Shown one piece after another: positions 1-64,000 of a stretch of DNA of 64,000 nucleotides (the stretch's first letter is position 1; the number at the start of each line of letters is the position of its first letter). The DNA comes from Isoetes taiwanensis. Its lineage: Eukaryota; Streptophyta; Lycopodiopsida; Isoetales; Isoetaceae. The stretch covers positions 19,142,386-19,206,385 of the forward strand of contig JAJEKV010000003.1 in assembly GCA_021234155.1 (NCBI GenBank). Reading direction: 5' to 3'. The notes beneath the pieces were generated by a model. It did no database searches. It worked only from the letters and a program-made list of their open reading frames with translations, and was not told where the DNA came from. The position numbers were made by a program, and so were the translations under genes.

Positions 1-702
1 CGCTTCCTGGCGGTCTGTTTGGTTCGGGCCATGCTTTACGGATCGTCAATCGGGTAAAAGCCCAAAGATCGCCCTAAGTGGGGAAGAGCGGATTTCTAGG
101 GGACGAGAAAATGAGGGGGGGGGGGTTTACATCTATTTATAGCTTGGGAAATTTTTAGGTCAAAGTTCGAGTTGCTCTATTTAACATGCTAAGGCACCTA
201 CTTAGTTAAAATCTACACTTATTTCCGACTTTTTCTAGCTATTGGTCTCACAGCTTGCGCCTCGCTTCAAAACTAAAGTTTAGGTTTTAGACCAGGCGCG
301 AGCTGTGAGATCTCGTACATTGCTAGGTTATTTAGGTAATTAAAACATGCTATTCTAACTAATTTCTACTTAGAACTAGCCTTACCATATTACTTTTCTC
401 AATTTCATCATGTTCTGATGTTTTTGGTTCGATGTCTCACAGCTTGCGCCTCGCTCAAAAACTAAATTTTTGTTCTGCGACCAGGCGCGAGCTGTGAGAC
501 CACTTCACTTGGAAAATTTTGGGCTTATTCTTTTTAATCTTACCAAATTCCAATTCGCTTAATTGTTACTAGCTTAGCATAACTACAAAAATGAGAAAAA
601 ATTTTCCCACTTTTCGAGGCTTGAGGATCCTATCAAGTCAGTACTACTGGAACATGGCCAGTGCTTTGCTCCTGGTCTCCAAGAACATTGCTCTGATACC
701 AT
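1..702 (-). mobile_element. Leader region of gypsy element G5 (runs off left edge)
   Basis: Read on the minus strand, this follows a 5' LTR and a primer site and should be the untranslated leader of a Ty3/gypsy element. No convincing reading frame is present. It holds two copies of a stem-loop, 246-310 and 435-499, with 17-bp arms starting TCTCACAGCT, plus AT-rich filler. A G-run lies at about 115-126. The gag gene, if present, is outside the window. Confidence 0.7.
690..701 (-). other. Primer binding site of G5 (initiator tRNA-Met type)
   Basis: The minus strand reads TGGTATCAGAGC, the standard complement of the 3' end of initiator tRNA-Met. It lies one base from the LTR end at 703. This fixes the element orientation as minus and identifies 703-2268 as the 5' LTR. 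Confidence 0.9.
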
Positions 703-2268
703 TGTGACGTCCCCTACTCGCATACGGTGCCCTCACCGTATACAAACAGGAGTTCTCCCCCCATACCAGCTCCACACTGATACAGGGCCCTCCACACATC
801 ACTGCACCCGTAACGAGTCCCAGTGGGAAGAGTGAAGGTGTCATTCTACCCTGTCTCCCTCAGGGCCAACCTAGCTGCGGAAGCGTAAACATACATGTCA
901 GTATATAACATAAGCGCATAACCACCTCCAAGGGTGGTCCATCACATCTGCATAAACAAGGTGAGCACAATACATATGGGAAGCTCTACCCAAGGCTCAG
1001 ACTCAAGGGGATGACTGACGGCTTGGGTCTCCAGAGTTCATTGCAGACAGAATTCATGGCAATGGCTTTGGCTGGCATATGAACATGGCATAGGGTTGTC
1101 CACTCCATCCGCCCCTCCTGTGCACACTTTGCAGAGTAGGCTGAAAAGTGTTGGGACCTGACTGTAGCCCGCCGGATGCATAGCCAAAAGGGCTATTCCT
1201 GGGTTTCATCTCCCCAGTTCCGATGGGGCAGGTAGGGATCATCCCCTCCAGAGGTCTACATGCTGACTCAAGGTGACTAGAGGGCCACTGCCCGTATTCG
1301 ACTTGAACCCATTGGAAGGTGAACCCCACCCCACGGGTGTCGAGCCCATGCCTTGCCCGCACTCAGTGGCAAGGCATTAGACCTAGTCACAATGATCCCT
1401 GGTAGCACTAACACACCATAGGGATCGTTCAAGAGTCAGAACACGAACCTCCTTCTAAGCCAGTCTGGCCCCTTCACCCACAACCAGGTGTGGTTCTTGT
1501 GCACAGGCCGAATCTACAGTGTGCTAGAGAGGCTACTCTAGGAGCATCAACTACAAGCCTTAGGGCCTCTACCCCCCTTCCCAATACAAGGAGTTCACAA
1601 AGATACATCATCCATATACATCACAGAAGAACTAAAGAACTAGATCTAGTCTAGATCATAGAGTTAGGTTCTTTAGTTAGTGTCCGAGATCTAAGATCTA
1701 GATAGCTACTATGGGCAATTTAATAGTCTAAACTTACTGGTTCTATGACTAGGAGACGGTTTAAGCTATTAAATTGACCAAATACCTGATCCCTGAGTGG
1801 CTCCTCCTGACCTGAGTTCAACCATCCTGCTGAGCTGATCGAATTCAGGGAAACTGATGGCGCAATTCGCTTGGGCAGCGTCTGGGATGCGGTTTTGGCT
1901 CCTGGGGCAGCCAAAACAGGGCTCTAAAACCCTAAGGACGAAAACTAGCAAGTTAGGGTTTTCCTACCCTAAATAGACATGGGTTTAGGGCTAGGGTTTC
2001 CAATTATCCCTTTTTGGCATGTGGGATAATTGGAAAGGGCCCACTTGCCATTAATGGCTAGGTGGCAAAATATGCCTACATGGAAAAGTGTGCCCACATT
2101 AATGTGCATAAGTACACATTAATAACATGTGAATCATACCTAGCAAGTTGCCCCTAGGGCTACTTACCTGGCTATCCGTCGGCGTACACGTCGGTCGGAG
2201 TGGCGTGTACGCGTGACGAGGCAGTACAGTATACGTTCTGGGACCGTATACTGTGCTGGAACGTCACA
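703..2268 (-). repeat. 5' LTR of gypsy element G5
   Basis: The block begins TGTGACGTCC and ends GGAACGTCACA, so it has the TG...CA ends and a short terminal inversion typical of LTRs. A tRNA-Met primer site abuts 703. Sequence blocks such as the 'cagactc..gactgacggcttggg' region and the 'ccactgcccgtattcgactt' region recur in the LTRs at 2.3-3.7, 34.1-35.2, 40.6-42.3 and 46.5-47.5 kb, so all belong to one LTR group. On the right it abuts the middle of another LTR, so G5 inserted into the G4 3' LTR. There is no coding content. Confidence 0.85.
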
Positions 2269-3764
2269 GATCTTACCCAGGGCTCAGACTTCAGGGTATG
2301 GACTGACGACTTGGGCCTCCAGAAGTCATTGCAGACGGAGTTCATAAGAATGGATTGGACTGGCATAAGAACATGGTTGTTGGGTAGTTCGCTCCATCCG
2401 CCCCTGCACACTTTGCAGAATAGGTTGAAGAGTCTAGGGACTGGACCGTAGCCTGCCGGGTACCCCGGGGGATTCACCTTTGATCAGTGTATAACCCATG
2501 AGAGTTCAACGGAGGGGTGTTTTTTGGACCATTTGTATACGTATACTTAGGGGTTAGGGGTGTTTTTAGGTACTGATTTGGAGCAATATCTATACACAGG
2601 GGAGTCAAATTGCCTTTTAAAATTACGTATACAAGGGGGGTTTTTTGCTACCCTCCGAACGCAGATGCCATACCCCCTTTATGTATAAGTGCAACCCCCG
2701 GGCCGGGTACGTAGCCAGAGGGGCTACTGCTGGGTTACATCTCCCCAGTCCCGATGAGGCAGAAGGAGAGTCACCCCCTCCCCCCCCCTCCAGAGGCATA
2801 CATACCCATCACAGGCAGCTAGAGTGCCACTGCCCGTATTCGACTTGAACCTCATTGAAGGTGACGCATCATCCAAGAGGTGTCGAGCTCATGCCTTGCC
2901 CCCACGCAATGGCAAACCATTAAGCCTAGCCCGCTAAGATCCCTGGTAGGCTTCACACACCAGAGGGATCAATCAGTGATGGGACAAGTCCCCCTTATTC
3001 TACCGGTCTAGCCCCGCCACTCACAACCAGGCGGGCTCTTGTACACTGGCCACATTGATTGAGAATTAATGAGGTTATCTATGATCATCTACTACTGAAG
3101 GTTTCAGGGCCTCTACCCCCTTTCCCACATACACAGGAGAGCATAGAATGGAACATCATCATCATCAAAGAACTGAAATACTGAATAATATCTAATCTAT
3201 CTACCTAAACATACATGGTTAGGTTCATTCGTTTCGGCTAGTGATCTTAGGATCTACGAGGCTGCTAAGATTGACCTAACATACTATCCTAGCTCATTGC
3301 TGGGCTAAGAGTCGTCTTTGCACAATGGAATCACAAGTTACCTGATCCTTGGCTTGCTCCAGCTCCCCGAATCACGTCCATGCCTTCGTTCTTGCTGAAG
3401 ACGGCTGCTCCTGAGGGAACTGTTGTGCAAAAGTGGCTCGGCGGCGCCTGGCAATGTGGAATAGTAGCTTGGCTTGGCCGGAATGGCTCAGGGAAGCCAA
3501 AATGCAAAAATGGAAAAGGTTTATGGTTTCCCCTTTTGTTCCTTTTACATGAACTTTTTAGGTTTAGGTTAGAAGGGACCAATGGGGCTTTGCCACTTGG
3601 CAAGGGGGTTTAATTGCACATGTTTAATATATATGTGCAACATACGAGGTTGCCCCCTAGGCGCAACTCTTTACGGCTCTCAAGTACTTATCATGGTGAC
3701 ATGTACGTGTGACATAGCAATATAATATATATATTCGGACTGCATGTTATGTTGGAACATTACA
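2269..3764 (-). repeat. 3' LTR of gypsy element G4 (one end lost to the G5 insertion)
   Basis: This closely matches 34.1-35.2 kb over its whole length, apart from a 239-bp insertion (2464-2702) and small indels. It ends GGAACATTACA at 3764 and is followed by a purine-rich tract on the minus strand, as expected for PPT then 3' LTR. The first few hundred bases (plus-strand sense) are missing because G5 sits there. Confidence 0.8.
2464..2702. mobile_element. 239-bp MITE with 8-bp target duplication (hAT-like)
   Basis: The ends are inverted: CCCGGGGGATTCAC on the left, and CCCGGGGGTTGCAC read inward from the right. The 8-bp CCGGGTAC occurs at 2456-2463 and again at 2703-2710. The sister LTR has the uninterrupted site CCGGGTAT near 34.29 kb. 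An 8-bp duplication with short terminal repeats fits a hAT-type non-autonomous element. There is no coding capacity. Confidence 0.85.
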
Positions 3765-3780
3765 ATCTCCCTACCTTGAA
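3765..3780 (-). other. Polypurine tract of G4
   Basis: The minus strand reads TTCAAGGTAGGGAGAT directly before the LTR. The same arrangement precedes the G6 3' LTR at 47519-47536, with TTGAAT/AATATTGTCCTCA context shared by both. It marks the start of second-strand synthesis. Confidence 0.7.
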
Positions 3781-4990
3781 TTGATATTGTCCTCAGCATC
3801 ACGTGTCTCCTCTCCTTGGAAACCTCCATGAACCCTGCAATACATTTCATGCATCCAATTTTTCAACACAATTACCCCAAGGTAATATGTAAGTTTAATT
3901 TTCATAATCACATCCTTGTTCGATAACATACTATAGTAAGGTGATCTCTCAGTTTCTTACTTTATTATCTATTATTCACAAAATTTTATGGTTTACACCA
4001 TTATCATTAACATAGTTCCAAAATTCTCTAATTAAGGTTCCATTTGGTCTCCTTGCAATACATTATGACAAAACATGTGTTGCAAGTCTTCGCAATGCGA
4101 CCCTCCTCCCGCTAGACTTCCCTATTGGCCTGCAGGTCCAACACTACGTTAATATACATTTAAGGGAAAAACTATAAAATACCCCTTATGTTTTGACATA
4201 TTTTCTCATATACCCCTAACTTTTAAAAAATTTATGGAATGCCCCTGGTCAACATACAATGTATTTTGTAGTGAAATACCCTTATGTTTTGAAATAATTC
4301 CTCAAATGCCCTTATGTTTCCTTCAAATTCACAAAATACCCTTGATACCTGATCTGTGGCAAATTCCTGATCCTTACTGTGGCTGGAGCTTAAGAATCGA
4401 TGATGGGTTAGCTGGGTTTGCAGGAATCGGATCCTTGTTCCAGTGGCTTCGCTACAATTGCATGGTAATAACAATAATCGGCAAAATCAGTGCGAAATAA
4501 GTGTCATGTTGCTGGTGCGAATTCAAAATCGGCTGATAGCTCGAAATCAGAATCGCTGCTACTGGTGCACCCTCCAATCGAACTCTGTGCCACCGAAAAT
4601 TTGTTGGTATGTGCAAGAGAAAAAGCTTTTCTAGAAAAAGGCGGGAGCGAAAACGAACCGCTTGCACAAGGGCATTCAGTAAAATACGCAAAAATACGAG
4701 GGCATCATGTGATATACAAAATTATACAAGGCCAAATACGTTGACGAGGGGCATTCCATAAATTTTTGAAAAGTTAGGAGTATGTGGGAAAATATGTCAA
4801 AACATAAGGGTATTCTGTAGTTTTTCCCTACATTTAATTATTTTAAAGTTGGTTATTTGGGAACCACCGATTAATTACAACTTATATGGATGCAAGGCTA
4901 ATCTCCCGGCGTAAGAAGATGATGTTTCTTCCATCTTGGCTATGGAGACAGTGCCTTATTATGCCTAAGATGATCACTCATGCCTACATC
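3781..4990 (-). other. G4 3' untranslated region, interrupted by a Mutator-like foldback
   Basis: This lies between the polypurine tract and the integrase remnant. No reading frame could be supported. The middle (4164-4828) is a transposon annotated separately. Confidence 0.55.
4164..4828. mobile_element. 665-bp Mutator-like foldback MITE with 9-bp target duplication
   Basis: Long inverted terminal repeats of about 90 bp occupy 4164-4253 and 4740-4828. They begin GGGAAAAACTA and stay alike through TATGTTTTGACATATTTT and ATTTATGGAATGCCCCT. The 9-bp TACATTTAA flanks both ends (4155-4163 and 4829-4837). Nine-base duplications and long terminal repeats are the signature of the Mutator superfamily. 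The interior has further degenerate copies of the TACCCTTATGTTTTGA block and no transposase. Confidence 0.92.
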
Positions 4991-4999
4991 TTTAGTCGC

Positions 5000-6140
5000 C
5001 TTTGGCGTGAAGGATGACGTCCTTCCCGTAGTAGCTTTCCTATCAATGCATGCCTAAATGACCTCTTATCTCTCAAGTTCGTCTACTTCCGTCAGACAGA
5101 AGTAGACTTCTTGATCTACCTCACACTCACCTATCGGTTTGGTGTCGGCTACTTCGGTGACGAGCCGACCCTTGCATTGCTCCATGAATTGGGGCACTGC
5201 TTCTCCAAATCTGATTGTAGTACCTACGTTGTCCCCAACTTGGAACTCTCTTACTGTTCTGTGCTTATCGGTTACGCTCTTCTGTCAGCTTCTCGCTGCT
5301 AGGAGATACCCTCTCACTTCTTCCACTAGTTGTTGCATATCCGATAATATCTGTTGAGAGACTTCAAGTTTGGACACTGGATTGTGCCACGTATCTGGCG
5401 TCAAGCATTGATACCCATAATTGATCATGAAGGGGGACATCTGGGAAGATTCTTGCTTGGTGCTATTATAGGCAAACTTGGGTTGGGTAACGCATTTCGG
5501 CGTCGTTCATCTTCCTTGAATCATACGCTACCACCCTCCCCTCCTGCATCAAGAACCCTCCTGTTGCAATCTTGCTAGCATCTGTTGCCACCAACTTATC
5601 TTTCTCTGGATCAGGCAACACTAGACTAGAGCAGTCATTAAAGCTTCCTTCAATGTCTCAAACGCTGCATGGGCTTTCCTTTGCCAATGACTCGCCCAAT
5701 CTTTTATCTTCTCCGCTTTGGTGAGGTCCGTTAATGGTGCTGCTACCTTTGCAAAGTTCTTGACGAACTTCCTATAATACCCTGCTAAGCCGAAGAAGCT
5801 CCTCACTTCATGGATATTCTTTGGTGCCGGCCAATCAATTACCACTTCAATCTTCGCAGGGTCCATGGAAATCCCTTCCGCTGTGATCACATGCCCCAAG
5901 TACTCTACCCTTTCTGTCGCGAAGTGACACTTGGATAGCTTCGCATAAAGCTGATGCCTCCTCAACTTTTCAAGTACTTTCCTCAAGTGTTGAGCATGCT
6001 CCTCTAAAGATTTGCTGTAGACTAGAATGTCATCAAAGAAAACTATAACGAATGTATCTAGAAACTTGCAGAAAACATCGTTCATAAGCCTCATGAAAGT
6101 TGCTGGAGCGTTAGACAATCCAAATGGCATCACTGTGAAC
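5000..6140 (-). pseudogene. G4 gypsy pol, C-terminal part: RT end, RNase H, integrase remnant
   Basis: From 6140 downward the minus strand encodes the second half of a Ty3/gypsy reverse transcriptase. It starts at the conserved [12 protein letters not shown] and has FFDDILVYS in place of the usual YVDD or FVDD catalytic box. The thumb motif [15 protein letters not shown] follows. RNase H follows at about 5620-5450 (VATDAS...GGFLMQ). Immediately after, the frame jumps to a C-terminal integrase piece (FAYNSTKQ...MINYG), so the catalytic integrase core is deleted. Later stops are present. The first half of the enzyme lies beyond the 6.26-kb insertion at 12.4-13.2 kb. Not functional as it stands. 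Confidence 0.85.
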
Positions 6141-6148
6141 TCATAATG

Positions 6149-6302
6149 CCACGGTTCTATTGCTGCGCAATAGAACCGACATTCCTTGGATGGGGACGTT
6201 CTCCTTCACGTCTCCTATTTATTCAGCCTCTTGTCTCATTTCTAGTCATCGGCGTTCTCTTGAGCTCCCTTTCCTGTTCTCTCTTCTTTGGCTCCTCAAG
6301 TT
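6149..6302 (+). repeat. Direct repeat copy 1 (hairpin plus TATTTATT leader)
   Basis: This matches 11410-11564 nearly base for base until both diverge after GGCTCCTCAAG. It opens with an inverted repeat, GGTTCTATTGC / GCAATAGAACC, and contains CTATTTATT. The two copies bracket most of the insertion. Confidence 0.85.
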
Positions 6303-6429
6303 TGCTCCCTTCTCATGAAGCGTTGATGGTCCAAGGTTTTCAGGATGGGCGATCCATGGTTTCCACGGTGGGCGATCCATGATTCATAAGGATGGGCGAT
6401 CCATGGTTTCCACGGTGGGCGATCCCTAC

Positions 6430-7360
6430 GGCGGTCTGATTGGGAAAGCATCTGGGGTTTGGATTGAGCAGGCTTGGTGTGCCTCGAATTCAGATCCTCC
6501 AGTCGGCCACTTCTGCTCTGGATTTTTGGGTATTTTGAGTTTGTATATGTTTTTTCTTGGCTCTCTGTTCTCTTCCTTCTGCAGGGCCGGCTTGTTCCCT
6601 ATCTACATCCAGGATGTGCTGTTCGAGTCAATCAATCCTTTGCAGATTCTAATCTGAGTCAATCCGTGCTAGTATGATCCCGATCCAGTTTAAGGCGATG
6701 CTCTTTGCTGGGTTTGGCCAGTCGCCTGCCCAGTTTGCTGAAGCGGCAGAGCTCCGCGCCCGCTTAGGATGGGCGACCCATGGGATGGGCGATTCATGGT
6801 TCACAGTGCTGGGTTGCAGCATACAAGTTTTGGATCTCTTGATCACTGGGACGGTGAGTTTTTTCAGTTGTGGTTCTTGGGACTTGTATTTCATGCACTT
6901 CGCTGTTGCAATAAGCAGCTCTGATTGCCATTTCTTTGCCTCAGTTTCTGCCTTTGGGGCATATAGCCCAGCTTCGATTAATTGGATTGGGTTGTTGTTG
7001 GTTTTTTGATGCAGATCTGCTGATTGGGGAACATCTGGCGTTGGTTTGAACGGGTTTGGCATGCCTCGAATTTGGATTCTCCAGTCGGCTACCTCTGCTC
7101 CGGATTTTTGGGTGCTGTCGGTTTGTATAGGTTTGAGTTTTCTTGGCTCTCTGATATCTTCCTGCCTGGAGGGCCGGTTTGTTTTCTATCTGCTCGACTC
7201 AATCAGTGCTTTGCAGAATATATCTGATTCAATTCTGTGCTAAGATGATCAAGGTCCAGCCTGAGGCGATGATCTTCGCTGGGTTCGGTCAGAAGCAGGT
7301 CGGCAATCAATTTTTGCTGCCCATGTTTGCACGAAGCGACAGAGCTCCGCGACCTCTGCG
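6430..7360 (+). repeat. Diverged tandem duplication, two copies of about 340 bp
   Basis: Copy 1 lies near 6430-6770 and copy 2 near 7020-7360. Shared stretches include GCCTCGAATT, CTCCAGTCGGC, CTCCGCG and the GATTTTTGGGT block. A short motif, GATGGGCGATCCATGG, recurs several times at 6340-6440 and 6770-6800. Confidence 0.75.
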
Positions 7361-8827
7361 TTCTTTGCTTAGGGAAGGGGATACCGGGTCGTGGCATCCC
7401 ACTATTCGGTATTTCAAATTTCCTTGGTTTTGGTTAGCATGGTCTAGTTTTTGCATATGCCCATGTAGTTCCCTATATACATGGTTCCTGCCTAGTCTTG
7501 TTTTGGCATGATAGGTGGGGGTCTTCTATTCTCATTTGCTTATCGGGTTTCTTTCTCGCTATCCCATGTTGTTGTCCGGATGTCTTGCATTTTTATGCTT
7601 TCCTCCTCTCTTTCTGTGATCCCAAAACTATATGCGTCAAAGCATTACGTTTTTCTTTTCGGTTTTGTCTTTTTTAGGTCTCGCATTTTTTTTTTCCTTA
7701 CCTCTTTTTGTCTCACTTGTCTTAGTTTTTTCTGATTGTCATCTCTCCTCCATTTGTTCATCTCATCTTTTGACTCGTCGTTGTCCTTTCCGCCTTGTTA
7801 GTGTCCGGTTGCTTTCGGCCTTTTATTCTTGTTTGTTTTGATTCGCGGGGTTCCCCACAGGTTTTCTTATTTCTACGTGTTTACATATAATTTCTTAGCC
7901 CTTATACATATAATTTCTTAGCCCCTATGGTTATCTCATATTCTAATTTATCTGGGTTACACAGATTTTTCCAAGCCACTCCTATGGTCATCTTGCTCTT
8001 TTAACCTCGTTTGCTCCTATGATCGAGTTTCTTTTTGCTTTACATTTCCTTCCATGTATCTCAGTATATCCCCTTCGCTTGTTTCATTTGGATATCTTCT
8101 ATTTTTTATGCTTTCAGGTTTATCTTCCACATTTGTCTCTAAGCATCACGTGCTCCTTTTGTTTGAGTTGTCCTCTGCATCTTGTCTACCTTATGAATAT
8201 GCTATCTTGGTTCTCACTCTTGTCATGAATTATTGTGCACGTCCTATAGTATGCTCTATTTCATGGTTTTTCTCGCGAATTCCAATAGATGAACTTACTT
8301 AACAACTTTCTATGGTTTTACCGGCATGTTTTCGTTCTATAGAATGCTATCTCTTCATATTTCTTTGATATGTTCCAGTGTGCAATTGTCGCTATGGTTT
8401 ACTAGCGCATATTGACCTTTTTTGTCATGCGATGGGGGTTTTGCCCCGTAGCATCATTTCATTTTTTTTTGAGAGTCGCGTCCTCCTCGCCTAGCTAATT
8501 TGTTGGTTACGTAAATCGTCTCTTCTATTGTTTTTGCATTATTAGTATCTTTCTTAGGGGTCATTTTGGACATGAATGTTCTTTCTTTTCATATCGTCAT
8601 GAGTGTTTTCCTTTTCCTTAGAATGTGTTATCCTCTAGTACTCCGTGGATGCTTGCTCGATGTCTCCTTTGGGGTTTTTTCTGGTCCCTGGTGAATATTT
8701 TCTCCGGTATTATGGCTTTTGTTTCCAACGTTAATGTGGTAGGGTATATGCTCTTTTTCCTGTGTGTTCTAGTGTTACGACTGTGCAAATTGTATTTTCG
8801 GTTATGGTGTTGGTCGTATGTATTCGC

Positions 8828-11130
8828 TAGATCGGTGCATGCTCCTTTCTATAGCTTCTCGGCTCTTGCTCATGGAGGTCTTTGAGGGCCTGTTCTTGCT
8901 CTTTCCTCAGGTTCTCTCATGGTTGCCTTTGTGGGCTTGTTTGGCGTTGCATTATACGTCCTTCCATTATGTGACTTTAACTATGTTGTCCCTATGTACT
9001 CTGTTCTCTGTTCACGATCCCTTTATTTTCTTGTTCTTTTCACCATTTATCTTGTTTGTCTCCTTGTATTGCATGTTGATCCTTATCTCTTGATCCACAC
9101 TCCTTGTTCCTCCTTTTTCTCTCACTTACCCTCTTGAAGCGTCTTTGGTGTCCATACGGATCATCTAGGAGCATTGTTGTGCGTATCCACAAAGGTCTTA
9201 TTTCTCAGGGTTTTGGCAGCCTTAGTCAAGTTTGTTTGCAAGCATGCTTTCTTTGATCCCATATCCACTTCTCGCATGCAGGTTTACAATGGGTTTTTAA
9301 ATCAGTTATTTCTTAGTTTCTCTGCGAGCATATTCTCTTTGATGTCATAGTCGATTTCTTTGCCACATACTCTCTTTGATCTCATAGTCGACTCTTGCAA
9401 GCATATTAGCATAACTTCTCAATTATGTAGTTCGACATCTAGTTTATTTGTGTATATTGGCACAATTATCTTTCTTTAAGTATCTTATGTGTGTTGATTC
9501 GTATTTTCAATATTGTTCGTTTTACGCACATTGATTTGTTTCTTTGAGTTTCGCTCATTCTATTTTCCTCGTAACATCATGATTTCACAATCATTGCTCG
9601 ATTATTTCTGGCTTTTTATGTTTGAGGTGTTTGGCCTGGTAGGAGCATGTTTGGCCCCATTGTCTCTTGTCTTCCTTTTTTCATGTTTTTTCGTTGGATT
9701 CCTCAACTTCCGTTACTCCTTCTGTTTTATTGCTCCATATTGCCCCTTTTTGTCACCTTAGATAATATTGTTCTTCTTACTCTCCGACATGCGTTGTGTT
9801 TTTTCAATCCTATTAGTTATTTGTGCCCTGTTGCCTCGCATACCCCTTTTTGCCACTGTCACAGTTCTCTTATTTCTCTTTTTAACCTTTGCTTTTCGGG
9901 TTTATCTCATTCATGTATTGCCATTACATGCTTCCACATTTGCCTCTAGGCGTCACGTGCTTCTTTTGTTCTAGTTGTCTTTTGTCACTTGACAACTTTC
10001 CATGGTTTTACTGGTATTTTAGTAATAGATTGTTATCTCCTCGAATTTCTTTTATATGTTGCGGTTTACAATTGTCACTATGGTTTACTAGTGCATGTTG
10101 ATTTTTTGTTATGTTATGGAGGTTTATCTCATGACACCTTTTCGCTATTCTAAGAGTCTCGTCCTTTATTCCTTAGGTTCTTCTGGCTTGTTTGTCTGTT
10201 TTTACGTAAATCGTTTCTTTTGTTGTTTTTACATTATTAGTATCTCTTTTGACATGGGTCGTTTGGGACATGGATGTTCTTTCTTGAGTTCATATCATTT
10301 TGAGTTTTTCCTTTCCTTTGAAAAGCGTTATCCTCTAGTATTCCGTGGTTGCATGTTTTATATCTGCTTTAGCTTTTTCTGGTGTTTCGAGATTACTTCA
10401 CTAGTATTTCATATTCTAGGGCTCTTGTTTCCTACATCATGATTGGTAGGTTTGATGCTCTTTTTGTTCGTATGTTCTAGTGTTATGATTATGCGAATCA
10501 TGTTTTTGGTTATGGTGCTATTGTATATATTCGCTAGATCCATGCATGCTGCTTCCCGTAATTTTTCAGTTTGTTCTCATGAAGGTCTTCGAGGGCCTAT
10601 TCTCGCTTTTTCCTCAGTGTTTCTTGTGGCTGCCCTTACGTTAGATATTTGTATTATGTGACCTGCATTATGTGACATTCACTATGTTGTCCTTATGTAC
10701 TCTGTTCCTTTGTTCGCGATCCCTTTATCTTCCCATTATTTTATCCTTATGTTTGGTTCGTCTCTTTGGTCCTTTACTCGTAATTTTTCTTCTTTCACTT
10801 ATCCTTTCGAAACGTCTTGGTCCTTCTTGATAGATCTATGCATGTTGCTTCCCGTAATTTTTCAGTTTGTTCTCATGAAGGCCTTCGAGGGCCTATTCTC
10901 GCTTTTTCCTCAGTGTTTCTTGTGGTTGCCCCTACGTTAGATATTTTGTTATGCGACCTTGCATTATGTGACATTCACTATGTTGTCCTTATGTACTCTG
11001 TTCCTTTGTTCACGATCCCTTTATCTTCCCTTTATTTTATCCTTATGTTTAGTTCGTCTCTTTGGTCCTTTACTCGTAATTTTCCTTCTTTCACTTATCC
11101 TTTCAAAACGTCTTGGTCCTTCTTGAAACG
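8828..11130 (+). repeat. Three copies of a roughly 297-bp T-rich repeat
   Basis: Adjacent copies occupy about 10535-10833 and 10834-11130 and are nearly identical (CTTCGAGGGCCTATTCTCGC and neighbours). A more diverged copy begins near 8828. An additional diverged pair, 8.31-8.42 and 10.00-10.11 kb, indicates an older, larger duplication of about 1.7 kb. Confidence 0.8.
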
Positions 11131-11394
11131 TCTTGGCGCCTGGACTCCTTTGTTTGTTCGCCTCACCTCATGGCTCGCCATAGTTCTTTGCCTTCTTAGT
11201 GCCTCTTTTATCATAGCCTTTGTTCTGATTCGCTTTGCCTAGCCTTTTTTGTTTCCCAGTTGCCTGTTCTATTCTGGTCATCTTTCTTTGCGCTTTCCTC
11301 ATTTTGGTTGCTCTGCCCTTTCCCCTAGTTATCTTCTTTTAGCCCTTTTGAGATAGATTCCTCTTCTATCGGCCAACTTGTCTGTCTCATAGGA

Positions 11395-11457
11395 CCCATC
11401 CTAGGAATGCCACGGTTCTATTGTGACAGCAATAGAACCGACATTCCTTGGATGGGG
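11395..11457. other. Near-perfect 63-nt hairpin
   Basis: The left arm 11395-11423 and right arm 11430-11457 are complementary except for one mismatch and a one-to-two base bulge. They are separated by the six-base loop TGACAG. The first direct-repeat copy at 6149 keeps only the inner part of the stem. Confidence 0.9.
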
Positions 11458-11564
11458 ACGTTCTCCTTCACGTCTTCTATTTATTCAACCTCTTGTCTCA
11501 TTTCTAGTCATCGGCGTTCTCTTGAGCTCCCTTTCCTGTTCTCTCTTCTTTGGCTCCTCAAGTT
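11410..11564 (+). repeat. Direct repeat copy 2
   Basis: Second copy of the 154-bp unit at 6149-6302. It is followed by a run of C (11564-11576) instead of the sequence after copy 1. Confidence 0.85.
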
Positions 11565-11726
11565 CCCCCCCCGCCCCTCCCTCTTGGTCGATTTTGGTCG
11601 GTTGGTCATCTTTATTTTCTATCTATTTTTCTATATTTTCTGGGTCGCTCGCAGCTTCTGACATCCTACATGTGTCTTTTCTATATTCTTTATAAGTGTA
11701 GATGTGTTTATGTTTCATTTCTTTTT

Positions 11727-12051
11727 TCGGCGTGGCGCTGTAGCCTCCGAAGCAGACTTATTATTCTTTCTTGGGGGCACGGTAGCCTCCGAGTATTTTA
11801 TTTATTCATGTTTTCTCTCGGTGTGGCATTATAGCCTTTGTGTGGCATAATATTTATTATCCATGTTTTCTCTCGGCGTGGCGCTGTTGCCTCCGAGATC
11901 ATATTTATTGTTTTCTCTCGGCGTGGCGCTGTAGCCTCAGAGGTGACACTAATCGATTGTTTTTTTTTCCCCGCGATGATCATTCAGCGCCGACGGTTCC
12001 CGATTGGTGAATTTGTTGTTTCTTTCTCGGCGTGGCCCTGGAGCCTCCGAG
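11727..12051 (+). repeat. Cluster of six short hairpin repeats (CTCGGCGTGGC...GCCTCCGAG)
   Basis: A 26 to 28-nt motif that can fold on CTCGG/CCGAG and GGC/GCC recurs at about 11727, 11773, 11817, 11870, 11914 and 12025, at intervals of about 45 to 110 bases. Copies 2 and 3 are degenerate. The regular motif stands out from the T-rich background. Confidence 0.8.
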
Positions 12052-12411
12052 TCTTCTTGCCTATGGCATCTAACTCATTGACGGGTTATTTTTCTTTCAG
12101 CCTTGATTCTGCAGGTTTGTTTAAGGTCTTGTGGTTGCCATAGTGCGTGGGGTCGTGCTTCAACTATTTGCTTGGGTTTCCTCAAAATCTAAGAAGGCGT
12201 GGTTCTTCTTCCCGATGAGGAGCAGTCACCAAGTCTTCTCACCTTTGCATCGACCAAGTGGCGGATAAAACCATCTTTTTCTTCAGTTTCATCATGCTCT
12301 CGATGATTGTCTAGTTTCGGAGCATTTAAAGTTCACATTTCAAATTTATCTACCCCTAGTGAGGGATCCATTTGTACTCAATGTTTTACAAAGCTCAATG
12401 AGAACACCACT

Positions 12412-13518
12412 TCATAATGGCCATATCTCGTTTTGAATGCAATCTTATGGATGTCCTCTTCCTTGATTCTGATCTGGTGGTAGCCTGACCTCAAGTCTAT
12501 CTTGGAGAAGATATTTGCTTCTTGCAGTTGATCCATCAAATCATCTGATCAAGGTAGCGCATACTTGTTCTTGATGGTGTGCTTGTTCAATTGACGATAG
12601 TCAATGCACATTCTAAGACTTCCATCCTTCTTCTTGACAAAAAGTATTGGCGCTCCAAATGGAGAGACACTAGGTCTTATAAACAACTCCTGCAGTTGCT
12701 TCTTCAATTCCATCAACTTTTGAGGTGACATCCTGTAGGATGCTCTACTTGTTGGCTTCCTGGCTCAAGTGCTATTTCACACTCGACTCCTCTGTAAGGT
12801 GGGAGTTGCTTAATCTCATCTGGGAACAAATCATGGAATTCCTTCACCAACTTGGCTATAGGCGTTGGCAGCTTGCTCAATGCTTTGGCCTCCTTGTCTT
12901 CCTCTGCTTCTGGCTCGTCAACTTCGAGCTTAAAGACATAGGCCACTTGCTCCTTCTTTATGCATCTAAGTAACTTCTTACTAGACATGCATTGCATAAA
13001 TGGGTTGACTTCTTTACCTGTTATCTCAATGATCTTGCTATCTGGCGTCGTTAAGGTTACTTTTCGCTTCTCGCAATCAACCACAGCTCCGGTCGGGCCA
13101 AGGTATTCCATGCCTATGATCAAGTCGTACTTGCCGATGTTCATCACTTCCGCTCCCATTCCAACATTGATACCTGACAAGTCTATGTTGAAGTTGATCC
13201 TTTTTCCACTGTGTGTCGGATTGCCCCACTTGCCAACACAATCGGTCTAGGCTAGGGCTTCAGCTTCAACATCTCTACCATCATTGGCGAATCAAAATTA
13301 TGGGTGCTCCCTGTGTCTATCAACACTATGAAGGACTTGGCTCTGACTTTCCCAATCGTCGAGATGACCTGGTATTGACTCTCAGCATTCTCGGAGTCAA
13401 TAGCAGCAAAGATGTGGCACTCACCCCGGATGTAGTCGCAAGCATCTTCTTCGTCGATCTCCGGGGTGTCTCCCATCCTCCTAGCTCTGGTAATGCCGCA
13501 TTCATCACAAATGGGCAT
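12412..13518 (-). pseudogene. G4 gypsy protease and N-terminal half of reverse transcriptase
   Basis: Minus-strand frames encode an aspartic protease (VLIDTGSTHNF at about 13.3 kb, the retropepsin DTG motif, then YDLIIGMEYL as the flap-side motif). A linker follows, then the reverse transcriptase palm start: [30 protein letters not shown], and a [12 protein letters not shown] segment just upstream of the insertion. The sequence is of chromovirus/Reina-like character. There is one stop after the KYALP motif and a frameshift near 13.18 kb. The 3' half continues at 6140 downward. Confidence 0.85.
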
Positions 13519-14758
13519 TTATGTGTCCGATGTTCTAGCTGGAAGCACCTGAGCACAACTGCTTTTCAATACATTCTTGCCTCTTCTCTTTGGGAATGGA
13601 CTGTAAGAACTGCTTGCTTTGGAGTAGTTTGAACCACCCGCTTGCTCTTTGTCCCTGAAGCTGACCTGCTTCTTGTCCTACTTGCCAAAATTTGCATTCC
13701 CTTGATTTCCATTGTTTGCATTGTGCTGAGGTCTAACAGCTGCTGGGTTTGTTGTTCTTGGGTTGTAGCTTCCCATAGCCCTCCCCTTGTCCTGATAGTA
13801 TTGTTGCTTCTGTCCACTACCTTAAGGGCCTGTTCCTTGTAAGCTCATTGTTTTAGACTCTGCTTCTGACACTGTTCTGGGATTTATTGCTCTCACCAGC
13901 TTCCTGATCTCCTCGTTCAAGCCTTCGATGTACCCCTCTACTGCGTGTCTTTCACTCAACTTTGGCACATAGAGCCTCAGTCTCATGAACTCTTCGGTGT
14001 ATTTTGGGACTGTCTTATTGCCCTGCTCTAAGCTGTAGAACTGTTGCATCATATAGCACTTGTGTTCCCTCGGCACGTAATGACGCTTAAATGCCTTGGA
14101 GAACTTCTTGAATCTGCAGCTATCTCTGCTTAACCCATGGGCTTTGGCATAGTCTTTCCACCAAATTCTAGCTACTCCCTTGAGGTTAGCTGTTGCTATC
14201 CTGCCCTTATCCTTATCTTTCATGCTATAAGCATTCCCGTACTCCCTCATTTCATCCAACCAAGCCTCGGCTTTCATTCCAGACTTGTTGTCTCCTGAGA
14301 ACTGTTCCAACTTCCTAGCTTTGCACACGTTGCTCAGTGCGGAGTCGACTTTCTTTTGGTAGTCCGCGTCAATTCTGCCCCTATCACAGTTAGGATCCTT
14401 CCGGCGGTCCTGCTCCTCAGATTCAGAGTCGGAGTCGAAACTAGAGTTGGAGGAATCCGTGCTAGGTGATCTCCTTCTCCAGTTTCTCTTCTTTGCTTTG
14501 TCTGTTCTGTCAGCCGGTGTTCGAGATAGTTGGATATTCTGGTCTGGTTCGATTGCTATCCCCCCTGCCAGCAGAGCTCTTATTCCGTGGATATCCGATC
14601 TTATTTGCGATATCTCCTCTTGTAGGGTTGGCGCCTCGAACTCTTGGAACAGGTTCCTCGGTTGAAACTGCCTTGGGGCTGTGCTCTTCCTGGGGTTGCC
14701 GATCTTGTTCTACATTCTTGGGTGCTCTAGCTGCATACACATTAGATTGCACTGCCAT
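13500..14758 (-). pseudogene. G4 gypsy gag
   Basis: The best start is the ATG at 14758, giving an N-terminus MAVQSNVYAARAPKN. A frameshift near 14.64 kb moves to a frame with a charged, serine-rich stretch. The core capsid-like region (FSGDNKSG...AWLDEMREY...WWKDYAK, typical of retrotransposon gag) spans 14.33-13.83 kb. A Q/N-rich tail and a knuckle-like CFQ...HRTHKC segment lie near 13.5 kb, again in a different frame. At least three frame breaks make it non-functional. It encodes the nucleocapsid of a virus-like particle. Confidence 0.8.
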
Positions 14759-14904
14759 GGTTAGCTTTTGTTTGTTATTGCATTGGTTTGTTTGATGATA
14801 TAGTTGTGGAGACAAGGTATATCAAAGAACACACATAATGCTATAACTTATGTTCATAAGGTGCAATATTTTTACAATCGATAATAGAGAGAAAAAAATT
14901 TAAT

Positions 14905-16041
14905 CTATTCCTGGAATCTTCTATATGCCGGGTTGTCTTCCAAGAACTTCTTCATTTGGGCTGTGCCAACTGTTCGCTCCAAGTTTCTAAGAATGTTGGT
15001 GGTCGTACCACCTTGGAGTGCCGTCACCAGGTCTTCGATCCTTCTATCTGACGTGTAGGCTATAGTGACGGCCAACCTGCCATGTCGTCTGTACGGGACT
15101 GCGAAGTCGAAGATGCTCAAAGCTATTGTCCTCTTGACCAAGATGACATGGTCAATGTTTGGAGGCATCCGAGCATGCCTTCCAAATCCTGAGCAGGCAA
15201 CCAGCATGAAAACTCCTTCTTCTCCCCGTGGGCTAAACTGGCGGTGTACGATCGCTATCCTTCCGTCGGTGGGGAGTGGCAGGTAAAATCTGAGGGCTTT
15301 GTCGTGTCCTCCCTCCGTTGTTTCTTCTTTGGTTCTGATTCCAGCCCTGTGTCTTTCAGAGTATTCATCTATCGGTACTGTTATCATTTCTCCGTCGTCG
15401 CCGAACATGGACTTGGAAGAGATCAAGTTGATGCCGTCTCTTTCTAATCCGACTGGCGCTACTGCAGAGGTGCTGGGCAGGAGTGCACTTATTGTTTTTT
15501 CTCTGATGCCCATCCGCTCTTGGAGTACTATAAATTCCTCCTCCGAGGGTAGCTCCTGTTGCATCATCATCTGTCGGATGCTGGTGTAAGCTTCGATGTC
15601 CGATGATGACTGGCCAGAGTACATGTGGGCCTCCCTGATGCTGATGGGAAAGTCTTGAGTCTCCCGGTCGATGAAGTCATCGAGGTCGGGCTACTGGCAT
15701 AGAAGGTGGAGGAGTTCGTCCACCCTGTAACCTCTGTCTCTGCGCTCCGGAAGGTTCTTTATATCATGGAGCGTCAGGTACTCCTCTTCTTGGATAATAA
15801 CCGGGGTTAGACTGGTGATACCTAACCCAAGTGGAGGAGCTGTCCTTGTTACTCTCAATCCTTCTTCGAAGCTTGGAAGATCTTCTGCTTGCTGCCTTTC
15901 TTGTATGGGGTCGACTTCGATGATGTCTTCCACGTCGTAACCATGTCCTTCCTCTGCCTCTTCCTCCCGTTCTGACTCTTCATACTCCAGGAGCATTTGC
16001 TCTTCTGCTCCTGCTTCTGTGGCTGTGGGTTCAATCTCCAA
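14905..16041 (-). pseudogene. ORF C, unidentified protein encoded 5' of gag
   Basis: One reading frame of about 379 codons on the minus strand has a single TAG near 15.69 kb and no ATG at its 5' end; a stop lies just upstream. The first third is very acidic (EYEESEREEEAEEGHGYD). The rest is a mixed alpha/beta-looking region with a hydrophobic run, HVILVKRTIALSIFDFAV, followed by RRHGRLAVTIAYTSDRR. It ends about 150 bases before the gag start. I do not recognise the family. The hydrophobic-K...DRR pattern faintly recalls 30K movement proteins but is too weak to assign. It may be an accessory gene of G4 or of an older element. Confidence 0.55.
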
Positions 16042-16129
16042 AGGCTGAACGGAGGGTTACCCTATCTGGGTTTGGGCTCTTTGGGACAAGAAGATAGCTA
16101 CAGCTACAGTATAGGAGAAATACCTCTTC

Positions 16130-16441
16130 CTACTTATGGACATAGTCATGTAATTTGGCATGAGCAGCTTTATTTTCTAGATACTTGTCTATGTTTGGGA
16201 TATCATTCAGAGCTGCACGGAGGGTTATTCTAGGTGCAAAATAGCCTATGCATGGGGGGAGTTCTACTAGAGAAAGTCCTATCTTGGCATGGAACTCAGT
16301 CATGATCTCTTGGTAAAAGGGTGTGGCATTTACGGTGGCATCCACATCGATCTTTTGGAAAATAGAGAAGATCGAGTTGATGTCAGCCTCAGCCACATGA
16401 GCAGTGGCATTGTACCATCGTCTAAATACAGAGGTGGCCAT
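16130..16441 (-). CDS. ORF D, unidentified 103-aa reading frame behind its own TATA box
   Basis: The ATG at 16441 opens a frame starting MATSVFRRWYNATAHV and ending at a stop after HDYVHK. It lies about 115 bases downstream of a CTATAAATA box on the same strand, with an intervening C/T-rich leader. No family is recognised. It is followed at about 90 bases by ORF C. The two may once have been one gene, because only a short disrupted stretch with stops separates them. The leader resembles that in front of the first G4 ORF at 24.7 kb (shared GGCCTATARAT and ATTTTT-AG-AAGGTG blocks). Confidence 0.5.
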   Translation of the reverse strand: MATSVFRRWYNATAHVAEADINSIFSIFQKIDVDATVNATPFYQEIMTEFHAKIGLSLVELPPCIGYFAPRITLRAALNDIPNIDKYLENKAAHAKLHDYVHK

Positions 16442-16552
16442 GATGCTGATGCTGATGGGGTTATCAAACAGATCTAAAAGCACCTTTGGGAGCTAAAAAA
16501 TCGTCTTGGAGTGAGGAATGATAAAGTAGGATGCAAATGAGGGTTGTGGTCA

Positions 16553-16561
16553 TATTTATAG
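16553..16561 (-). promoter_or_regulatory. TATA box upstream of ORF D
   Basis: The minus strand reads CTATAAATA, followed by a pyrimidine-rich leader. The equivalent position in the 24.6-kb leader reads CTATAGATA, in the same flanking sequence GGC-CTATA-ATA-GACC. Confidence 0.6.
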
Positions 16562-16735
16562 GCCAAACCCTAATCTGAGAAATTTTTAGGGTTTGGGAAT
16601 ATCTATCATTTCAAGGTCTTGCTATGCAATTGATAGGTAATCCAGGTTAAAGGTACATCCTAATGATCCTATTGCAACAAATTTTATCTTACTTGGAGGT
16701 AGTTGGGATGAATTTGGGCCATTTTACTCTGACCA

Positions 16736-16985
16736 CTCACACAGTGCACGAGAGACATTTTCAAAACTTTTGGAAATGGTCCTGGCACACTCTGTGAGGG
16801 GTGGGCTCCTGTTTGGGTCCTAGATGGCTCTAAAATTACAATCTAAGGACAGAATCCTACTTATCTCGCCGAGTTAAGGTGGACTATGCTCTTACTTTCT
16901 ATATTTGGACAAGTCTAGACATAGATCAGTGGCCAAACACTCATACAGTGCGCGAGAGGCATTCTCTCCTGGCGCACTCTGTGAG
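16736..16985 (-). other. Twin stem-loops upstream of ORF D
   Basis: Two imperfect inverted repeats: arms 16736-16749 with 16785-16798, and arms 16940-16953 with 16972-16985. They are built on CTCACACAGTGCGC and its complement. They match the pair in the G4 leader at 24.29-24.56 kb, inverted relative to them, and share design with the pair at 246-499. Confidence 0.8.
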
Positions 16986-16989
16986 GGGT

Positions 16990-17387
16990 GGGGCCCAAAA
17001 CAGTGACATTTTGTCCAAATTAACTAATTCCAAATGCAAATGCCATTATTACAACCTTATTAATTACAATCTTGCACTTCACAACTTGATCAAAACACTC
17101 TTTACATTTACAACACAATTACATCATGTTAGCAATCTTCCTTCTTTATGAACCTAGCTAACTTCATGTCTCTAGGCATACATGTGACTCTCTTCACATG
17201 GAGAGCACATGCTAGGGAATCTTTGAAGTGCTGCCTCTTGCAATGCAAGTACTATGTCATCTGTTACTCGCTTGGTCTTGTCAAGTTCCTGCAGGATTTC
17301 ATGGATTAATCTTGCGAAGGCAGCCCTTGGAATTAGTAATCCATAGCTCCTCTGAAAATGTCGAATCTCCCGAACCGCTCTTGCAAA
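16990..17387. other. Non-coding spacer between ORF B end and the ORF D promoter region
   Basis: No gene or repeat could be supported here. It separates the 3' fragment of ORF B from the twin stem-loops. Confidence 0.5.
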
Positions 17388-17529
17388 CTAGGAGTCCGCC
17401 TTTCTCTTTATTGGTTTCTTAGATGGTACGGCTCTCTCCGAGGGCGGCTTCAAGGTATTCTTCTTGGTTGGCCTTCCTCCCTCCACATAGGTTACCTTAT
17501 TTGCCTCATAGTATTTTGGGTACTCCTCG
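17388..17529 (-). pseudogene. ORF B, C-terminal fragment (left inversion breakpoint)
   Basis: The minus strand has an open, lysine- and proline-rich frame, EYPKYYEANKVTYVEGG, ending KRKADS and a stop at 17388. It has no start of its own and begins abruptly at 17529, where G3 reverse transcriptase begins on the same strand in another frame. Its natural N-terminal partner is the frame at 28541-29008, which ends in matching charged Y/E/K-rich sequence at the other edge of the inverted block. Confidence 0.7.
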
Positions 17530-18340
17530 ACCTGCTACAGCATATAAGATCTCCTCTAAAAAAGGCAAAGGGTAGCAATCCTTGATGGTGACTTTGTTGA
17601 GATCTCGATAGTCAATGCAAATTCTTAAAGCACCACTTTTTTTTTCCACAGGAACAATGCAAGATACCCATTCTGGATTAATAATTTCAATAATAACACC
17701 TGCATCTAACATCTTATCCAATTCATCTTTGATTAGTCCCATCAGTGAAGCATTAATTCTTCTTAATTTTTGAAAGACAGGTTTACAACCTTCCTTGATC
17801 TTAATTTCAAATTGGCATACCTCAGTTTTGATACCTGATAGCTCTGAATAATCCCAAGCAAATACATCTTTTCTTTCTTCAAAAAACATTTGTATGCTCT
17901 CTTTGTTTTGATATTCAATCAAATCTCCAACAAACAGGGTTCTACTAATCTTACCATTTTTTGTGATTACAATCTCTTCAGTATCTTTTTTCTCTGATGC
18001 ATCAATGGTCAAAATAGGACAGAGTGCTTTTACTTTATTGTCATCAAGGTCATCTTCAGGAATAGCTCCCTCAGTTAAATGTGACATGAGGGTCTCCCTA
18101 CACAAGGCATCAGCTTCAAAAAAAATTTCTCTTGGAATATGAGTGATCTTCCATGAAGCAAAACTTGAGAGTACTCCCATTGCCTGATTCTTCAAGAGCT
18201 CCATATCTGCATTCGTTTTTTGATAATCTCCTGAAACTTGTCTGCAGATTAATTGTGAATCACCATAAATGTGGATATTGGCAATATCCATAGCTTTGGC
18301 TTCCTGAAGACCTGCAATCAAAGCTTTATATTCTGCTACA
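17530..18340 (-). pseudogene. G3 pol: RNase H-like domain followed by start of reverse transcriptase
   Basis: The frame opens in an RNase H-like segment (IHIYGDSQLICRQVSGDY, with EADALCRE later). It is preceded upstream, across a stop, by FLWFDGGISKK. Reverse transcriptase follows: VEKKSGALRICIDYRDLN and DCYPLPFLEEILYAVAG. There the gypsy frame ends at the inversion breakpoint, before the catalytic motifs. An RNase H placed before RT, with a second RNase H after RT at 29.7 kb, resembles the dual RNase H of plant Tat-lineage elements. Truncated, so inactive. Confidence 0.85.
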
Positions 18341-19418
18341 TTAGATTGACTTGAGGGAAGATTCTTCCTACTTTAGCTAAGAGTTTGTGAGAAGAGTCTT
18401 TCAAAATAGCAGCAGATGATGCAACATTTAGTTTTTTAGAAATACCTCCATCAAACCATAAGAACCCTGTTGGTCCTTGTCTGCTGGGAAGTGCACATTC
18501 CATAATAAGAGGAACCATTTCATATTTTCTTGGTCTTGTATTTTTTATCCTGTAGGATCCCAAAGGCTCTTCAATTAGCATTTCCTTAATAAAGTTTACC
18601 TCTTCTTTGGAGTCATATGAGCCATCTTGGTTGTAAATTGTAGCAGTTTGAGAGCCATTGGAGATGGTACATCTCCCTTGAGACCAGACTGGCCTAGCAT
18701 CCACAGTGGCTAACCATCTTCTCCCTAAAAGTAGGTCATAAATGTCAGATTCATCTCCTATATCCTCAAAAGCCACTACAATAAAGTTAGCAGCTACAGT
18801 TATGCCTTCTGTATTAACAGGCACTTTAGTCACCACACCAATAGGAGTAATCTTAGCATTATAAAAAGATCTTAATAATATAGAAGCTTTCTTGTCCACC
18901 TCGAAACCACACTTCTTCATAATGTGATATGGCATGATGTTTAGGGGGGATCCCCCATCAAGTAACACATTTGAAAAGGTATAACCCCCTAAAGCAGCTG
19001 AACGTGTAAATGCCCCAGGGTCTTCTTCATTCTGCGCTAGAACAAGATTAGTGGCATCAGTGAAATTTACACAAGCATTGAATTGCTCACCACCAGTTTG
19101 CTGGAGTACTCTTTTTCTATAGCTGGGTGCAATCTTTAGCAAGGTGAAGAGATCCACACTTACTTTGGAATTTTTGAGTAAAACATCAACTTCATCAAGG
19201 TCTTGGTCTTTCTTACCATATTTTTGCTGTGGAGGTGGAGCTATCATTTGAGCAGGTGATTCCATTATAAGTGGTGAAGACCTGGCAGTGGGATGTCTAC
19301 TTGATTCAGCATGTACATTGGCTTCATTCATTCTTCTAGTTTGCACTACCATAACTTCTTCAGCTTTGGGAACTTCTGTAGCCTGAATAAACCTTATAGA
19401 AGTACTTGGTTCAGCCAA
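18336..19418 (-). CDS. G3 aspartic protease and linker into RNase H
   Basis: A 360-residue open frame. A disordered N-terminal part contains VVQTRRMNEANVHAESS. A retropepsin-like domain spans about residues 140-240, with VLLDGGSPLNIMP in place of the usual DTG or DSG, and YDLLLGRRWLATV at the flap-distal position. The frame ends in the first strand of the RNase H-like domain (FLWFDGGISKKLN). The substitution DGG at the catalytic motif occurs in some Tat/Athila-type elements but has not been checked here. In life it would process the Gag-Pol polyprotein. Confidence 0.8.
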   Translation of the reverse strand: MAEPSTSIRFIQATEVPKAEEVMVVQTRRMNEANVHAESSRHPTARSSPLIMESPAQMIAPPPQQKYGKKDQDLDEVDVLLKNSKVSVDLFTLLKIAPSYRKRVLQQTGGEQFNACVNFTDATNLVLAQNEEDPGAFTRSAALGGYTFSNVLLDGGSPLNIMPYHIMKKCGFEVDKKASILLRSFYNAKITPIGVVTKVPVNTEGITVAANFIVVAFEDIGDESDIYDLLLGRRWLATVDARPVWSQGRCTISNGSQTATIYNQDGSYDSKEEVNFIKEMLIEEPLGSYRIKNTRPRKYEMVPLIMECALPSRQGPTGFLWFDGGISKKLNVASSAAILKDSSHKLLAKVGRIFPQVNLM

Positions 19419-20541
19419 ATCTCACAGGAAGCTTAGGTTCTCGTCTCTTTTCTTGTTCCTGCTTAGCAAAGTATTCCTTAACAACACACCTAATATCAGT
19501 ATGACCAACTTCTTTACAGAAAGAACAAATAGGACATTCCTTTCCAAAGTGGCCTTTTCTATTGCATTTAGAACACACTTGCCAATAGCAAATTTCTGAT
19601 GGATGAGTATTCCTATTGCAATGAATACATTCAGGGTAAGTTTTACCTGTTCTTGCAGCCTTGAGTTCAACCAATTGTTTGGTTAGTTCTGCTAAAGCTT
19701 CAGTAACCTTAGATAGGTCTGACGTGACCTCTGCAACTTGAGAATTAGCTTCCTCCTCTTTAGATTTTTTCTTTTCTTTCTGTATGGCATAAACTGGAAT
19801 GGAAGGGTGATGATCATAATGTGCATCAGTAGCATTAGGGTAAAAAGGATCATGGCTGTGGTGAGAAACATGGTGCTTGTCAGGCAAAGTAGAGAGCATC
19901 TGAGTCAGGTCAGTGGTTTTGGCAAAAACTTTGTATATAGAATCAAATCCTTCAGCAGCTTGGATCTTGAGCAACTTCCTTTGGATATCTGGTCTTCTTT
20001 CCAAACCATTGATGAAAGCAGTAACTAAAAAAAGGGTTGGGATTGTGACTTGTGCTCTTTAGCACCTGCTCATAAATGTGCTAAACCTTTCTTTGTACTG
20101 ATTCACACTTTCTCCTGCATGTATAGAAAAACTTTGCAACTCATTAACCAAATCTTTTGGAGCAGCTAACTTACCAAACCTATCCAGGAACTTCTTGACG
20201 AGTTCATCCCATGAGGTGGTACCCATTAACTTCTCATAAGTTAACCAAGCACCAGCTTCACTCTCTTCTTTGAAACATTTTTCAAACTCTGAAAGCTTGC
20301 ACCCTTTCTTGAAACCATAATCCCTGTAATAATCTTCAAATATTCTCAAAACGTTGTTAGCACTCATGCTGGAATCAAAAGTAGGCAAAGGAACAGGGAC
20401 ATTCAACTCGAATTGGTATGGCATGTTTTGAAGCAGGCTAGTTGAGAAACTTGAAGGCAATGGCCTTTCTCTGCAATGATCTGGTGCATCAACATCTTCT
20501 AATGGTTTTTGTTCTGCTGGAAATTTTTGCTTTGGAGCCAT
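19411..20541 (-). pseudogene. G3 gag with three zinc knuckles
   Basis: The chosen start is the ATG at 20541 (MAPKQKFPAEQ), about 40 bases downstream of the LTR end and primer site. The capsid-like part (LTYEKLMGTTSWDELVKKFL...AGESVNQYKERF) spans 20.4-20.06 kb. After one stop the frame continues to 19411 with three CX2CX4HX4C knuckles in a row: CIHCNRNTHPSEIC, CSKCNRKGHFGKEC and CSFCKEVGHTDIRC. Knuckles bind the genomic RNA. One nonsense and one start problem near 20.03 kb separate the two halves. Confidence 0.85.
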
Positions 20542-20555
20542 GAGTTCTGAAATCC

Positions 20556-20582
20556 AGGAATATCTTGGTAGAACCTCCAAAA
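20556..20582 (-). other. Candidate primer binding site of G3
   Basis: Directly inside the 5' LTR the minus strand reads TTTTGGAGGTTCTACCAAG. TGGAGGTTCTACC fits the complement of a tRNA 3' end with CCA, possibly tRNA-Gln (one mismatch to my recollection of the plant tRNA). It is not the tRNA-Met type used by the other gypsy elements here. Confidence 0.5.
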
Positions 20583-22346
20583 TGTTGACCCTAAACCTGG
20601 CTTAAAGATCAACCACAAGGAACCAACTTGAGTCTACACCCAAATTGAGGTTAGAACCTCCAGATCACTTAAGGTGATTAGTCTATGCAAGATAAATCTA
20701 AGGAGAAGTCCAAGAAACTCAAATTTCATACCTTTCCCATTTCTAGGAAATGGGACCTTGACTCAAACGGCTGTAGTGTCAAGCAATGGATCGATTTTTC
20801 GAGTCAACCACTTCAGACTTGCTCAAAAAAGTTGTAGGAATTCAATGCTGAAGTTTCTGACCAAGTCATATTATAAATTTGAAAGATATTCAATCCCAAA
20901 GTGGGGTCAAAAATTGGTCAATAGAGGTCAACTATGGAAAAAAGTGATCAGAAAATAAGATTTGAAGTTACAGAGCGTATTTTTGGGAATTTCCAAAGCA
21001 CATGTGCTCTAATGGTGATGAGAAAGAGGGGCATGAGGTCAAATTTCCATTTGAAACTACAGAAGCACTTTTTGTGGCTGGATTTGGCAAAATACAGTAA
21101 AAAAATGATCAGACCCGAATGCTAATTTTTCTAACTTGAACTAGAAGTGGTATTTTTTGATGTTTTCAAAGCATTTAGCTCACAGTTGCTCTAAGGATAG
21201 ATGGCAAGTAGGCCAATGGTGCTTTGGAACACTCAGGGATTTTCTGTAAAATATTTTGAATCAAGAATTGCTAAGAAATGTATCAAAGAGGGATTTGACA
21301 ACTTGGCAGTCAATTTATATTGATATGAAGGTAAATACATCATAATAACAATGGATAATGATACTTCAAAGTTTCAGATACTGGAAAATAATCATCATAA
21401 GTCATAAGATAATTTTTGAAAGTAGTATCAACTAGATCTTTGCAAATCCAGTCGAGGAATGCTCAGGGACTTCAAGAATCTTTCAGGTCATGCTCAGCAT
21501 TGATCAATGTCGGATTTGAGTGCGCCTGGGCCTTCGAAAATGTCGTGATTGTGTTTCCCCTTTATATAGTTTCAAATTTCGATTCCAGTGATTTTAGGTA
21601 ATAAATTTAGGCTTAATCTGTTGCTTAGGTTCCGGAATCCAAAAATAGAGTGGTCTCAGAGAGAATGGAGCGCGGGAAGGCATGATTCGAGCCGGATTTC
21701 CAGTTCTAGGGTTCTTCAGCTGTATTTTCGCATAATTTTCGCGATACGGTTTTGTATTTTTGAAGGAATATGCCCTGTATATGCCGTATTCGATCATTTT
21801 TAAAAACTTGGCCAATGGTTTAAAGGCTTTTGTTCATAGGATATTTAAAAGAAGTTATAACCTTTTGACCATAGGGAAGATTGCCCACATGTGTAAAGGA
21901 ATATGGAATCTTTAGGGCATCTTTTGACAAGGTTTGGAATATACCAATGAGGGCATAATGGAATAGGAATAAGGCAAAATAAATCATAAAGGGCTAGTAG
22001 GGAGACAAAGGTGAAAATGCAAAAGAGGGGAATAATAACTTTGCAATAGGGGCTTGAATGTCTTTTTGAATAACCAATGTAGGGATATTTGGAGGAAATG
22101 GCAAGGACTTGGGCAAAATGACAAGGTGGGCATGGCAAAGAGATGAGCAAAGGACATGAAAACAATATTGGGCCAAAGGTGCAAAAATGGAGGTAGTGGG
22201 GTGAAACAAAGGCCAAAATTAGAAACTATACACCATGGGGTCTTCCAAACTCTTAACTTCCAATCTTCAAAAGATGTCTTCCAAACTTCATAACCCAGAT
22301 TCTTCTAGAGCATATTCTTAACTAAGCATTTGATCCCAAATACAAT

Positions 22347-23176
22347 GTTGTCACATACGTTGCATACCGTACGGGTACCATATATTTTTAAAGTTTTTTT
22401 TAAGTTTTTTATTTTTGGTTTTTAAAATCTTAGAATACGTTTTTATAACATTAAAAACGTTAAAAACATTGTAAACGTTAAAAACGTAAAAAAACGTAAA
22501 AAAAAACTTTAAAAACCCCAAATTGCCCCCTTGAAACAGATTATATAACATTTTTTTAATACCAGCACCATATTTGGGTTCCAATCAAATCACAAAAATG
22601 TGTATTCAATTCAAAGGTTTAACTTAATAATATAAGCATTAACATAAAGGTTTAGTATATTATCATACTAGAGGTAGATAGAAGAGAAATGAATAGAAGT
22701 AAAAAAGAATTATTTGAAGCAGCTATACCTTTGGAACGGTTTTGGGTCACTTCCTGCTTCTATTTATCACTTATGGCCGTCGGATCTTCAGAAGCAATAC
22801 AAAAAAATGAATCGAAATAAAATTAGTTGTAAAAGAAGAAGAATGGAAAAGTTACCTTGGTCGACTTGTCTTGGATTGGCGCAAGAACTGTTTCCTGGTT
22901 TGCATGGTGGAGTAAAAACCTTTCTTTCATTGAGTAAAAAACCAAAACCCTGGTTCTATACGCATTCGGCATGTTTCTACATGCATGCGGCTGCTCATAG
23001 TTCCAAAATCTTGTTTGCTAGACCAGAAAATCTAAATGAAAGGCATTCGAGGCATTAGCAATGGTTTTTTTTTTTTACATTTTTTTATAACCCCCGATGG
23101 TTGCAAACGTCTAGAAAACGTAGGGGTTTTTTAAGAAGTACTCTATGGTTAAAAACGGGGTTTTTTAACAATACTG
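22347..23176. mobile_element. 830-bp insertion in the G3 5' LTR, class unknown
   Basis: It is flanked by CCCAAATACAAT (22335-22346) and CCCAAATATAAT (23177-23188). The sister LTR has one uninterrupted copy at 32299-32310. It is AT-rich at both ends with AACGTTAAAAACG-like repeats and poly(T) runs; the centre is less biased. There are no clear terminal inverted repeats and no poly(A) end. The 12-bp duplication is long for most DNA transposons. Confidence 0.8.
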
Positions 23177-23265
23177 CCCAAATATAATACCTCTTGTGAA
23201 CTTTTGGCTTGAGCATTTGTTGACCTAGAAGGTAAGCATCTTTTGACCTTCACACCAATGTTGAC

Positions 23266-23731
23266 TGTAACGAGCCCATGGTAGACCGCTCGAGTATTTG
23301 AACCTTGAATGTGCCTGTGGGGCGTTCCCGAGACACCGGCATAAATGGGTAGAAACGACTACTCATAAACGTCTAGACGTTTTTGCCCAGTTGGTTAAGG
23401 GCATGTCGGTTAGGAACGTTACAGTTGGTATCAGAGCAGGTCTCGAGTTCGAGTCTCCATGGGTGCCTACTATATGCATGGGTAATTTGCAAAGACTTGG
23501 TAATCATTGTGACATGGTATGCATGGTATAACCTTGGATGCTCGAGGACGAGCATAGTTTTAGTGGGAGAGACAATAACGGGCCCATGGTAGACCGCTCG
23601 AGTATTTGAACCTTGAATGTGCCTGTGGGGCGTTCCCGAGACACCGGCATAAATGGGTAGAAATGACTACTCATAAACGTCTAGACGTTTTTGCCCAGTT
23701 GGTTAAGGGCATGTCGGTTAGGAACGTTACA
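23266..23731 (+). mobile_element. TRIM element, 466 bp, complete with target duplication
   Basis: Two direct repeats of 158 bp (23266-23423 and 23574-23731) frame a 150-bp centre. The first begins TGTAACGAGC and ends GTTACA. The centre starts with the tRNA-Met primer site TTGGTATCAGAGCAGG (23425-23440) and ends with the purine tract AGTTTTAGTGGGAGAGA. TTGAC flanks both sides (23261-23265 and 23732-23736). The empty site survives at 32222-32226 in the sister LTR. It has no coding capacity, as expected for a terminal-repeat retrotransposon in miniature moved by another element's enzymes. Confidence 0.96.
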
Positions 23732-23839
23732 TTGACTACCAAGCTCTTCCAATCTTTGACCTAGTCTTCAGAAATGACTTAACCTGACTTGAATGCATAG
23801 AACACAATTAGCATGTTGCCCTTTGGGGGCAACACCCTT

Positions 23840-24069
23840 CGAGGTGACTCTGATTACATTTGATGTCATGTGCTTATGTTTACTCACGCTTCCGCAGCTA
23901 GGACGGTCCCGAGGGAAGATGGGACAAATGACCCATCTATTCTTCCTCATCGATCCATTGTCAAAGGATTGGTGTCAGGTGGATGGCCCCTATCAGCTTG
24001 ACTGCCAGGGGGATGAACTCCGCCTTCCAATACGATGGGAGCATCGTAGAAGAAGTAGGAGACGTCATA
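23840..24069 (+). repeat. Part of the G4 5' LTR (moved by the inversion)
   Basis: It matches the end of the G5 LTR (CCTAGCTGCGGAAGCG and GACGTC near the terminus, in opposite orientation) and ends next to a tRNA-Met primer site. The complementary part of the same LTR is 34068-35200. G3 with its AAGGG duplication lies at the join. Confidence 0.75.
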
Positions 24070-24070
24070 G

Positions 24071-24083
24071 TGGTATCAGAGCC
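24071..24083 (+). other. Primer binding site of G4 (initiator tRNA-Met type)
   Basis: TGGTATCAGAGCC follows the LTR end after one base. It is on the plus strand only because it lies in the inverted block; the rest of G4 reads on the minus strand. Confidence 0.85.
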
Positions 24084-24777
24084 AAGTTCTTGGTAGACCA
24101 AGATCAGGCACTGACCATTCCCTGTTAGGACTAACAGTAGACTTTCAGTCTTGGAAATACCAACCCAAGCATGAACCTCGAAAAATTGGGAAAAAAAATT
24201 TCAATCCTTAGAGCAGTAAAGTAGGATAATGTTAAGTTAGGAAGAATAGTAGAAAAACCCTAAAAAATTTTGGTCATTAGGGAGTGATCCCTCACAGAGT
24301 GCGCCCCACGCATTTTCAAAAAATTTGAAGAAGGCTCTCGCGCACTGTGTCAGTGGTTGACCCATTTTGACCTAGTTAGATGCATAATTAGAGTAATCTG
24401 ATAGCTCAGCGTAGCTTAAAGCTTGAATTTGAGCTAGGAATGTATGTTCTAACACTAAGAAACTGCTTAAAAAATGAAAGTTTGAGTAAAAAAAGGAGTG
24501 ACCCTCTGGGCATTTGCAAAAGTTTTGAGAATGCTTCTCGCGCACTGTGTGAGTGGTAGGTACTTTTTGCCTGAAAGAACCCAATGTATTAATCTAGCAA
24601 ACACTAATGCTTTACAGAATGGTATAACATGAAATTGCAGGTCCAAATCCTAAATATTCCAGGCCTATAGATAGACCCTTAGGGTTCTTCATTTTCACTT
24701 TTCTTCTCCAGCTAGCCACTCTCCGGCCAAGAAGGCAATTTTTAGGCGCTCGGAAGGTGATTGACATATTTCAAAAC
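24084..24777 (+). promoter_or_regulatory. G4 leader with stem-loops and a TATA-like box
   Basis: No frame is seen. It holds two stem-loop units: arms 24291-24304 with 24340-24353, and a second unit whose right arm is 24540-24553 while its left arm is decayed. CTATAGATA lies at 24665-24673, about 105 bases before the first ATG. Blocks match the leader of ORF D at 16.45-17.0 kb. Confidence 0.65.
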
Positions 24778-25084
24778 ATGGCCCGCACCAAACAAACTGC
24801 TCCGAGTGGTTATGCCAAACAATTACACTAGCACCCAAGTTCTTGCAGCTCAATAGAAGGCCAGAGAGGCTGAAGAACGAGCCAGACAAGAAGAAAACCC
24901 TAACCCTAATCCGGATGCTGAGGAGGAGGACCAACAGCAGGAGGACGAGCAAGAACAAACCCAGAACCTTGATGATCAAGAAAACCCTAAGGATCAGGGA
25001 AATGGCCAGGAGGAGGACGACGAGGAGGGCGAGCCGATACCGGAAGTTGGGAGAGAAGTTGAGAGAAGTAATGGAAGGGGATAA
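24778..25084 (+). pseudogene. ORF A, first G4 reading frame; N-terminus identical to the histone H3 tail
   Basis: The ATG at 24778 gives MARTKQTAPSGYAKQLH and then a stop. One base of frame slip plus one TAG restores a long acidic frame (KAREAEERARQEENPNP... then DEEGEPIPEVGREVE) ending at 25084. The first eight residues match mature histone H3 preceded by Met, including Lys4, and diverge at residue 9. The rest is not histone: it is E/D/Q-rich and probably disordered. The family is unknown. It is the first frame after the G4 primer site, where a gag or accessory ORF would be. Its downstream part may be ORF B. Decayed by a frameshift and a nonsense codon. Confidence 0.6.
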
Positions 25085-25350
25085 GTTAGAAGAAGGGGGG
25101 AGGGAGGAAGTTCGAAAAGGGGGTTGAGAAGGTGGAGAAAGAAGAGTAGGAAGGAAGGGGAGACCGGAGGTAGGGAGGGAGGGGAAAGGCAAAGGAGCAC
25201 GAGGAAGTCAAAAGGGCAAAGGGGAGGGGAGGGGAGGGGCAGGACATGGGGAAGAGGAGGAGGGGCAAAGGGGGAGAGCAAAGAGGCAAAGGGTTGGGAT
25301 ATGGGGAGGGGCAAAAGGGGGAACATGACAAAAGAAGGGAGGGAGGGGTT
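25010..25350 (+). repeat. Purine tract, about 340 bp, G-rich
   Basis: The plus strand is almost entirely A and G, with many GGGG and GGAGG runs such as GGGGAGGGGAGGGGAGGGG near 25.21 kb. It overlaps the end of ORF A. Such tracts can form triplex or G-quadruplex structures. Confidence 0.85.
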
Positions 25351-25354
25351 TATG

Positions 25355-25500
25355 GCTAAACAACCATTCGACAATTAATAAATATAATTAATTAAATAAT
25401 ATAATTAAATCACTTAATAATATAATTAATTGATTAATTAATTAAACAATAAATAATTAAACAAAGAGGTTTTTTCTCGCCTCACGAGGCGAGAATGGGC
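25355..25500. repeat. AT-rich TTAATTAA stretch followed by a palindrome
   Basis: 25372-25466 is built from ATTAATTAAT-like repeats. At 25474-25495, TTCTCGCCTC and GAGGCGAGAA form a perfect 10-bp stem around AC. No gene. Confidence 0.8.
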
Positions 25501-25519
25501 AGGATTCTTAGAACAATAT

Positions 25520-25645
25520 GTTTTTAAATGTTCCAGGGGCATTTGAGGGGCGTATCATTTACATGGACCGCCTATCCTCTGATTTTAAATGTTCCAGGGG
25601 CATTTGAGGGGCGTATCCTTTACATGGACCGCCTATCCTCTGATA
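25520..25645 (+). repeat. Tandem duplication of a 62-bp unit
   Basis: Two adjacent copies (about 25521-25582 and 25583-25644) share AAATGTTCCAGGGGCATTTG and CATGGACCGCCTATCCTCTG with one or two differences. Confidence 0.9.
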
Positions 25646-26770
25646 ATACCGCCAGGGCAGAACACAAAAGGCAGAACACAAGGTAGAACAAGGCAGAAAA
25701 ATGGAAAAGCGACATGATTTTAAACCAGATGGGTTGGCCGATTTTCTTGCAGATCGATCTCGGCTGCTTTAGAAGAAGCTCGACTTGCCAGAGTAGCTGC
25801 ATCCATGGCTCCGCCGGTCCCATCTTGGTAAGTAAACAAATCTGCAATGAGCAGAGATTCCAGTCCAGCATAAGATTTTGAGAGGAATTCTTTTGTAAAT
25901 GATTACCTTTTTGGAAAGGGAAATTTTCGATATATTTTTTACATTCTTGCTTCTTAATTTCTTGATCGCAGAGATGGTTCCACCATTCCGGCTTTCGGGT
26001 TGATTGTTGAAGGCGGCATAGCTATAGCGTATAGCTGAGAGCATCCAAGAAGGTAATAACTTGGTAAATCAAGCAAACAGCAAACAGCAAACAGCAAGAA
26101 CGCACCTCAGATCGCCTTCTTCACGCGGAGTCAACAGGGAACAAAGCTCTGGCTATGGCGGACAACACCAGATCTCCCGAGTGGTTTTCATTTTTCCTTT
26201 CATAGCAAGAAAAAAAATCCGACACAAAAGCTCTGCTGCCGTAAATCGGTCTTCATGTTTTATCTGTGGGCTTTTCAGTCCACTCCAGCACCACAAGCGG
26301 CATGAGCAGAGCCGCCCCATTTTGTAAGCCCTAACTCGCCCATTTCTGCCTCATAAAACCAGAACTATTTAACAGCTTGGAGGCGCCATAGTAAAGCTTG
26401 GAAGCGGTTTGAAAGCGGAGCAAAGGGAGCAGAAGTCATATCCGGATTACCTCTTCGATGTTAGCGTCTGAACGGCAAGTTTGATCTCAAGAACAAGAAT
26501 GTGTAAGTCTGAACTCTGCTTCTGATGCATTCAGTCTAATTTGCCCTGTTTGAATGGAAGAAAACTATGCATTAAATCCACCGCTTTCTCAAACTGCGTT
26601 GAATCTCTCGCATTGCCTAGATCCTTCAAGACTAATTCTGGAGCTTCAGAGGATGCGAGATGTGGCCACCAAAAAAGCTCACTATTTTGAAAGAAGCACA
26701 CGATCGTTCTTCAAGAAACGCTATGGCGCCCATGCTTGGACTCAAAGGTGCGTACCAAAAATCTGACCCA
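25646..26770 (+). other. Gene-like fragment with possible exons, unidentified
   Basis: A stretch near 25750-25830 is bounded by TTCTTGCAG and GGTAAGT and keeps an open frame with LEEARLARVAASMAPPVP. Another open frame begins at ATG 26554 and encodes about 60 residues including LDPSRLILELQRMRDVATKK and FFKKRYGAHAWTQR before a probable splice or break at 26750. Base composition and splice-like borders differ from the surrounding elements. It could be a captured or displaced host gene 5' end. I do not recognise the protein. Confidence 0.4.
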
Positions 26771-27690
26771 AAATTCTGTACCAAATTTTAAAAAATAAGC
26801 CACCGGCGGGAAAAAATAAGCCATGGGCGGGAAAAATAAGCCCATTTCGCCTTAATGGTACGAGACCATTGCCATACTAAACCATTCACCCCCAACAGCT
26901 TTAAAGACCTATGAAGCCCTAGGTCCGTCACCTCACCCCCTACTATTTTTGGTGTGCATTTTACATATCCGGTAGTGCCCAAACAAGCCAGTATCGTCAA
27001 AGTGACGTACCTTGTGTTACCATTACCATACTTGCCGAAATATGCCATTGTGCTATCTCCTTGAGTATCCATTGGTACATCGCCACCCCAATGTCAAATG
27101 TACCCCTATGGTATTATTTTGCAAAAGCCTTTGTCCTTTGACCATGCTCCAGCTTCGAGACCTTATAAGCACTACATCCCATGCTGACTTCTCCATCTAC
27201 TATTAATGCTGGTCCTAAAGGTGATATAATGTAATCTTCTCCTAATGGCCCAAGTGTCTTAGGATGTTTTATTTTCCCATTACACGCCTAAAAATGCTCC
27301 TGTGTTCCAAATCTTATACCACAAAGTATGCTCCAGTTAGCTCTACGCATACCTCCATTAGTATGTTGTCATCCCAAGGTCTGTTAATGCATTGCAAATT
27401 CCTGCAATTCCTAAAAGTCTTACCTAAGCTATAGCCATTTGACTCTCACATTTAAGATGTGCATAACTGCAGGTTAATTTGATATTAAAATGTGCTTACC
27501 TTGTCTCAAAGGCCTATGTGTCCTAACTTATTTTGCTTTCAACCCTCGTGCTTACCTATGCCCATTTGGTCCATAGCTCGTGTTCCAAAAATAGTGTCCA
27601 GTTTACATGTTAATTTTTTGCCACCCTAAGGTCAATTGCTACCCTGCCAATTTCTTGCAGTTTCTGCTAGTTACACATAAGATACAGCCA
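26770..27690. other. No supported feature
   Basis: Mixed-composition DNA without a credible reading frame. A short GGCGGGAAAAA-AATAAGCC repeat occurs three times at 26795-26850. Confidence 0.5.
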
Positions 27691-27703
27691 TGCGGTTTTC
27701 GTT

Positions 27704-27912
27704 TTGAGCTGCCTTTCTCGACTCGCGAGTCGAGAAAGGTCTTCTGACCCCTAAAACCGCGGCTGCTTTGAGCTGCCTTTCATTCGCGCGAGTTGAGAAA
27801 GGCCTTCCCGACTAAAACCGTCAAGGGCTTTGGCTGCCTTTCTCGACTCGCGAGTCGAGAAAGGCCTTCTGCCCCTAAAACCTGCGTTTTTCGCTTTGAG
27901 CTGCCTTTCGCT
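27704..27912. repeat. About three tandem units with a 28-bp perfect palindrome
   Basis: Units of about 62 bp begin TTTGAGCTGCCTTTC. Two contain the self-complementary block from CCTTTCTCGACTCG to CGAGTCGAGAAAGG (27712-27739 and 27837-27864). The middle copy is degenerate, and a fourth starts at 27894. Confidence 0.92.
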
Positions 27913-28540
27913 TTGTCTTTTGCAGTCCTTATCTCGACCAGATAGTACATGCTTGTGAGCAATGAAAAGACCAGTCATTGAAGAAAGATGCCGAGAAGAG
28001 GGTGGTGACATCAGTTGGACATACAAGCACGTGGCCTATGAAGGAACTCCTCATACAAATTTCTATCGTCTGTAAGTTGCTCCGTGACTTGGACAGAGCT
28101 CCACGCGCCGTTTGCACTAGGTGGTTCATGTGTGAAGAGGGTGTAATCATTGTGATAATATGCCCACTATGGTCTCTTCACCCACTGTAATATATATTAT
28201 AATGAGCCCATTTATAAATATAAGGTATCTCAAAACTAGTATTTTTTGGTGATTAAGTAAACAATTTGCTTAATTTTTGTTGGAATTTGTGATCTCTTGT
28301 CTACCCACCTAAGAAAATAGAGCCAAAATGTCTTGATGAAGGATTTCACCCTCACGCGAAAAACTCTTATTTTGAATGACAAACAAGCCCCAAAACAGGG
28401 ACTCGACTCGTTATCTGAGAAAACTGGGAGAAAGTTTGGATGCACAGTAACAGATAAAAATTCGAATTAAGGACAGTTTTCGGGTCGAGGTGCTTCTTTT
28501 TGTGTAAAATAACAGGGTTCCGAAAAAAAATGGGAATGGA

Positions 28541-29008
28541 ATGAGTCCCACTTTAATTAAATACGACTTATTAAAGAAAATGGCCAAGAGGAAGAAGGCA
28601 GCAAAGAGGAAGAGAATTGCAGAGAAGGAGGAGCGCAGAAGTCAAAAGGAGGAGCAGCAAAAGCTGAAGAATGCTAAAGGGAAAGACCCCGAAATGCTAA
28701 AGAAAACCCGGAGGAAAACAAAGACGACACCAAGCAAAGGGATTAGCATAAGGGAGTGGGAGCCCGACAGACCACCATCGTCTTCATCAGACAGAGACTC
28801 GAACGAGGATGCGTCAAGAGTCCCCCGCCTAGCAGAAGGCTCGGGACCTTCAAACCCAGATGACGAGGAGGAAGAATCTGCAACAGCACCTCCATACCCG
28901 AAGTGGCCGAAGCCAACAACTGACCCCAAGAAGGGCAAACCGGCACGGGAATCCTTCGTACTCAAGCACGAGGGGGAGTACAAGAAGAAGTTGGAGTACT
29001 AGGAGTAT
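28541..29008 (+). pseudogene. ORF B, N-terminal fragment (right inversion breakpoint)
   Basis: The open frame has ATGs at 28541 and 28580. It encodes a very basic coiled-coil-like start (MAKRKKAAKRKRIAEKEERR), a serine/aspartate segment (PPSSSSDRDSNED), an acidic patch (NPDDEEEESA) and a basic tail ending KKKLEY at the breakpoint. The matching C-terminus is on the minus strand at 17529-17388. Together they would make a charged protein of about 200 residues. No catalytic motif is seen and the family is unrecognised. Before the inversion it lay on the strand of G4 between ORF A and ORF D. Confidence 0.6.
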
Positions 29009-30011
29009 ATGAAGATGTATGGATTCTCAGGATTCAATCAGATTAGCATTAAGGAAGAAGACCAGCCAAAGACTTCTTTCATCATCCTTTGGGGCACATA
29101 TGCTATGAAAAGAATGCCTTTTGGTTTAATGAATGCTCCAGCTACCTTCCAAAGAGCAATGGATGTTATTTTCAAATCAATGTCTGCTGAGGAGTTCAGG
29201 GTGTACTTAGATGATCTTTGCCTAGGCTCTCATCCTACTAATCATGTGGAGTTACTTGCAAAAAATTGTTCTCTATGCAGGAGTTCAGGAGTTAATCTAA
29301 ATCCAAAGAAATGCATCTTTTTTGCATCAAAAGGACAACTCTTAGGACATGAAGTATCCAAGCAAGGCATTCAAGTTGCTCAAGACAAGATTGAAGCCCT
29401 CAAAAAGCTAGCACCTCCCAAGAATCTAAAGCAGGTTAAGAGTTTTATTGGTATGACAAGTTTCCTCAGGATGTATATTCCTAATTTTGCTCATATTTTG
29501 AGTCCCATTTCTAGATTGACAAGGGTAGGCAAGTTTTCTAAGTCTGAAAGTAAGCATATACCTATAACATGGACTTCAGAATGCCAAGAGGCCTTTGACT
29601 TTCTCATTCTATCCATATGTGAAGCCACACTTTTGAAAAAACCAGATTTGAACATGCCATTTGAAGTTTATATTACTGTTAGGATTAGCCATTTTGCAAG
29701 ATAAACATACCATAGTATTTGCAAGTAAACAATGGTCTGCCCTTGAAGAAAGATATACCAGAATAGAAAAGAGTGCTGCTGCACTCATGTTCCTTATCAA
29801 TAGGCAAGGACACTTGCTTCTGAAGAGTCAAGTCCAAGTTTACATGAAGCAAAATCCAATGGGTTTACTGTTTGGCAAGGCAACCAGTAAGCCAAAGATC
29901 CAGAGATGGGCTTGTAAGTTGCAAAGTTATGATATTTCTGTAAAAGAGTTGCATTTGGTGCGAAGTCCTAGCCTTTATTTGCCTTATATATTTTTTGACC
30001 ATGAAGATTAG
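29009..30011 (+). pseudogene. G3 reverse transcriptase (rest) and second RNase H
   Basis: The frame starts YGFSGFNQISIKEEDQ and runs through MPFGLMNAPATFQRAMD. The catalytic box is YLDDLCLGS in place of the usual YVDD or YIDD. The connection motif is LKQVKSFIGMTSFLRMYIPNF. RNase H continues with a one-base frame change near 29.68 kb: KHTIVFASKQWSALEERYTR and IQRWACKLQSYDI. This is the second RNase H region of the element, the first being upstream of RT. A frameshift and the missing N-terminal palm make it inactive. Confidence 0.88.
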
Positions 30012-31355
30012 TTGGATGCTACTGACACTTCACTTGCAGTAGCTCATATAGAGGTAACTCCAGAAGATCAAGCTAAGGGGGGATGGCAACAACCTATTAG
30101 AGACTTTTTACAATATGGGATTATCTTTCCAAGCCTCACTTCAAGCCAAAAAAGGAGACTCAAGGATAAATGCAGACAATTCAAGATGATAAACAATATC
30201 CTGTGCAAAGTCAACCAAGATGGAGTCTTGTTGAGGTGTGTAGATGAAAGTGAGTCTGCTCTAATTATCAGGGAAATGCGTAAAGGTATTTGTGGAGGAC
30301 ATTTTGCTGGTGATATTACAGCAAAAAAGATTCTCAGGTCTGGATACTACTGGCCTACTATTTTTAAAGATTGTTATGAGATTATAAAGACTTGCCATCA
30401 ATGCCAAATCTTTAGCAAAAGAATTTTACTGCCAGCTGCCCTTAATCCCATCATATCTCCAGGGCCTTTTCAGATTTGGGGACTAGATTATATTGGCCCC
30501 ATTAATCCTTCTTCTGCAGGTCAACATCAACATATTATTGTAGCCACAGACTATTTTACAAAGTGGGCAAAAGCTATACCTTTGAGGCAGGCTAATGCTG
30601 CAAGGTTTTTACATGAATATGTTTGTTCCAGGTTTGGTATTCCTTTCCAGTTGCATTCTGATAGGGGTACACCTTTTGTTAATGAAGTTATTGCTAACCT
30701 GTTGGACATTTTGAAGGTCAAGCATACCAAAAGCTCCTCATACTATCCTTAGGGTAATGGACAAGCTGAAGCCACTAACAAAGTGTTGAAAAATATTTTG
30801 CAGAAGACAGTTGAGGTCAACAAGAGGGATTGGCATGTCAAAATAGTGGATGCACTTTGGGCTTATAGAGTCACCATCAAAACAGCTACAAATCATACAC
30901 CTTTCAATTTGGTTTATGGCATAGAGGCAGTTTTACCAGTGGAACTCGAGTTGCCTTCCCTGAGATTGGCTCATAAATTATGCTTACTTTTTGAACATGC
31001 CTTGCAAGAAAGGTTGGATGCCTTGCTGCACCTAGATGAATATAGAATGGAAGCTGACAATACTAATTTACTGAAAAAGGCTAAAGATCTGGCTGCATTC
31101 AAAGCTGCACATAGAATACAGGGTACTTTTAGGAAGGGGGAGCTTGTCCTTAAGTGGAATAAGTCAAAAGAAGACTCAGCTGGCAAGTTTGATAATATTT
31201 GGGAAGGACCCTTTGTGGTGCAGGAATCTGCAGGTACCAATTTATATTGGCTACAAGAGGTTGCCTCAGGAATGTTGTTACCAAATCTTATCAATATCCT
31301 GCATTTGAAAAGGTATTGGGACCAGCATGCTTGCTTGTCCCTCTTTTTGCATTAG
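30012..31355 (+). pseudogene. G3 integrase
   Basis: The zinc domain shows GGHFAGDITAKKIL...CHQCQ (HHCC). The core has the D,D,E residues in WGLDYIGP, LHSDRGTPF and GNGQAEATNK. The third lies just after a TAG at 30750-30752, the only nonsense codon in an otherwise open run of about 445 codons. The C-terminal part (GTFRKGELVLKW...GPFVVQES) is the usual GPY/F-like region, with no chromodomain after it. It would insert the cDNA into the genome. Confidence 0.9.
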
Positions 31356-32123
31356 AAAGTTCAAGGATCTATGGTAGGTTTAGAATAGTCAGATCTATTT
31401 GATTTTTGAGCATATTACTTTGATAAGTTAATTTTATGATTGTAGGTTGGGCTGACCTGAGGACAGTATAGGTGATCTCAAGAAAAAGAGTGATTACTAA
31501 TGCTTTACCAAGTGCCATATGCAGGAGCATCCTTTTTTCCATCTTTATTCACCTGCCATAAGTGGTCCTGCTACTCATCTAGACTTCTTACTCCTGTTTT
31601 CATTCCCATAAAAGCACTCTGCAATTCAGCTTCACCACCATATAGCAGAGTTCCAAGGTTTTGAGACTAACTAGTTTGTGTGTTTCCATGACAGGTGCAT
31701 CCTTTCTCCATTTTCATTCATCTGCCATAAGTAGTCCTGCCATCCATTTAAACTCCTTATTCTTGTTTTTCATTCCCAAAAGAAAGCACTCTGCAATTCA
31801 GCTTCACCATCATAGCAGAGTTGCTCTTTAAAGGATCAAGGAGGCACACATTCTTTTGTTTTGGCGAGATCTCAACACTTGCACATTTACCTCACCCTCA
31901 TACACTCCACCCCCATCATCACCCTATCATATTCTCACTCATTCTCATCCTGTTTTCACTCATCATATTCCACTCACATCCTCCCACCACCATATTCACT
32001 CTTATTCCATCAATACTTGCAATTACGCCCTCTCTCTACCATGATTCTTACTTAGGCATCTTGGTACAAAGTTGAAGACCCTCTATGGCTGAGGGGACCA
32101 GCCATTCTTTTGTTTTGGCAAGA
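31356..32123 (+). other. G3 3' untranslated region with an internal duplication
   Basis: No frame. A block of about 135 bp is repeated (about 31519-31654 and 31696-31826; shared CACTCTGCAATTCAGCTTCA). A TCTTTTGTTTTGGC motif occurs at 31852 and again at 32108 just before the LTR. Confidence 0.7.
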
Positions 32124-34062
32124 TGTTGCCCCCAAAGGGCAACATGCTAATTGTGTTCTATGCATTCAAGTCAGGTTAAGTCATTTCTGAAGACTAGGTC
32201 AAAGATTGGAAGAGCTTGGTAGTCAACATTGGTGTGAAGGTCAAAAGATGCTTACCTTCTAGGTCAACAAATGCTCAAGCCAAAAGTTCACAAGAGGTAT
32301 TGTATTTGGGATCAAATGCTTAGTTAAGAATATGCTCTAGAAGAATCTGGGTTATGAAGTTTGGAAGACATCTTTTGAAGATTGGAAGTTAAGAGTTTGG
32401 AAGACCCCATGGTGTATAGTTTCTAATTTTGGCCTTTGTTTCACCCCACTACCTCCATTTTTGCACCTTTGGCCCAATATTGTTTTCATGTCCTTTGCTC
32501 ATCCCTTTGGCATGCCCACCTTGTCATTTTGCCCAAGTCCTTGCCATTTCCTCCAAATATCCCTACATTGGTTATTCAAAAAGACATTCAAGCCCCTATT
32601 GCAAAGTTATTATTCCCCTCTTTTGCATTTTCACCTCTGTCTCCCTACTAGCCCTTTATGATTTCTTTTGCCTTATTCCTATTCCATTATGCCCTCATTG
32701 GTATATTCCAAACCTTGTCAAAAGATGCCCCAAAGATTCCATATTCCTTTACACGTGTGGGCAATCTTCCCTATGGTCAAGAGGTTATAACTTCTTTTAA
32801 ATATCCTATGAACAAAAGCCTTTAAACCATTGGCCAAGTTTTAAAAAATGATCGAATACGGCATATACAGGGCATATTCCTGCAAAAATACGAAACCGTA
32901 TCGCGAAAATTATGCAAAAATACAGCTGAAGAACCCTAGGACTGGAAATCCGGCTCGAATCATGCCTTCCCGCGCTCCATTCTCTCTGAGACCACTCTAT
33001 TTTTGAATTCCGGAACCTAAGCAACAGATTAAGCCTAAATTTATTACCTAAAATCACTGGAATCGAAATTTGAAACTATATACAGGGGAAACACAATCAC
33101 GACATTTTCGAAGGCCCGGACGCACTCAAATCTGACATTGATCAATACTGAGCATGACCTGAAAGATTCTTGAAGTCCCTGAGCATTCCTCGACTGGATT
33201 TGCAAAGATCTAGCTGATACTACTTTCAAAAATTATCTTATGACTTATGATGATTATTTTCCAGTATCTGAAACTTTGAAGTATCATTATCCATTGTTAT
33301 TATGATGTATTTACCTTCATATCAATATGAATTGACTGCCAAGTTGTCAAATCCCTCTCTGATACATTTCTTAGCAATTCTTGATTCAAAATATTTTACA
33401 GAAAATCCCTGAGTGTTCCAAAGCACTATTGGCCTACTTGCCATCTATCCTTAGAGCAACTGTGAGCTAAATGCTTTGAAAACATCAAAAAATACCACTC
33501 CTAGTTCAAGTTAGAAAAATTAGCATTCGGATCTGATCATTTTTTTACTGTATTTTGCCAAATCCAGCCACAAAAAGTGCTTCTGCACTTTCAAATGAAA
33601 GTTTGACCACATGCCCCTCTTTCTCATCACCATTAGAGCACATATGCTTTGGAAATTCCCAAAAATACGTTCTGTAACTTCAAATCTTATTTTCTGATCA
33701 CTGTTTTCCATAGTTGACCTCTATTGACCAATTTTTGACCCCACTTTGGGATTGAATATCTTTCAAATTTATAATATGACTTGGTCAGAAACTTCGGCAC
33801 TGAATTCCTACAACGTTTTTGAGCAAGTCTGAAGTGGTTGACTCGAAAAATCGATCCATTGCTTGACACCACAACCGTTTGAGTCAAGGTCCCATTTCCT
33901 AGAAATGGGAAAGGTATGAAATTTGAGTTTCTTGGACTTCTCCTTAGATTTATCTTGCATAGACTGGTCACCTTAAGTGATCTGGAGGTTCTAACCCCAA
34001 TTTGGGTGTAGACTCAAGTTGGTTCCTTGTGGTTGACCTTTAAGCCAGGTTTAGGGTCAACA
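32124..34062 (+). repeat. 3' LTR of G3 (1939 bp, uninterrupted)
   Basis: It starts TGTTGCCCCCAAAGG and ends GGTCAACA, and is nearly identical to the inverted 5' LTR. It preserves the target sites as they were before the TRIM (32222-32226) and before the 830-bp insertion (32299-32310). Confidence 0.95.
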
Positions 34063-34067
34063 AAGGG

Positions 34068-35200
34068 TGACTATATCATAGCATACATGTAATAACACGT
34101 CAACAATATCATCATCACATGGGGGTTCCTACCCAGGGCTCAGACTCCAGGGTATGGACTGACGGCTTAGGCCTCCAGAAGTCATTGCAGACGGAGTTCA
34201 TAAGAATGGACTGGATTGGCATAGGAACATGGCTGTTGTGTAGTCCGCAGAATAGGTTGAAGAGTCTAGGGACTGGAGCGTAGCCTGCCGGGTATGTAGC
34301 CAGAGGGGCTACTGCTGGGTTGCATCTCCCGAGTCCTGGTGAGGCAGGAGGAGAGTCACCCCCTCCTCTAGAGGCATGCATGCCCATCACAAGCGGCTAG
34401 AGGGCCACTGCCCGTATTCGACTTGAACCTCATTAAAGGTGACGCATCACCCAAGAGGTATCGAGCTCATGCCTTGCCCCACGCAGTGGCAAACCATTAA
34501 GCCTAGCCCGCTAAGATCCCTGGTAGGCTTTACACACCAGAGGGATCAATCAGTGATGGGACAAGTCCCCCTTATTCCACCGGTCTAGCCCCGCCACTCA
34601 CAACCAGGTGGGCTCTTGTACACGGCCGCATTAATTGGGAATTAATGAGGTTATCTAGGATCATCTGCTACTGAAGGTTTGACATACACAAGAGAGCATA
34701 GAATAGAACATCATCATCATCAAAGAACTGAAATACTGAATAATACCTAATCTAGCTCATTGCTGGGCTAAGAGTCAGTTTTGCACAACGAAATCGCAGG
34801 TTACCTGATCCTTGGCTTGCTCCAACTCCCCGAATCGCGTCCATGGCTGCTCCTGAGGGAACTGTTGTGCAAAAACAGCTCGGCGGTGCCTGGCAATGCG
34901 GAATAGCAGCTTGGCTTGGCCGCAATGGCTCGGGGAAGCCAAAATGCAAAAATGGAAAAGGTTTAGGGTTTCTCCTTTTGTTCCTTTTACATGAACTTTT
35001 TAGGTTTAGGTTAGAAGGGACCAATGGGGCTTTGCCACTTGTAAAGAGGGTTTAATTGCATATGTTTAATATGCAACATACGAGGTTGCCCCCTAGGCGC
35101 AACTCTTTACAGCTCTCAAGTACTTGTCATGGTGACATGTACGTGTGACGTGGTAGTATAATATACGTTTTCGGACCGTATGTTATGCTGGAATGTCACA
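34068..35200 (-). repeat. Main part of the G4 5' LTR
   Basis: It matches 2276-3764 closely and ends GGAATGTCACA at 35200. Its outer portion was separated by the G3 insertion and the inversion and lies at 23840-24069. Beyond 35200 the sequence is unrelated, so this is the outer boundary of G4. Confidence 0.8.
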
Positions 35201-35999
35201 TTGCTTCAATCTTTGCTGTCTGAACTCTGAAGGTAAGTCCAAAACATCTATAACTTTAAGTTCCATTCTTTCATCTCTCATTCTCAATCATCCAAGACAC
35301 CTCTACTACAGGTCCTCTGCTATGACGTCTGATGTTGCAGGAGGAATTGAATTTGTTTCTTTCCTTTGTAGGGTGAAAAAAGTAAAACAGTATTTTGAAT
35401 CAAAAGGAAATGGAACTCTTGAACTTATTTATATGTTTTCACTTCAGTTAGTATTTTTAATTTCTTTATTTTCAGTTATTATATTCTAGTCTAGTTATGT
35501 GTTTTCTACTACATATGTTTTATGTTTTAGATAATGATACTAGAAGCTTATCTACTTATTTAAAATTATTGTTTTCAAACTCTTGATGGAAATCAAAGAG
35601 TGGTTTTATCTATTACATTCACACATCACTATGTATTTCATATTTTTTCTGTTCTAAGTGTTCTATGATGATCTATATGCAAAGGGAACTCCAAAACCGT
35701 TCCAACTTTTAAAAAATTTGAAAGTTGGACGCCCCCGTTCCCATACGTTCCCGTTCCCGTTCCGAGATTTGGGCCCAAGTTCCCATTCCCGTTCCCGTTC
35801 CGGGTAGCTATGGATGTTTGGCCATCTATTGTCCTAAAAAAAATCAATTTTCCACTGTGAAAATAAGACATGCTTTATTTAGGTTCGGGATAGGTTTGAA
35901 TTGTAAATGGAGTCTTGTTTTATTCAGGGCGATTTCCCCTGCCGTAAAATAAGACACCTAGTCTTATTTGAATATAAAACTAGAAATAAGATGTGTCTT
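35201..35999. other. Flank of G4; no gene supported
   Basis: AT-rich, with no reliable frame. 35730-35805 contains several GTTCCCGTTCC-like repeats. Confidence 0.5.
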
Positions 36000-36263
36000 A
36001 ACTCCAACGCAAAGCGTGATGGACTTAAAGGTTGCCTTTCTTCTATTTCTTTTGACATTGTTTTCTTTCAGGAACATAAATTCATAATGATGAGTTTGAT
36101 AGATTATTATCTAACACTCTTCCTCCAGGCTTTAGGCTTTGGGCTATCAAAGCAAACAATAGTTCTACAGGTATTTCAATTGCTTGGAGAGAAAGCTTAA
36201 ACCTCTCAAACATCCAGATGATGCATGATAATGGTGGGAGGTGGCAAATCCTTCAGGATAACC
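36000..36263 (+). pseudogene. LINE-A, N-terminal piece of endonuclease
   Basis: Frames encode SFDIVFFQEHKF, the early glutamate motif of LINE apurinic-type endonucleases, then ISIAWRESLNL and DNGGRWQILQDN. It stops at ATAACC (36258-36263). The rest of the domain continues after 37633. Confidence 0.7.
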
Positions 36264-37620
36264 TTGGTAACACCAAAATTGCATGAAGGCATCTAGAAAG
36301 GCAAGGGTAGCAACTGCTTTACAGGTATTGTCTGAAGGGAGTAAGGATGAGTTGTCCGCAATCTTGGACACATTGAAAGCTCGACAGACTCAGCTTCAAC
36401 AATAATTGCCTCCAGATGATATATTTTACCAGTCTGACTGTCAGGATGTAGTTCAAGCTTTTGGTATTCCTGTGGTTGAGGTGGACCATTAAGCTCATAT
36501 TAAGTGTGCTGAGAACCTATCCTCATGTGCAGTCCTTGCTTATTTTACTGGTGGCTATTTGGATTTTTCACGGTTCCGTATTTGGTTATCTCGGCTTTTG
36601 AGACGTCTTCAGCTTCCTCCTTTTCAGTCCATCAAGTTGTTGGCAAAAAACTTTGTTCTTATTATGTTTGGTTTGAAAGTAGTGATGCAATGGATTCTTT
36701 GGTATCAAGAGGGATTGATCCACTTGGTAGGGAGTATATGATGTATCAGTATTACTCTCCTGGTTTTACACCAGATATGGTTCGCGCATTAAAGATGCCT
36801 TGCTGGTTCTCGATACCTAATCTTCCGTCTGATCTAATGGCCCATCAATTTCTAGTTGCAATTGCAACTGGTCTTGGGGTTCATATCTCACATTCCATCA
36901 TGAACGGTCCGAGGATTTGTGTCTCAATGCCAGTGGACTCAGCTTTACCTGATTGTATAGTGGTGAAAAGTGGGCCTTGGTATAAGAAGTTGGATCTTAA
37001 GCTTTTGAATGGTCCAGAATTAGCCCGTCTGTTTCCTAACAAGGAGGCTTTTGCTAGCTTTCGTCGAGGCACTCGTGCGTCTCACGCATCTATTCAACCT
37101 TCTTCTCAGGCTCAAGCTCCCGTTGTTACTTCTTAATCTATTCATGATCAACCTTCACCAGTTGTGTTGCACTCCTCATCCATGGAAGATGCTCTAATTC
37201 CAGGTCCGACAGTGTCGTCTTTAGCGCCATCATCTGTACCTGTAGTTCATTCTTCTCTCCATGTTGATGCTTCTTCCTCTCATGTGCGCAAAAGAGTCAT
37301 GGCAGCAGGTCAATTGGAAGAAGGCGGCAAGGAAGAAGTCTGTTATGTCATCTCACGAGGCTATCCCGCCTCGTTCTATTCAGTGGCATGATAATTTGAT
37401 GTCTGTTGATGATCATCTCGATGTGGTAGACCATGTTGATTATGATGAGGCCATTAAACGCCTCAAGGTGGCACAAGGAGTTTAAGTATATACTGTGTAT
37501 GGGTGGTTTTGCTTAGTGGACTATTTCGTCCTCTAGGTCTTAAGTCCCATGTCACAGGTCCCTTGTATGTATCTTGATTTTTCTTGATAATAGATTGTCG
37601 TCCTTCAAAGAAAAAAAATG
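36264..37620 (+). mobile_element. LINE-B, truncated LINE nested in LINE-A
   Basis: It ends in an A-rich tail (37607-37618). ATAACC occurs on both sides (36258-36263 and 37628-37633). It carries an ORF1-like region and no endonuclease or RT of its own. 5' truncation and an A-tail are typical of LINE insertions. Confidence 0.65.
36525..37136 (+). pseudogene. LINE-B ORF1-like protein (DUF4283 type)
   Basis: The frame encodes about 200 residues. The segment ALKMPCWFSIPNLPSDLMAH...GLGVHISHS...PRICVSMPVDSALPDCIVV has the layout of the plant LINE and retroelement DUF4283 region (PVWVRIPGLPxE...RVCVEVD in typical members). The start sits in mid-domain, and an upstream frame (YFTGGYLDFSRFRIWLSRLL) shows the N-terminal part displaced by frameshifts. 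The protein would bind LINE RNA. No zinc knuckle is seen downstream. Confidence 0.6.
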
Positions 37621-37633
37621 CTTTCAAATAACC

Positions 37634-38861
37634 AGGTGATAGGTTTCTCTTTTGGCATACAATTAGAAACGATCTAAGTCATGTTCCCTATGAGGAATGT
37701 GTTATGGCTGGGAATTTCAATATGGTAACACATGGTTATATGAGAAGCACGAATTTTAGACCCTTGTCCAACCAAGAAAACAACTCCTCGTCTCACTTGC
37801 TTTCCTATCATAATTTCAAGCTTGCCAAAACTCAACCCAATTCATATAGCTGGTTCAACCAAAGGATGGATGATCCTATTTACTGTTTGCATGATAGGTT
37901 TTATCTTAGTGAGAATTTATGGAATATTAGTAGCAGGGTCTCAAATCTTAGTGGATTCACTCTTTCTGATCATTTCCCTCAACTTCTTGAGATCAGAGGG
38001 CACAACACCTTAATACTAATCTTTTAAATCATGCAAATTTTTTGAATGAGTTTACACAGGTGTGGCATGGTATTCCTAGGCCAACAACTCGAGTAGGTTG
38101 GATGGATTGGTGGGTTCAGACTCAGCAAAAAATATCAAAAACTGGCTTATCTCCAAGAAAAATTCCAGTTGGATAACCTGAGAAGGCAGTTGCATTCTTT
38201 TACCCAAGACCAGCAGGAGCAAATCAAGATTTAAATAGAAAGGAAGGAAGGAAGGAAGGAAGTATATTTTAACGTCCGCGGAGGCCAAACTTGACCTATG
38301 AGACGGTACATGCAGTACACAAAGCAGATAAAAGCACACCAAAAAAGACAAATGCTACTATACAATGTGTCCCTACTACTGGGATGAAAAAACCCCCACA
38401 TGAAAGAGATTAAAATTGCAAGAGGTTGGCAGCTTAAATCTAAGATCAGAGACCTTAAAGATGATGAAAGGGCAAATTCCAAATACTTTTTTATCAAAGC
38501 TAAGGGGAAACTGAAGAGGAATCAAATCTTTAGTATTTCCATGGGAAATAATATAATCACAGAGGATATTGAGCTCAAAAGGGCAACCACCAATCACTTC
38601 ACTAGAATAATAGGTACTGCTATATATTGCAATAAGAAGGATATTGACAACTTCATCAAGTTGATGCCTCTGGTGGAGGATCATCATAATCATAGCTTGA
38701 CTCGCCCCTTTACAAATAAGGAGCTCTAGGCGAATATTCAAGGTATGGACAATGGTAAGACTCCAGGCCCTGATGGCCTGCAAGTTGAATTTTTCAAAAA
38801 GGCATGGGATATTATTGGATAGCTATTATTAATATTTGCAATGAGTTTCTTCTTCTTAAAA
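37634..38861 (+). pseudogene. LINE-A endonuclease end and start of reverse transcriptase
   Basis: AGNFNMVTHGYMRS corresponds to the GDFN motif, followed by NSYSWFNQRMDDPI, DRFYLSENLW and LSDHFP (the SDH motif). After a disturbed linker with a GGAA microsatellite (38238-38263), KTPGPDGLQVEFFKKAW marks the RT N-terminal motif. It is cut off at 38862 by the G6 LTR. Several frame breaks are present. Confidence 0.8.
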
Positions 38862-39153
38862 GTTGACGCTCCCAGAATCCATATGATGCTTCCATCGTAC
38901 AAATACGGGAAATTCCCCTTCCATGGCAACTATATCACAATGGAAAGGTCCTCCGTCTTATTCGGACCACTTGGGATGGCCAAGTGTCGGGTGAGGAATA
39001 CGGAGGTGTCATTCAGCCTATGTCCTCTATGAAAATCCTATACAGCGGAAGCGTACGTACATGTTAGCACACAGCAATCATACACAAATATTATACCACC
39101 ACGAAGGGTGGTCCATCCATCATCATATAAATAGCAATATAAGTACAAAGTAC
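38862..39153 (-). repeat. G6 3' LTR, outer part
   Basis: It begins with GACGCTCCCAGAATCC and matches 63711 onward. It is interrupted by the copia element at AGTAC (39149-39153) and resumes at 46485. Confidence 0.8.
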
Positions 39154-39660
39154 TGTGATTGATAGATCTCAAATTTCAACAAACAAGATGGCTTCTCAAC
39201 TCTAGACTTTAGATAATAAATTGAATCTTCTCCCAACAATGAACATTCAAACTAAGATATCAGAGTTAAACAAGTGTTATCCAATGGTTCAATGGTCAAA
39301 ATTCAAATTCCTTTGTTACTGTAGCAATGGGATCGAAGCAAAAACGAACTCCTTCTAGATGCACTATTTCAATGCCGATCTGATCCAATCTAACTCCTCC
39401 TTGGCCGATATGCCCCAAACCATCTCAAGTTTATTGCACACTTCCAATCCTCTTATCACAATTCCGATCGGTCAGGCTAGAAGCTGGTCTTACTGTTTTC
39501 TCTCGATCTTCTTTGCCTAATTCTCATTTGGCCAGGTGTCCGTCCATATACCATAGACCTTAGTTTAGTTTCATCAATATAACCATGCTACAACCGTATT
39601 CAAACTTTACCTCAGCCAGAAATTTAAGATGAATTATCAACTGCATGCCTATATTTCACA
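39154..39660 (-). repeat. Copia-1 3' LTR
   Basis: 507 bp with TG...CA ends on the minus strand. Paired with 45955-46484. Confidence 0.93.
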
Positions 39661-39702
39661 CTCCTCCTTTCATCTTAAGTTTCTGTACACTGCTTTGCAC
39701 AT

Positions 39703-40608
39703 TTATTTATCAGTTATGAACAACTCTTCTCTGAACTTTATAAACTTTCTCTCAACCAATGCTTTAGTGAAAATGTCTGCAATCTGTTTGTCTGTATGAA
39801 TATATTCCATTTCCACATATCCTTTCTCTGCAAGATCCCTAATGAAGTGAATATATAATTCAATATGTTTTGTCCGTTTGTGATAAACAAGATTCTTTAC
39901 TATTGCTATACAGCTTGAACTGTCTGTCATAATCTTTATAGGAGAAGTCTGTGTAAATCCAAGTTCAACAATCAATCGTCTTAACCATGCTATTTCTTTA
40001 GCTACTAATGAGCTGGCAGCATACTCTGCCTCTGCAGAGGACATGGCCACAACAGTTTGCTTTTTGCTTCTCCAGCATATAGCACCTCCTGCCAAAAGTA
40101 CAACATAGCCACTAGTGGATTTCCGAGTGCTCAAATCACCTGCCCAATCTGCATCACTGTATGCACAAAGAGTTATGTCCTGATTATGATATGTAATTCC
40201 AAATGTGGCAGTTTCCTTTAAACATCTGAGAACCCTTTTTGCAGCCAACCAATGAATTTTACTTGCATCATGACAGCGTCTACTTAGCATATTTACAATG
40301 TAACTTATATCAGGTCTTGTGTTATTTGCCAGATAAAGTAAACAACCAATCAACTCTCTATATGGAATTTTTTTTATTTCCATCTCTTCTCCATCTGTTT
40401 TAGCTGTCACAGCAGTTAATTTGTGGCCTAGCACAACTAGAGTTCTAACAGGTTTGGCATTTTGCATGTTAAACCTTCTGATCATATTCATGATATTCTG
40501 TTCTTGGCTGAGCTTTAAAATGCCTTTGTCTCTATATTTGTGGACTTTAATTCCAAGAAATTGTTTAAGTTCACCCAAATCAGACATTTGGAATCTCTGC
40601 TTAAGAAT
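39703..40608 (-). CDS. Copia-1 reverse transcriptase end and RNase H
   Basis: The frame is open for about 300 codons and continues the RT across the solo LTR without loss of a base, once one copy of the 5-bp duplication is discounted. MSDLGELKQFLGIKV and PYRELIGCLLYLANNTRPDI are RT thumb and connection motifs. RNase H shows CAYSDADWAGDLSTRKSTSG, SSAEAEYAA and a C-terminal KQIADIFTKAL. It removes the RNA strand during cDNA synthesis. Confidence 0.93.
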   Translation of the reverse strand: MLKQRFQMSDLGELKQFLGIKVHKYRDKGILKLSQEQNIMNMIRRFNMQNAKPVRTLVVLGHKLTAVTAKTDGEEMEIKKIPYRELIGCLLYLANNTRPDISYIVNMLSRRCHDASKIHWLAAKRVLRCLKETATFGITYHNQDITLCAYSDADWAGDLSTRKSTSGYVVLLAGGAICWRSKKQTVVAMSSAEAEYAASSLVAKEIAWLRRLIVELGFTQTSPIKIMTDSSSCIAIVKNLVYHKRTKHIELYIHFIRDLAEKGYVEMEYIHTDKQIADIFTKALVERKFIKFREELFITDK

Positions 40609-40613
40609 GTTTT

Positions 40614-42271
40614 TGTGACGCTCCCTGAATATATACGACCCCCGGTCGTATACATACGGGGACTTTCCCCTCCCATAGCGACCATATCGCCACGAGCAGG
40701 GCCCTCCGTCTATCCCGGGCCATCTATGGGAAGATGCCCGAGTGAAGGACGCGGAGGTGTCATTCGGCCCACGCCTTCAGTGGGACTCCTACGTCGCGGA
40801 AGCGTGAATACGTGTTAGCACACAGCACAAATATATATAAATAACCACCACGAAGGGTGGCACATCCATCCAAATACCACGGCAAAGAATATGCATCTAA
40901 TCCTAAGGAAAACACCCAAACCCCAGGTTCTACCCCGGTTCAGACTCCTGTGAGGATAGATTGACGGCTCGGTCGCAAGAGATCAGCAGACAGAGGTATA
41001 ACCTGGCGTTGGCTGGCATAGAACATCGGCTAGGGTTGTCCACTCCATCCGCCCCTCCTATGCACACTTTGCAGATGGGTCGATTCACGCTATGGCTTCG
41101 CTATAGCCTTCCGGAGACGCAGACTCGAGGTATCACCCTGCTGAGCCTACTCCAGGGTTCATGACGCCCCGGTCTGATGAGGCAGGTCAGGGAAGTGTCC
41201 CCTTCCAGGATCACAGTGGTTCCATGGGTGAGCTAGAGAATACGTGCCGCATCAGCGACCCCCGCATTCATACCCAACTTACTCACCCTAAATCTACTCA
41301 AAGTGCAAGATGCTCCATACGGATCACACCTCTACACCCAGGGAGTGTCAGACCCATACCCGGCCCTCTACGTGACCGGCTATCAGGCCTAGCCCACTGT
41401 AGGAGTCTCAGGAGCCTTTTATGTTCGTGCAAGACCCCACCCCCACTTCACCACTGTGTCCCTTCTCTGGTGCTAAGCCAGACCATAGCATCTACGACCC
41501 GGTGGTCTCTTGTACACAGGCCGCATCTACTGGGAAAATACAGGGCTCTATCTAGGAGCATACTACAATACATGGGCTCAGAGGTCTCTACCCCCCTTAT
41601 CCCCCCCATTTCCAGAGTAAAGCTATGCAAAGAATTATCAATCCATCCTTTAAGAGCAAGACCAGCATCAGAAATAAAGAGAACTCACCTTTACAATCAA
41701 GGGTTAGTTCCTACAAGTAAAACATAGAGAGAACAGAGAAGCAAACATAACCAGTGCCCAACAGGGGCGTTATTCTAGAATTCACAGGCTATCCTAGCCA
41801 CCCACCTGAGTTCTGGCTGGACCCGTTACCATTGGGTGCTTCCATCTCCTGGGTCTTGGTGTTCAGCTTCAGCTACACAGGTGAAAGTGCTTGGTATGGT
41901 GGCGCTCAGCTTGGCAGGGTTAGGCGCTCAGCTCCTGCTCCTTTTGGACGAATTTTGGGAGTCAATTAGGGATAGGGATCAGGTTGGCAGCCCACTTTGG
42001 AAGTCCCCATGCTGGCCAATCGATTTAGGCCAGGTGGCGCCTTCCCAAAGCATTAGTTAATCTAATTAACCCATTTAATATTAATTCCCTAAATTATAGG
42101 TTATTATCATTAATGATTAAATTAGCATAGCTAACTTAATCCCTTTTAGGTTTTCCCCCTAGGTTACAATACCCCATGTTGGCGTACCTTTAGTGGTTGA
42201 CGTGTCGGTATATTTATACGTATACCGTATAAATACGTTACATATACCGTATAAATACGTGGAACGTCACA
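40614..42271 (-). mobile_element. Solo LTR of the gypsy group inside copia-1 RT
   Basis: A 1658-bp block starts TGTGACGCTCC and ends GGAACGTCACA, with GTTTT on both sides (40609-40613 and 42272-42276). It shares conserved blocks with the other gypsy LTRs here and has no primer site or internal region. It is what remains after recombination between two LTRs. Near one end, GTATAAATACGT is repeated. Confidence 0.93.
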
Positions 42272-43144
42272 GTTTTTGCAAAACTCCAAGCATTTCTTGC
42301 TGCTACTAGCCATGATGCAATCGTCTACATACAGAGCAATAATGCAAATATTATTCCCTTCTTGGAATTTGTAAAGATTGTTGTCATTCTTCAATCTTGC
42401 AAATCCTTGTTCTTTCAGAAATGAATCCGTGCACAAGTACCATTCCCTAGGTGCTTGTTTCAGCCCATATACAACTCTACATAATCTCCATACCTTGTCA
42501 GAATCTTGCTCAAAGCCAGGCGCTTGATACATGTATATTTCTTCATCCAGTTTTGCATTCAAGAATGTTGTTTTGACATCCATGTGATGTAATTCCCAGT
42601 TCTGAGCATTTGCAATTGCAAGTAGGATTCTTAAACTGGTTAGTTTCACAATTGGAGCAGATATTTCTCCATAATCTTCCCCTTTTCTCTGTGTAAATCC
42701 TTTTGCAACTAGTCTGGCCTTAAATCTTTGACTCCCATCTGCATTAGTTTTAATTCTGAATATCCACTTGTTGTCCACAACATTTTTCTCTTTTGGATAG
42801 TCCACTAATTCGTATGTTCCTGTACGTTTGAATGAATCAATTTCCTCAAGCATGGCTGCCATCCATTCATTCTTTTCTTTGGAATTTACAGCCTCCTCAA
42901 ATGAATTTAGTACATTTATGTCTTCTAGCAATGCTAATATTTGCTCCAGATCATCATACTCATGTTGCCTTTTATTAATTCTCATGCTTTTTCCATCTTC
43001 ATATCTGCCATACTGCCCTTCTCCAACACCAGCAGATTCCTTCAATCTTTCTACTTGAGTTTTTTTCTTTTTGGCGGGTGCATGCTCAGCAGGTTGCTCG
43101 AATGAGGAACCACTTCTAGCATCATTTGGATTTAATACATTCAT
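42272..43144 (-). CDS. Copia-1 reverse transcriptase, main part
   Basis: It encodes KWIFRIKTNADGSQRFKARL, VAKGFTQRKGEDYGEISAP, MDVKTTFLNAKLDEEIYM and the active-site YVDDCIMAS, then EFCKN at the solo LTR junction. An upstream stretch (DARSGSSFEQPAEHAPAKKK) is the IN-RT linker. One TAA near 43.19 kb separates it from integrase. It makes cDNA from the element's RNA. Confidence 0.93.
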
Positions 43145-43189
43145 TCTTTCCTCTTCATTATCTGAATCAACATCAAAGTTTACATGCTT

Positions 43190-44614
43190 TTATTTTTCTG
43201 ATTTTGTCACTGTTATATCTGCTGCAGCAAATTTTCTAAAATTGTGTCTATGTTTGTAGAGAGTAGTTTCATCAAATATTATATCTCTGCTGACAATGAT
43301 TTTGTTTGATTCAGGTATGTACATTCTGAAGCCCTTTGATTGCTCATCATAACCCACGAGATAACCAATGTTGGCCTTGTCATCCAGTTTACTTCTTGTT
43401 TCTTTGGACACATGAATGTATCCTAAGCAGTCGTATACTTTGAACATGTTATAATCAATGTTAACCCTGTTTGATGACCATGCAAGCTCTGGAATATTTC
43501 CATGCAATGCTGCAGAGGGAATTTTGTTTTGTATCATAGTTGCTGTTCTTAATGCTTCTTCCCACAATTTATTTGGCAGACCAGAGCTTTTAAGCATTGA
43601 TCTCACGGCATCCAGAAGTGTTTGATTCTTTCTCTCTGAAACACCATTCTACTGTGGGGTGAATCTGCAAGTTAACTGCCTTTTGATTCCACGAGCCATA
43701 CAGAATTGTTTAAATTTTGTAGAGAGATATTCGCTGCCTCTATCAGATCTAATACATTTAACCTTTCTTTCAGTTTGTCTCTCTACTTCTGAAACAAACA
43801 ATTTTAGAGCATCTAGAGCCTGATGTTTTCTAGTCAAGCAACAGCATTTACATTTTCTACTAAAATCGTCAATAAAGTATCTCTTTCCAGTTCTGCTTTA
43901 GACATTCAGAGGTCCACATAAGTCTGTGTGGATGAGATCAAGTATTCCATGTGCTTTATGCTTCGATCTCTGAAATGGCAATCTGCTTATCTTTCCTAGT
44001 ATGCATCCTTCACACATAATCTGTTTATTTTGATCTTCTTCTACTTCTTTACATTCCAACAAACCTTTTTTCACCATAAATTTGACATTGTTACAATGCG
44101 TATGAGCTAGTCTATTATGCCATATTTCCATGTTTGGAATCATAACAGCATTTATGCTGTCCAAAGTCACGTCATTCAGCTGAAACAAATTACCAATGCG
44201 TTTTGCGAAAAATCTCAAATCATTATTCATAAACACTTTACATTCTTGCTTGTCAAAGACAAGTTTATATCCAAGATCGACCAACTGACTTACTGAAATC
44301 AAGTTCTTTATTAAACTAGGCACACATAAGACATTTTGAATGTCAACAACATTTCCTTCCAAATCAAGTAGCTGCAGCAGTCCACAACCTTTAATTTGCT
44401 GCATCTCCCCATTTCCGACCTGCACATGTTTAGATTTGGCTGCTATCACATTCTTGAGAATATCAGTTGAGGTAACTACTGATCTCTCAGCTCCGCTATC
44501 AACTATAATTGCACCATGCTTATTGTTAGTGTCTTTGTCAAACTTAGAATCAGCAACGTATGAATTGTATGATACGATACATATTTGCCGTATAAAACGT
44601 AAAAAATACGGCAA
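43190..44614 (-). pseudogene. Copia-1 protease and integrase
   Basis: The protease has AIIVDSGAERSVVTS (catalytic DSG). The integrase zinc domain has HNRLAHTHC and CEGCILGK. The core contains IDDFSRK, IRSDRGSEYL and a TPQ-stop-NGVSERKN motif, in which the usual second Q is a TAG at about 43.65 kb. Another stop lies near 43.9 kb. A few codons are missing between GPLNV and RYFIDD. The 5' end is displaced by the MITE at 44.57 kb. Confidence 0.9.
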
Positions 44615-44920
44615 AAAAAAATTCCGGCGTCGGAAGATTTTCGGCGTCTGAAAAACAACGCGGAAAGCCGCGACGCTGAATTTTTCGCGTCTGTGATCTG
44701 AAGGTTTCAGCGACGCATTTTTTTTTTTTTTGCAGACGCGGTTTTGACTATTTCGCGTCGACGCGAAAAATTTTCACAGACGCGGCTTTCCGCGAAGCTT
44801 TTCGCGTCAGACGTGAAATTTTTTTTTTTTCGGGCGGCGTGAGGTTTTAATACGTTAAATACGTATTTTATTAAAAAATACGTATTTTTTTACTTTATAC
44901 GTCAGGAATTTTAATTTTGT
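44565..44920. mobile_element. Foldback MITE of about 356 bp in copia-1
   Basis: It separates copia gag from protease. Terminal parts are inverted relatives (CCGTATAAAACGTAAAAAATACG-like on the left; its counterpart, read inward, on the right). The centre is highly self-complementary around CGCGGAAAGCCGCG and TTCGCGTCTGTG, with poly(T) runs between. Candidate duplications ACGTATGAA and ACGTATAGAA differ by an indel, so exact ends are uncertain. Confidence 0.65.
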
Positions 44921-44931
44921 ACGTATAGAAC

Positions 44932-45917
44932 CTATCCCTGCTCTTGTTCAGACTTTGCATGTTCTTCCCTAGCAAAATGAATGCCACTGGTACGTCCTCT
45001 CCTTCGTGGTCCTCTTCCTCTTTGAGTAATACCTCTGCCCCTTCCTCTATTGTTTCTTCTTGGACTGGAACATTTTGCTGCTATATGGCCTTTTCCGCCA
45101 CAATTATAGCATGTCAACTCATCATTAAGTTTAGGACAATTAGGCTTAACGTGCCCAGGCTCATGGCAATAATAACATGTCCCCTTTTCAAAGCTTTGCT
45201 TTTTTCCCTTTCCAGCATAAAGTATTTCAGCAGAATCATCTTCTGACTTATTTATTTTTTTCTGTTCTACTTCTGTCCTCAGCATGCTCTCTGCTCTTGT
45301 TCTTGTTTTAGCGGCATTCCTTATTAGCACGACCAATTGATCATTATCTGAAACAGCTCTAGCAATTGAGAGTACTTGGTACCTCTCATTAATATTCACA
45401 CCAGCCCCTTCTAAATCCGCTATAATATTATCAAACTTATTGAAAAAATCAGATATATCATCATCATCATGGAACTTTAATGATCTCAGCTCATTTTCAA
45501 GAACTTCTATCTGAGAAGAGGTCCTAGCTTCATAGTGTTTAAGTAAATATGACCACGTCTGGCGAGGAGTCTTACCTCTGAGTTTAAGCATTATAGTTGG
45601 GCCAACTTTGCTGCAGATTATCCCTTTTACTTCTTTGATTTTGGCAGATTGGGTTGCAGCTCCTGAATTGACTCCTCTTCCACCATGAGCAGCTTCATAG
45701 TTGCTTGAAGATCCTCCTACTGCACCAGCTGTTGAGCTTGCACCACTAGCTGCAGATGTTTCACCCTCGCCATTATCTGCACCATTTGGATAACAAGTTC
45801 CCATAAGTCTTCCACCTCAAGAATATGCATTATTTGGTCTTTCCATATTTGAAAACCTGCTCCCCCTTTATACACTTCAACTGCGCTCAGCAAACTTGCT
45901 CCAAAATGACTTGCCAT
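44932..45917 (-). pseudogene. Copia-1 gag with two zinc knuckles
   Basis: The start ATG at 45917 (MASHFGASLLSAVEVYKGG) lies close behind the primer site. A one-base frameshift near 45.79 kb moves to the main frame: a serine/alanine/glycine linker, then KTPRQTWSYLLKHYEA, the UBN2/gag-like helix region, SDFFNKFDNIIADLEG, and two knuckles, CYYCHEPGHVKPNC and CYNCGGKGHIAAKC, followed by an RGRG-rich tail. It builds the particle shell and binds RNA. Its closest relative in the window is copia-2 gag at 52.7-53.6 kb. Confidence 0.9.
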
Positions 45918-45935
45918 TATTAAAATGACAGGATT

Positions 45936-45954
45936 TAGCAACTCTGATGCCAAA
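45936..45954 (-). other. Copia-1 primer binding site
   Basis: Next to the 5' LTR the minus strand reads TTTGGCATCAGAGTTGC, a slightly mutated tRNA-Met site. Confidence 0.75.
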
Positions 45955-46484
45955 TGTGATTGATGGATCTCAAATTCCAACAAACAAGATGGCTTCTCAA
46001 CTCTAGACTTTAGATAATGAATTGAACCTTCTCTCAACAATGAACATTCAAACTAAGATATCAGAGTTAAACAAGTTTTATCCAATGGTTCAATGGTCAA
46101 AATTCAAATTCCTTTGTTACTGTAGCAATGGGATTGAAGCAACAACGAACTCCTCCTAGATGCACTATTTCAATGCCGATCTGATCCAATCTGACTGCTC
46201 CTTGGCCGATATGCCCCAAACCATCTCAAATTTATTGCACACTTCATCCTCTTATCACAATTCCGATCGGTCAGGCTAGAAGCTGGCCTTACTATTTTCT
46301 CTCCATCTTCTTTGCCTAATTCTCATTTGGCCAGGTGTCCGCCCATATACCATAGACCTTAGAAAAGTTTAAGGCATATCGGATCAACTTATTTTCATCA
46401 ATATAACCATGCTACAACCTTATTCAAACTTTACCTCAGCCAGAAATTTAAGATGAATTATCAACTGCATGCCCATATTTCACA
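45955..46484 (-). repeat. Copia-1 5' LTR
   Basis: 530 bp, matching 39154-39660 apart from point differences and one indel near 46.36 kb. Confidence 0.93.
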
Positions 46485-46489
46485 AGTAC

Positions 46490-47518
46490 AAGGGGTTCTA
46501 CCCCGGGTTCAGACTCTAGGGGGTCGACTGATGGTCAAGGCCTCAAGAAAACAATAGACAGAGGTATAACATGGCGTTGGCTGGCATAGAACAATGGCTA
46601 GGGTAGTCCACTCCATCTGCCCCGCCTGTGCATACTTTGCAGATAGGCTGAAACATGCTATGGCGTGATTGTAGCCTTCCAGAGACGCAATCTCATGGAA
46701 TCACCCTATGAGACTACTCAAGTTTATATCTCCCTGGTCCGATGAGGCAGGTCAGGGAGGCATCCCCTCCCGGGGCATGATGGATCCCTGGTTATGTTAG
46801 AGGACACGTGCCACATCAGCAACCCCCGCATCCATACCCCACTTACTGCCCTAAATCTAAAGGCCGCTCAACGTGCCCATTCGAGCCCCAGGACGTCCAT
46901 ATAGGCACTCATCCTGCGTCCCAAGGAGTGTCAGACCCATATCCGGCCCTCTTCAGTGACCGACTATAAGCCTAGCACATTGTAAAAATCATGTAGCCAA
47001 GCTAGGCAAGATCCCACTCCTGTTTCACCATCATACCCGTTATCTGGTGTCGAATCACAACATACATGCTGCAATTATTGGGTCTTAAGGGTTCTAGCTA
47101 GAGATATATCTACTATTAGGAAGCTTTCAGGTCTCTACCCACCCTTAACCCCCAACATACAGGAGGAACAGAAAGAGAGAATATAATCATCCATAAAGTA
47201 ACCATCCTCATCTTAACGGTACATAATAGAGAGATGCAGAATTAAGGGTAGATACCCAATTTGGACCCTATTCTTAGCAAGTTCCCCCTGGCCAATCGAT
47301 TTGGGCCAGGTGGCACTCCCTAATTAGCTGACTTTTGCTAATCATTTTATTAATTAGCCTAGTTAGGCTATTTAACTTATTAACAATTTACCATAGCTAA
47401 TAAAAGCCCTTTGGGGTTAACCCAAGTTATCCCCTAATGACCCAAAAGGATCTACTTATACCCTGGTGATGTGTCATAGTATGTATACATATATTGTATA
47501 AATACGTGGAACGTCACA
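46490..47518 (-). repeat. G6 3' LTR, inner part
   Basis: It continues the LTR broken at 39153 and ends GGAACGTCACA at 47518, directly before the polypurine tract (minus strand ATTTCAAGGAGGGGAGAA, 47519-47536). Confidence 0.85.
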
Positions 47519-47536
47519 TTCTCCCCTCCTTGAAAT

Positions 47537-48059
47537 AATATTGTCCTCAACATTGGGATTAGTTTAATAAGAAAACAATTAAATTAGAGAAAATAAACTT
47601 ACTTCATAATGTAATACAGAATTACATAAGTGATCGATGATCAGAGTTCTTTTAGGACTCGAGTCCATTAATAAATAACAATACAGATTATCAACTCAAA
47701 ATTATAGGGAAAACACACATGTAGATACACTGAAACAATAAGAGGCGGCCCCAGACAAGGCCTGGATTCTTCTGCAGATATCACAGTACACGCTACTGGC
47801 TTGGAGAGTTACGGTACATCAATACTAATAAATAATTAAGATAGTGTGATTGAAGGGACCACCCCCTTAAAGAAAGAAAGAAATAGGAACGTAGGAAATC
47901 CTATCATGCCTAAGGGTTGCATTCCGTCTCGGCGTAAGGATGGCAATGTTCCCATTATAGCCGTAGACAAATGCGTCCTATCATGAATACCTATATGCCC
48001 ATTTCCCCATCTAGGATGCATCTAACCCAACCTCTTATGATCGCTGTCGGATCAAACAC
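47537..48059 (-). other. G6 3' untranslated region
   Basis: Lies between the chromodomain stop and the polypurine tract. No gene supported. Confidence 0.6.
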
Positions 48060-49320
48060 TCAGATGACGCCTGCCGGATCCCTAATGCAGTGCTTCCCAT
48101 TAGAGTTGGAGTCGATCGCATCATGAATGGTTCGGCCTTGGCTTTGCCACATGAAGTCCGGGTAAGCCTTGTCCAAATCCGCTTTAAGAACCCAGGTTGC
48201 GTCTTCTGTTGATAAGTGTTTCCACTTAACCAAATACTGCAATATTTAAGTTATGTGGGTCTGCTTATATGCACGATCAAGGAGAGCCTCAGGCACAATC
48301 TCCAAGTGATCCTGTCATCTCCAGAAGTGTCAGGGTATCAAGGATCTCTTCCGGATCGGGTGTGTGCTTCTTGAGAAGGCTCATGTGAAAGACTTTATGA
48401 ACCTTCAAATGTGGGGGTAGATTCAAAGGGTCCCGCCCATTTAGGTGCCAGCTTCTTGCAATTTCCAATTTTGAGGGCTTCACCTTAATCTTTATCCATA
48501 CAAACTCACCAACTTGAAATTCCCATGGTGTCCAATGCCAATCAGCAAGGCTCTTTTGCCGAGTTCTGGCAGCTAACAAATACTCTCGAACTTCTTAGAC
48601 TAGGCCCTGCATATCTGTAAGAAACTTCTGAGAAACTTTGACCTTAGAAATTGGACTATGCTACGTGTTTGGAGTAAGGCATTGATAGACATAGTTGATC
48701 ATAAAAGGAGACATCCTTGAAGACTCTTATTTAGTATTGTTATACGCAAACTCCACCAAATGGATATAATCTGCCCATTGGGATTGCTTGTTCCAGACAT
48801 AGTTACGTAGCATATCTTTGATTATGCGATTGGTACGCTCCATTTGGCCATCTGTCTGCGGGTAGTAAGCTGTGCTCATGGCAAGTTTAGTTTGAATAGT
48901 GCTAAAGAAATCCTTCTGAAATGCACTAACAAACTTAGAATCCGGGTCCGATATAAGGTACGGGGCATCCCATGGAGACAGAATATCTCCCTTGTTGAAC
49001 AACAAGGCGGTGTCTAATGCAGTATCCATAGTTCGACATGGCAAGAAATGCGCCATTTTGGAAAGCTTGTCAACCACAACCATCAATGCATCAAAGCCCC
49101 TTAGAGTGTGTGAAAGCTCCACGATGAAATCCATGGTAATAACTTCCCACTTTGCATTTGGAACATCTAAGGGCTGCAATTCCCCTAGAATACGCAATTG
49201 TTCCGCCTTTGTTTATTGACATACTTGGCATTGCTTAATAAATCGGGCAATGTGCTTCTTCATCCCTGGCCAAAAATAGCTGGAGCGGATTTTAAAATAC
49301 CTCGTCATAGATCCTGCATG
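48060..49320 (-). pseudogene. G6 integrase with C-terminal chromodomain
   Basis: The zinc-domain remnant ends in CQVCQ near 49.2 kb. The core is VITMDFIVELSHTL...LISDPDSKFVSAF...YYPQTDGQMERTNR, with D, D and E visible. The GPY-like region is FQVGEFVWIKIK...VHKVFHMSLLKK. The chromodomain is YLVKWKHLSTEDATWV...AYPDF at 48.24-48.06 kb. Chromodomains direct integration to marked chromatin. Stops after CQVCQ, near 48.6 kb and before the chromodomain make it inactive. Confidence 0.9.
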
Positions 49321-49339
49321 TCTCGCTATAGGACTGTTA

Positions 49340-50808
49340 TGTGTGTTGTAGAGAATGAATTTGCAAACTCCTGATGTCTTGGGGATATATAAATTATTAT
49401 TACAATATAGAAGATTACCTTCTTTCTTATAATGGCAGAAAGCTTCCCTCTCCTTAATCCGTTCTGGCTTCTTTAGATAGACTTTGCCATATTTCTTGAA
49501 ATTTAAGATCCGTAGGAAGAGTCTGTTCTATCTGCTTACCAAACTCACTGGTGAGAGTGGAAATTGCATTACAATGCATTCGGGTGACCAATGGATGCCT
49601 AGAGAGAGCATCAGCAACAAAGACTACATCAAAATCATACTCCTCCAGAAATTCCATCCATCGTCGCTGTCTAAGTTTGAGGTGAGGTTGCGTAAAAATG
49701 TATTGGAGACTTTAGTGATCCGTATCCAACTGGAATCGTCCCCCAAGCAAGTAATGTCTCCATATACACAAGGCACGCACAACCGCAAGTAATTCCTAGT
49801 CATGCGTTGGGTATCGTTGCTCCACATCATTCTAGAATCATAGGCGATTACCCTAGAGCATTAATACTTCGCCTGTAGCGATTTTACTGGCGTCTGTGGC
49901 AACCCACTTATCTTTCTGAGGATCTGGCACGGTAAGAACTGGAGCGATTATCAAGGCATCTTTCAATGACTAAAATCCAGCCTAGACTTTCTCCTTCCAA
50001 TGTGCTATCCAATCTCTAACCTTCTCATGTTTTGTAAGGCTGGTAAGAGGTGCTACAAGCTTGGCGAAGTCCTTAATAAATTTGAAGTAATGGCCCGCCA
50101 AGCCTAGAAAACTGCGGACCCCCGACACATTTGTGGGGACAGGCCAATCTTTTACTGCCTCAATCTTGGCTGGGCCCGTTGCTATCCCTTCAGCAAAAAA
50201 ATGTGTCCCAAATAATCGACCTTGGTGGTCGCAAACCTGCACTTAGAAAACTTGGCATAAAGTTGATGGCGTCTCAATTTCCATAGATCCATCCCGAAGA
50301 TGACGCTCATGGTCAAGAATATGAGGTAAATGAGGTCTTCTAAGTTTTGGGGTAAATGAAGATATCATCGAAGAAAATGATGAAAAAGTCATCAAGGTAT
50401 TCGAGAAAGACATCGTTCATCAATGTCATGAATGTAACAGGAGCATTAGTTAGCCCAAATGGCATAACAATAAACTCATAGTGCCCATAACATGTCCGAA
50501 AAGCGGACTTAGTAGATGTCATCCTCTTTAATTCTTATCTGGTGATATCCTGAGCGAAGATCAATCTTTGTAAAGTACCTGGCCCCTTGTAATTGATCCA
50601 TCAAATCATCAGCGTGCGACAGAGCATACTGATTCCTAATTGTGTGCTTATTCAATTGTCTGTAATCAATGCACATTTGTAAGGTCCCGTCCTTCTTCTT
50701 TACAAACAAAATAAGGGCACCAAAAGGCGATACACTTGGCCGAATGAATCCCAACTTAAGAAGCTCTTGCAGCTGCTTTTTAAGCTCTGCCAATTCCGGT
50801 GTACTCAT
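49340..50808 (-). pseudogene. G6 reverse transcriptase and RNase H
   Basis: RT motifs in order: [58 protein letters not shown], and FFDD in the catalytic box ([11 protein letters not shown]). GVRSFLGLAGHYFKFIKDF is the connection motif. RNase H pieces lie at 49.96-49.45 kb (HPLVTRM, EYDFDVVFVADALSRH). At least four stops or frame changes are seen. It is related to but distinct from the G4 pol. Confidence 0.88.
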
Positions 50809-50832
50809 TCGTACGGAGCCTTACTGGTAGGT

Positions 50833-51838
50833 TTAGTACCTAGTTCCAAGGTGATTCACATTCCACGCTCGGAAGGGTGGCAATCTATGAATCTCATCCG
50901 AAAAGAGGCCGTGGAATTCTCGAAGTACGGCAGCTATTGCCGTGGGCAAGCCCTCAATAACTTCTTCATGTTTGGACTTCTTGACCTCTACTGACGCAGG
51001 TCTAACAATGCAGGCAACCTGATACCTCTTGATGGCTTTATCCAACTGATGCAATGAAATACATGCATAATTGGAATAACTGGTTTACCTGCTATAGTGA
51101 TACTACGAGCTCCATTAGCTGCGTTAAAGGTGAATTCTCGTTTTTCACAATCAATGTTTGCCTTTGCAGCAGCCAAGAACTCCATATCCACAATGAGATC
51201 GTACCGACCGATATTCATAATTTTGGCCCCTAAAGCAACGGGTGCTCCTGGCAACTGAATATTCAAATTAATGCGTCGACCTGAGTATGACGCACGGCTC
51301 CGCTAGCTAGCATAACTGGACGTGGCTTTGACTTCAAAGGAGTAAGCTATAAGACTTCGGTCATTCTAGGTGAGGCAAAATTGTGTGTATTATACATGTC
51401 CATAGGGATGACAAAAGGTTTACGGTCTACTTGGCCAACCGTGGATATGACAGATGGTTGACTATCTGCTTGGCCTATTTCAATAGCAGTATAAATGTGG
51501 GACTCACCTTGTATATAGTCTGGTGCCTCGTCATCAACAACCACTGGAGGTTCATATGGGGCCAAAAGATCGTCTCAATTCACTTCGTCAAGGGCAGCTT
51601 GAGCAGCCTGAATAATATAGATGCAATCCTGCATATAGTGTTCTGGTCAGAAACATCGAAACCAGGCCTTATCTCTTCGTAACTTCTCACGAGCTTCCCT
51701 TGGAATTGCTTGTAAAATGTCTAGGATAGCTTCTGTGGTACTAGCAGACTTATCTGCTACATTAAAAGAAACTTTCTTGTCATGAACCAACTGATGGGGG
51801 AGGTCCTGGAGTAGGAGAGCATCCCCAATAAGGTGTAT
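50833..51838 (-). pseudogene. G6 gag C-terminus and protease
   Basis: 51838-51640 encodes a gag tail (ILQAIPREAREKLRRDKAW) and a decayed knuckle. 51565-50988 holds the protease region, with VIPMDMYNTHNF where DTGxTHNF is expected, so the catalytic aspartate context is damaged. IGRYDLIVDMEFLAAAKANI is the downstream protease motif. Confidence 0.75.
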
Positions 51839-51841
51839 AGT

Positions 51842-52720
51842 TGTTGTTCTGGCAATGCCACCTCATCATGTGGCATTGAATGCATTCAATACACGTGGCA
51901 ACATCTGGGCCAAGCACATTCAATGGCCCAAATCAATTTGGCTTAAGCTGCCCCTTTGATGTTCCAATACTTTGAGGTGTCGCTGCATGGACCATCGATC
52001 TCATATCTGGACGGCTCACACGGAGACATCTCAAAGTACTAGAACAAAGGGGGTGCTTATATATATAAGAGATATAATAGTCTAGAGGTCAAAATTTCTG
52101 TATTCTATTCAAAATATATACAACAAAATGCTTTACAAAATGACTTTGGAGAAGACAATGCTGGATAAGTAATCATCACATGTTTGAGCGGGCAACAGCT
52201 TATCTGATGGGAAATTGTAGCCAGACACAGTTAAAAGGATAAGCAGAACTAGACCTAAGCAAATGATACATTGTGAAGACCTTAACCGCCGAAATATTAT
52301 TATTATAAGGTTAATGGTTAGTGATTAAGTTTAATGGTTATGTCTATCCATTAGACCAATTATGGTAAAAGTTTTCGATGGAATAAGGAGGAGGCAAATA
52401 GCATTTCAAGTTGGAAAATTTGCTGAGAACAAGGATGCTGAGACACAATGCCTATAGAGGACGGATCGATGCCTGCTTGGCCGGATCTGGCCCTATAAAT
52501 AACTATAAGATGTATGTACATAATTTATCTGAAGATTGGAGTTCGTTTCGAGGTTCGCCAATATATTCGAATGTATTCAGATCATTACAATGAACTGAAC
52601 TGATATATTTAAGGTTATATTATTGTCATGGTTCTTTGCCATTAAATAGAATGTAAGGGTTGTATAGGCTTTGCACTAATATTTAAGAAGTTGATTCAGC
52701 AAAGTATTACTTAACTTCTT
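51842..52720 (+). repeat. Copia-2 5' LTR (boundaries approximate)
   Basis: It ends at the primer site and contains CTATAAATA at 52493-52501, a plausible promoter. The near 5' end carries AATGCCAC...GTGGCATT, an 8-bp stem. The terminal CA seems mutated, and a 3' partner LTR is absent, so the ends are inferred. Confidence 0.55.
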
Positions 52721-52735
52721 CGTTTGGTATCAGAG
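52721..52735 (+). other. Copia-2 primer binding site
   Basis: TTTGGTATCAGAGCC, tRNA-Met type. Confidence 0.85.
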
Positions 52736-52767
52736 CCAGCAAAAGGGCTACAAGGTTTGGTGCAGGA

Positions 52768-53640
52768 TTGTTAAGTGCAGTTGAGGTTTACAATGGAGGA
52801 TCAGGCTTTCAAGTCTGGAAGAATCAAATTCAACATATTCTAGATGTTGAAAACTTATGGAAAATTGTCGATCCTAACAATGTTGATGTGACAACTACTA
52901 ATGCAGGTGCAAGTAGCAATACTGTGGCAGCAAATCTTGCTGCAACAGAAGAAGGGGATGCAACATCTGTAACTCCTGGAAGCAGATCTATTGCAGAATT
53001 GGTGAGTGTCCAAGGAAGCATGACTCCTACAAGTACATTATCTACAAAAGTGAAGGAGGCAAGGGGAATCATTATCAGCAAAGTAGGACAACAATTTGGT
53101 TAAAATTGAGAGGTATGTTCCCTAGGCAGATGTGGTCTTATATGTTAAATCATTATGATTCTTCACAAATCGATGTGTTAGAAAAGGAGCTAAGAAACTT
53201 GAAATATAATGAGGAAGAAGAGGTATCGACTTTTTTCAATAGGTTTGACAATATTGTTGTAGATCTTGAAGCTTCAGGAGTCGATATTAGTGAGAATACT
53301 CAGCTTTCTGTTTTGATCAGAAATGTTGCAAAAACAAGGGATGAAGCAGAAAACATGTTAAGGACTGAAATTGAGCAGAATAAAATGATTAAAGAAGAAG
53401 AGAAAACTTCTGAAATATTATATGCTGGAAAAAAAAATCAAAAGAAAAAGACTGTTTGCTATAATTTCTTTGAGAGTGGCCATATAAAGCCTAATTGTCC
53501 TAAGCTTGCAAATGAGTTTAGCTGTCACAACTACAAAGGAATAAGACATATTGCAGCTAAATATCCCAGCCTAAAAGACATCCAGTTTAAAGAATATGGC
53601 AGAGGTAGGGGCAGAGGACGAGACTTTTAGAGGAAGAGCA
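52768..53640 (+). pseudogene. Copia-2 gag
   Basis: It is clearly related to copia-1 gag: LSAVEVYNGGSGFQVWKNQI, then after a stop at 53.10 kb RQMWSYMLNHYDSSQIDVLE, TFFNRFDNIVVDLEASG, and decayed knuckles CYNFFESGHIKPNC and CHNYKGIRHIAAKY, where key cysteines are lost. Continues to the protease at 53.79 kb. Confidence 0.88.
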
Positions 53641-54110
53641 AATTATTTTAGAAAAAAGGGAGGTGCTGCAAATTTACATATAGCTCAAGAGAGGTCTGAA
53701 TTAAATAACAAAGATGATCCTATTGATGGTGATGAGGTAAATTGCATTTGTTCTTTAAATTCTGATACAAGGCCTAATCTCAAACATTCTATGATTGTAG
53801 TTGATAGTGGAGCTGAGAGATCATAAGTACGATCCTCAGACATGATCAAAGATCATTCTTCAGCTCGTGCGAAATATGTCCAAGTCGGAAATGGAGAATT
53901 GTAATCAATTGAGGGATGTGGAATGTTGCAGTTGTTGGATCTTGAGGGCAATATTGTGAATATTGAAGATTCTTGTGTGTTCCCACTCTAATTAAAAATT
54001 TGATCTCAGTGTGCCAGTTGGTTGATCTAGGTTACAAAGTTGTCTTTGAGAAGAAACATTGTAAAATCCTTTTTGACAATAAATTAAAGTTCTTGGCAAA
54101 ATCATAGTGG
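53641..54110 (+). pseudogene. Copia-2 protease, start only
   Basis: SMIVVDSGAERS is followed by a stop, then frames with KYVQVGNGE and LLDLEGNIVN and LVDLGYKVVFEKK, all matching copia-1. It ends at LKFLAKS, where the element is cut. Confidence 0.8.
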
Positions 54111-54120
54111 TAGGGGGAGA

Positions 54121-54564
54121 TTAAATGGGTTCCCCGCGATTATGGCTTGTCCATCTCCCAGGTAGACAATACTTCCTACCCCGGGCTTTTGGGTCTCCTG
54201 TCTCCATCTCGCGCGCATCATCGCCCCAGGCTAGCCCCATAATCCTTTCGGCCTCTGCCCGAATGGCCTCATCTTCAGCAACTTCCATGCACGAAGGAGG
54301 GTAGAACATAACCAGCATCAGGACTTGGTCGGGCTGCTCCACCAATGTGTATGGCTCCCCTAAGGCATTCAACTTCAGCAAGAACTGCTCCGACAGATAA
54401 AAGATAGGGTAGGGTACTCTACGTCCAGTGGCGAACCGCTGAACAAGCTCAGTTAGAAGGAGGTCAACTTTGCCCAAGTCATCGGCAAGCTGCTCGCCAA
54501 GCTCGGCAAAGACCTGGTAGACACTGAGGTTATAGTAACTAACATAACCCCTGGTACGAGCCAT
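54121..54564 (-). CDS. G6 gag, N-terminal part (unusual sequence)
   Basis: The ATG at 54564 opens a frame of about 147 residues, MARTRGYVSYYNLSVYQVFA..., through DLGKVDLLLTELVQRF, YPIFYLSEQFLLKLNALGEP and an acidic helix (DEAIRAEAERIMGLAWGDD). It runs into copia-2. It is assigned to G6 by strand, by position between the G6 leader and gag C-terminus, and by the flanks of copia-2. I do not recognise the fold. Both this and ORF A begin MART. Confidence 0.55.
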   Translation of the reverse strand: MARTRGYVSYYNLSVYQVFAELGEQLADDLGKVDLLLTELVQRFATGRRVPYPIFYLSEQFLLKLNALGEPYTLVEQPDQVLMLVMFYPPSCMEVAEDEAIRAEAERIMGLAWGDDAREMETGDPKARGRKYCLPGRWTSHNRGEPI

Positions 54565-54570
54565 GTTCAT

Positions 54571-54919
54571 TTATCCAAGAAAAGGTTCAAAAAGGGGGCA
54601 CTGATACGGCGGCAGTGGCGGCAGCCAAGAACAAGGTTAGGGGAAAGCAAGGTCTTCTCCAGCGGCTATGGCGGACGGGTTCAAGGCGATGGATACAAAC
54701 AAACAAAATGGGAAAGGAAATAACCGTCATTTTTTTTTAAGAACAAATTTTTTTCAATTTTGTTTTTTAAATAAAAAAATTTTATATGGCAGAAATATGC
54801 CTGTATTTGTATACGTGTTTTTATATGGAGGGGCGTGATAGAGAAAATACGTGTTTATTTTCAAATTCTGAGTCGATGTTTTGTCGATCACGCCCCTTTG
54901 ACTTCTAACAAAGTTGCGT
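54571..54919 (-). other. G6 leader, proximal part, with a stem-loop
   Basis: GGGGCGTGAT and ATCACGCCCC (54832-54841 and 54888-54897) are exact inverted repeats 46 bases apart. Otherwise AT-rich. Confidence 0.7.
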
Positions 54920-55229
54920 ATTAAACGGGAGCAAATCATTGAAACGAGAGCGAAAGGAATATTCCTTAAAGATTCCCCTTTTTTTTTTACAAAAAGGGGG
55001 TAAAACGAGGTTTAAAAAAAAAAAGATGCATGAAATTCTATTTTGACCCCCCCAAAAGTGACTAATTTTTTTGTGCAACGAAAGAATTGACTGTTTGAAA
55101 GTGTCATTTTTCTTAGCAAATAGAATGTTCTTGAAGTATATTTTACGTGAGAAACCCTAATTTCAGAGGATAAAATATTTAACAAAAAATTGAAGTTAGT
55201 CCGTAACTGAAACTGTAGTATTCTCAAAA

Positions 55230-58200
55230 TTTGAAGATACAATCTTCATATTCACAACAAAATTCTGAGTTTTTTTTCTAAGACTCGGTTATGTGCAAAA
55301 GTGTGAGGAGTGATGAAGGAGGGATCCAAGGCGTCATCATGTTCATTTATACCATCCTCATCACCTTCACTTTTTTCCTTTGTCACTAGAGGAAGTGCTT
55401 GAGTTATCTTCCTCATCACTATCAACAGATGGTGTAGCATTGCCACCACCTTCTTCATCCCTTCTTCTTCGTAATTACAAGCTTTTTTTAAGCAAATTGA
55501 TAGTCCTCTGGCGTGAGGCGATTGTCGATTTCAATTTAAAATCATAGCACAATATAGTCCGTCATTAAGGATCAGCTCATCCCTACAACCCACCTTCTTG
55601 GACTTTCTTTTTTTTCCTTGGCTTCTCATTTCTAACTCATATCTACCTTCAAAAGCATTTTTTACGATCGTGTTGCAAGCCAATGAATCTTGAGTTTAGT
55701 GACTAAGCCTTCCTCCTTGGCGGTGTCAAGCACTTTTGCTATCGAAAGGTCGACCTTTGTCATCCTCCTCGGTTGGAAGAGCAATTAGCATACCCTTGCA
55801 AATTTACGTGATATTACCTTGAGGTTCATTCCTGCGTCTTGGTCCAGAGATACATGACTCGATCCTCATCTTCTTCTAATGCAGGTGCTAATGTAGCCTT
55901 TGCTTGGACCTGCTTAGTCTTTGGGGTTGATGGAAGGTGTTAGGCCATCGAAATGGTTCTTGCAACTGTCTTAGAGCTATATTTTTTCACAACAATTTTA
56001 CGTCGAGAAAGAAATTACTCCACCACATCCGATCTTCTTCTAAGAAGTACTTAAAAAGCTCGAGGAAATTCCATTTTCAATGGCTTTTAAGGATGACTCG
56101 GGGTACTTTTCTTACGCTTGGACTCCTTAGGATTTTTGAGAGGAAGTTGTTCAAAGACGTTCTATGAAGGAAGTGTGCGGAATATATTTAAGGAAGCGTA
56201 ATCCCTCTTGTGGACTCGGTCCTTAGTTGTGGTATACTTTTTCCCCCAGAAGAAACTCGGCCATCCTTCAAGTAGAACTTGATGTGATGTTGAAAGGTGA
56301 GATCATTCAACTTGTTCCACGGCTTGTTCTCTGTGCGAGCGTTGAGAGAAAACAAACTCTCTCGAAATCAGCAGTCTCTTTAAGAAGATCGATCCTTTGG
56401 AGTGGGAGTGTAAGAATCTTCAATAATTGAACTAATGTAGGAAGGGAGAAAGCCTTCTTCCTTCTAAAGGCGCCTGAAAATCTCTTTGAACATCCGGTCA
56501 ATCGATCATGAGTGTGGCCTACAAGTAAAAACCGAGCTTCACTTTTCTAAAGATCCCTAGCTCCACTAACATAGCACGGTATGCAAAGAGTGTTTGATTC
56601 TTGTTCTCCCTTGTAGTATTGTCAAGTTGCGAGGTAAAAACCGGTGGTAATTGCTCTTGCTTTCGCATACGGGACCTGGTTAAGAATTGTAATTGTGAGG
56701 TTGGTCACCATGCAAGTTTGGATATGTCAAAATACTTTGCACTTTAGACTTCCTTTGAAGACCATAGCTCCTACAAGGTGGACCTTAACAAAACATTCCT
56801 CGGCACATCTTTAGGAATGTTCAAGAAATGTGGTAGAGTAGTTTTTTTTTGGTCCATTCCATCAATCTACAGAGACATATATTGCGTGCGGACGTTCAAG
56901 AGCTTTTTACGTGTTTGGCAAGCTTTCTTTCTCTGGCTTTGCTTGTTGTTCACGATGTGCGGCAAGGTTACATTTGCACAATATCGTAGAAGAAATAAGG
57001 TCAAAGCATTTTTTTTAAAACAAGTGAGAGTTTGAAGAACATGAGCTTACTTCTTTCGACTTACGTCTTTTTGCGGTTTCTCTTTGACTTTTTAATTACG
57101 CACACCTTGAGCAAAGCGGACATTACGTGTCTCCTCGGAATTTTCACTAAACCGAATTCACTTTTCCACAATCGGTGAAGTGTGAGTAAGAGATGTCTTT
57201 GAAGTTGAGTGCAAGTCTCTTTGTACTCATTAAAACATCTTTTTGGTGATGTTATCGGTTAAATGATACATGTTTTTGTTAGGACTTCTCACATGTTTCT
57301 CTAAAATATTTCTCCATCCATGACACGGCAAAGACAAGGGCATGCATGGTTACAACTCTTCTTGGTCCACAATGATCATCAATTCTTTGGATTTTTGTCC
57401 GATCTTTTGTGTATTCTAGACATTACGGTAGTCCCTAAGCGGTGGACAACCATAAAGCATTCGGCAAACTTCTTGGCCGGTTAATGTAGTGCAAGAAGGT
57501 GTTGCTTGGGTCTGGCCTTACATGATAGGCCAAGTAGGCATTACGGTCAGCCAATGTCATTGAGCGTAGTTGTCTCTAATTGCTCGTAATTTAGACATGT
57601 TAAATTTGTTGATGCAACCCAATGAGCAGCATTTACTTCTTAAAAGTCTTCTCATTTTATGCTCGTCCATAAGGTTTCTTCTTCTTCTGAGGAGGAGCAT
57701 GCTCTCACACCATAATCCACCTTAAATTTTTGGTGGGTGGCTAGAAGAACATGTAATCTCGTTGCACCGTTGGTGTCTTCATCTTACGAAGAGAGTTCTA
57801 CTCGGGGGTGACCTCCTACGCCCTTAGTGGTGTGCTTGTAGAGGAGAACAAACCACGTGAAGTCTGTACCGAAAAAGGCGGAGGTGCGGTGTTGAATGAA
57901 GGAGATGGGCCAGCATATGATGTGCCGGCCGAAAGTTGTTGTAAGCGTCTTCACGGGGAGTTCGATCGAACATCTCTTTATAGCGGTGAAATTCTGCAAA
58001 CCCATGTGTCACCACGTTTGTGTGAAGAGGAGTAGATCTTTGCAGGGGTCGTCTTCATTTGTAGTGAAATCGTGGTGGGAGAAAGCGATGGAGAATCTCT
58101 GATCTTGAGCGTCGGTTTGTATTCTGGCATGTGTAAGTGAAGATGGAGAAACAACAAGCGGCGGAGGTAGTCTGTTCGAAAAATTTTTTGAGGTCGAGCC

Positions 58201-58485
58201 ATTGTAGTGTCGGGGGGATGGAACAAATGGTGGTGGAAGATTGCTCACGTGCAACGGTGAGGGTTGGAAAGGTGGTGGCAGCCGGTTTCCTATTGGACTT
58301 GGAGAGGGTTGGAAAGGTGGTGGCGGTCTACTAGTTCTTGGACTCGGAGTTTCTTCTAGAAGTAACAAAGACCTTGTCGAGGTAGGTGTTGAAGAAGCAT
58401 CTCCGTCTTGTGTTCCATCGAAGTAGAGGTACTTGGGCAAACAAATGGTGGTGGAAGTTTGTTCTGAAGCGGTTAACCATTTCAA
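55230..58485 (-). pseudogene. Leftward gene of the 8.4-kb element, unidentified
   Basis: Several exon-like open blocks lie on the minus strand: a proline-rich start (RPPPPFQPSPSP, three similar repeats) at 58.48-58.05 kb; HGFAEFHRYKEMFDRTPRED near 58.0; ADRNAYLAYHVRPDPSNTFL and DHCGPRRVVTMHALVFAVSW at 57.55-57.3; a block ending KKSKRNRKKT before GTAAGT at 57.07; NQTLFAYRAMLVELGIFRKV at 56.6; PWNKLNDLTFQHHIKFYLKD at 56.3; and FLEEDRMWWSNFFLDVK at 56.0. Stops and frameshifts are frequent. It may be the transposase, by position and size, but I see no DDE motif. Confidence 0.5.
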
Positions 58486-58882
58486 ACAAGCAAAAAAAAT
58501 TGTGGGCTTGTTACTAACTCACAAGTCGATTGGACTAATGCTATTCGAGAATACAAATGCTATTACGGAATAGTATTACGTAATGCGACATTTCTTTGTG
58601 TGTGTGCAAGAATGCTATTCGAATACACTTATCAGTGTTTGGACAAGGCGTATTCCGCATCACATAGAAAAACACAACCGGCGGTTGCCTACCTTTAAAA
58701 AAGGAAAATTCGGCGCCTGGGTTGCGTATTCGCTTTCAGAGATTTAGTCGCCCAGCCCAAGGCGCCTTAGATTAATATATATTTCTTTGTATTCCGATTC
58801 ACATAGCGAAAACAATGGGCGGGGTAAGCATGTAAAAGTACATAATACGTCTTTCTTTGGTTTTCGATTTTTTTTACGTAGG

Positions 58883-59193
58883 CCAAAGTGTATTCGAATA
58901 CACTTTGCCCATCGGCGAAAGAGCAAAGTGTATGATACGGAATACACTTTGCTCATCGGCGAAGTGCAAAGTGTATTAGGAATACACTTTGCCCTTCGGG
59001 TGAAAAGTAAAGTGTATTAGGAATACATTTTACTCTCGCTGAAAGGGCAAAGTGTATTCGAATACACTTTGCTAAATCTCCCGATAGGCAAAGTGTATTA
59101 GGAATACACTTTGCACTTTCGCCGATGAGCAAAGTGTATTCGAATACACTTTGCTCTTCGTTGATGGGCAAAGTGTATACGGAATACATTTTG
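58883..59193. repeat. Palindrome array 1: eight units at about 40-bp spacing
   Basis: Eight palindromes built on GTGTATTCGAATACAC (variants TTAGGAA and ATACGGAA in the middle), each with outer arms GCAAA/TTTGC, start near 58883, 58923, 58966, 59007, 59047, 59087, 59128 and 59167. Spacers of about 14 bases often contain ATCGGCGA or its complement. The array lies between the two divergent genes. Confidence 0.95.
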
Positions 59194-60240
59194 CTTGTAG
59201 TTTTGAGAAGCTTGCTTTTTTTACTAAAATCACACACTTTTTAGGCTGCATTGAGACAACATTTTATGTTAAAAATTACTCTGTTAAGTCTAATTTAGGT
59301 ACACGAAATTGACTTAGACTGACAACATTTTAGCTTGTTTTCTTGTCTTTTTCTGGCCTTTAGGGCATAAGATTAGCAAATGTTATTACGGAATACAAAT
59401 TTCTTTTGCATTTTCTGTCTTAACATGGTTGTTTTAAAGCGTTTGATGGCGGGGAAGAAGGAAGCAAGAGGGCATCAAAGAAATCTCATAAGCCTAAAGC
59501 GTCCACACCCACAAAAGCACGCCCGACGACGGACGAACACGCTATTTACGAAAACTTTCAAAGCGCGGTGGTTCGTAACGGGGGGCAGATGGAAAATCTG
59601 ACCTGCTTGGCGTTTTTATGCGTCTGTAAAAGTCTTTGGTAACAAAAATACGCCGACTCCATGTTTGTTAACCTTGGGACAATAAAAGATGTCTCAGGGT
59701 TCTTGGGACAAGGAGGTCAAGCAGGGGAGGCTATCCTTCAAGACCTCCCAAGGCTTCATTGTTGTGGACCTTGCATTCTTTAAAATTGTCGGTGTGCAAC
59801 CACCGGCCTTTGTACAAATTTTTTCACACTACCGGCTAAAAGCGAAGCTTTGTGTTCATTAATTAAGCAGGTTTTTCCGGCCTGGCGAGGACTTTCTGTC
59901 GGTGAGTCAGAGCAATCGGATGGAGAAAGATCGCAATCACCACCTTCTCCTAGTTACGCTGGTTCTTGGGGAGGTCATCGGATAAAGGTTTTGAGGAAGA
60001 AGAGGAGGAAGAACCCCCTTGTGCCAAAGAAACTTAGCACGCCAAGAGAGACCATAGCTGCTAAAGAACCAAAGAAAAGGAAAAACACATGACTTGAAAT
60101 CATAGAAGTCCCCGAGGAACCTAAGAAGAAGAATGGAAAGGGTAAAGCACCGGTGTTGCTATTAAAGAAAAAAAAGTTGATAAAACATCTGAAAAAATGG
60201 AAGAGATTAACACGCACAAGTTTGTGCAAGGTGTCATTAT

Positions 60241-60720
60241 TTGCCGATCACTTCAATGAAGCTTCCTCCAAAAAATGAAGCTGGTGAAAGGCCACTTCAG
60301 GTTCGCAAAATTTATGCCCGATCACTTGAGGAACACGAAAAAGAGAATAAGGAGCAATCAAATGCTCATGTGGCCCCAATAGTTGTCCTTGTTGGCGGGG
60401 GGACGGTGCACAACCCCCGGGAGTATGGCGGAGGAAAAAATCGACACCTACACTCACTACGTCTTGGGAGGGAATCATAGCTTCAAGGCAAGAAGGCAAC
60501 TTTACAAAGAAAAGAAGAACCGAGGAGGGTACCTCTCCGTCCTCTGCTTGGCCATCTTTGTGGTCTTCTGGATGAAGAAGCAAAAATCGTTGCCAACACC
60601 CACAATGCTGACAACGAGTACAAACTAAAGATGAGCTTTGTCGACAAGATCCGGTTTATGCACAGGGAGTGCGTAATTTTCAAGGAAAATGCGGTGAGGA
60701 CTGAAGAAGCCAGCGTTTTC
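60241..60720 (+). pseudogene. ParB/Srx-like domain region
   Basis: RPLQVRKIYARSLEEHEKEN, then HVAPIVVLVGGG, then HYVLGGNHSFKARRQLYKE (60455-60510, the ParB GGNHR-like motif), then GLLDEEAKIVANTHNADNEY and KMSFVDKIRFMHRE. These are the successive conserved blocks of ParB-N-like proteins, spread over three frames because of indels. In such proteins the domain binds or nicks DNA with nucleotide help. Function here is inferred. Confidence 0.65.
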
Positions 60721-61196
60721 CTTGGAGCTTAAGGGGCGTGTGCCATTGAATCTGCTGAAATATGAGCGAGGCCAACAAAAGGCGATCTCTTATTCCCCAT
60801 GACAAGCTGGTTTCAGTTAGCTTTTAGAGATGGCAAGGTAAGCACAAAATGTATTCGAATAGCAAACCAACTATTTGGCGTGAAATCTGCTTGAGCAGAT
60901 TTGGGAACTCCAGGACCAGATATTCACAATGTTCGAGCGAGGGGAGTTAAAGAGCAAGGGCAAGGAGACAGCCAAGAAAAAAACCTCGGACGTGCCCAAA
61001 AAAGAAATGACCATTACCGATGCGGAGGGAAATGCGGGGCTTCTCCGAGCCACGAGAGATTTTGGAAAGGCTTCTCCAAAAAGTTGTTGACAAGGAGTTT
61101 AGCCTAGAAGAAATGTCAAAGGAATTGCACAAGTAAGATCTACGCCACAAACTTTACTCTTTAGGCGTTAGAGTCCCAAAAACATCGTGGTAGATA

Positions 61197-61480
61197 GTGT
61201 ATTCGAATACACATACCTTTCTTCACTTGGGCCTTTGTGTATTCGGAATACACAATCTTTGTTCTAGAGACAAGCAATGTGTATTCGGAATACACAATGG
61301 ACATGTAAAGGAAGCCATGTGTGATACGGAATACACATGTCCTCTTCTAAAAAAAGTATTGTGTATTCGAATACACATTGCTTTCTTCGAGGAGAAGCAA
61401 TGTGTATTCGGAATACACAATGCATTTTGTTTCGAGGTAACATCACCCGGTTAACGGTTTGTATTCGAATACATTTAGCT
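61197..61480. repeat. Palindrome array 2: seven units in an intron
   Basis: Copies of GTGTATTCGGAATACAC or GTGTATTCGAATACAC start near 61197, 61237, 61278, 61317, 61359, 61401 and 61459. Outer arms here are TGT/ACA or CAAT/ATTG, unlike array 1. Bounded by the splice donor at 61132 and acceptor at 61555. Confidence 0.93.
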
Positions 61481-61849
61481 TGACTTTTATTTGTTTTTCT
61501 TCTTCTTTGCCTTGTTTCTTACTTTTTTACTCATTGTTTCCTTAACGTCTTGCAGCCAAAAGAGCGTCATAACATGTCAAACATGTTTGATGGAGCAGAC
61601 TAAGCGTAGAGACATGGGAAAGGTGCAAGGAACTCTACCACTGTAGCCAGCCGCCGACGGCCGAATTGTGCAATATGCACCAAATTTTGAGGGCTGGGTA
61701 AGTACTCTCAACATTACTTCGCCTTTGCACACCACGATCTCCTTACAATTGTTGTCATGTTTTTCTCGAGCAAAAAGAAAAACAAAGACCTTCAGGGGCT
61801 TCATGCATTTGGTTAGAACGACACGGGGAAGAGAGGTCGTTAAATTTGA

Positions 61850-62760
61850 AAAGAAGAACTGTTGAGTTAGAACCATCCGATTACGAGAATTCGGCATGTT
61901 TGATCAAAACAATTTATATTCAATCATTCATGGTGATTGCACGAACCTAGTCGGAACGGTTAAGCCACGAGGACTTCACTTTGGTTATTCTTTGATCTTC
62001 CCTACGGGTTTAAGCTTAAAGGCGGCCGAGATATGGCGACCAGCCCTTCAAATTTTCAGAGTTTAATGCTTTTATTGATGGAATCAAGCGGATCACAACG
62101 GCTAAACATTGGCGTTTAGTTACTTTCCATTCGAGCATGCGATGCGGCTTGGTAGAATCAGCTTTCAAAAACCACTTTGGTTCTCCGGTTCGGCGGGGAT
62201 ATGAAAACCTTGTATGCGGTAAGTCTTATTCGAATCTGAGTTACTTTTCTCTTTGATTCGTAGTGTATTAGGAATAGTATTTCTATACGGTTTTTGAAGT
62301 GTGTTCTTGTTTTTGCTAAGTAAACATCACTTTAAATGTTTTACTAGGTACAAAGCGAACATCAACTACCATGGTGGAGGACCAAGGTTGCTTAGCAAGG
62401 TAGAGTACCTTCATGTAGCTTATTGGAGTTTTGATGGGAAGAGGACCATGGAACACTTCAACACTTTGCCGCTGTCAAAACTTCTCAAGCGTCCTTGAGT
62501 TTCCAGTGATTATTCTGAGAAAGTGCGGGACCCAAGCGCACAAAGGCGGGATTGTGAATCACTACTAGAAACCACAAAAGCTCATCAACCATCTCACGGA
62601 CATGTTCTCGGCGTCGAGACCGGGTGCTTGATGCTTTCTCACGGTTCTGGTACTACTATCGCATGTGCACTTAAGAAGGGCCGCAAGCTGTAGCCGTGGA
62701 TATTGATAAGGATCTTTGTTAATTTTGTGAAGATGAGGCTGGCTGCCTTACCTACTTTAC
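61850..62760 (+). pseudogene. Amino-methyltransferase region (N6-adenine or N4-cytosine type, beta motif order)
   Basis: In order: LYSIIHGDCTNL (61911-61946), DLPYGFKLKGGRD (catalytic DPPY-like motif, second residue L instead of P, from 61994), an intron beginning GTAAGT near 62220, KPQKLINHL (62569-62595), PG then VLDAFS (62624-62641), GSGTTIACALKKGRK (62643-62686) and AVAVDIDKD. DPPY before the FxGxG-type SAM site is the beta-class order. A one-base slip lies inside the SAM motif, and several stops occur. It would methylate DNA bases if intact. Confidence 0.7.
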
Positions 62761-63329
62761 GGATGAACATCAAGAGCTAGGGGCCAAGTCTTCATCGATT
62801 ATGCTAAACTAACATCCTCGGAGATCTGACCTCCATTCTCCGACTCACTAGGCGATGAGGCAACCTTTGCGAGCTTAAAGAAGTAGCTTTAGCTACCATT
62901 CCAGGAAGGACAAGGAGGATACAAAACTCAAGTCTCCAGCAAAGGGCGAGATAGAAACGAAGGGCGAGATGGCGAGAGAGCAGCAAAAAGAATGAGGAGG
63001 ACTATGATGTAGATCTTTTGACTCTTGCATATTAAAATTATCATTATTTATTACAATGAATCTTCAATATTGATGTACAACAATTTATTAAAAACATAGT
63101 ACTTTTTTTTCCTTTCTATTCTGGTGCTTGTTTTTTGTAATGCTTTCAGTCTCTTCAAGTCTATGCCTAAATTTCGCTATTTTTATGATTTCTGTTTCAT
63201 AAGTACAAAGTTTTCGTCTAATAATGGGCCAAAATGGCATGAAAAAAAATGCAAACCTCTAGAAATTCTTAACAACTATCAAAAAAGGCTTATTTTAGAA
63301 ACTTGGTGTTTTTTTAAAGGGAATCTTTG

Positions 63330-63357
63330 AAACGGGAGTGATGCAACACTCCCGTTT
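63330..63357. other. Terminal hairpin of the 8.4-kb element
   Basis: AAACGGGAGTG and CACTCCCGTTT form a perfect 11-bp stem with loop ATGCAA, only three bases from the right end. The left end lacks the equivalent perfect hairpin. Confidence 0.85.
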
Positions 63358-63360
63358 AAT

Positions 63361-63697
63361 TTGCAATCGTGTTTTCTGCGCCCATTTGATGTTGTTTTGA
63401 TGCCGGCTACCTATGCCCCTTAGTCAATTCGACTGTCCCCGACATGTTGTTGCAAGAATCACCCTCCATCCGAGTTACCTAAAAAACTTTATGGCCCTTG
63501 GAAACAAGAGACCTCCTTCTTTTCAAGAACTTAACATACCTAATCCTAATAACTCAAACCTTAATCCCTAACTAGCTTAGTCCTCTCATGAATAGGCCAA
63601 TACATGTATAGTTTAACTTAAGTTGAAGTCCTCTACAACTAAACAATCTAACGAGTTAGACTATTTCCAGTGCAATGATTTGGTCCACCAAAATCAT
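63361..63697 (-). other. G6 leader, distal part
   Basis: Lies between the primer site at 63698 and the 8.4-kb insertion. No frame. Confidence 0.65.
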
Positions 63698-63709
63698 GCT
63701 CTGATACCA
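63698..63709 (-). other. Primer binding site of G6 (tRNA-Met type)
   Basis: The minus strand reads TGGTATCAGAGC, one base from the LTR start at 63711. Confidence 0.88.
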
Positions 63710-63710
63710 C

Positions 63711-64000
63711 TCTGACGCTCCCAGAATCCATAAGATGCTTCCATCATACAAATACGGGAAATTCCCCTCCCGTGGCGACTACATCACCACGGAAAGGCCC
63801 TTCGTCTAACTCGGACCACTTGAGATGGTGTGACGCTCCCTGCTAAACGTACGGCGCCCGGCCGTACACTCGGCAGGAAATCCCCCATCCGGCTCAACAA
63901 CCGCATGGGCCCTTCGTCTACCCCGCACTCTGAGGTGACTCTTAGTGCGGGAAGGGAACACGAAGGTGTCTTGCGCGCCCTTCCCCTATGGGCTCCTATA
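63711..64000 (-). repeat. G6 5' LTR (partial), split by another LTR at 63829
   Basis: TCTGACGCTCCCAGAATCCAT matches the 3' LTR at 38862. At 63829 a second TGTGACGCTCCCTG start appears without a primer site, so another gypsy-group LTR or element has inserted here; its 5-bp duplication would be GATGG. Both run off the edge. Confidence 0.8.

Follow-up and report, generated by a model that had tools for sequence, protein, structure and literature searches.

A broken plant transposon in which a bacterial-type DNA methylase gene adjoins a transposase gene

What kind of mobile element places an amino-methylase gene next to a transposase-type gene in a lycopod genome, and might such an element recognise and mark its own DNA? 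The escape of transposons from silencing is understood in few cases, and doubts have been raised over whether DNA 6mA exists in plants and animals (PMC12695648); an element with its own amino-methylase and candidate target sites makes both matters testable at predicted sites. The locus considered here lies in a 64-kb stretch of the Isoetes taiwanensis assembly GCA_021234155.1 (contig JAJEKV010000003.1), hereafter the window, and all coordinates are positions in it, counted from its first letter. It is a eukaryotic transposon of the cut-and-paste kind, present here as a broken copy, in which a bacterial-type DNA methylase gene adjoins the transposase gene.

Matching ends of the form TTAA-ACGGGAG ... 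CTCCCGT-TTAA at 54921-63359 delimit an element of about 8.4 kb and enclose two divergent, broken genes. The left end comprises a TTAA read directly at 54921-54924, a possible 4-bp target-site duplication, and the plus-strand terminal inverted repeat ACGGGAG at 54925-54931 (11 bp counting the TTAA), while the right end carries its minus-strand counterpart CTCCCGT at 63349-63355 and a TTAA at 63356-63359. Within the window, the end motif TTAAACGGG occurs a single time, at 54921, as does its complement, at 63351. The TTAA flanking both ends is self-complementary and may be part of the inverted repeat; because it is a palindrome, the target-site duplication is not separable from the start of that repeat. 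The terminal repeats measure 11-12 bp, where 11 bp requires the TTAA and 7 bp stands without it. Among 1000 shuffles 5 reach their strict alignment score, as do 7 of 2000 random pairs (pairs less than 300 bp apart being left out of this control), and looser scoring favours a different register; the terminal inverted repeats are real but modest. A preliminary description of this DNA had proposed a terminal-inverted-repeat element with two head-to-head genes, and this agrees with what is seen in the one copy, with the transposase-type gene on the minus strand and the methylase gene on the plus strand between the matching ends. The shared mobility of both genes is suggested by the ends of this copy and by a brown-alga parallel (see below).

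The minus-strand gene, at 55288-58202, was located by tblastn of the relative P0001, by DUF7869 and by its frames. It had initially been taken for an unknown gene; the second gene is indeed present, but it is a transposase-type gene with DUF7869 as its sole family match. The DUF7869 region spans two uninterrupted frames at 56307-56704, of which 56519-56704 matches Pfam DUF7869 at E 1.6e-14 and 56307-56546 at E 6.6e-5, short of the family cut-off. P0001 matches 56969-55288 by tblastn (2.75e-64), and from the frames only we infer the N-terminal part of the transposase upstream of this match. Aspartates at P0001 positions 119, 158 and 161 are invariant in all four relatives, and an earlier aspartate is found in the three relatives reaching that far, as GMDQKK in two and DMDQKK in one; a structure model of the transposase has a mean pLDDT of 38, too low for judging the DDD residues. 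Sola elements have 4-bp target-site duplications, lengths of 2-9 kb (some above 15 kb) and terminal repeats of 11-1124 bp (PMC10741241), traits with which the TTAA, the length of about 8.4 kb and the 11-bp repeat (TTAA counted) are compatible. The element is probably a Sola-type DNA transposon.

The plus-strand gene at 59436-62809, located by read-through pieces, Pfam and relatives, is likewise broken and joins a ParB-like part to a methyltransferase, with inferred introns. Pfam N6_N4_Mtase matches its frame-joined read-through, taken alone, at 2.6e-8 and a longer strict read-through at 1.4e-7, both above the curated cut-off; no single frame tested gave a match, the domain being visible only in joined frames or in relatives. 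Three such relatives, P0005, P0006 and P0007, match the C-terminal half of the methyltransferase (motifs X, I and II) at 62340-62880 in tblastn against the unjoined window DNA (1e-30, 2e-26 and 2e-24, respectively), and themselves carry N6_N4_Mtase at 1e-16, 5.2e-18 and 6.1e-16; on other contigs there are relatives, 63-65% identical, whose methyltransferase frames are open. By motif reading, DLPYG at 61994-62008 is followed by KPQKL at 62569, LDAFS/GSGTT at 62627-62657 and AVDID at 62693, which we take to be motifs IV, X, I and II, the beta-class order. As judged from its sequence, the gene encodes a beta-class N6-adenine/N4-cytosine amino-methyltransferase domain, and both the methyltransferase and the beta-class motif order of the preliminary description are borne out. 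Against solved structures the methylase gave weak matches, of which the best three are amino-methyltransferases (2.1e-4). A protein search with the long read-through yielded none among 6985 candidates at E 0.001 or better, prokaryote genomes searched with the methylase alignment gave 42 stretches fitting a pattern and no relative, and IMG/VR held no relatives of P0001, P0006, the ParB-like core or the motif pair as a DNA pattern.

Three GT...AG introns are predicted in this gene on the plus strand, at 60838-60898, 61133-61555 and 62219-62347, containing, respectively, one core of the near-palindromic motif described below (at 60852), seven cores including array B, and one core (at 62266). In a scan of the acceptors, the pyrimidine threshold was passed only by 61555, the other two having been read by eye; by all signs the methylase gene is spliced, as had been proposed. 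A fourth GTAAG, at 61698, is assigned to no intron, and P0005 appears to begin in sequence ahead of the intron 3 acceptor.

The non-coding parts of the element harbour a distinctive set of 20 palindromic or near-palindromic cores around GTATTCGAATAC, all of them in the element and none elsewhere in the window, which are confined to the intergenic region and the inferred introns; the region between the divergent genes, at 58563-59395, holds 11 of the 20. An orientation can be given for the 12 cores lacking self-complementarity, and in every case it is that of the plus strand. Fourteen sites make up two arrays: array A (58888-59189) has eight at a centre spacing of 39.5-43.5 bp, and array B (61197-61474) has six at 40.5-42 bp, with a seventh 56.5 bp further; the 12 spacings average 40.9 +/- 1.1 bp. 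The 14 sites matching at least 13 of 16 positions are all in the element, whereas a set of 100 Markov-simulated 64-kb sequences gave 34 such sites altogether; all 14 fall in the 1512 bp, out of 8443, taken as non-coding, a status that depends on the inferred introns just as the element-specificity depends on the 64-kb window. Comparison of array A with array B shows 88% likeness in the 16-bp core and 37% in the outer flanks. No core (0/20) lies within 1 kb of either element end. The literature consulted contains no description of such near-palindrome arrays in a transposon of this kind. These near-palindromes may be candidate sites by which the element recognises itself, and provide a concrete lead for the idea that it protects or marks its own DNA.

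The closest parallel is Sola1-1_Ec32 of the brown alga Ectocarpus, in which a gene for a ParB-like and N4C/N6A methyltransferase protein lies on the strand opposite the transposase, and whose authors suggest for such proteins a possible role in binding and modifying the transposon that encodes them (PMC12477816). The same source cites transposons of green and red algae as carrying similar proteins (Iyer 2011; Petroll 2025) and notes that many Ectocarpus giant transposon families bear additional genes, mostly of unknown function. Both are DNA transposons with methyltransferase and transposase genes on opposite strands, but the present element measures 8.4 kb as against 21.5 kb and comes from a different host group; the description of Sola1-1_Ec32 in section 5 of PMC12477816 makes no mention of motif arrays. 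As the same kind of element is already in print for a brown alga, the present one adds a member to a kind already described and does not represent an undescribed transposon family, as had been supposed, with a plant apparently being a new host range. The algal precedents suggest that the pairing of transposon and methylase could be old or repeatedly gained, and a plant member would broaden its range.

A different comparison concerns the VANC anti-silencing system of Arabidopsis, whose motifs share a single orientation and lie within introns and also upstream of VANA21 (PMC5735166). The arrays resemble those of VANDAL/VANC in being dense, short, element-specific motifs of single orientation in non-coding parts, and it is on account of this resemblance that self-recognition and self-marking are proposed. 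The likeness is claimed for function only. VANDAL elements are MuDR-type (PMC12730594), whereas the gene here is of the DUF7869 transposase type; VANC brings about a loss of DNA methylation, and the relevant passages of PMC5735166 do not call it a methyltransferase, whereas a methylase is found here; and the VANC motif YAGTATTAY is non-palindromic (PMC5735166), in contrast to the near-palindrome of this element. Known transposons with a 5-methylcytosine-acting enzyme beside the transposase likewise carry their own DNA-modification enzyme, but without methyl addition and in other transposase lineages, Sola not being mentioned there. Further, fusions of ParB_N and N6_N4_Mtase occur in Wolbachia phage WO (L002) and Acidithiobacillus phage AcaML1 (L003), sharing with the element's protein the order of the two domains, with the methylase at the C-terminus; these are phage-borne, of 408 and 428 aa, and each is 20% identical to the read-through over the whole length in a forced alignment. 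A ParB_N scan of three phage/archaeal-virus proteins placed L003 above the cut-off and L002 one bit short of it, with no match for L001.

We give a probability of about 0.5 to the reading that the locus is a decayed, probably Sola-type transposon with a DUF7869 gene, a ParB-like/methylase gene, and sites used for self-recognition and self-marking. Its firm parts are the transposase-type gene, the methyltransferase, their divergent order, the matching ends and the two phased arrays outside reading frames. The accessory protein, or a partner, would bind GTATTC(N)GAATAC sites cooperatively along one DNA face, the spacing of about 41 bp being near four helical turns, both in the promoter region that the two genes share and within an intron of the methylase gene itself. 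From the bound sites the methylase would write 6mA or 4mC on the element, and this mark could serve self-recognition, keep promoters open against host cytosine methylation and/or time transposition. As both genes are broken, the present copy would make neither protein, and intact copies would have to act in trans for it to move. The fuller proposal, wherein the ParB-like methylase itself binds the oriented, ~41-bp-phased GTATTCGAATAC near-palindromes (together with a one-base-longer form), perhaps spreads outward from them in the manner of bacterial ParB at parS, and protects the element against plant cytosine silencing by adding 6mA or 4mC, as a complete self-recognition system, is tentative and rather unlikely. 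If true, it would constitute a bacterial-style counterpart of VANC with recognition sites readable in sequence, and the pair of site and protein could be used to place DNA marks in a sequence-specific way.

The ParB-like part deserves separate scrutiny. Its blocks, GGNHSFKARRQL and DEEAKIVANTHNADNEY, lie on the plus strand at 60431-60717, divided by a frame change, and were picked out by motif resemblance only. They are present as quoted in the preliminary description, but the ParB domain assigned to them is not recovered: nothing matched in Pfam or NCBIfam at E up to 10, or in PHROGs at E up to 1; of the two domain profiles N6_N4_Mtase was found (1.4e-7) and ParB_N was not, and the blocks are therefore termed ParB-like only. 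A first home-made profile, of 65 unique sequences from 78 with the motif (79 proteins, 84 loci), scored 14.3 in hhalign, against a mean of 11.7 and a maximum of 18.1 for 50 shuffles. On a second, built from 19 aligned sequences less one (L091, whose motif was misplaced), the score of the ParB-like core is reached by 34 of 3000 shuffles and that of a longer query by 66 of 3000. The longer query's score is also reached or exceeded by 12 of 4110 six-frame window chunks, a result that makes ParB less likely. Searches with the ParB-like piece found only a ribosomal protein among solved structures (E 1.2), and with its core no match in plasmids; one weak match in phages, in a tail gene, was rejected. 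The home-made profiles weakly support the ParB-like label. The domain might instead be something other than ParB-like, with blocks that resemble ParB by chance and belong to a different domain fused to the methyltransferase, as the lack of database matches, the hhalign shuffles and the longer-query counts would favour; however, the best profile alignment sets GGNH on the ParB glycine box with the following Asn in register, at the core score just given, the phage fusions provide the same combination, and this combination is also named for the brown-alga protein (PMC12477816). We judge such a chance resemblance unlikely.

Alternatively, in the same element, the arrays could bind the transposase or a transcription regulator of the shared promoter, the methylase acting on transposition itself, for instance by marking copies that have just been replicated or inserted, the role that Dam methylation has for bacterial Tn10. 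The position of array A between two divergent genes favours this, as do regularly spaced operators, which are usual for cooperative binders; but array B and two single cores sit inside inferred methylase introns, and the ends, where transposase sites would be expected, are free of cores, making it unlikely. That the methyltransferase gene is a passive passenger, picked up by a non-autonomous element in whose life it plays no part, seems improbable: both genes are broken in the present copy and additional genes are frequent in the Ectocarpus giant families, yet open methyltransferase frames persist on other contigs and a similar gene recurs in the brown-alga transposon, and is cited for green and red algae too (PMC12477816). 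Two unrelated adjacent insertions, one bearing the transposase and a separate one the methylase, could hide behind an inverted repeat so short that shuffles equal its score; they are nonetheless highly improbable, given that both genes lie inside matching ends whose motif and complement each occur once in 64 kb, and that the divergent pair agrees with the published Sola1-1_Ec32 arrangement (PMC12477816).

Base composition speaks both for and against the main reading. In its favour, the element has a CpG o/e of 0.82, a value that none of the 186 sliding windows of equal size outside it attains (maximum 0.73). Against it, two single 2-kb bins outside match the element's level (0.87 at 10001-12000 and 0.82 at 44001-46000), and CHG o/e is low in the element, at 0.39-0.60 across the bins of 56001-64000.

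The element is real, and the methylase and the transposase-type gene that it carries are firm. It is known here from one copy, in which both genes are broken. The preliminary description placed an inverted-repeat transposon at 54920-63360, and complementary ends lie there: TTAAACGGGAG starts at 54921 and its complement CTCCCGTTTAA ends at 63359, while TTAAACGGG and its complement occur once each in the 64 kb. In shuffled sequence, 5 of 1000 trials matched or exceeded the strict end-to-end alignment score; among 2000 pairs of window segments drawn at random, with those less than 300 bp apart left out, 7 did so. A looser scoring favours a different register. Both boundaries carry TTAA, a possible 4-bp target duplication that is inseparable in this sequence from the inverted repeat itself, and the element proper would span 54925-63355 (8431 bp). 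No empty site was seen in the window, where stretches of both flanks find matches that never extend to a boundary. At the right end, two AAACGGGAG end motifs together form a 28-bp subterminal inverted repeat (63330-63357); in contrast to this inverted pair, AAACGGGAG and AAACGAGAG lie in direct order at the left end.

The minus-strand left gene, previously described as a head-to-head "unknown gene", is a divergent neighbour whose predicted product is of transposase type (DUF7869). The Pfam model matches the uninterrupted frame 56519-56704 at 1.6e-14, a second frame (56307-56546) at 6.6e-5, which is under its cut-off, and the joined read-through at 2.2e-23. Among 6838 candidates from the 5.8 billion proteins searched, 4 were relatives, each marked with DUF7869; the best of them, P0001, aligns by tblastn to 56969-55288 at 2.75e-64 without any joining of frames. 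The aspartates at P0001 positions 119, 158 and 161 are invariant in 4/4 relatives, a trio in line with a DDD enzyme, though short of proof.

The broken right gene (plus strand, ~59436-62809) does encode the beta-class DNA methyltransferase earlier proposed, its motifs running in the order IV, X, I, II that marks this class. Its strict read-through matches N6_N4_Mtase at 1.4e-7, and three protein relatives, P0005, P0006 and P0007, carry the same domain (1e-16, 5.2e-18 and 6.1e-16), align to window sequence at 1e-30, 2e-26 and 2e-24, and are 63-65% identical by alignment (61-72% by search); P0008, the fourth row of that search, reached only E 0.12. P0005-P0007 comprise the C-terminal half only, from contigs of 901-2179 bp, and are therefore silent on the upstream part. 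For the proposed splicing, three GT...AG introns are predicted (60838-60898, 61133-61555 and 62219-62347). An acceptor scan passed its pyrimidine threshold at 61555 only, the other two acceptors having been picked by eye. A fourth GTAAG, at 61698, is assigned to none of these introns.

As for the ParB-like domain, the blocks quoted for it are present, but none of the libraries searched, Pfam, NCBIfam and PHROGs, gave a match to them. An hhalign comparison with 65 bacterial and phage ParB-methylase N-termini scored 14.3 (50 shuffles: mean 11.7, maximum 18.1). A second profile, built from 18 more varied ParB sequences, gave the core 2.5 bits in the expected register, a score that 34 of 3000 shuffles also reached. 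A longer query scored 2.2 bits, as did or surpassed 66 of 3000 shuffles and, of 4110 chunks of the window in six frames, 12. Because the libraries give no match and shuffles equal the home-made profile scores, we name this N-terminal part only ParB-like, a putative and unproven member of the ParB family. The fusion of ParB_N with N6_N4_Mtase is itself a genuine phage architecture; among three viral proteins scanned, that of Acidithiobacillus phage AcaML1 (L003) exceeds the ParB_N cut-off, that of Wolbachia phage WO (L002) is one bit short, and L001 has no match.

On the account in section 5 of Dinatale et al. 2025 (PMC12477816), the element belongs to a described kind of transposon, already known from algae. 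The Sola traits listed in a plant review (PMC10741241), namely a DDD transposase, 4-bp duplications, a length of 2-9 kb and repeats of 11-1124 bp, are compatible with it; the same review gives Sola as present in moss and apparently rare in flowering plants.

The most interesting new lead, absent from the preliminary description, is a set of motif arrays. The 64 kb contains twenty cores (TATTCGAATA, TATTCGGAATA, TATTAGGAATA, ATACGGAATA, TTACGGAATA), every one within 58563-62276: 11 are intergenic and, taking the introns as predicted, introns 1, 2 and 3 hold 1, 7 and 1 respectively. Of the twenty, 8 are self-complementary, and the remaining 12 all read on the plus strand (0 minus). The 16-bp form GTGTATTC(N)GAATACAC has 14 sites at at least 13/16 positions, all within the element, as against 34 altogether in 100 simulated 64-kb sequences (maximum 2 per sequence); at a looser 11/16 there is no excess across the window. 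All 14 fall within the 1512 of 8443 bp taken as non-coding, a partition that uses the predicted introns. Array A (58888-59189) has 8 sites and array B (61197-61474) 6 + 1; 12 spacings average 40.9 bp (SD 1.1), the last of array B (56.5 bp) being left out. When array A is compared with array B, the 16-bp core shows 88% identity (48 pairs) and the outer flanks 37%; within array A the four bases either side of the core are also alike (82%), and its repeat unit is therefore longer than the core. The arrays have sites and phase in common more than spacers, a sequence pattern that points to constraint more than to recent duplication alone. Taken whole, array A (58884-59193) nearly matches its reverse complement (81-82% across ~319 aligned positions). 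Elsewhere in the window, two perfect palindromes, one of 28 bp at 27712-27739 and one of 30 bp at 27836-27865, share CCTTTCTCGACTCGCGAGTCGAGAAAGG.

The arrangement resembles that of VANDAL21 in Arabidopsis, for which PMC5735166 reports that VANC21 binds YAGTATTAY motifs lying in one orientation in non-coding VANDAL21 DNA, including sequence upstream of VANA21 and within the VANC21 and VANB21 introns, and that VANC leads to loss of DNA methylation. We infer that the accessory protein would recognise the array sites, with the ParB-like part as its DNA-binding part, and would mark the element by amino-methylation.

The CpG o/e of the element is 0.82, against a maximum of 0.73 and a mean of 0.51 in 186 windows of the same size outside it, as would fit a degree of escape from cytosine methylation. 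However, two single 2-kb bins elsewhere equal it (0.87 and 0.82), and the CHG o/e of the element is low (0.39-0.60 in the bins of 56001-64000), both of which speak against a simple reading, as does the possibility that base composition varies among elements with their origin. Compared with 1-54900, 54921-63363 has kept CpG (0.82 vs 0.51) and is poor in CHG, opposite to most of the window; two stretches that contain Gypsy-type open frames, 18001-20000 and 30001-32000, are nearly devoid of CpG (o/e 0.08 and 0.04), and their CHG is normal.

The window also contains Copia and Gypsy domains, and an open frame at 36513-37136 matches DUF4283 (4.2e-7), a domain typical of plants; together these hint at a plant host. 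The segments 20583-22346 and 32299-34062 are inverted copies of a 1764-bp repeat with 97.7% identity, and may derive from retrotransposon copies in opposite orientations.
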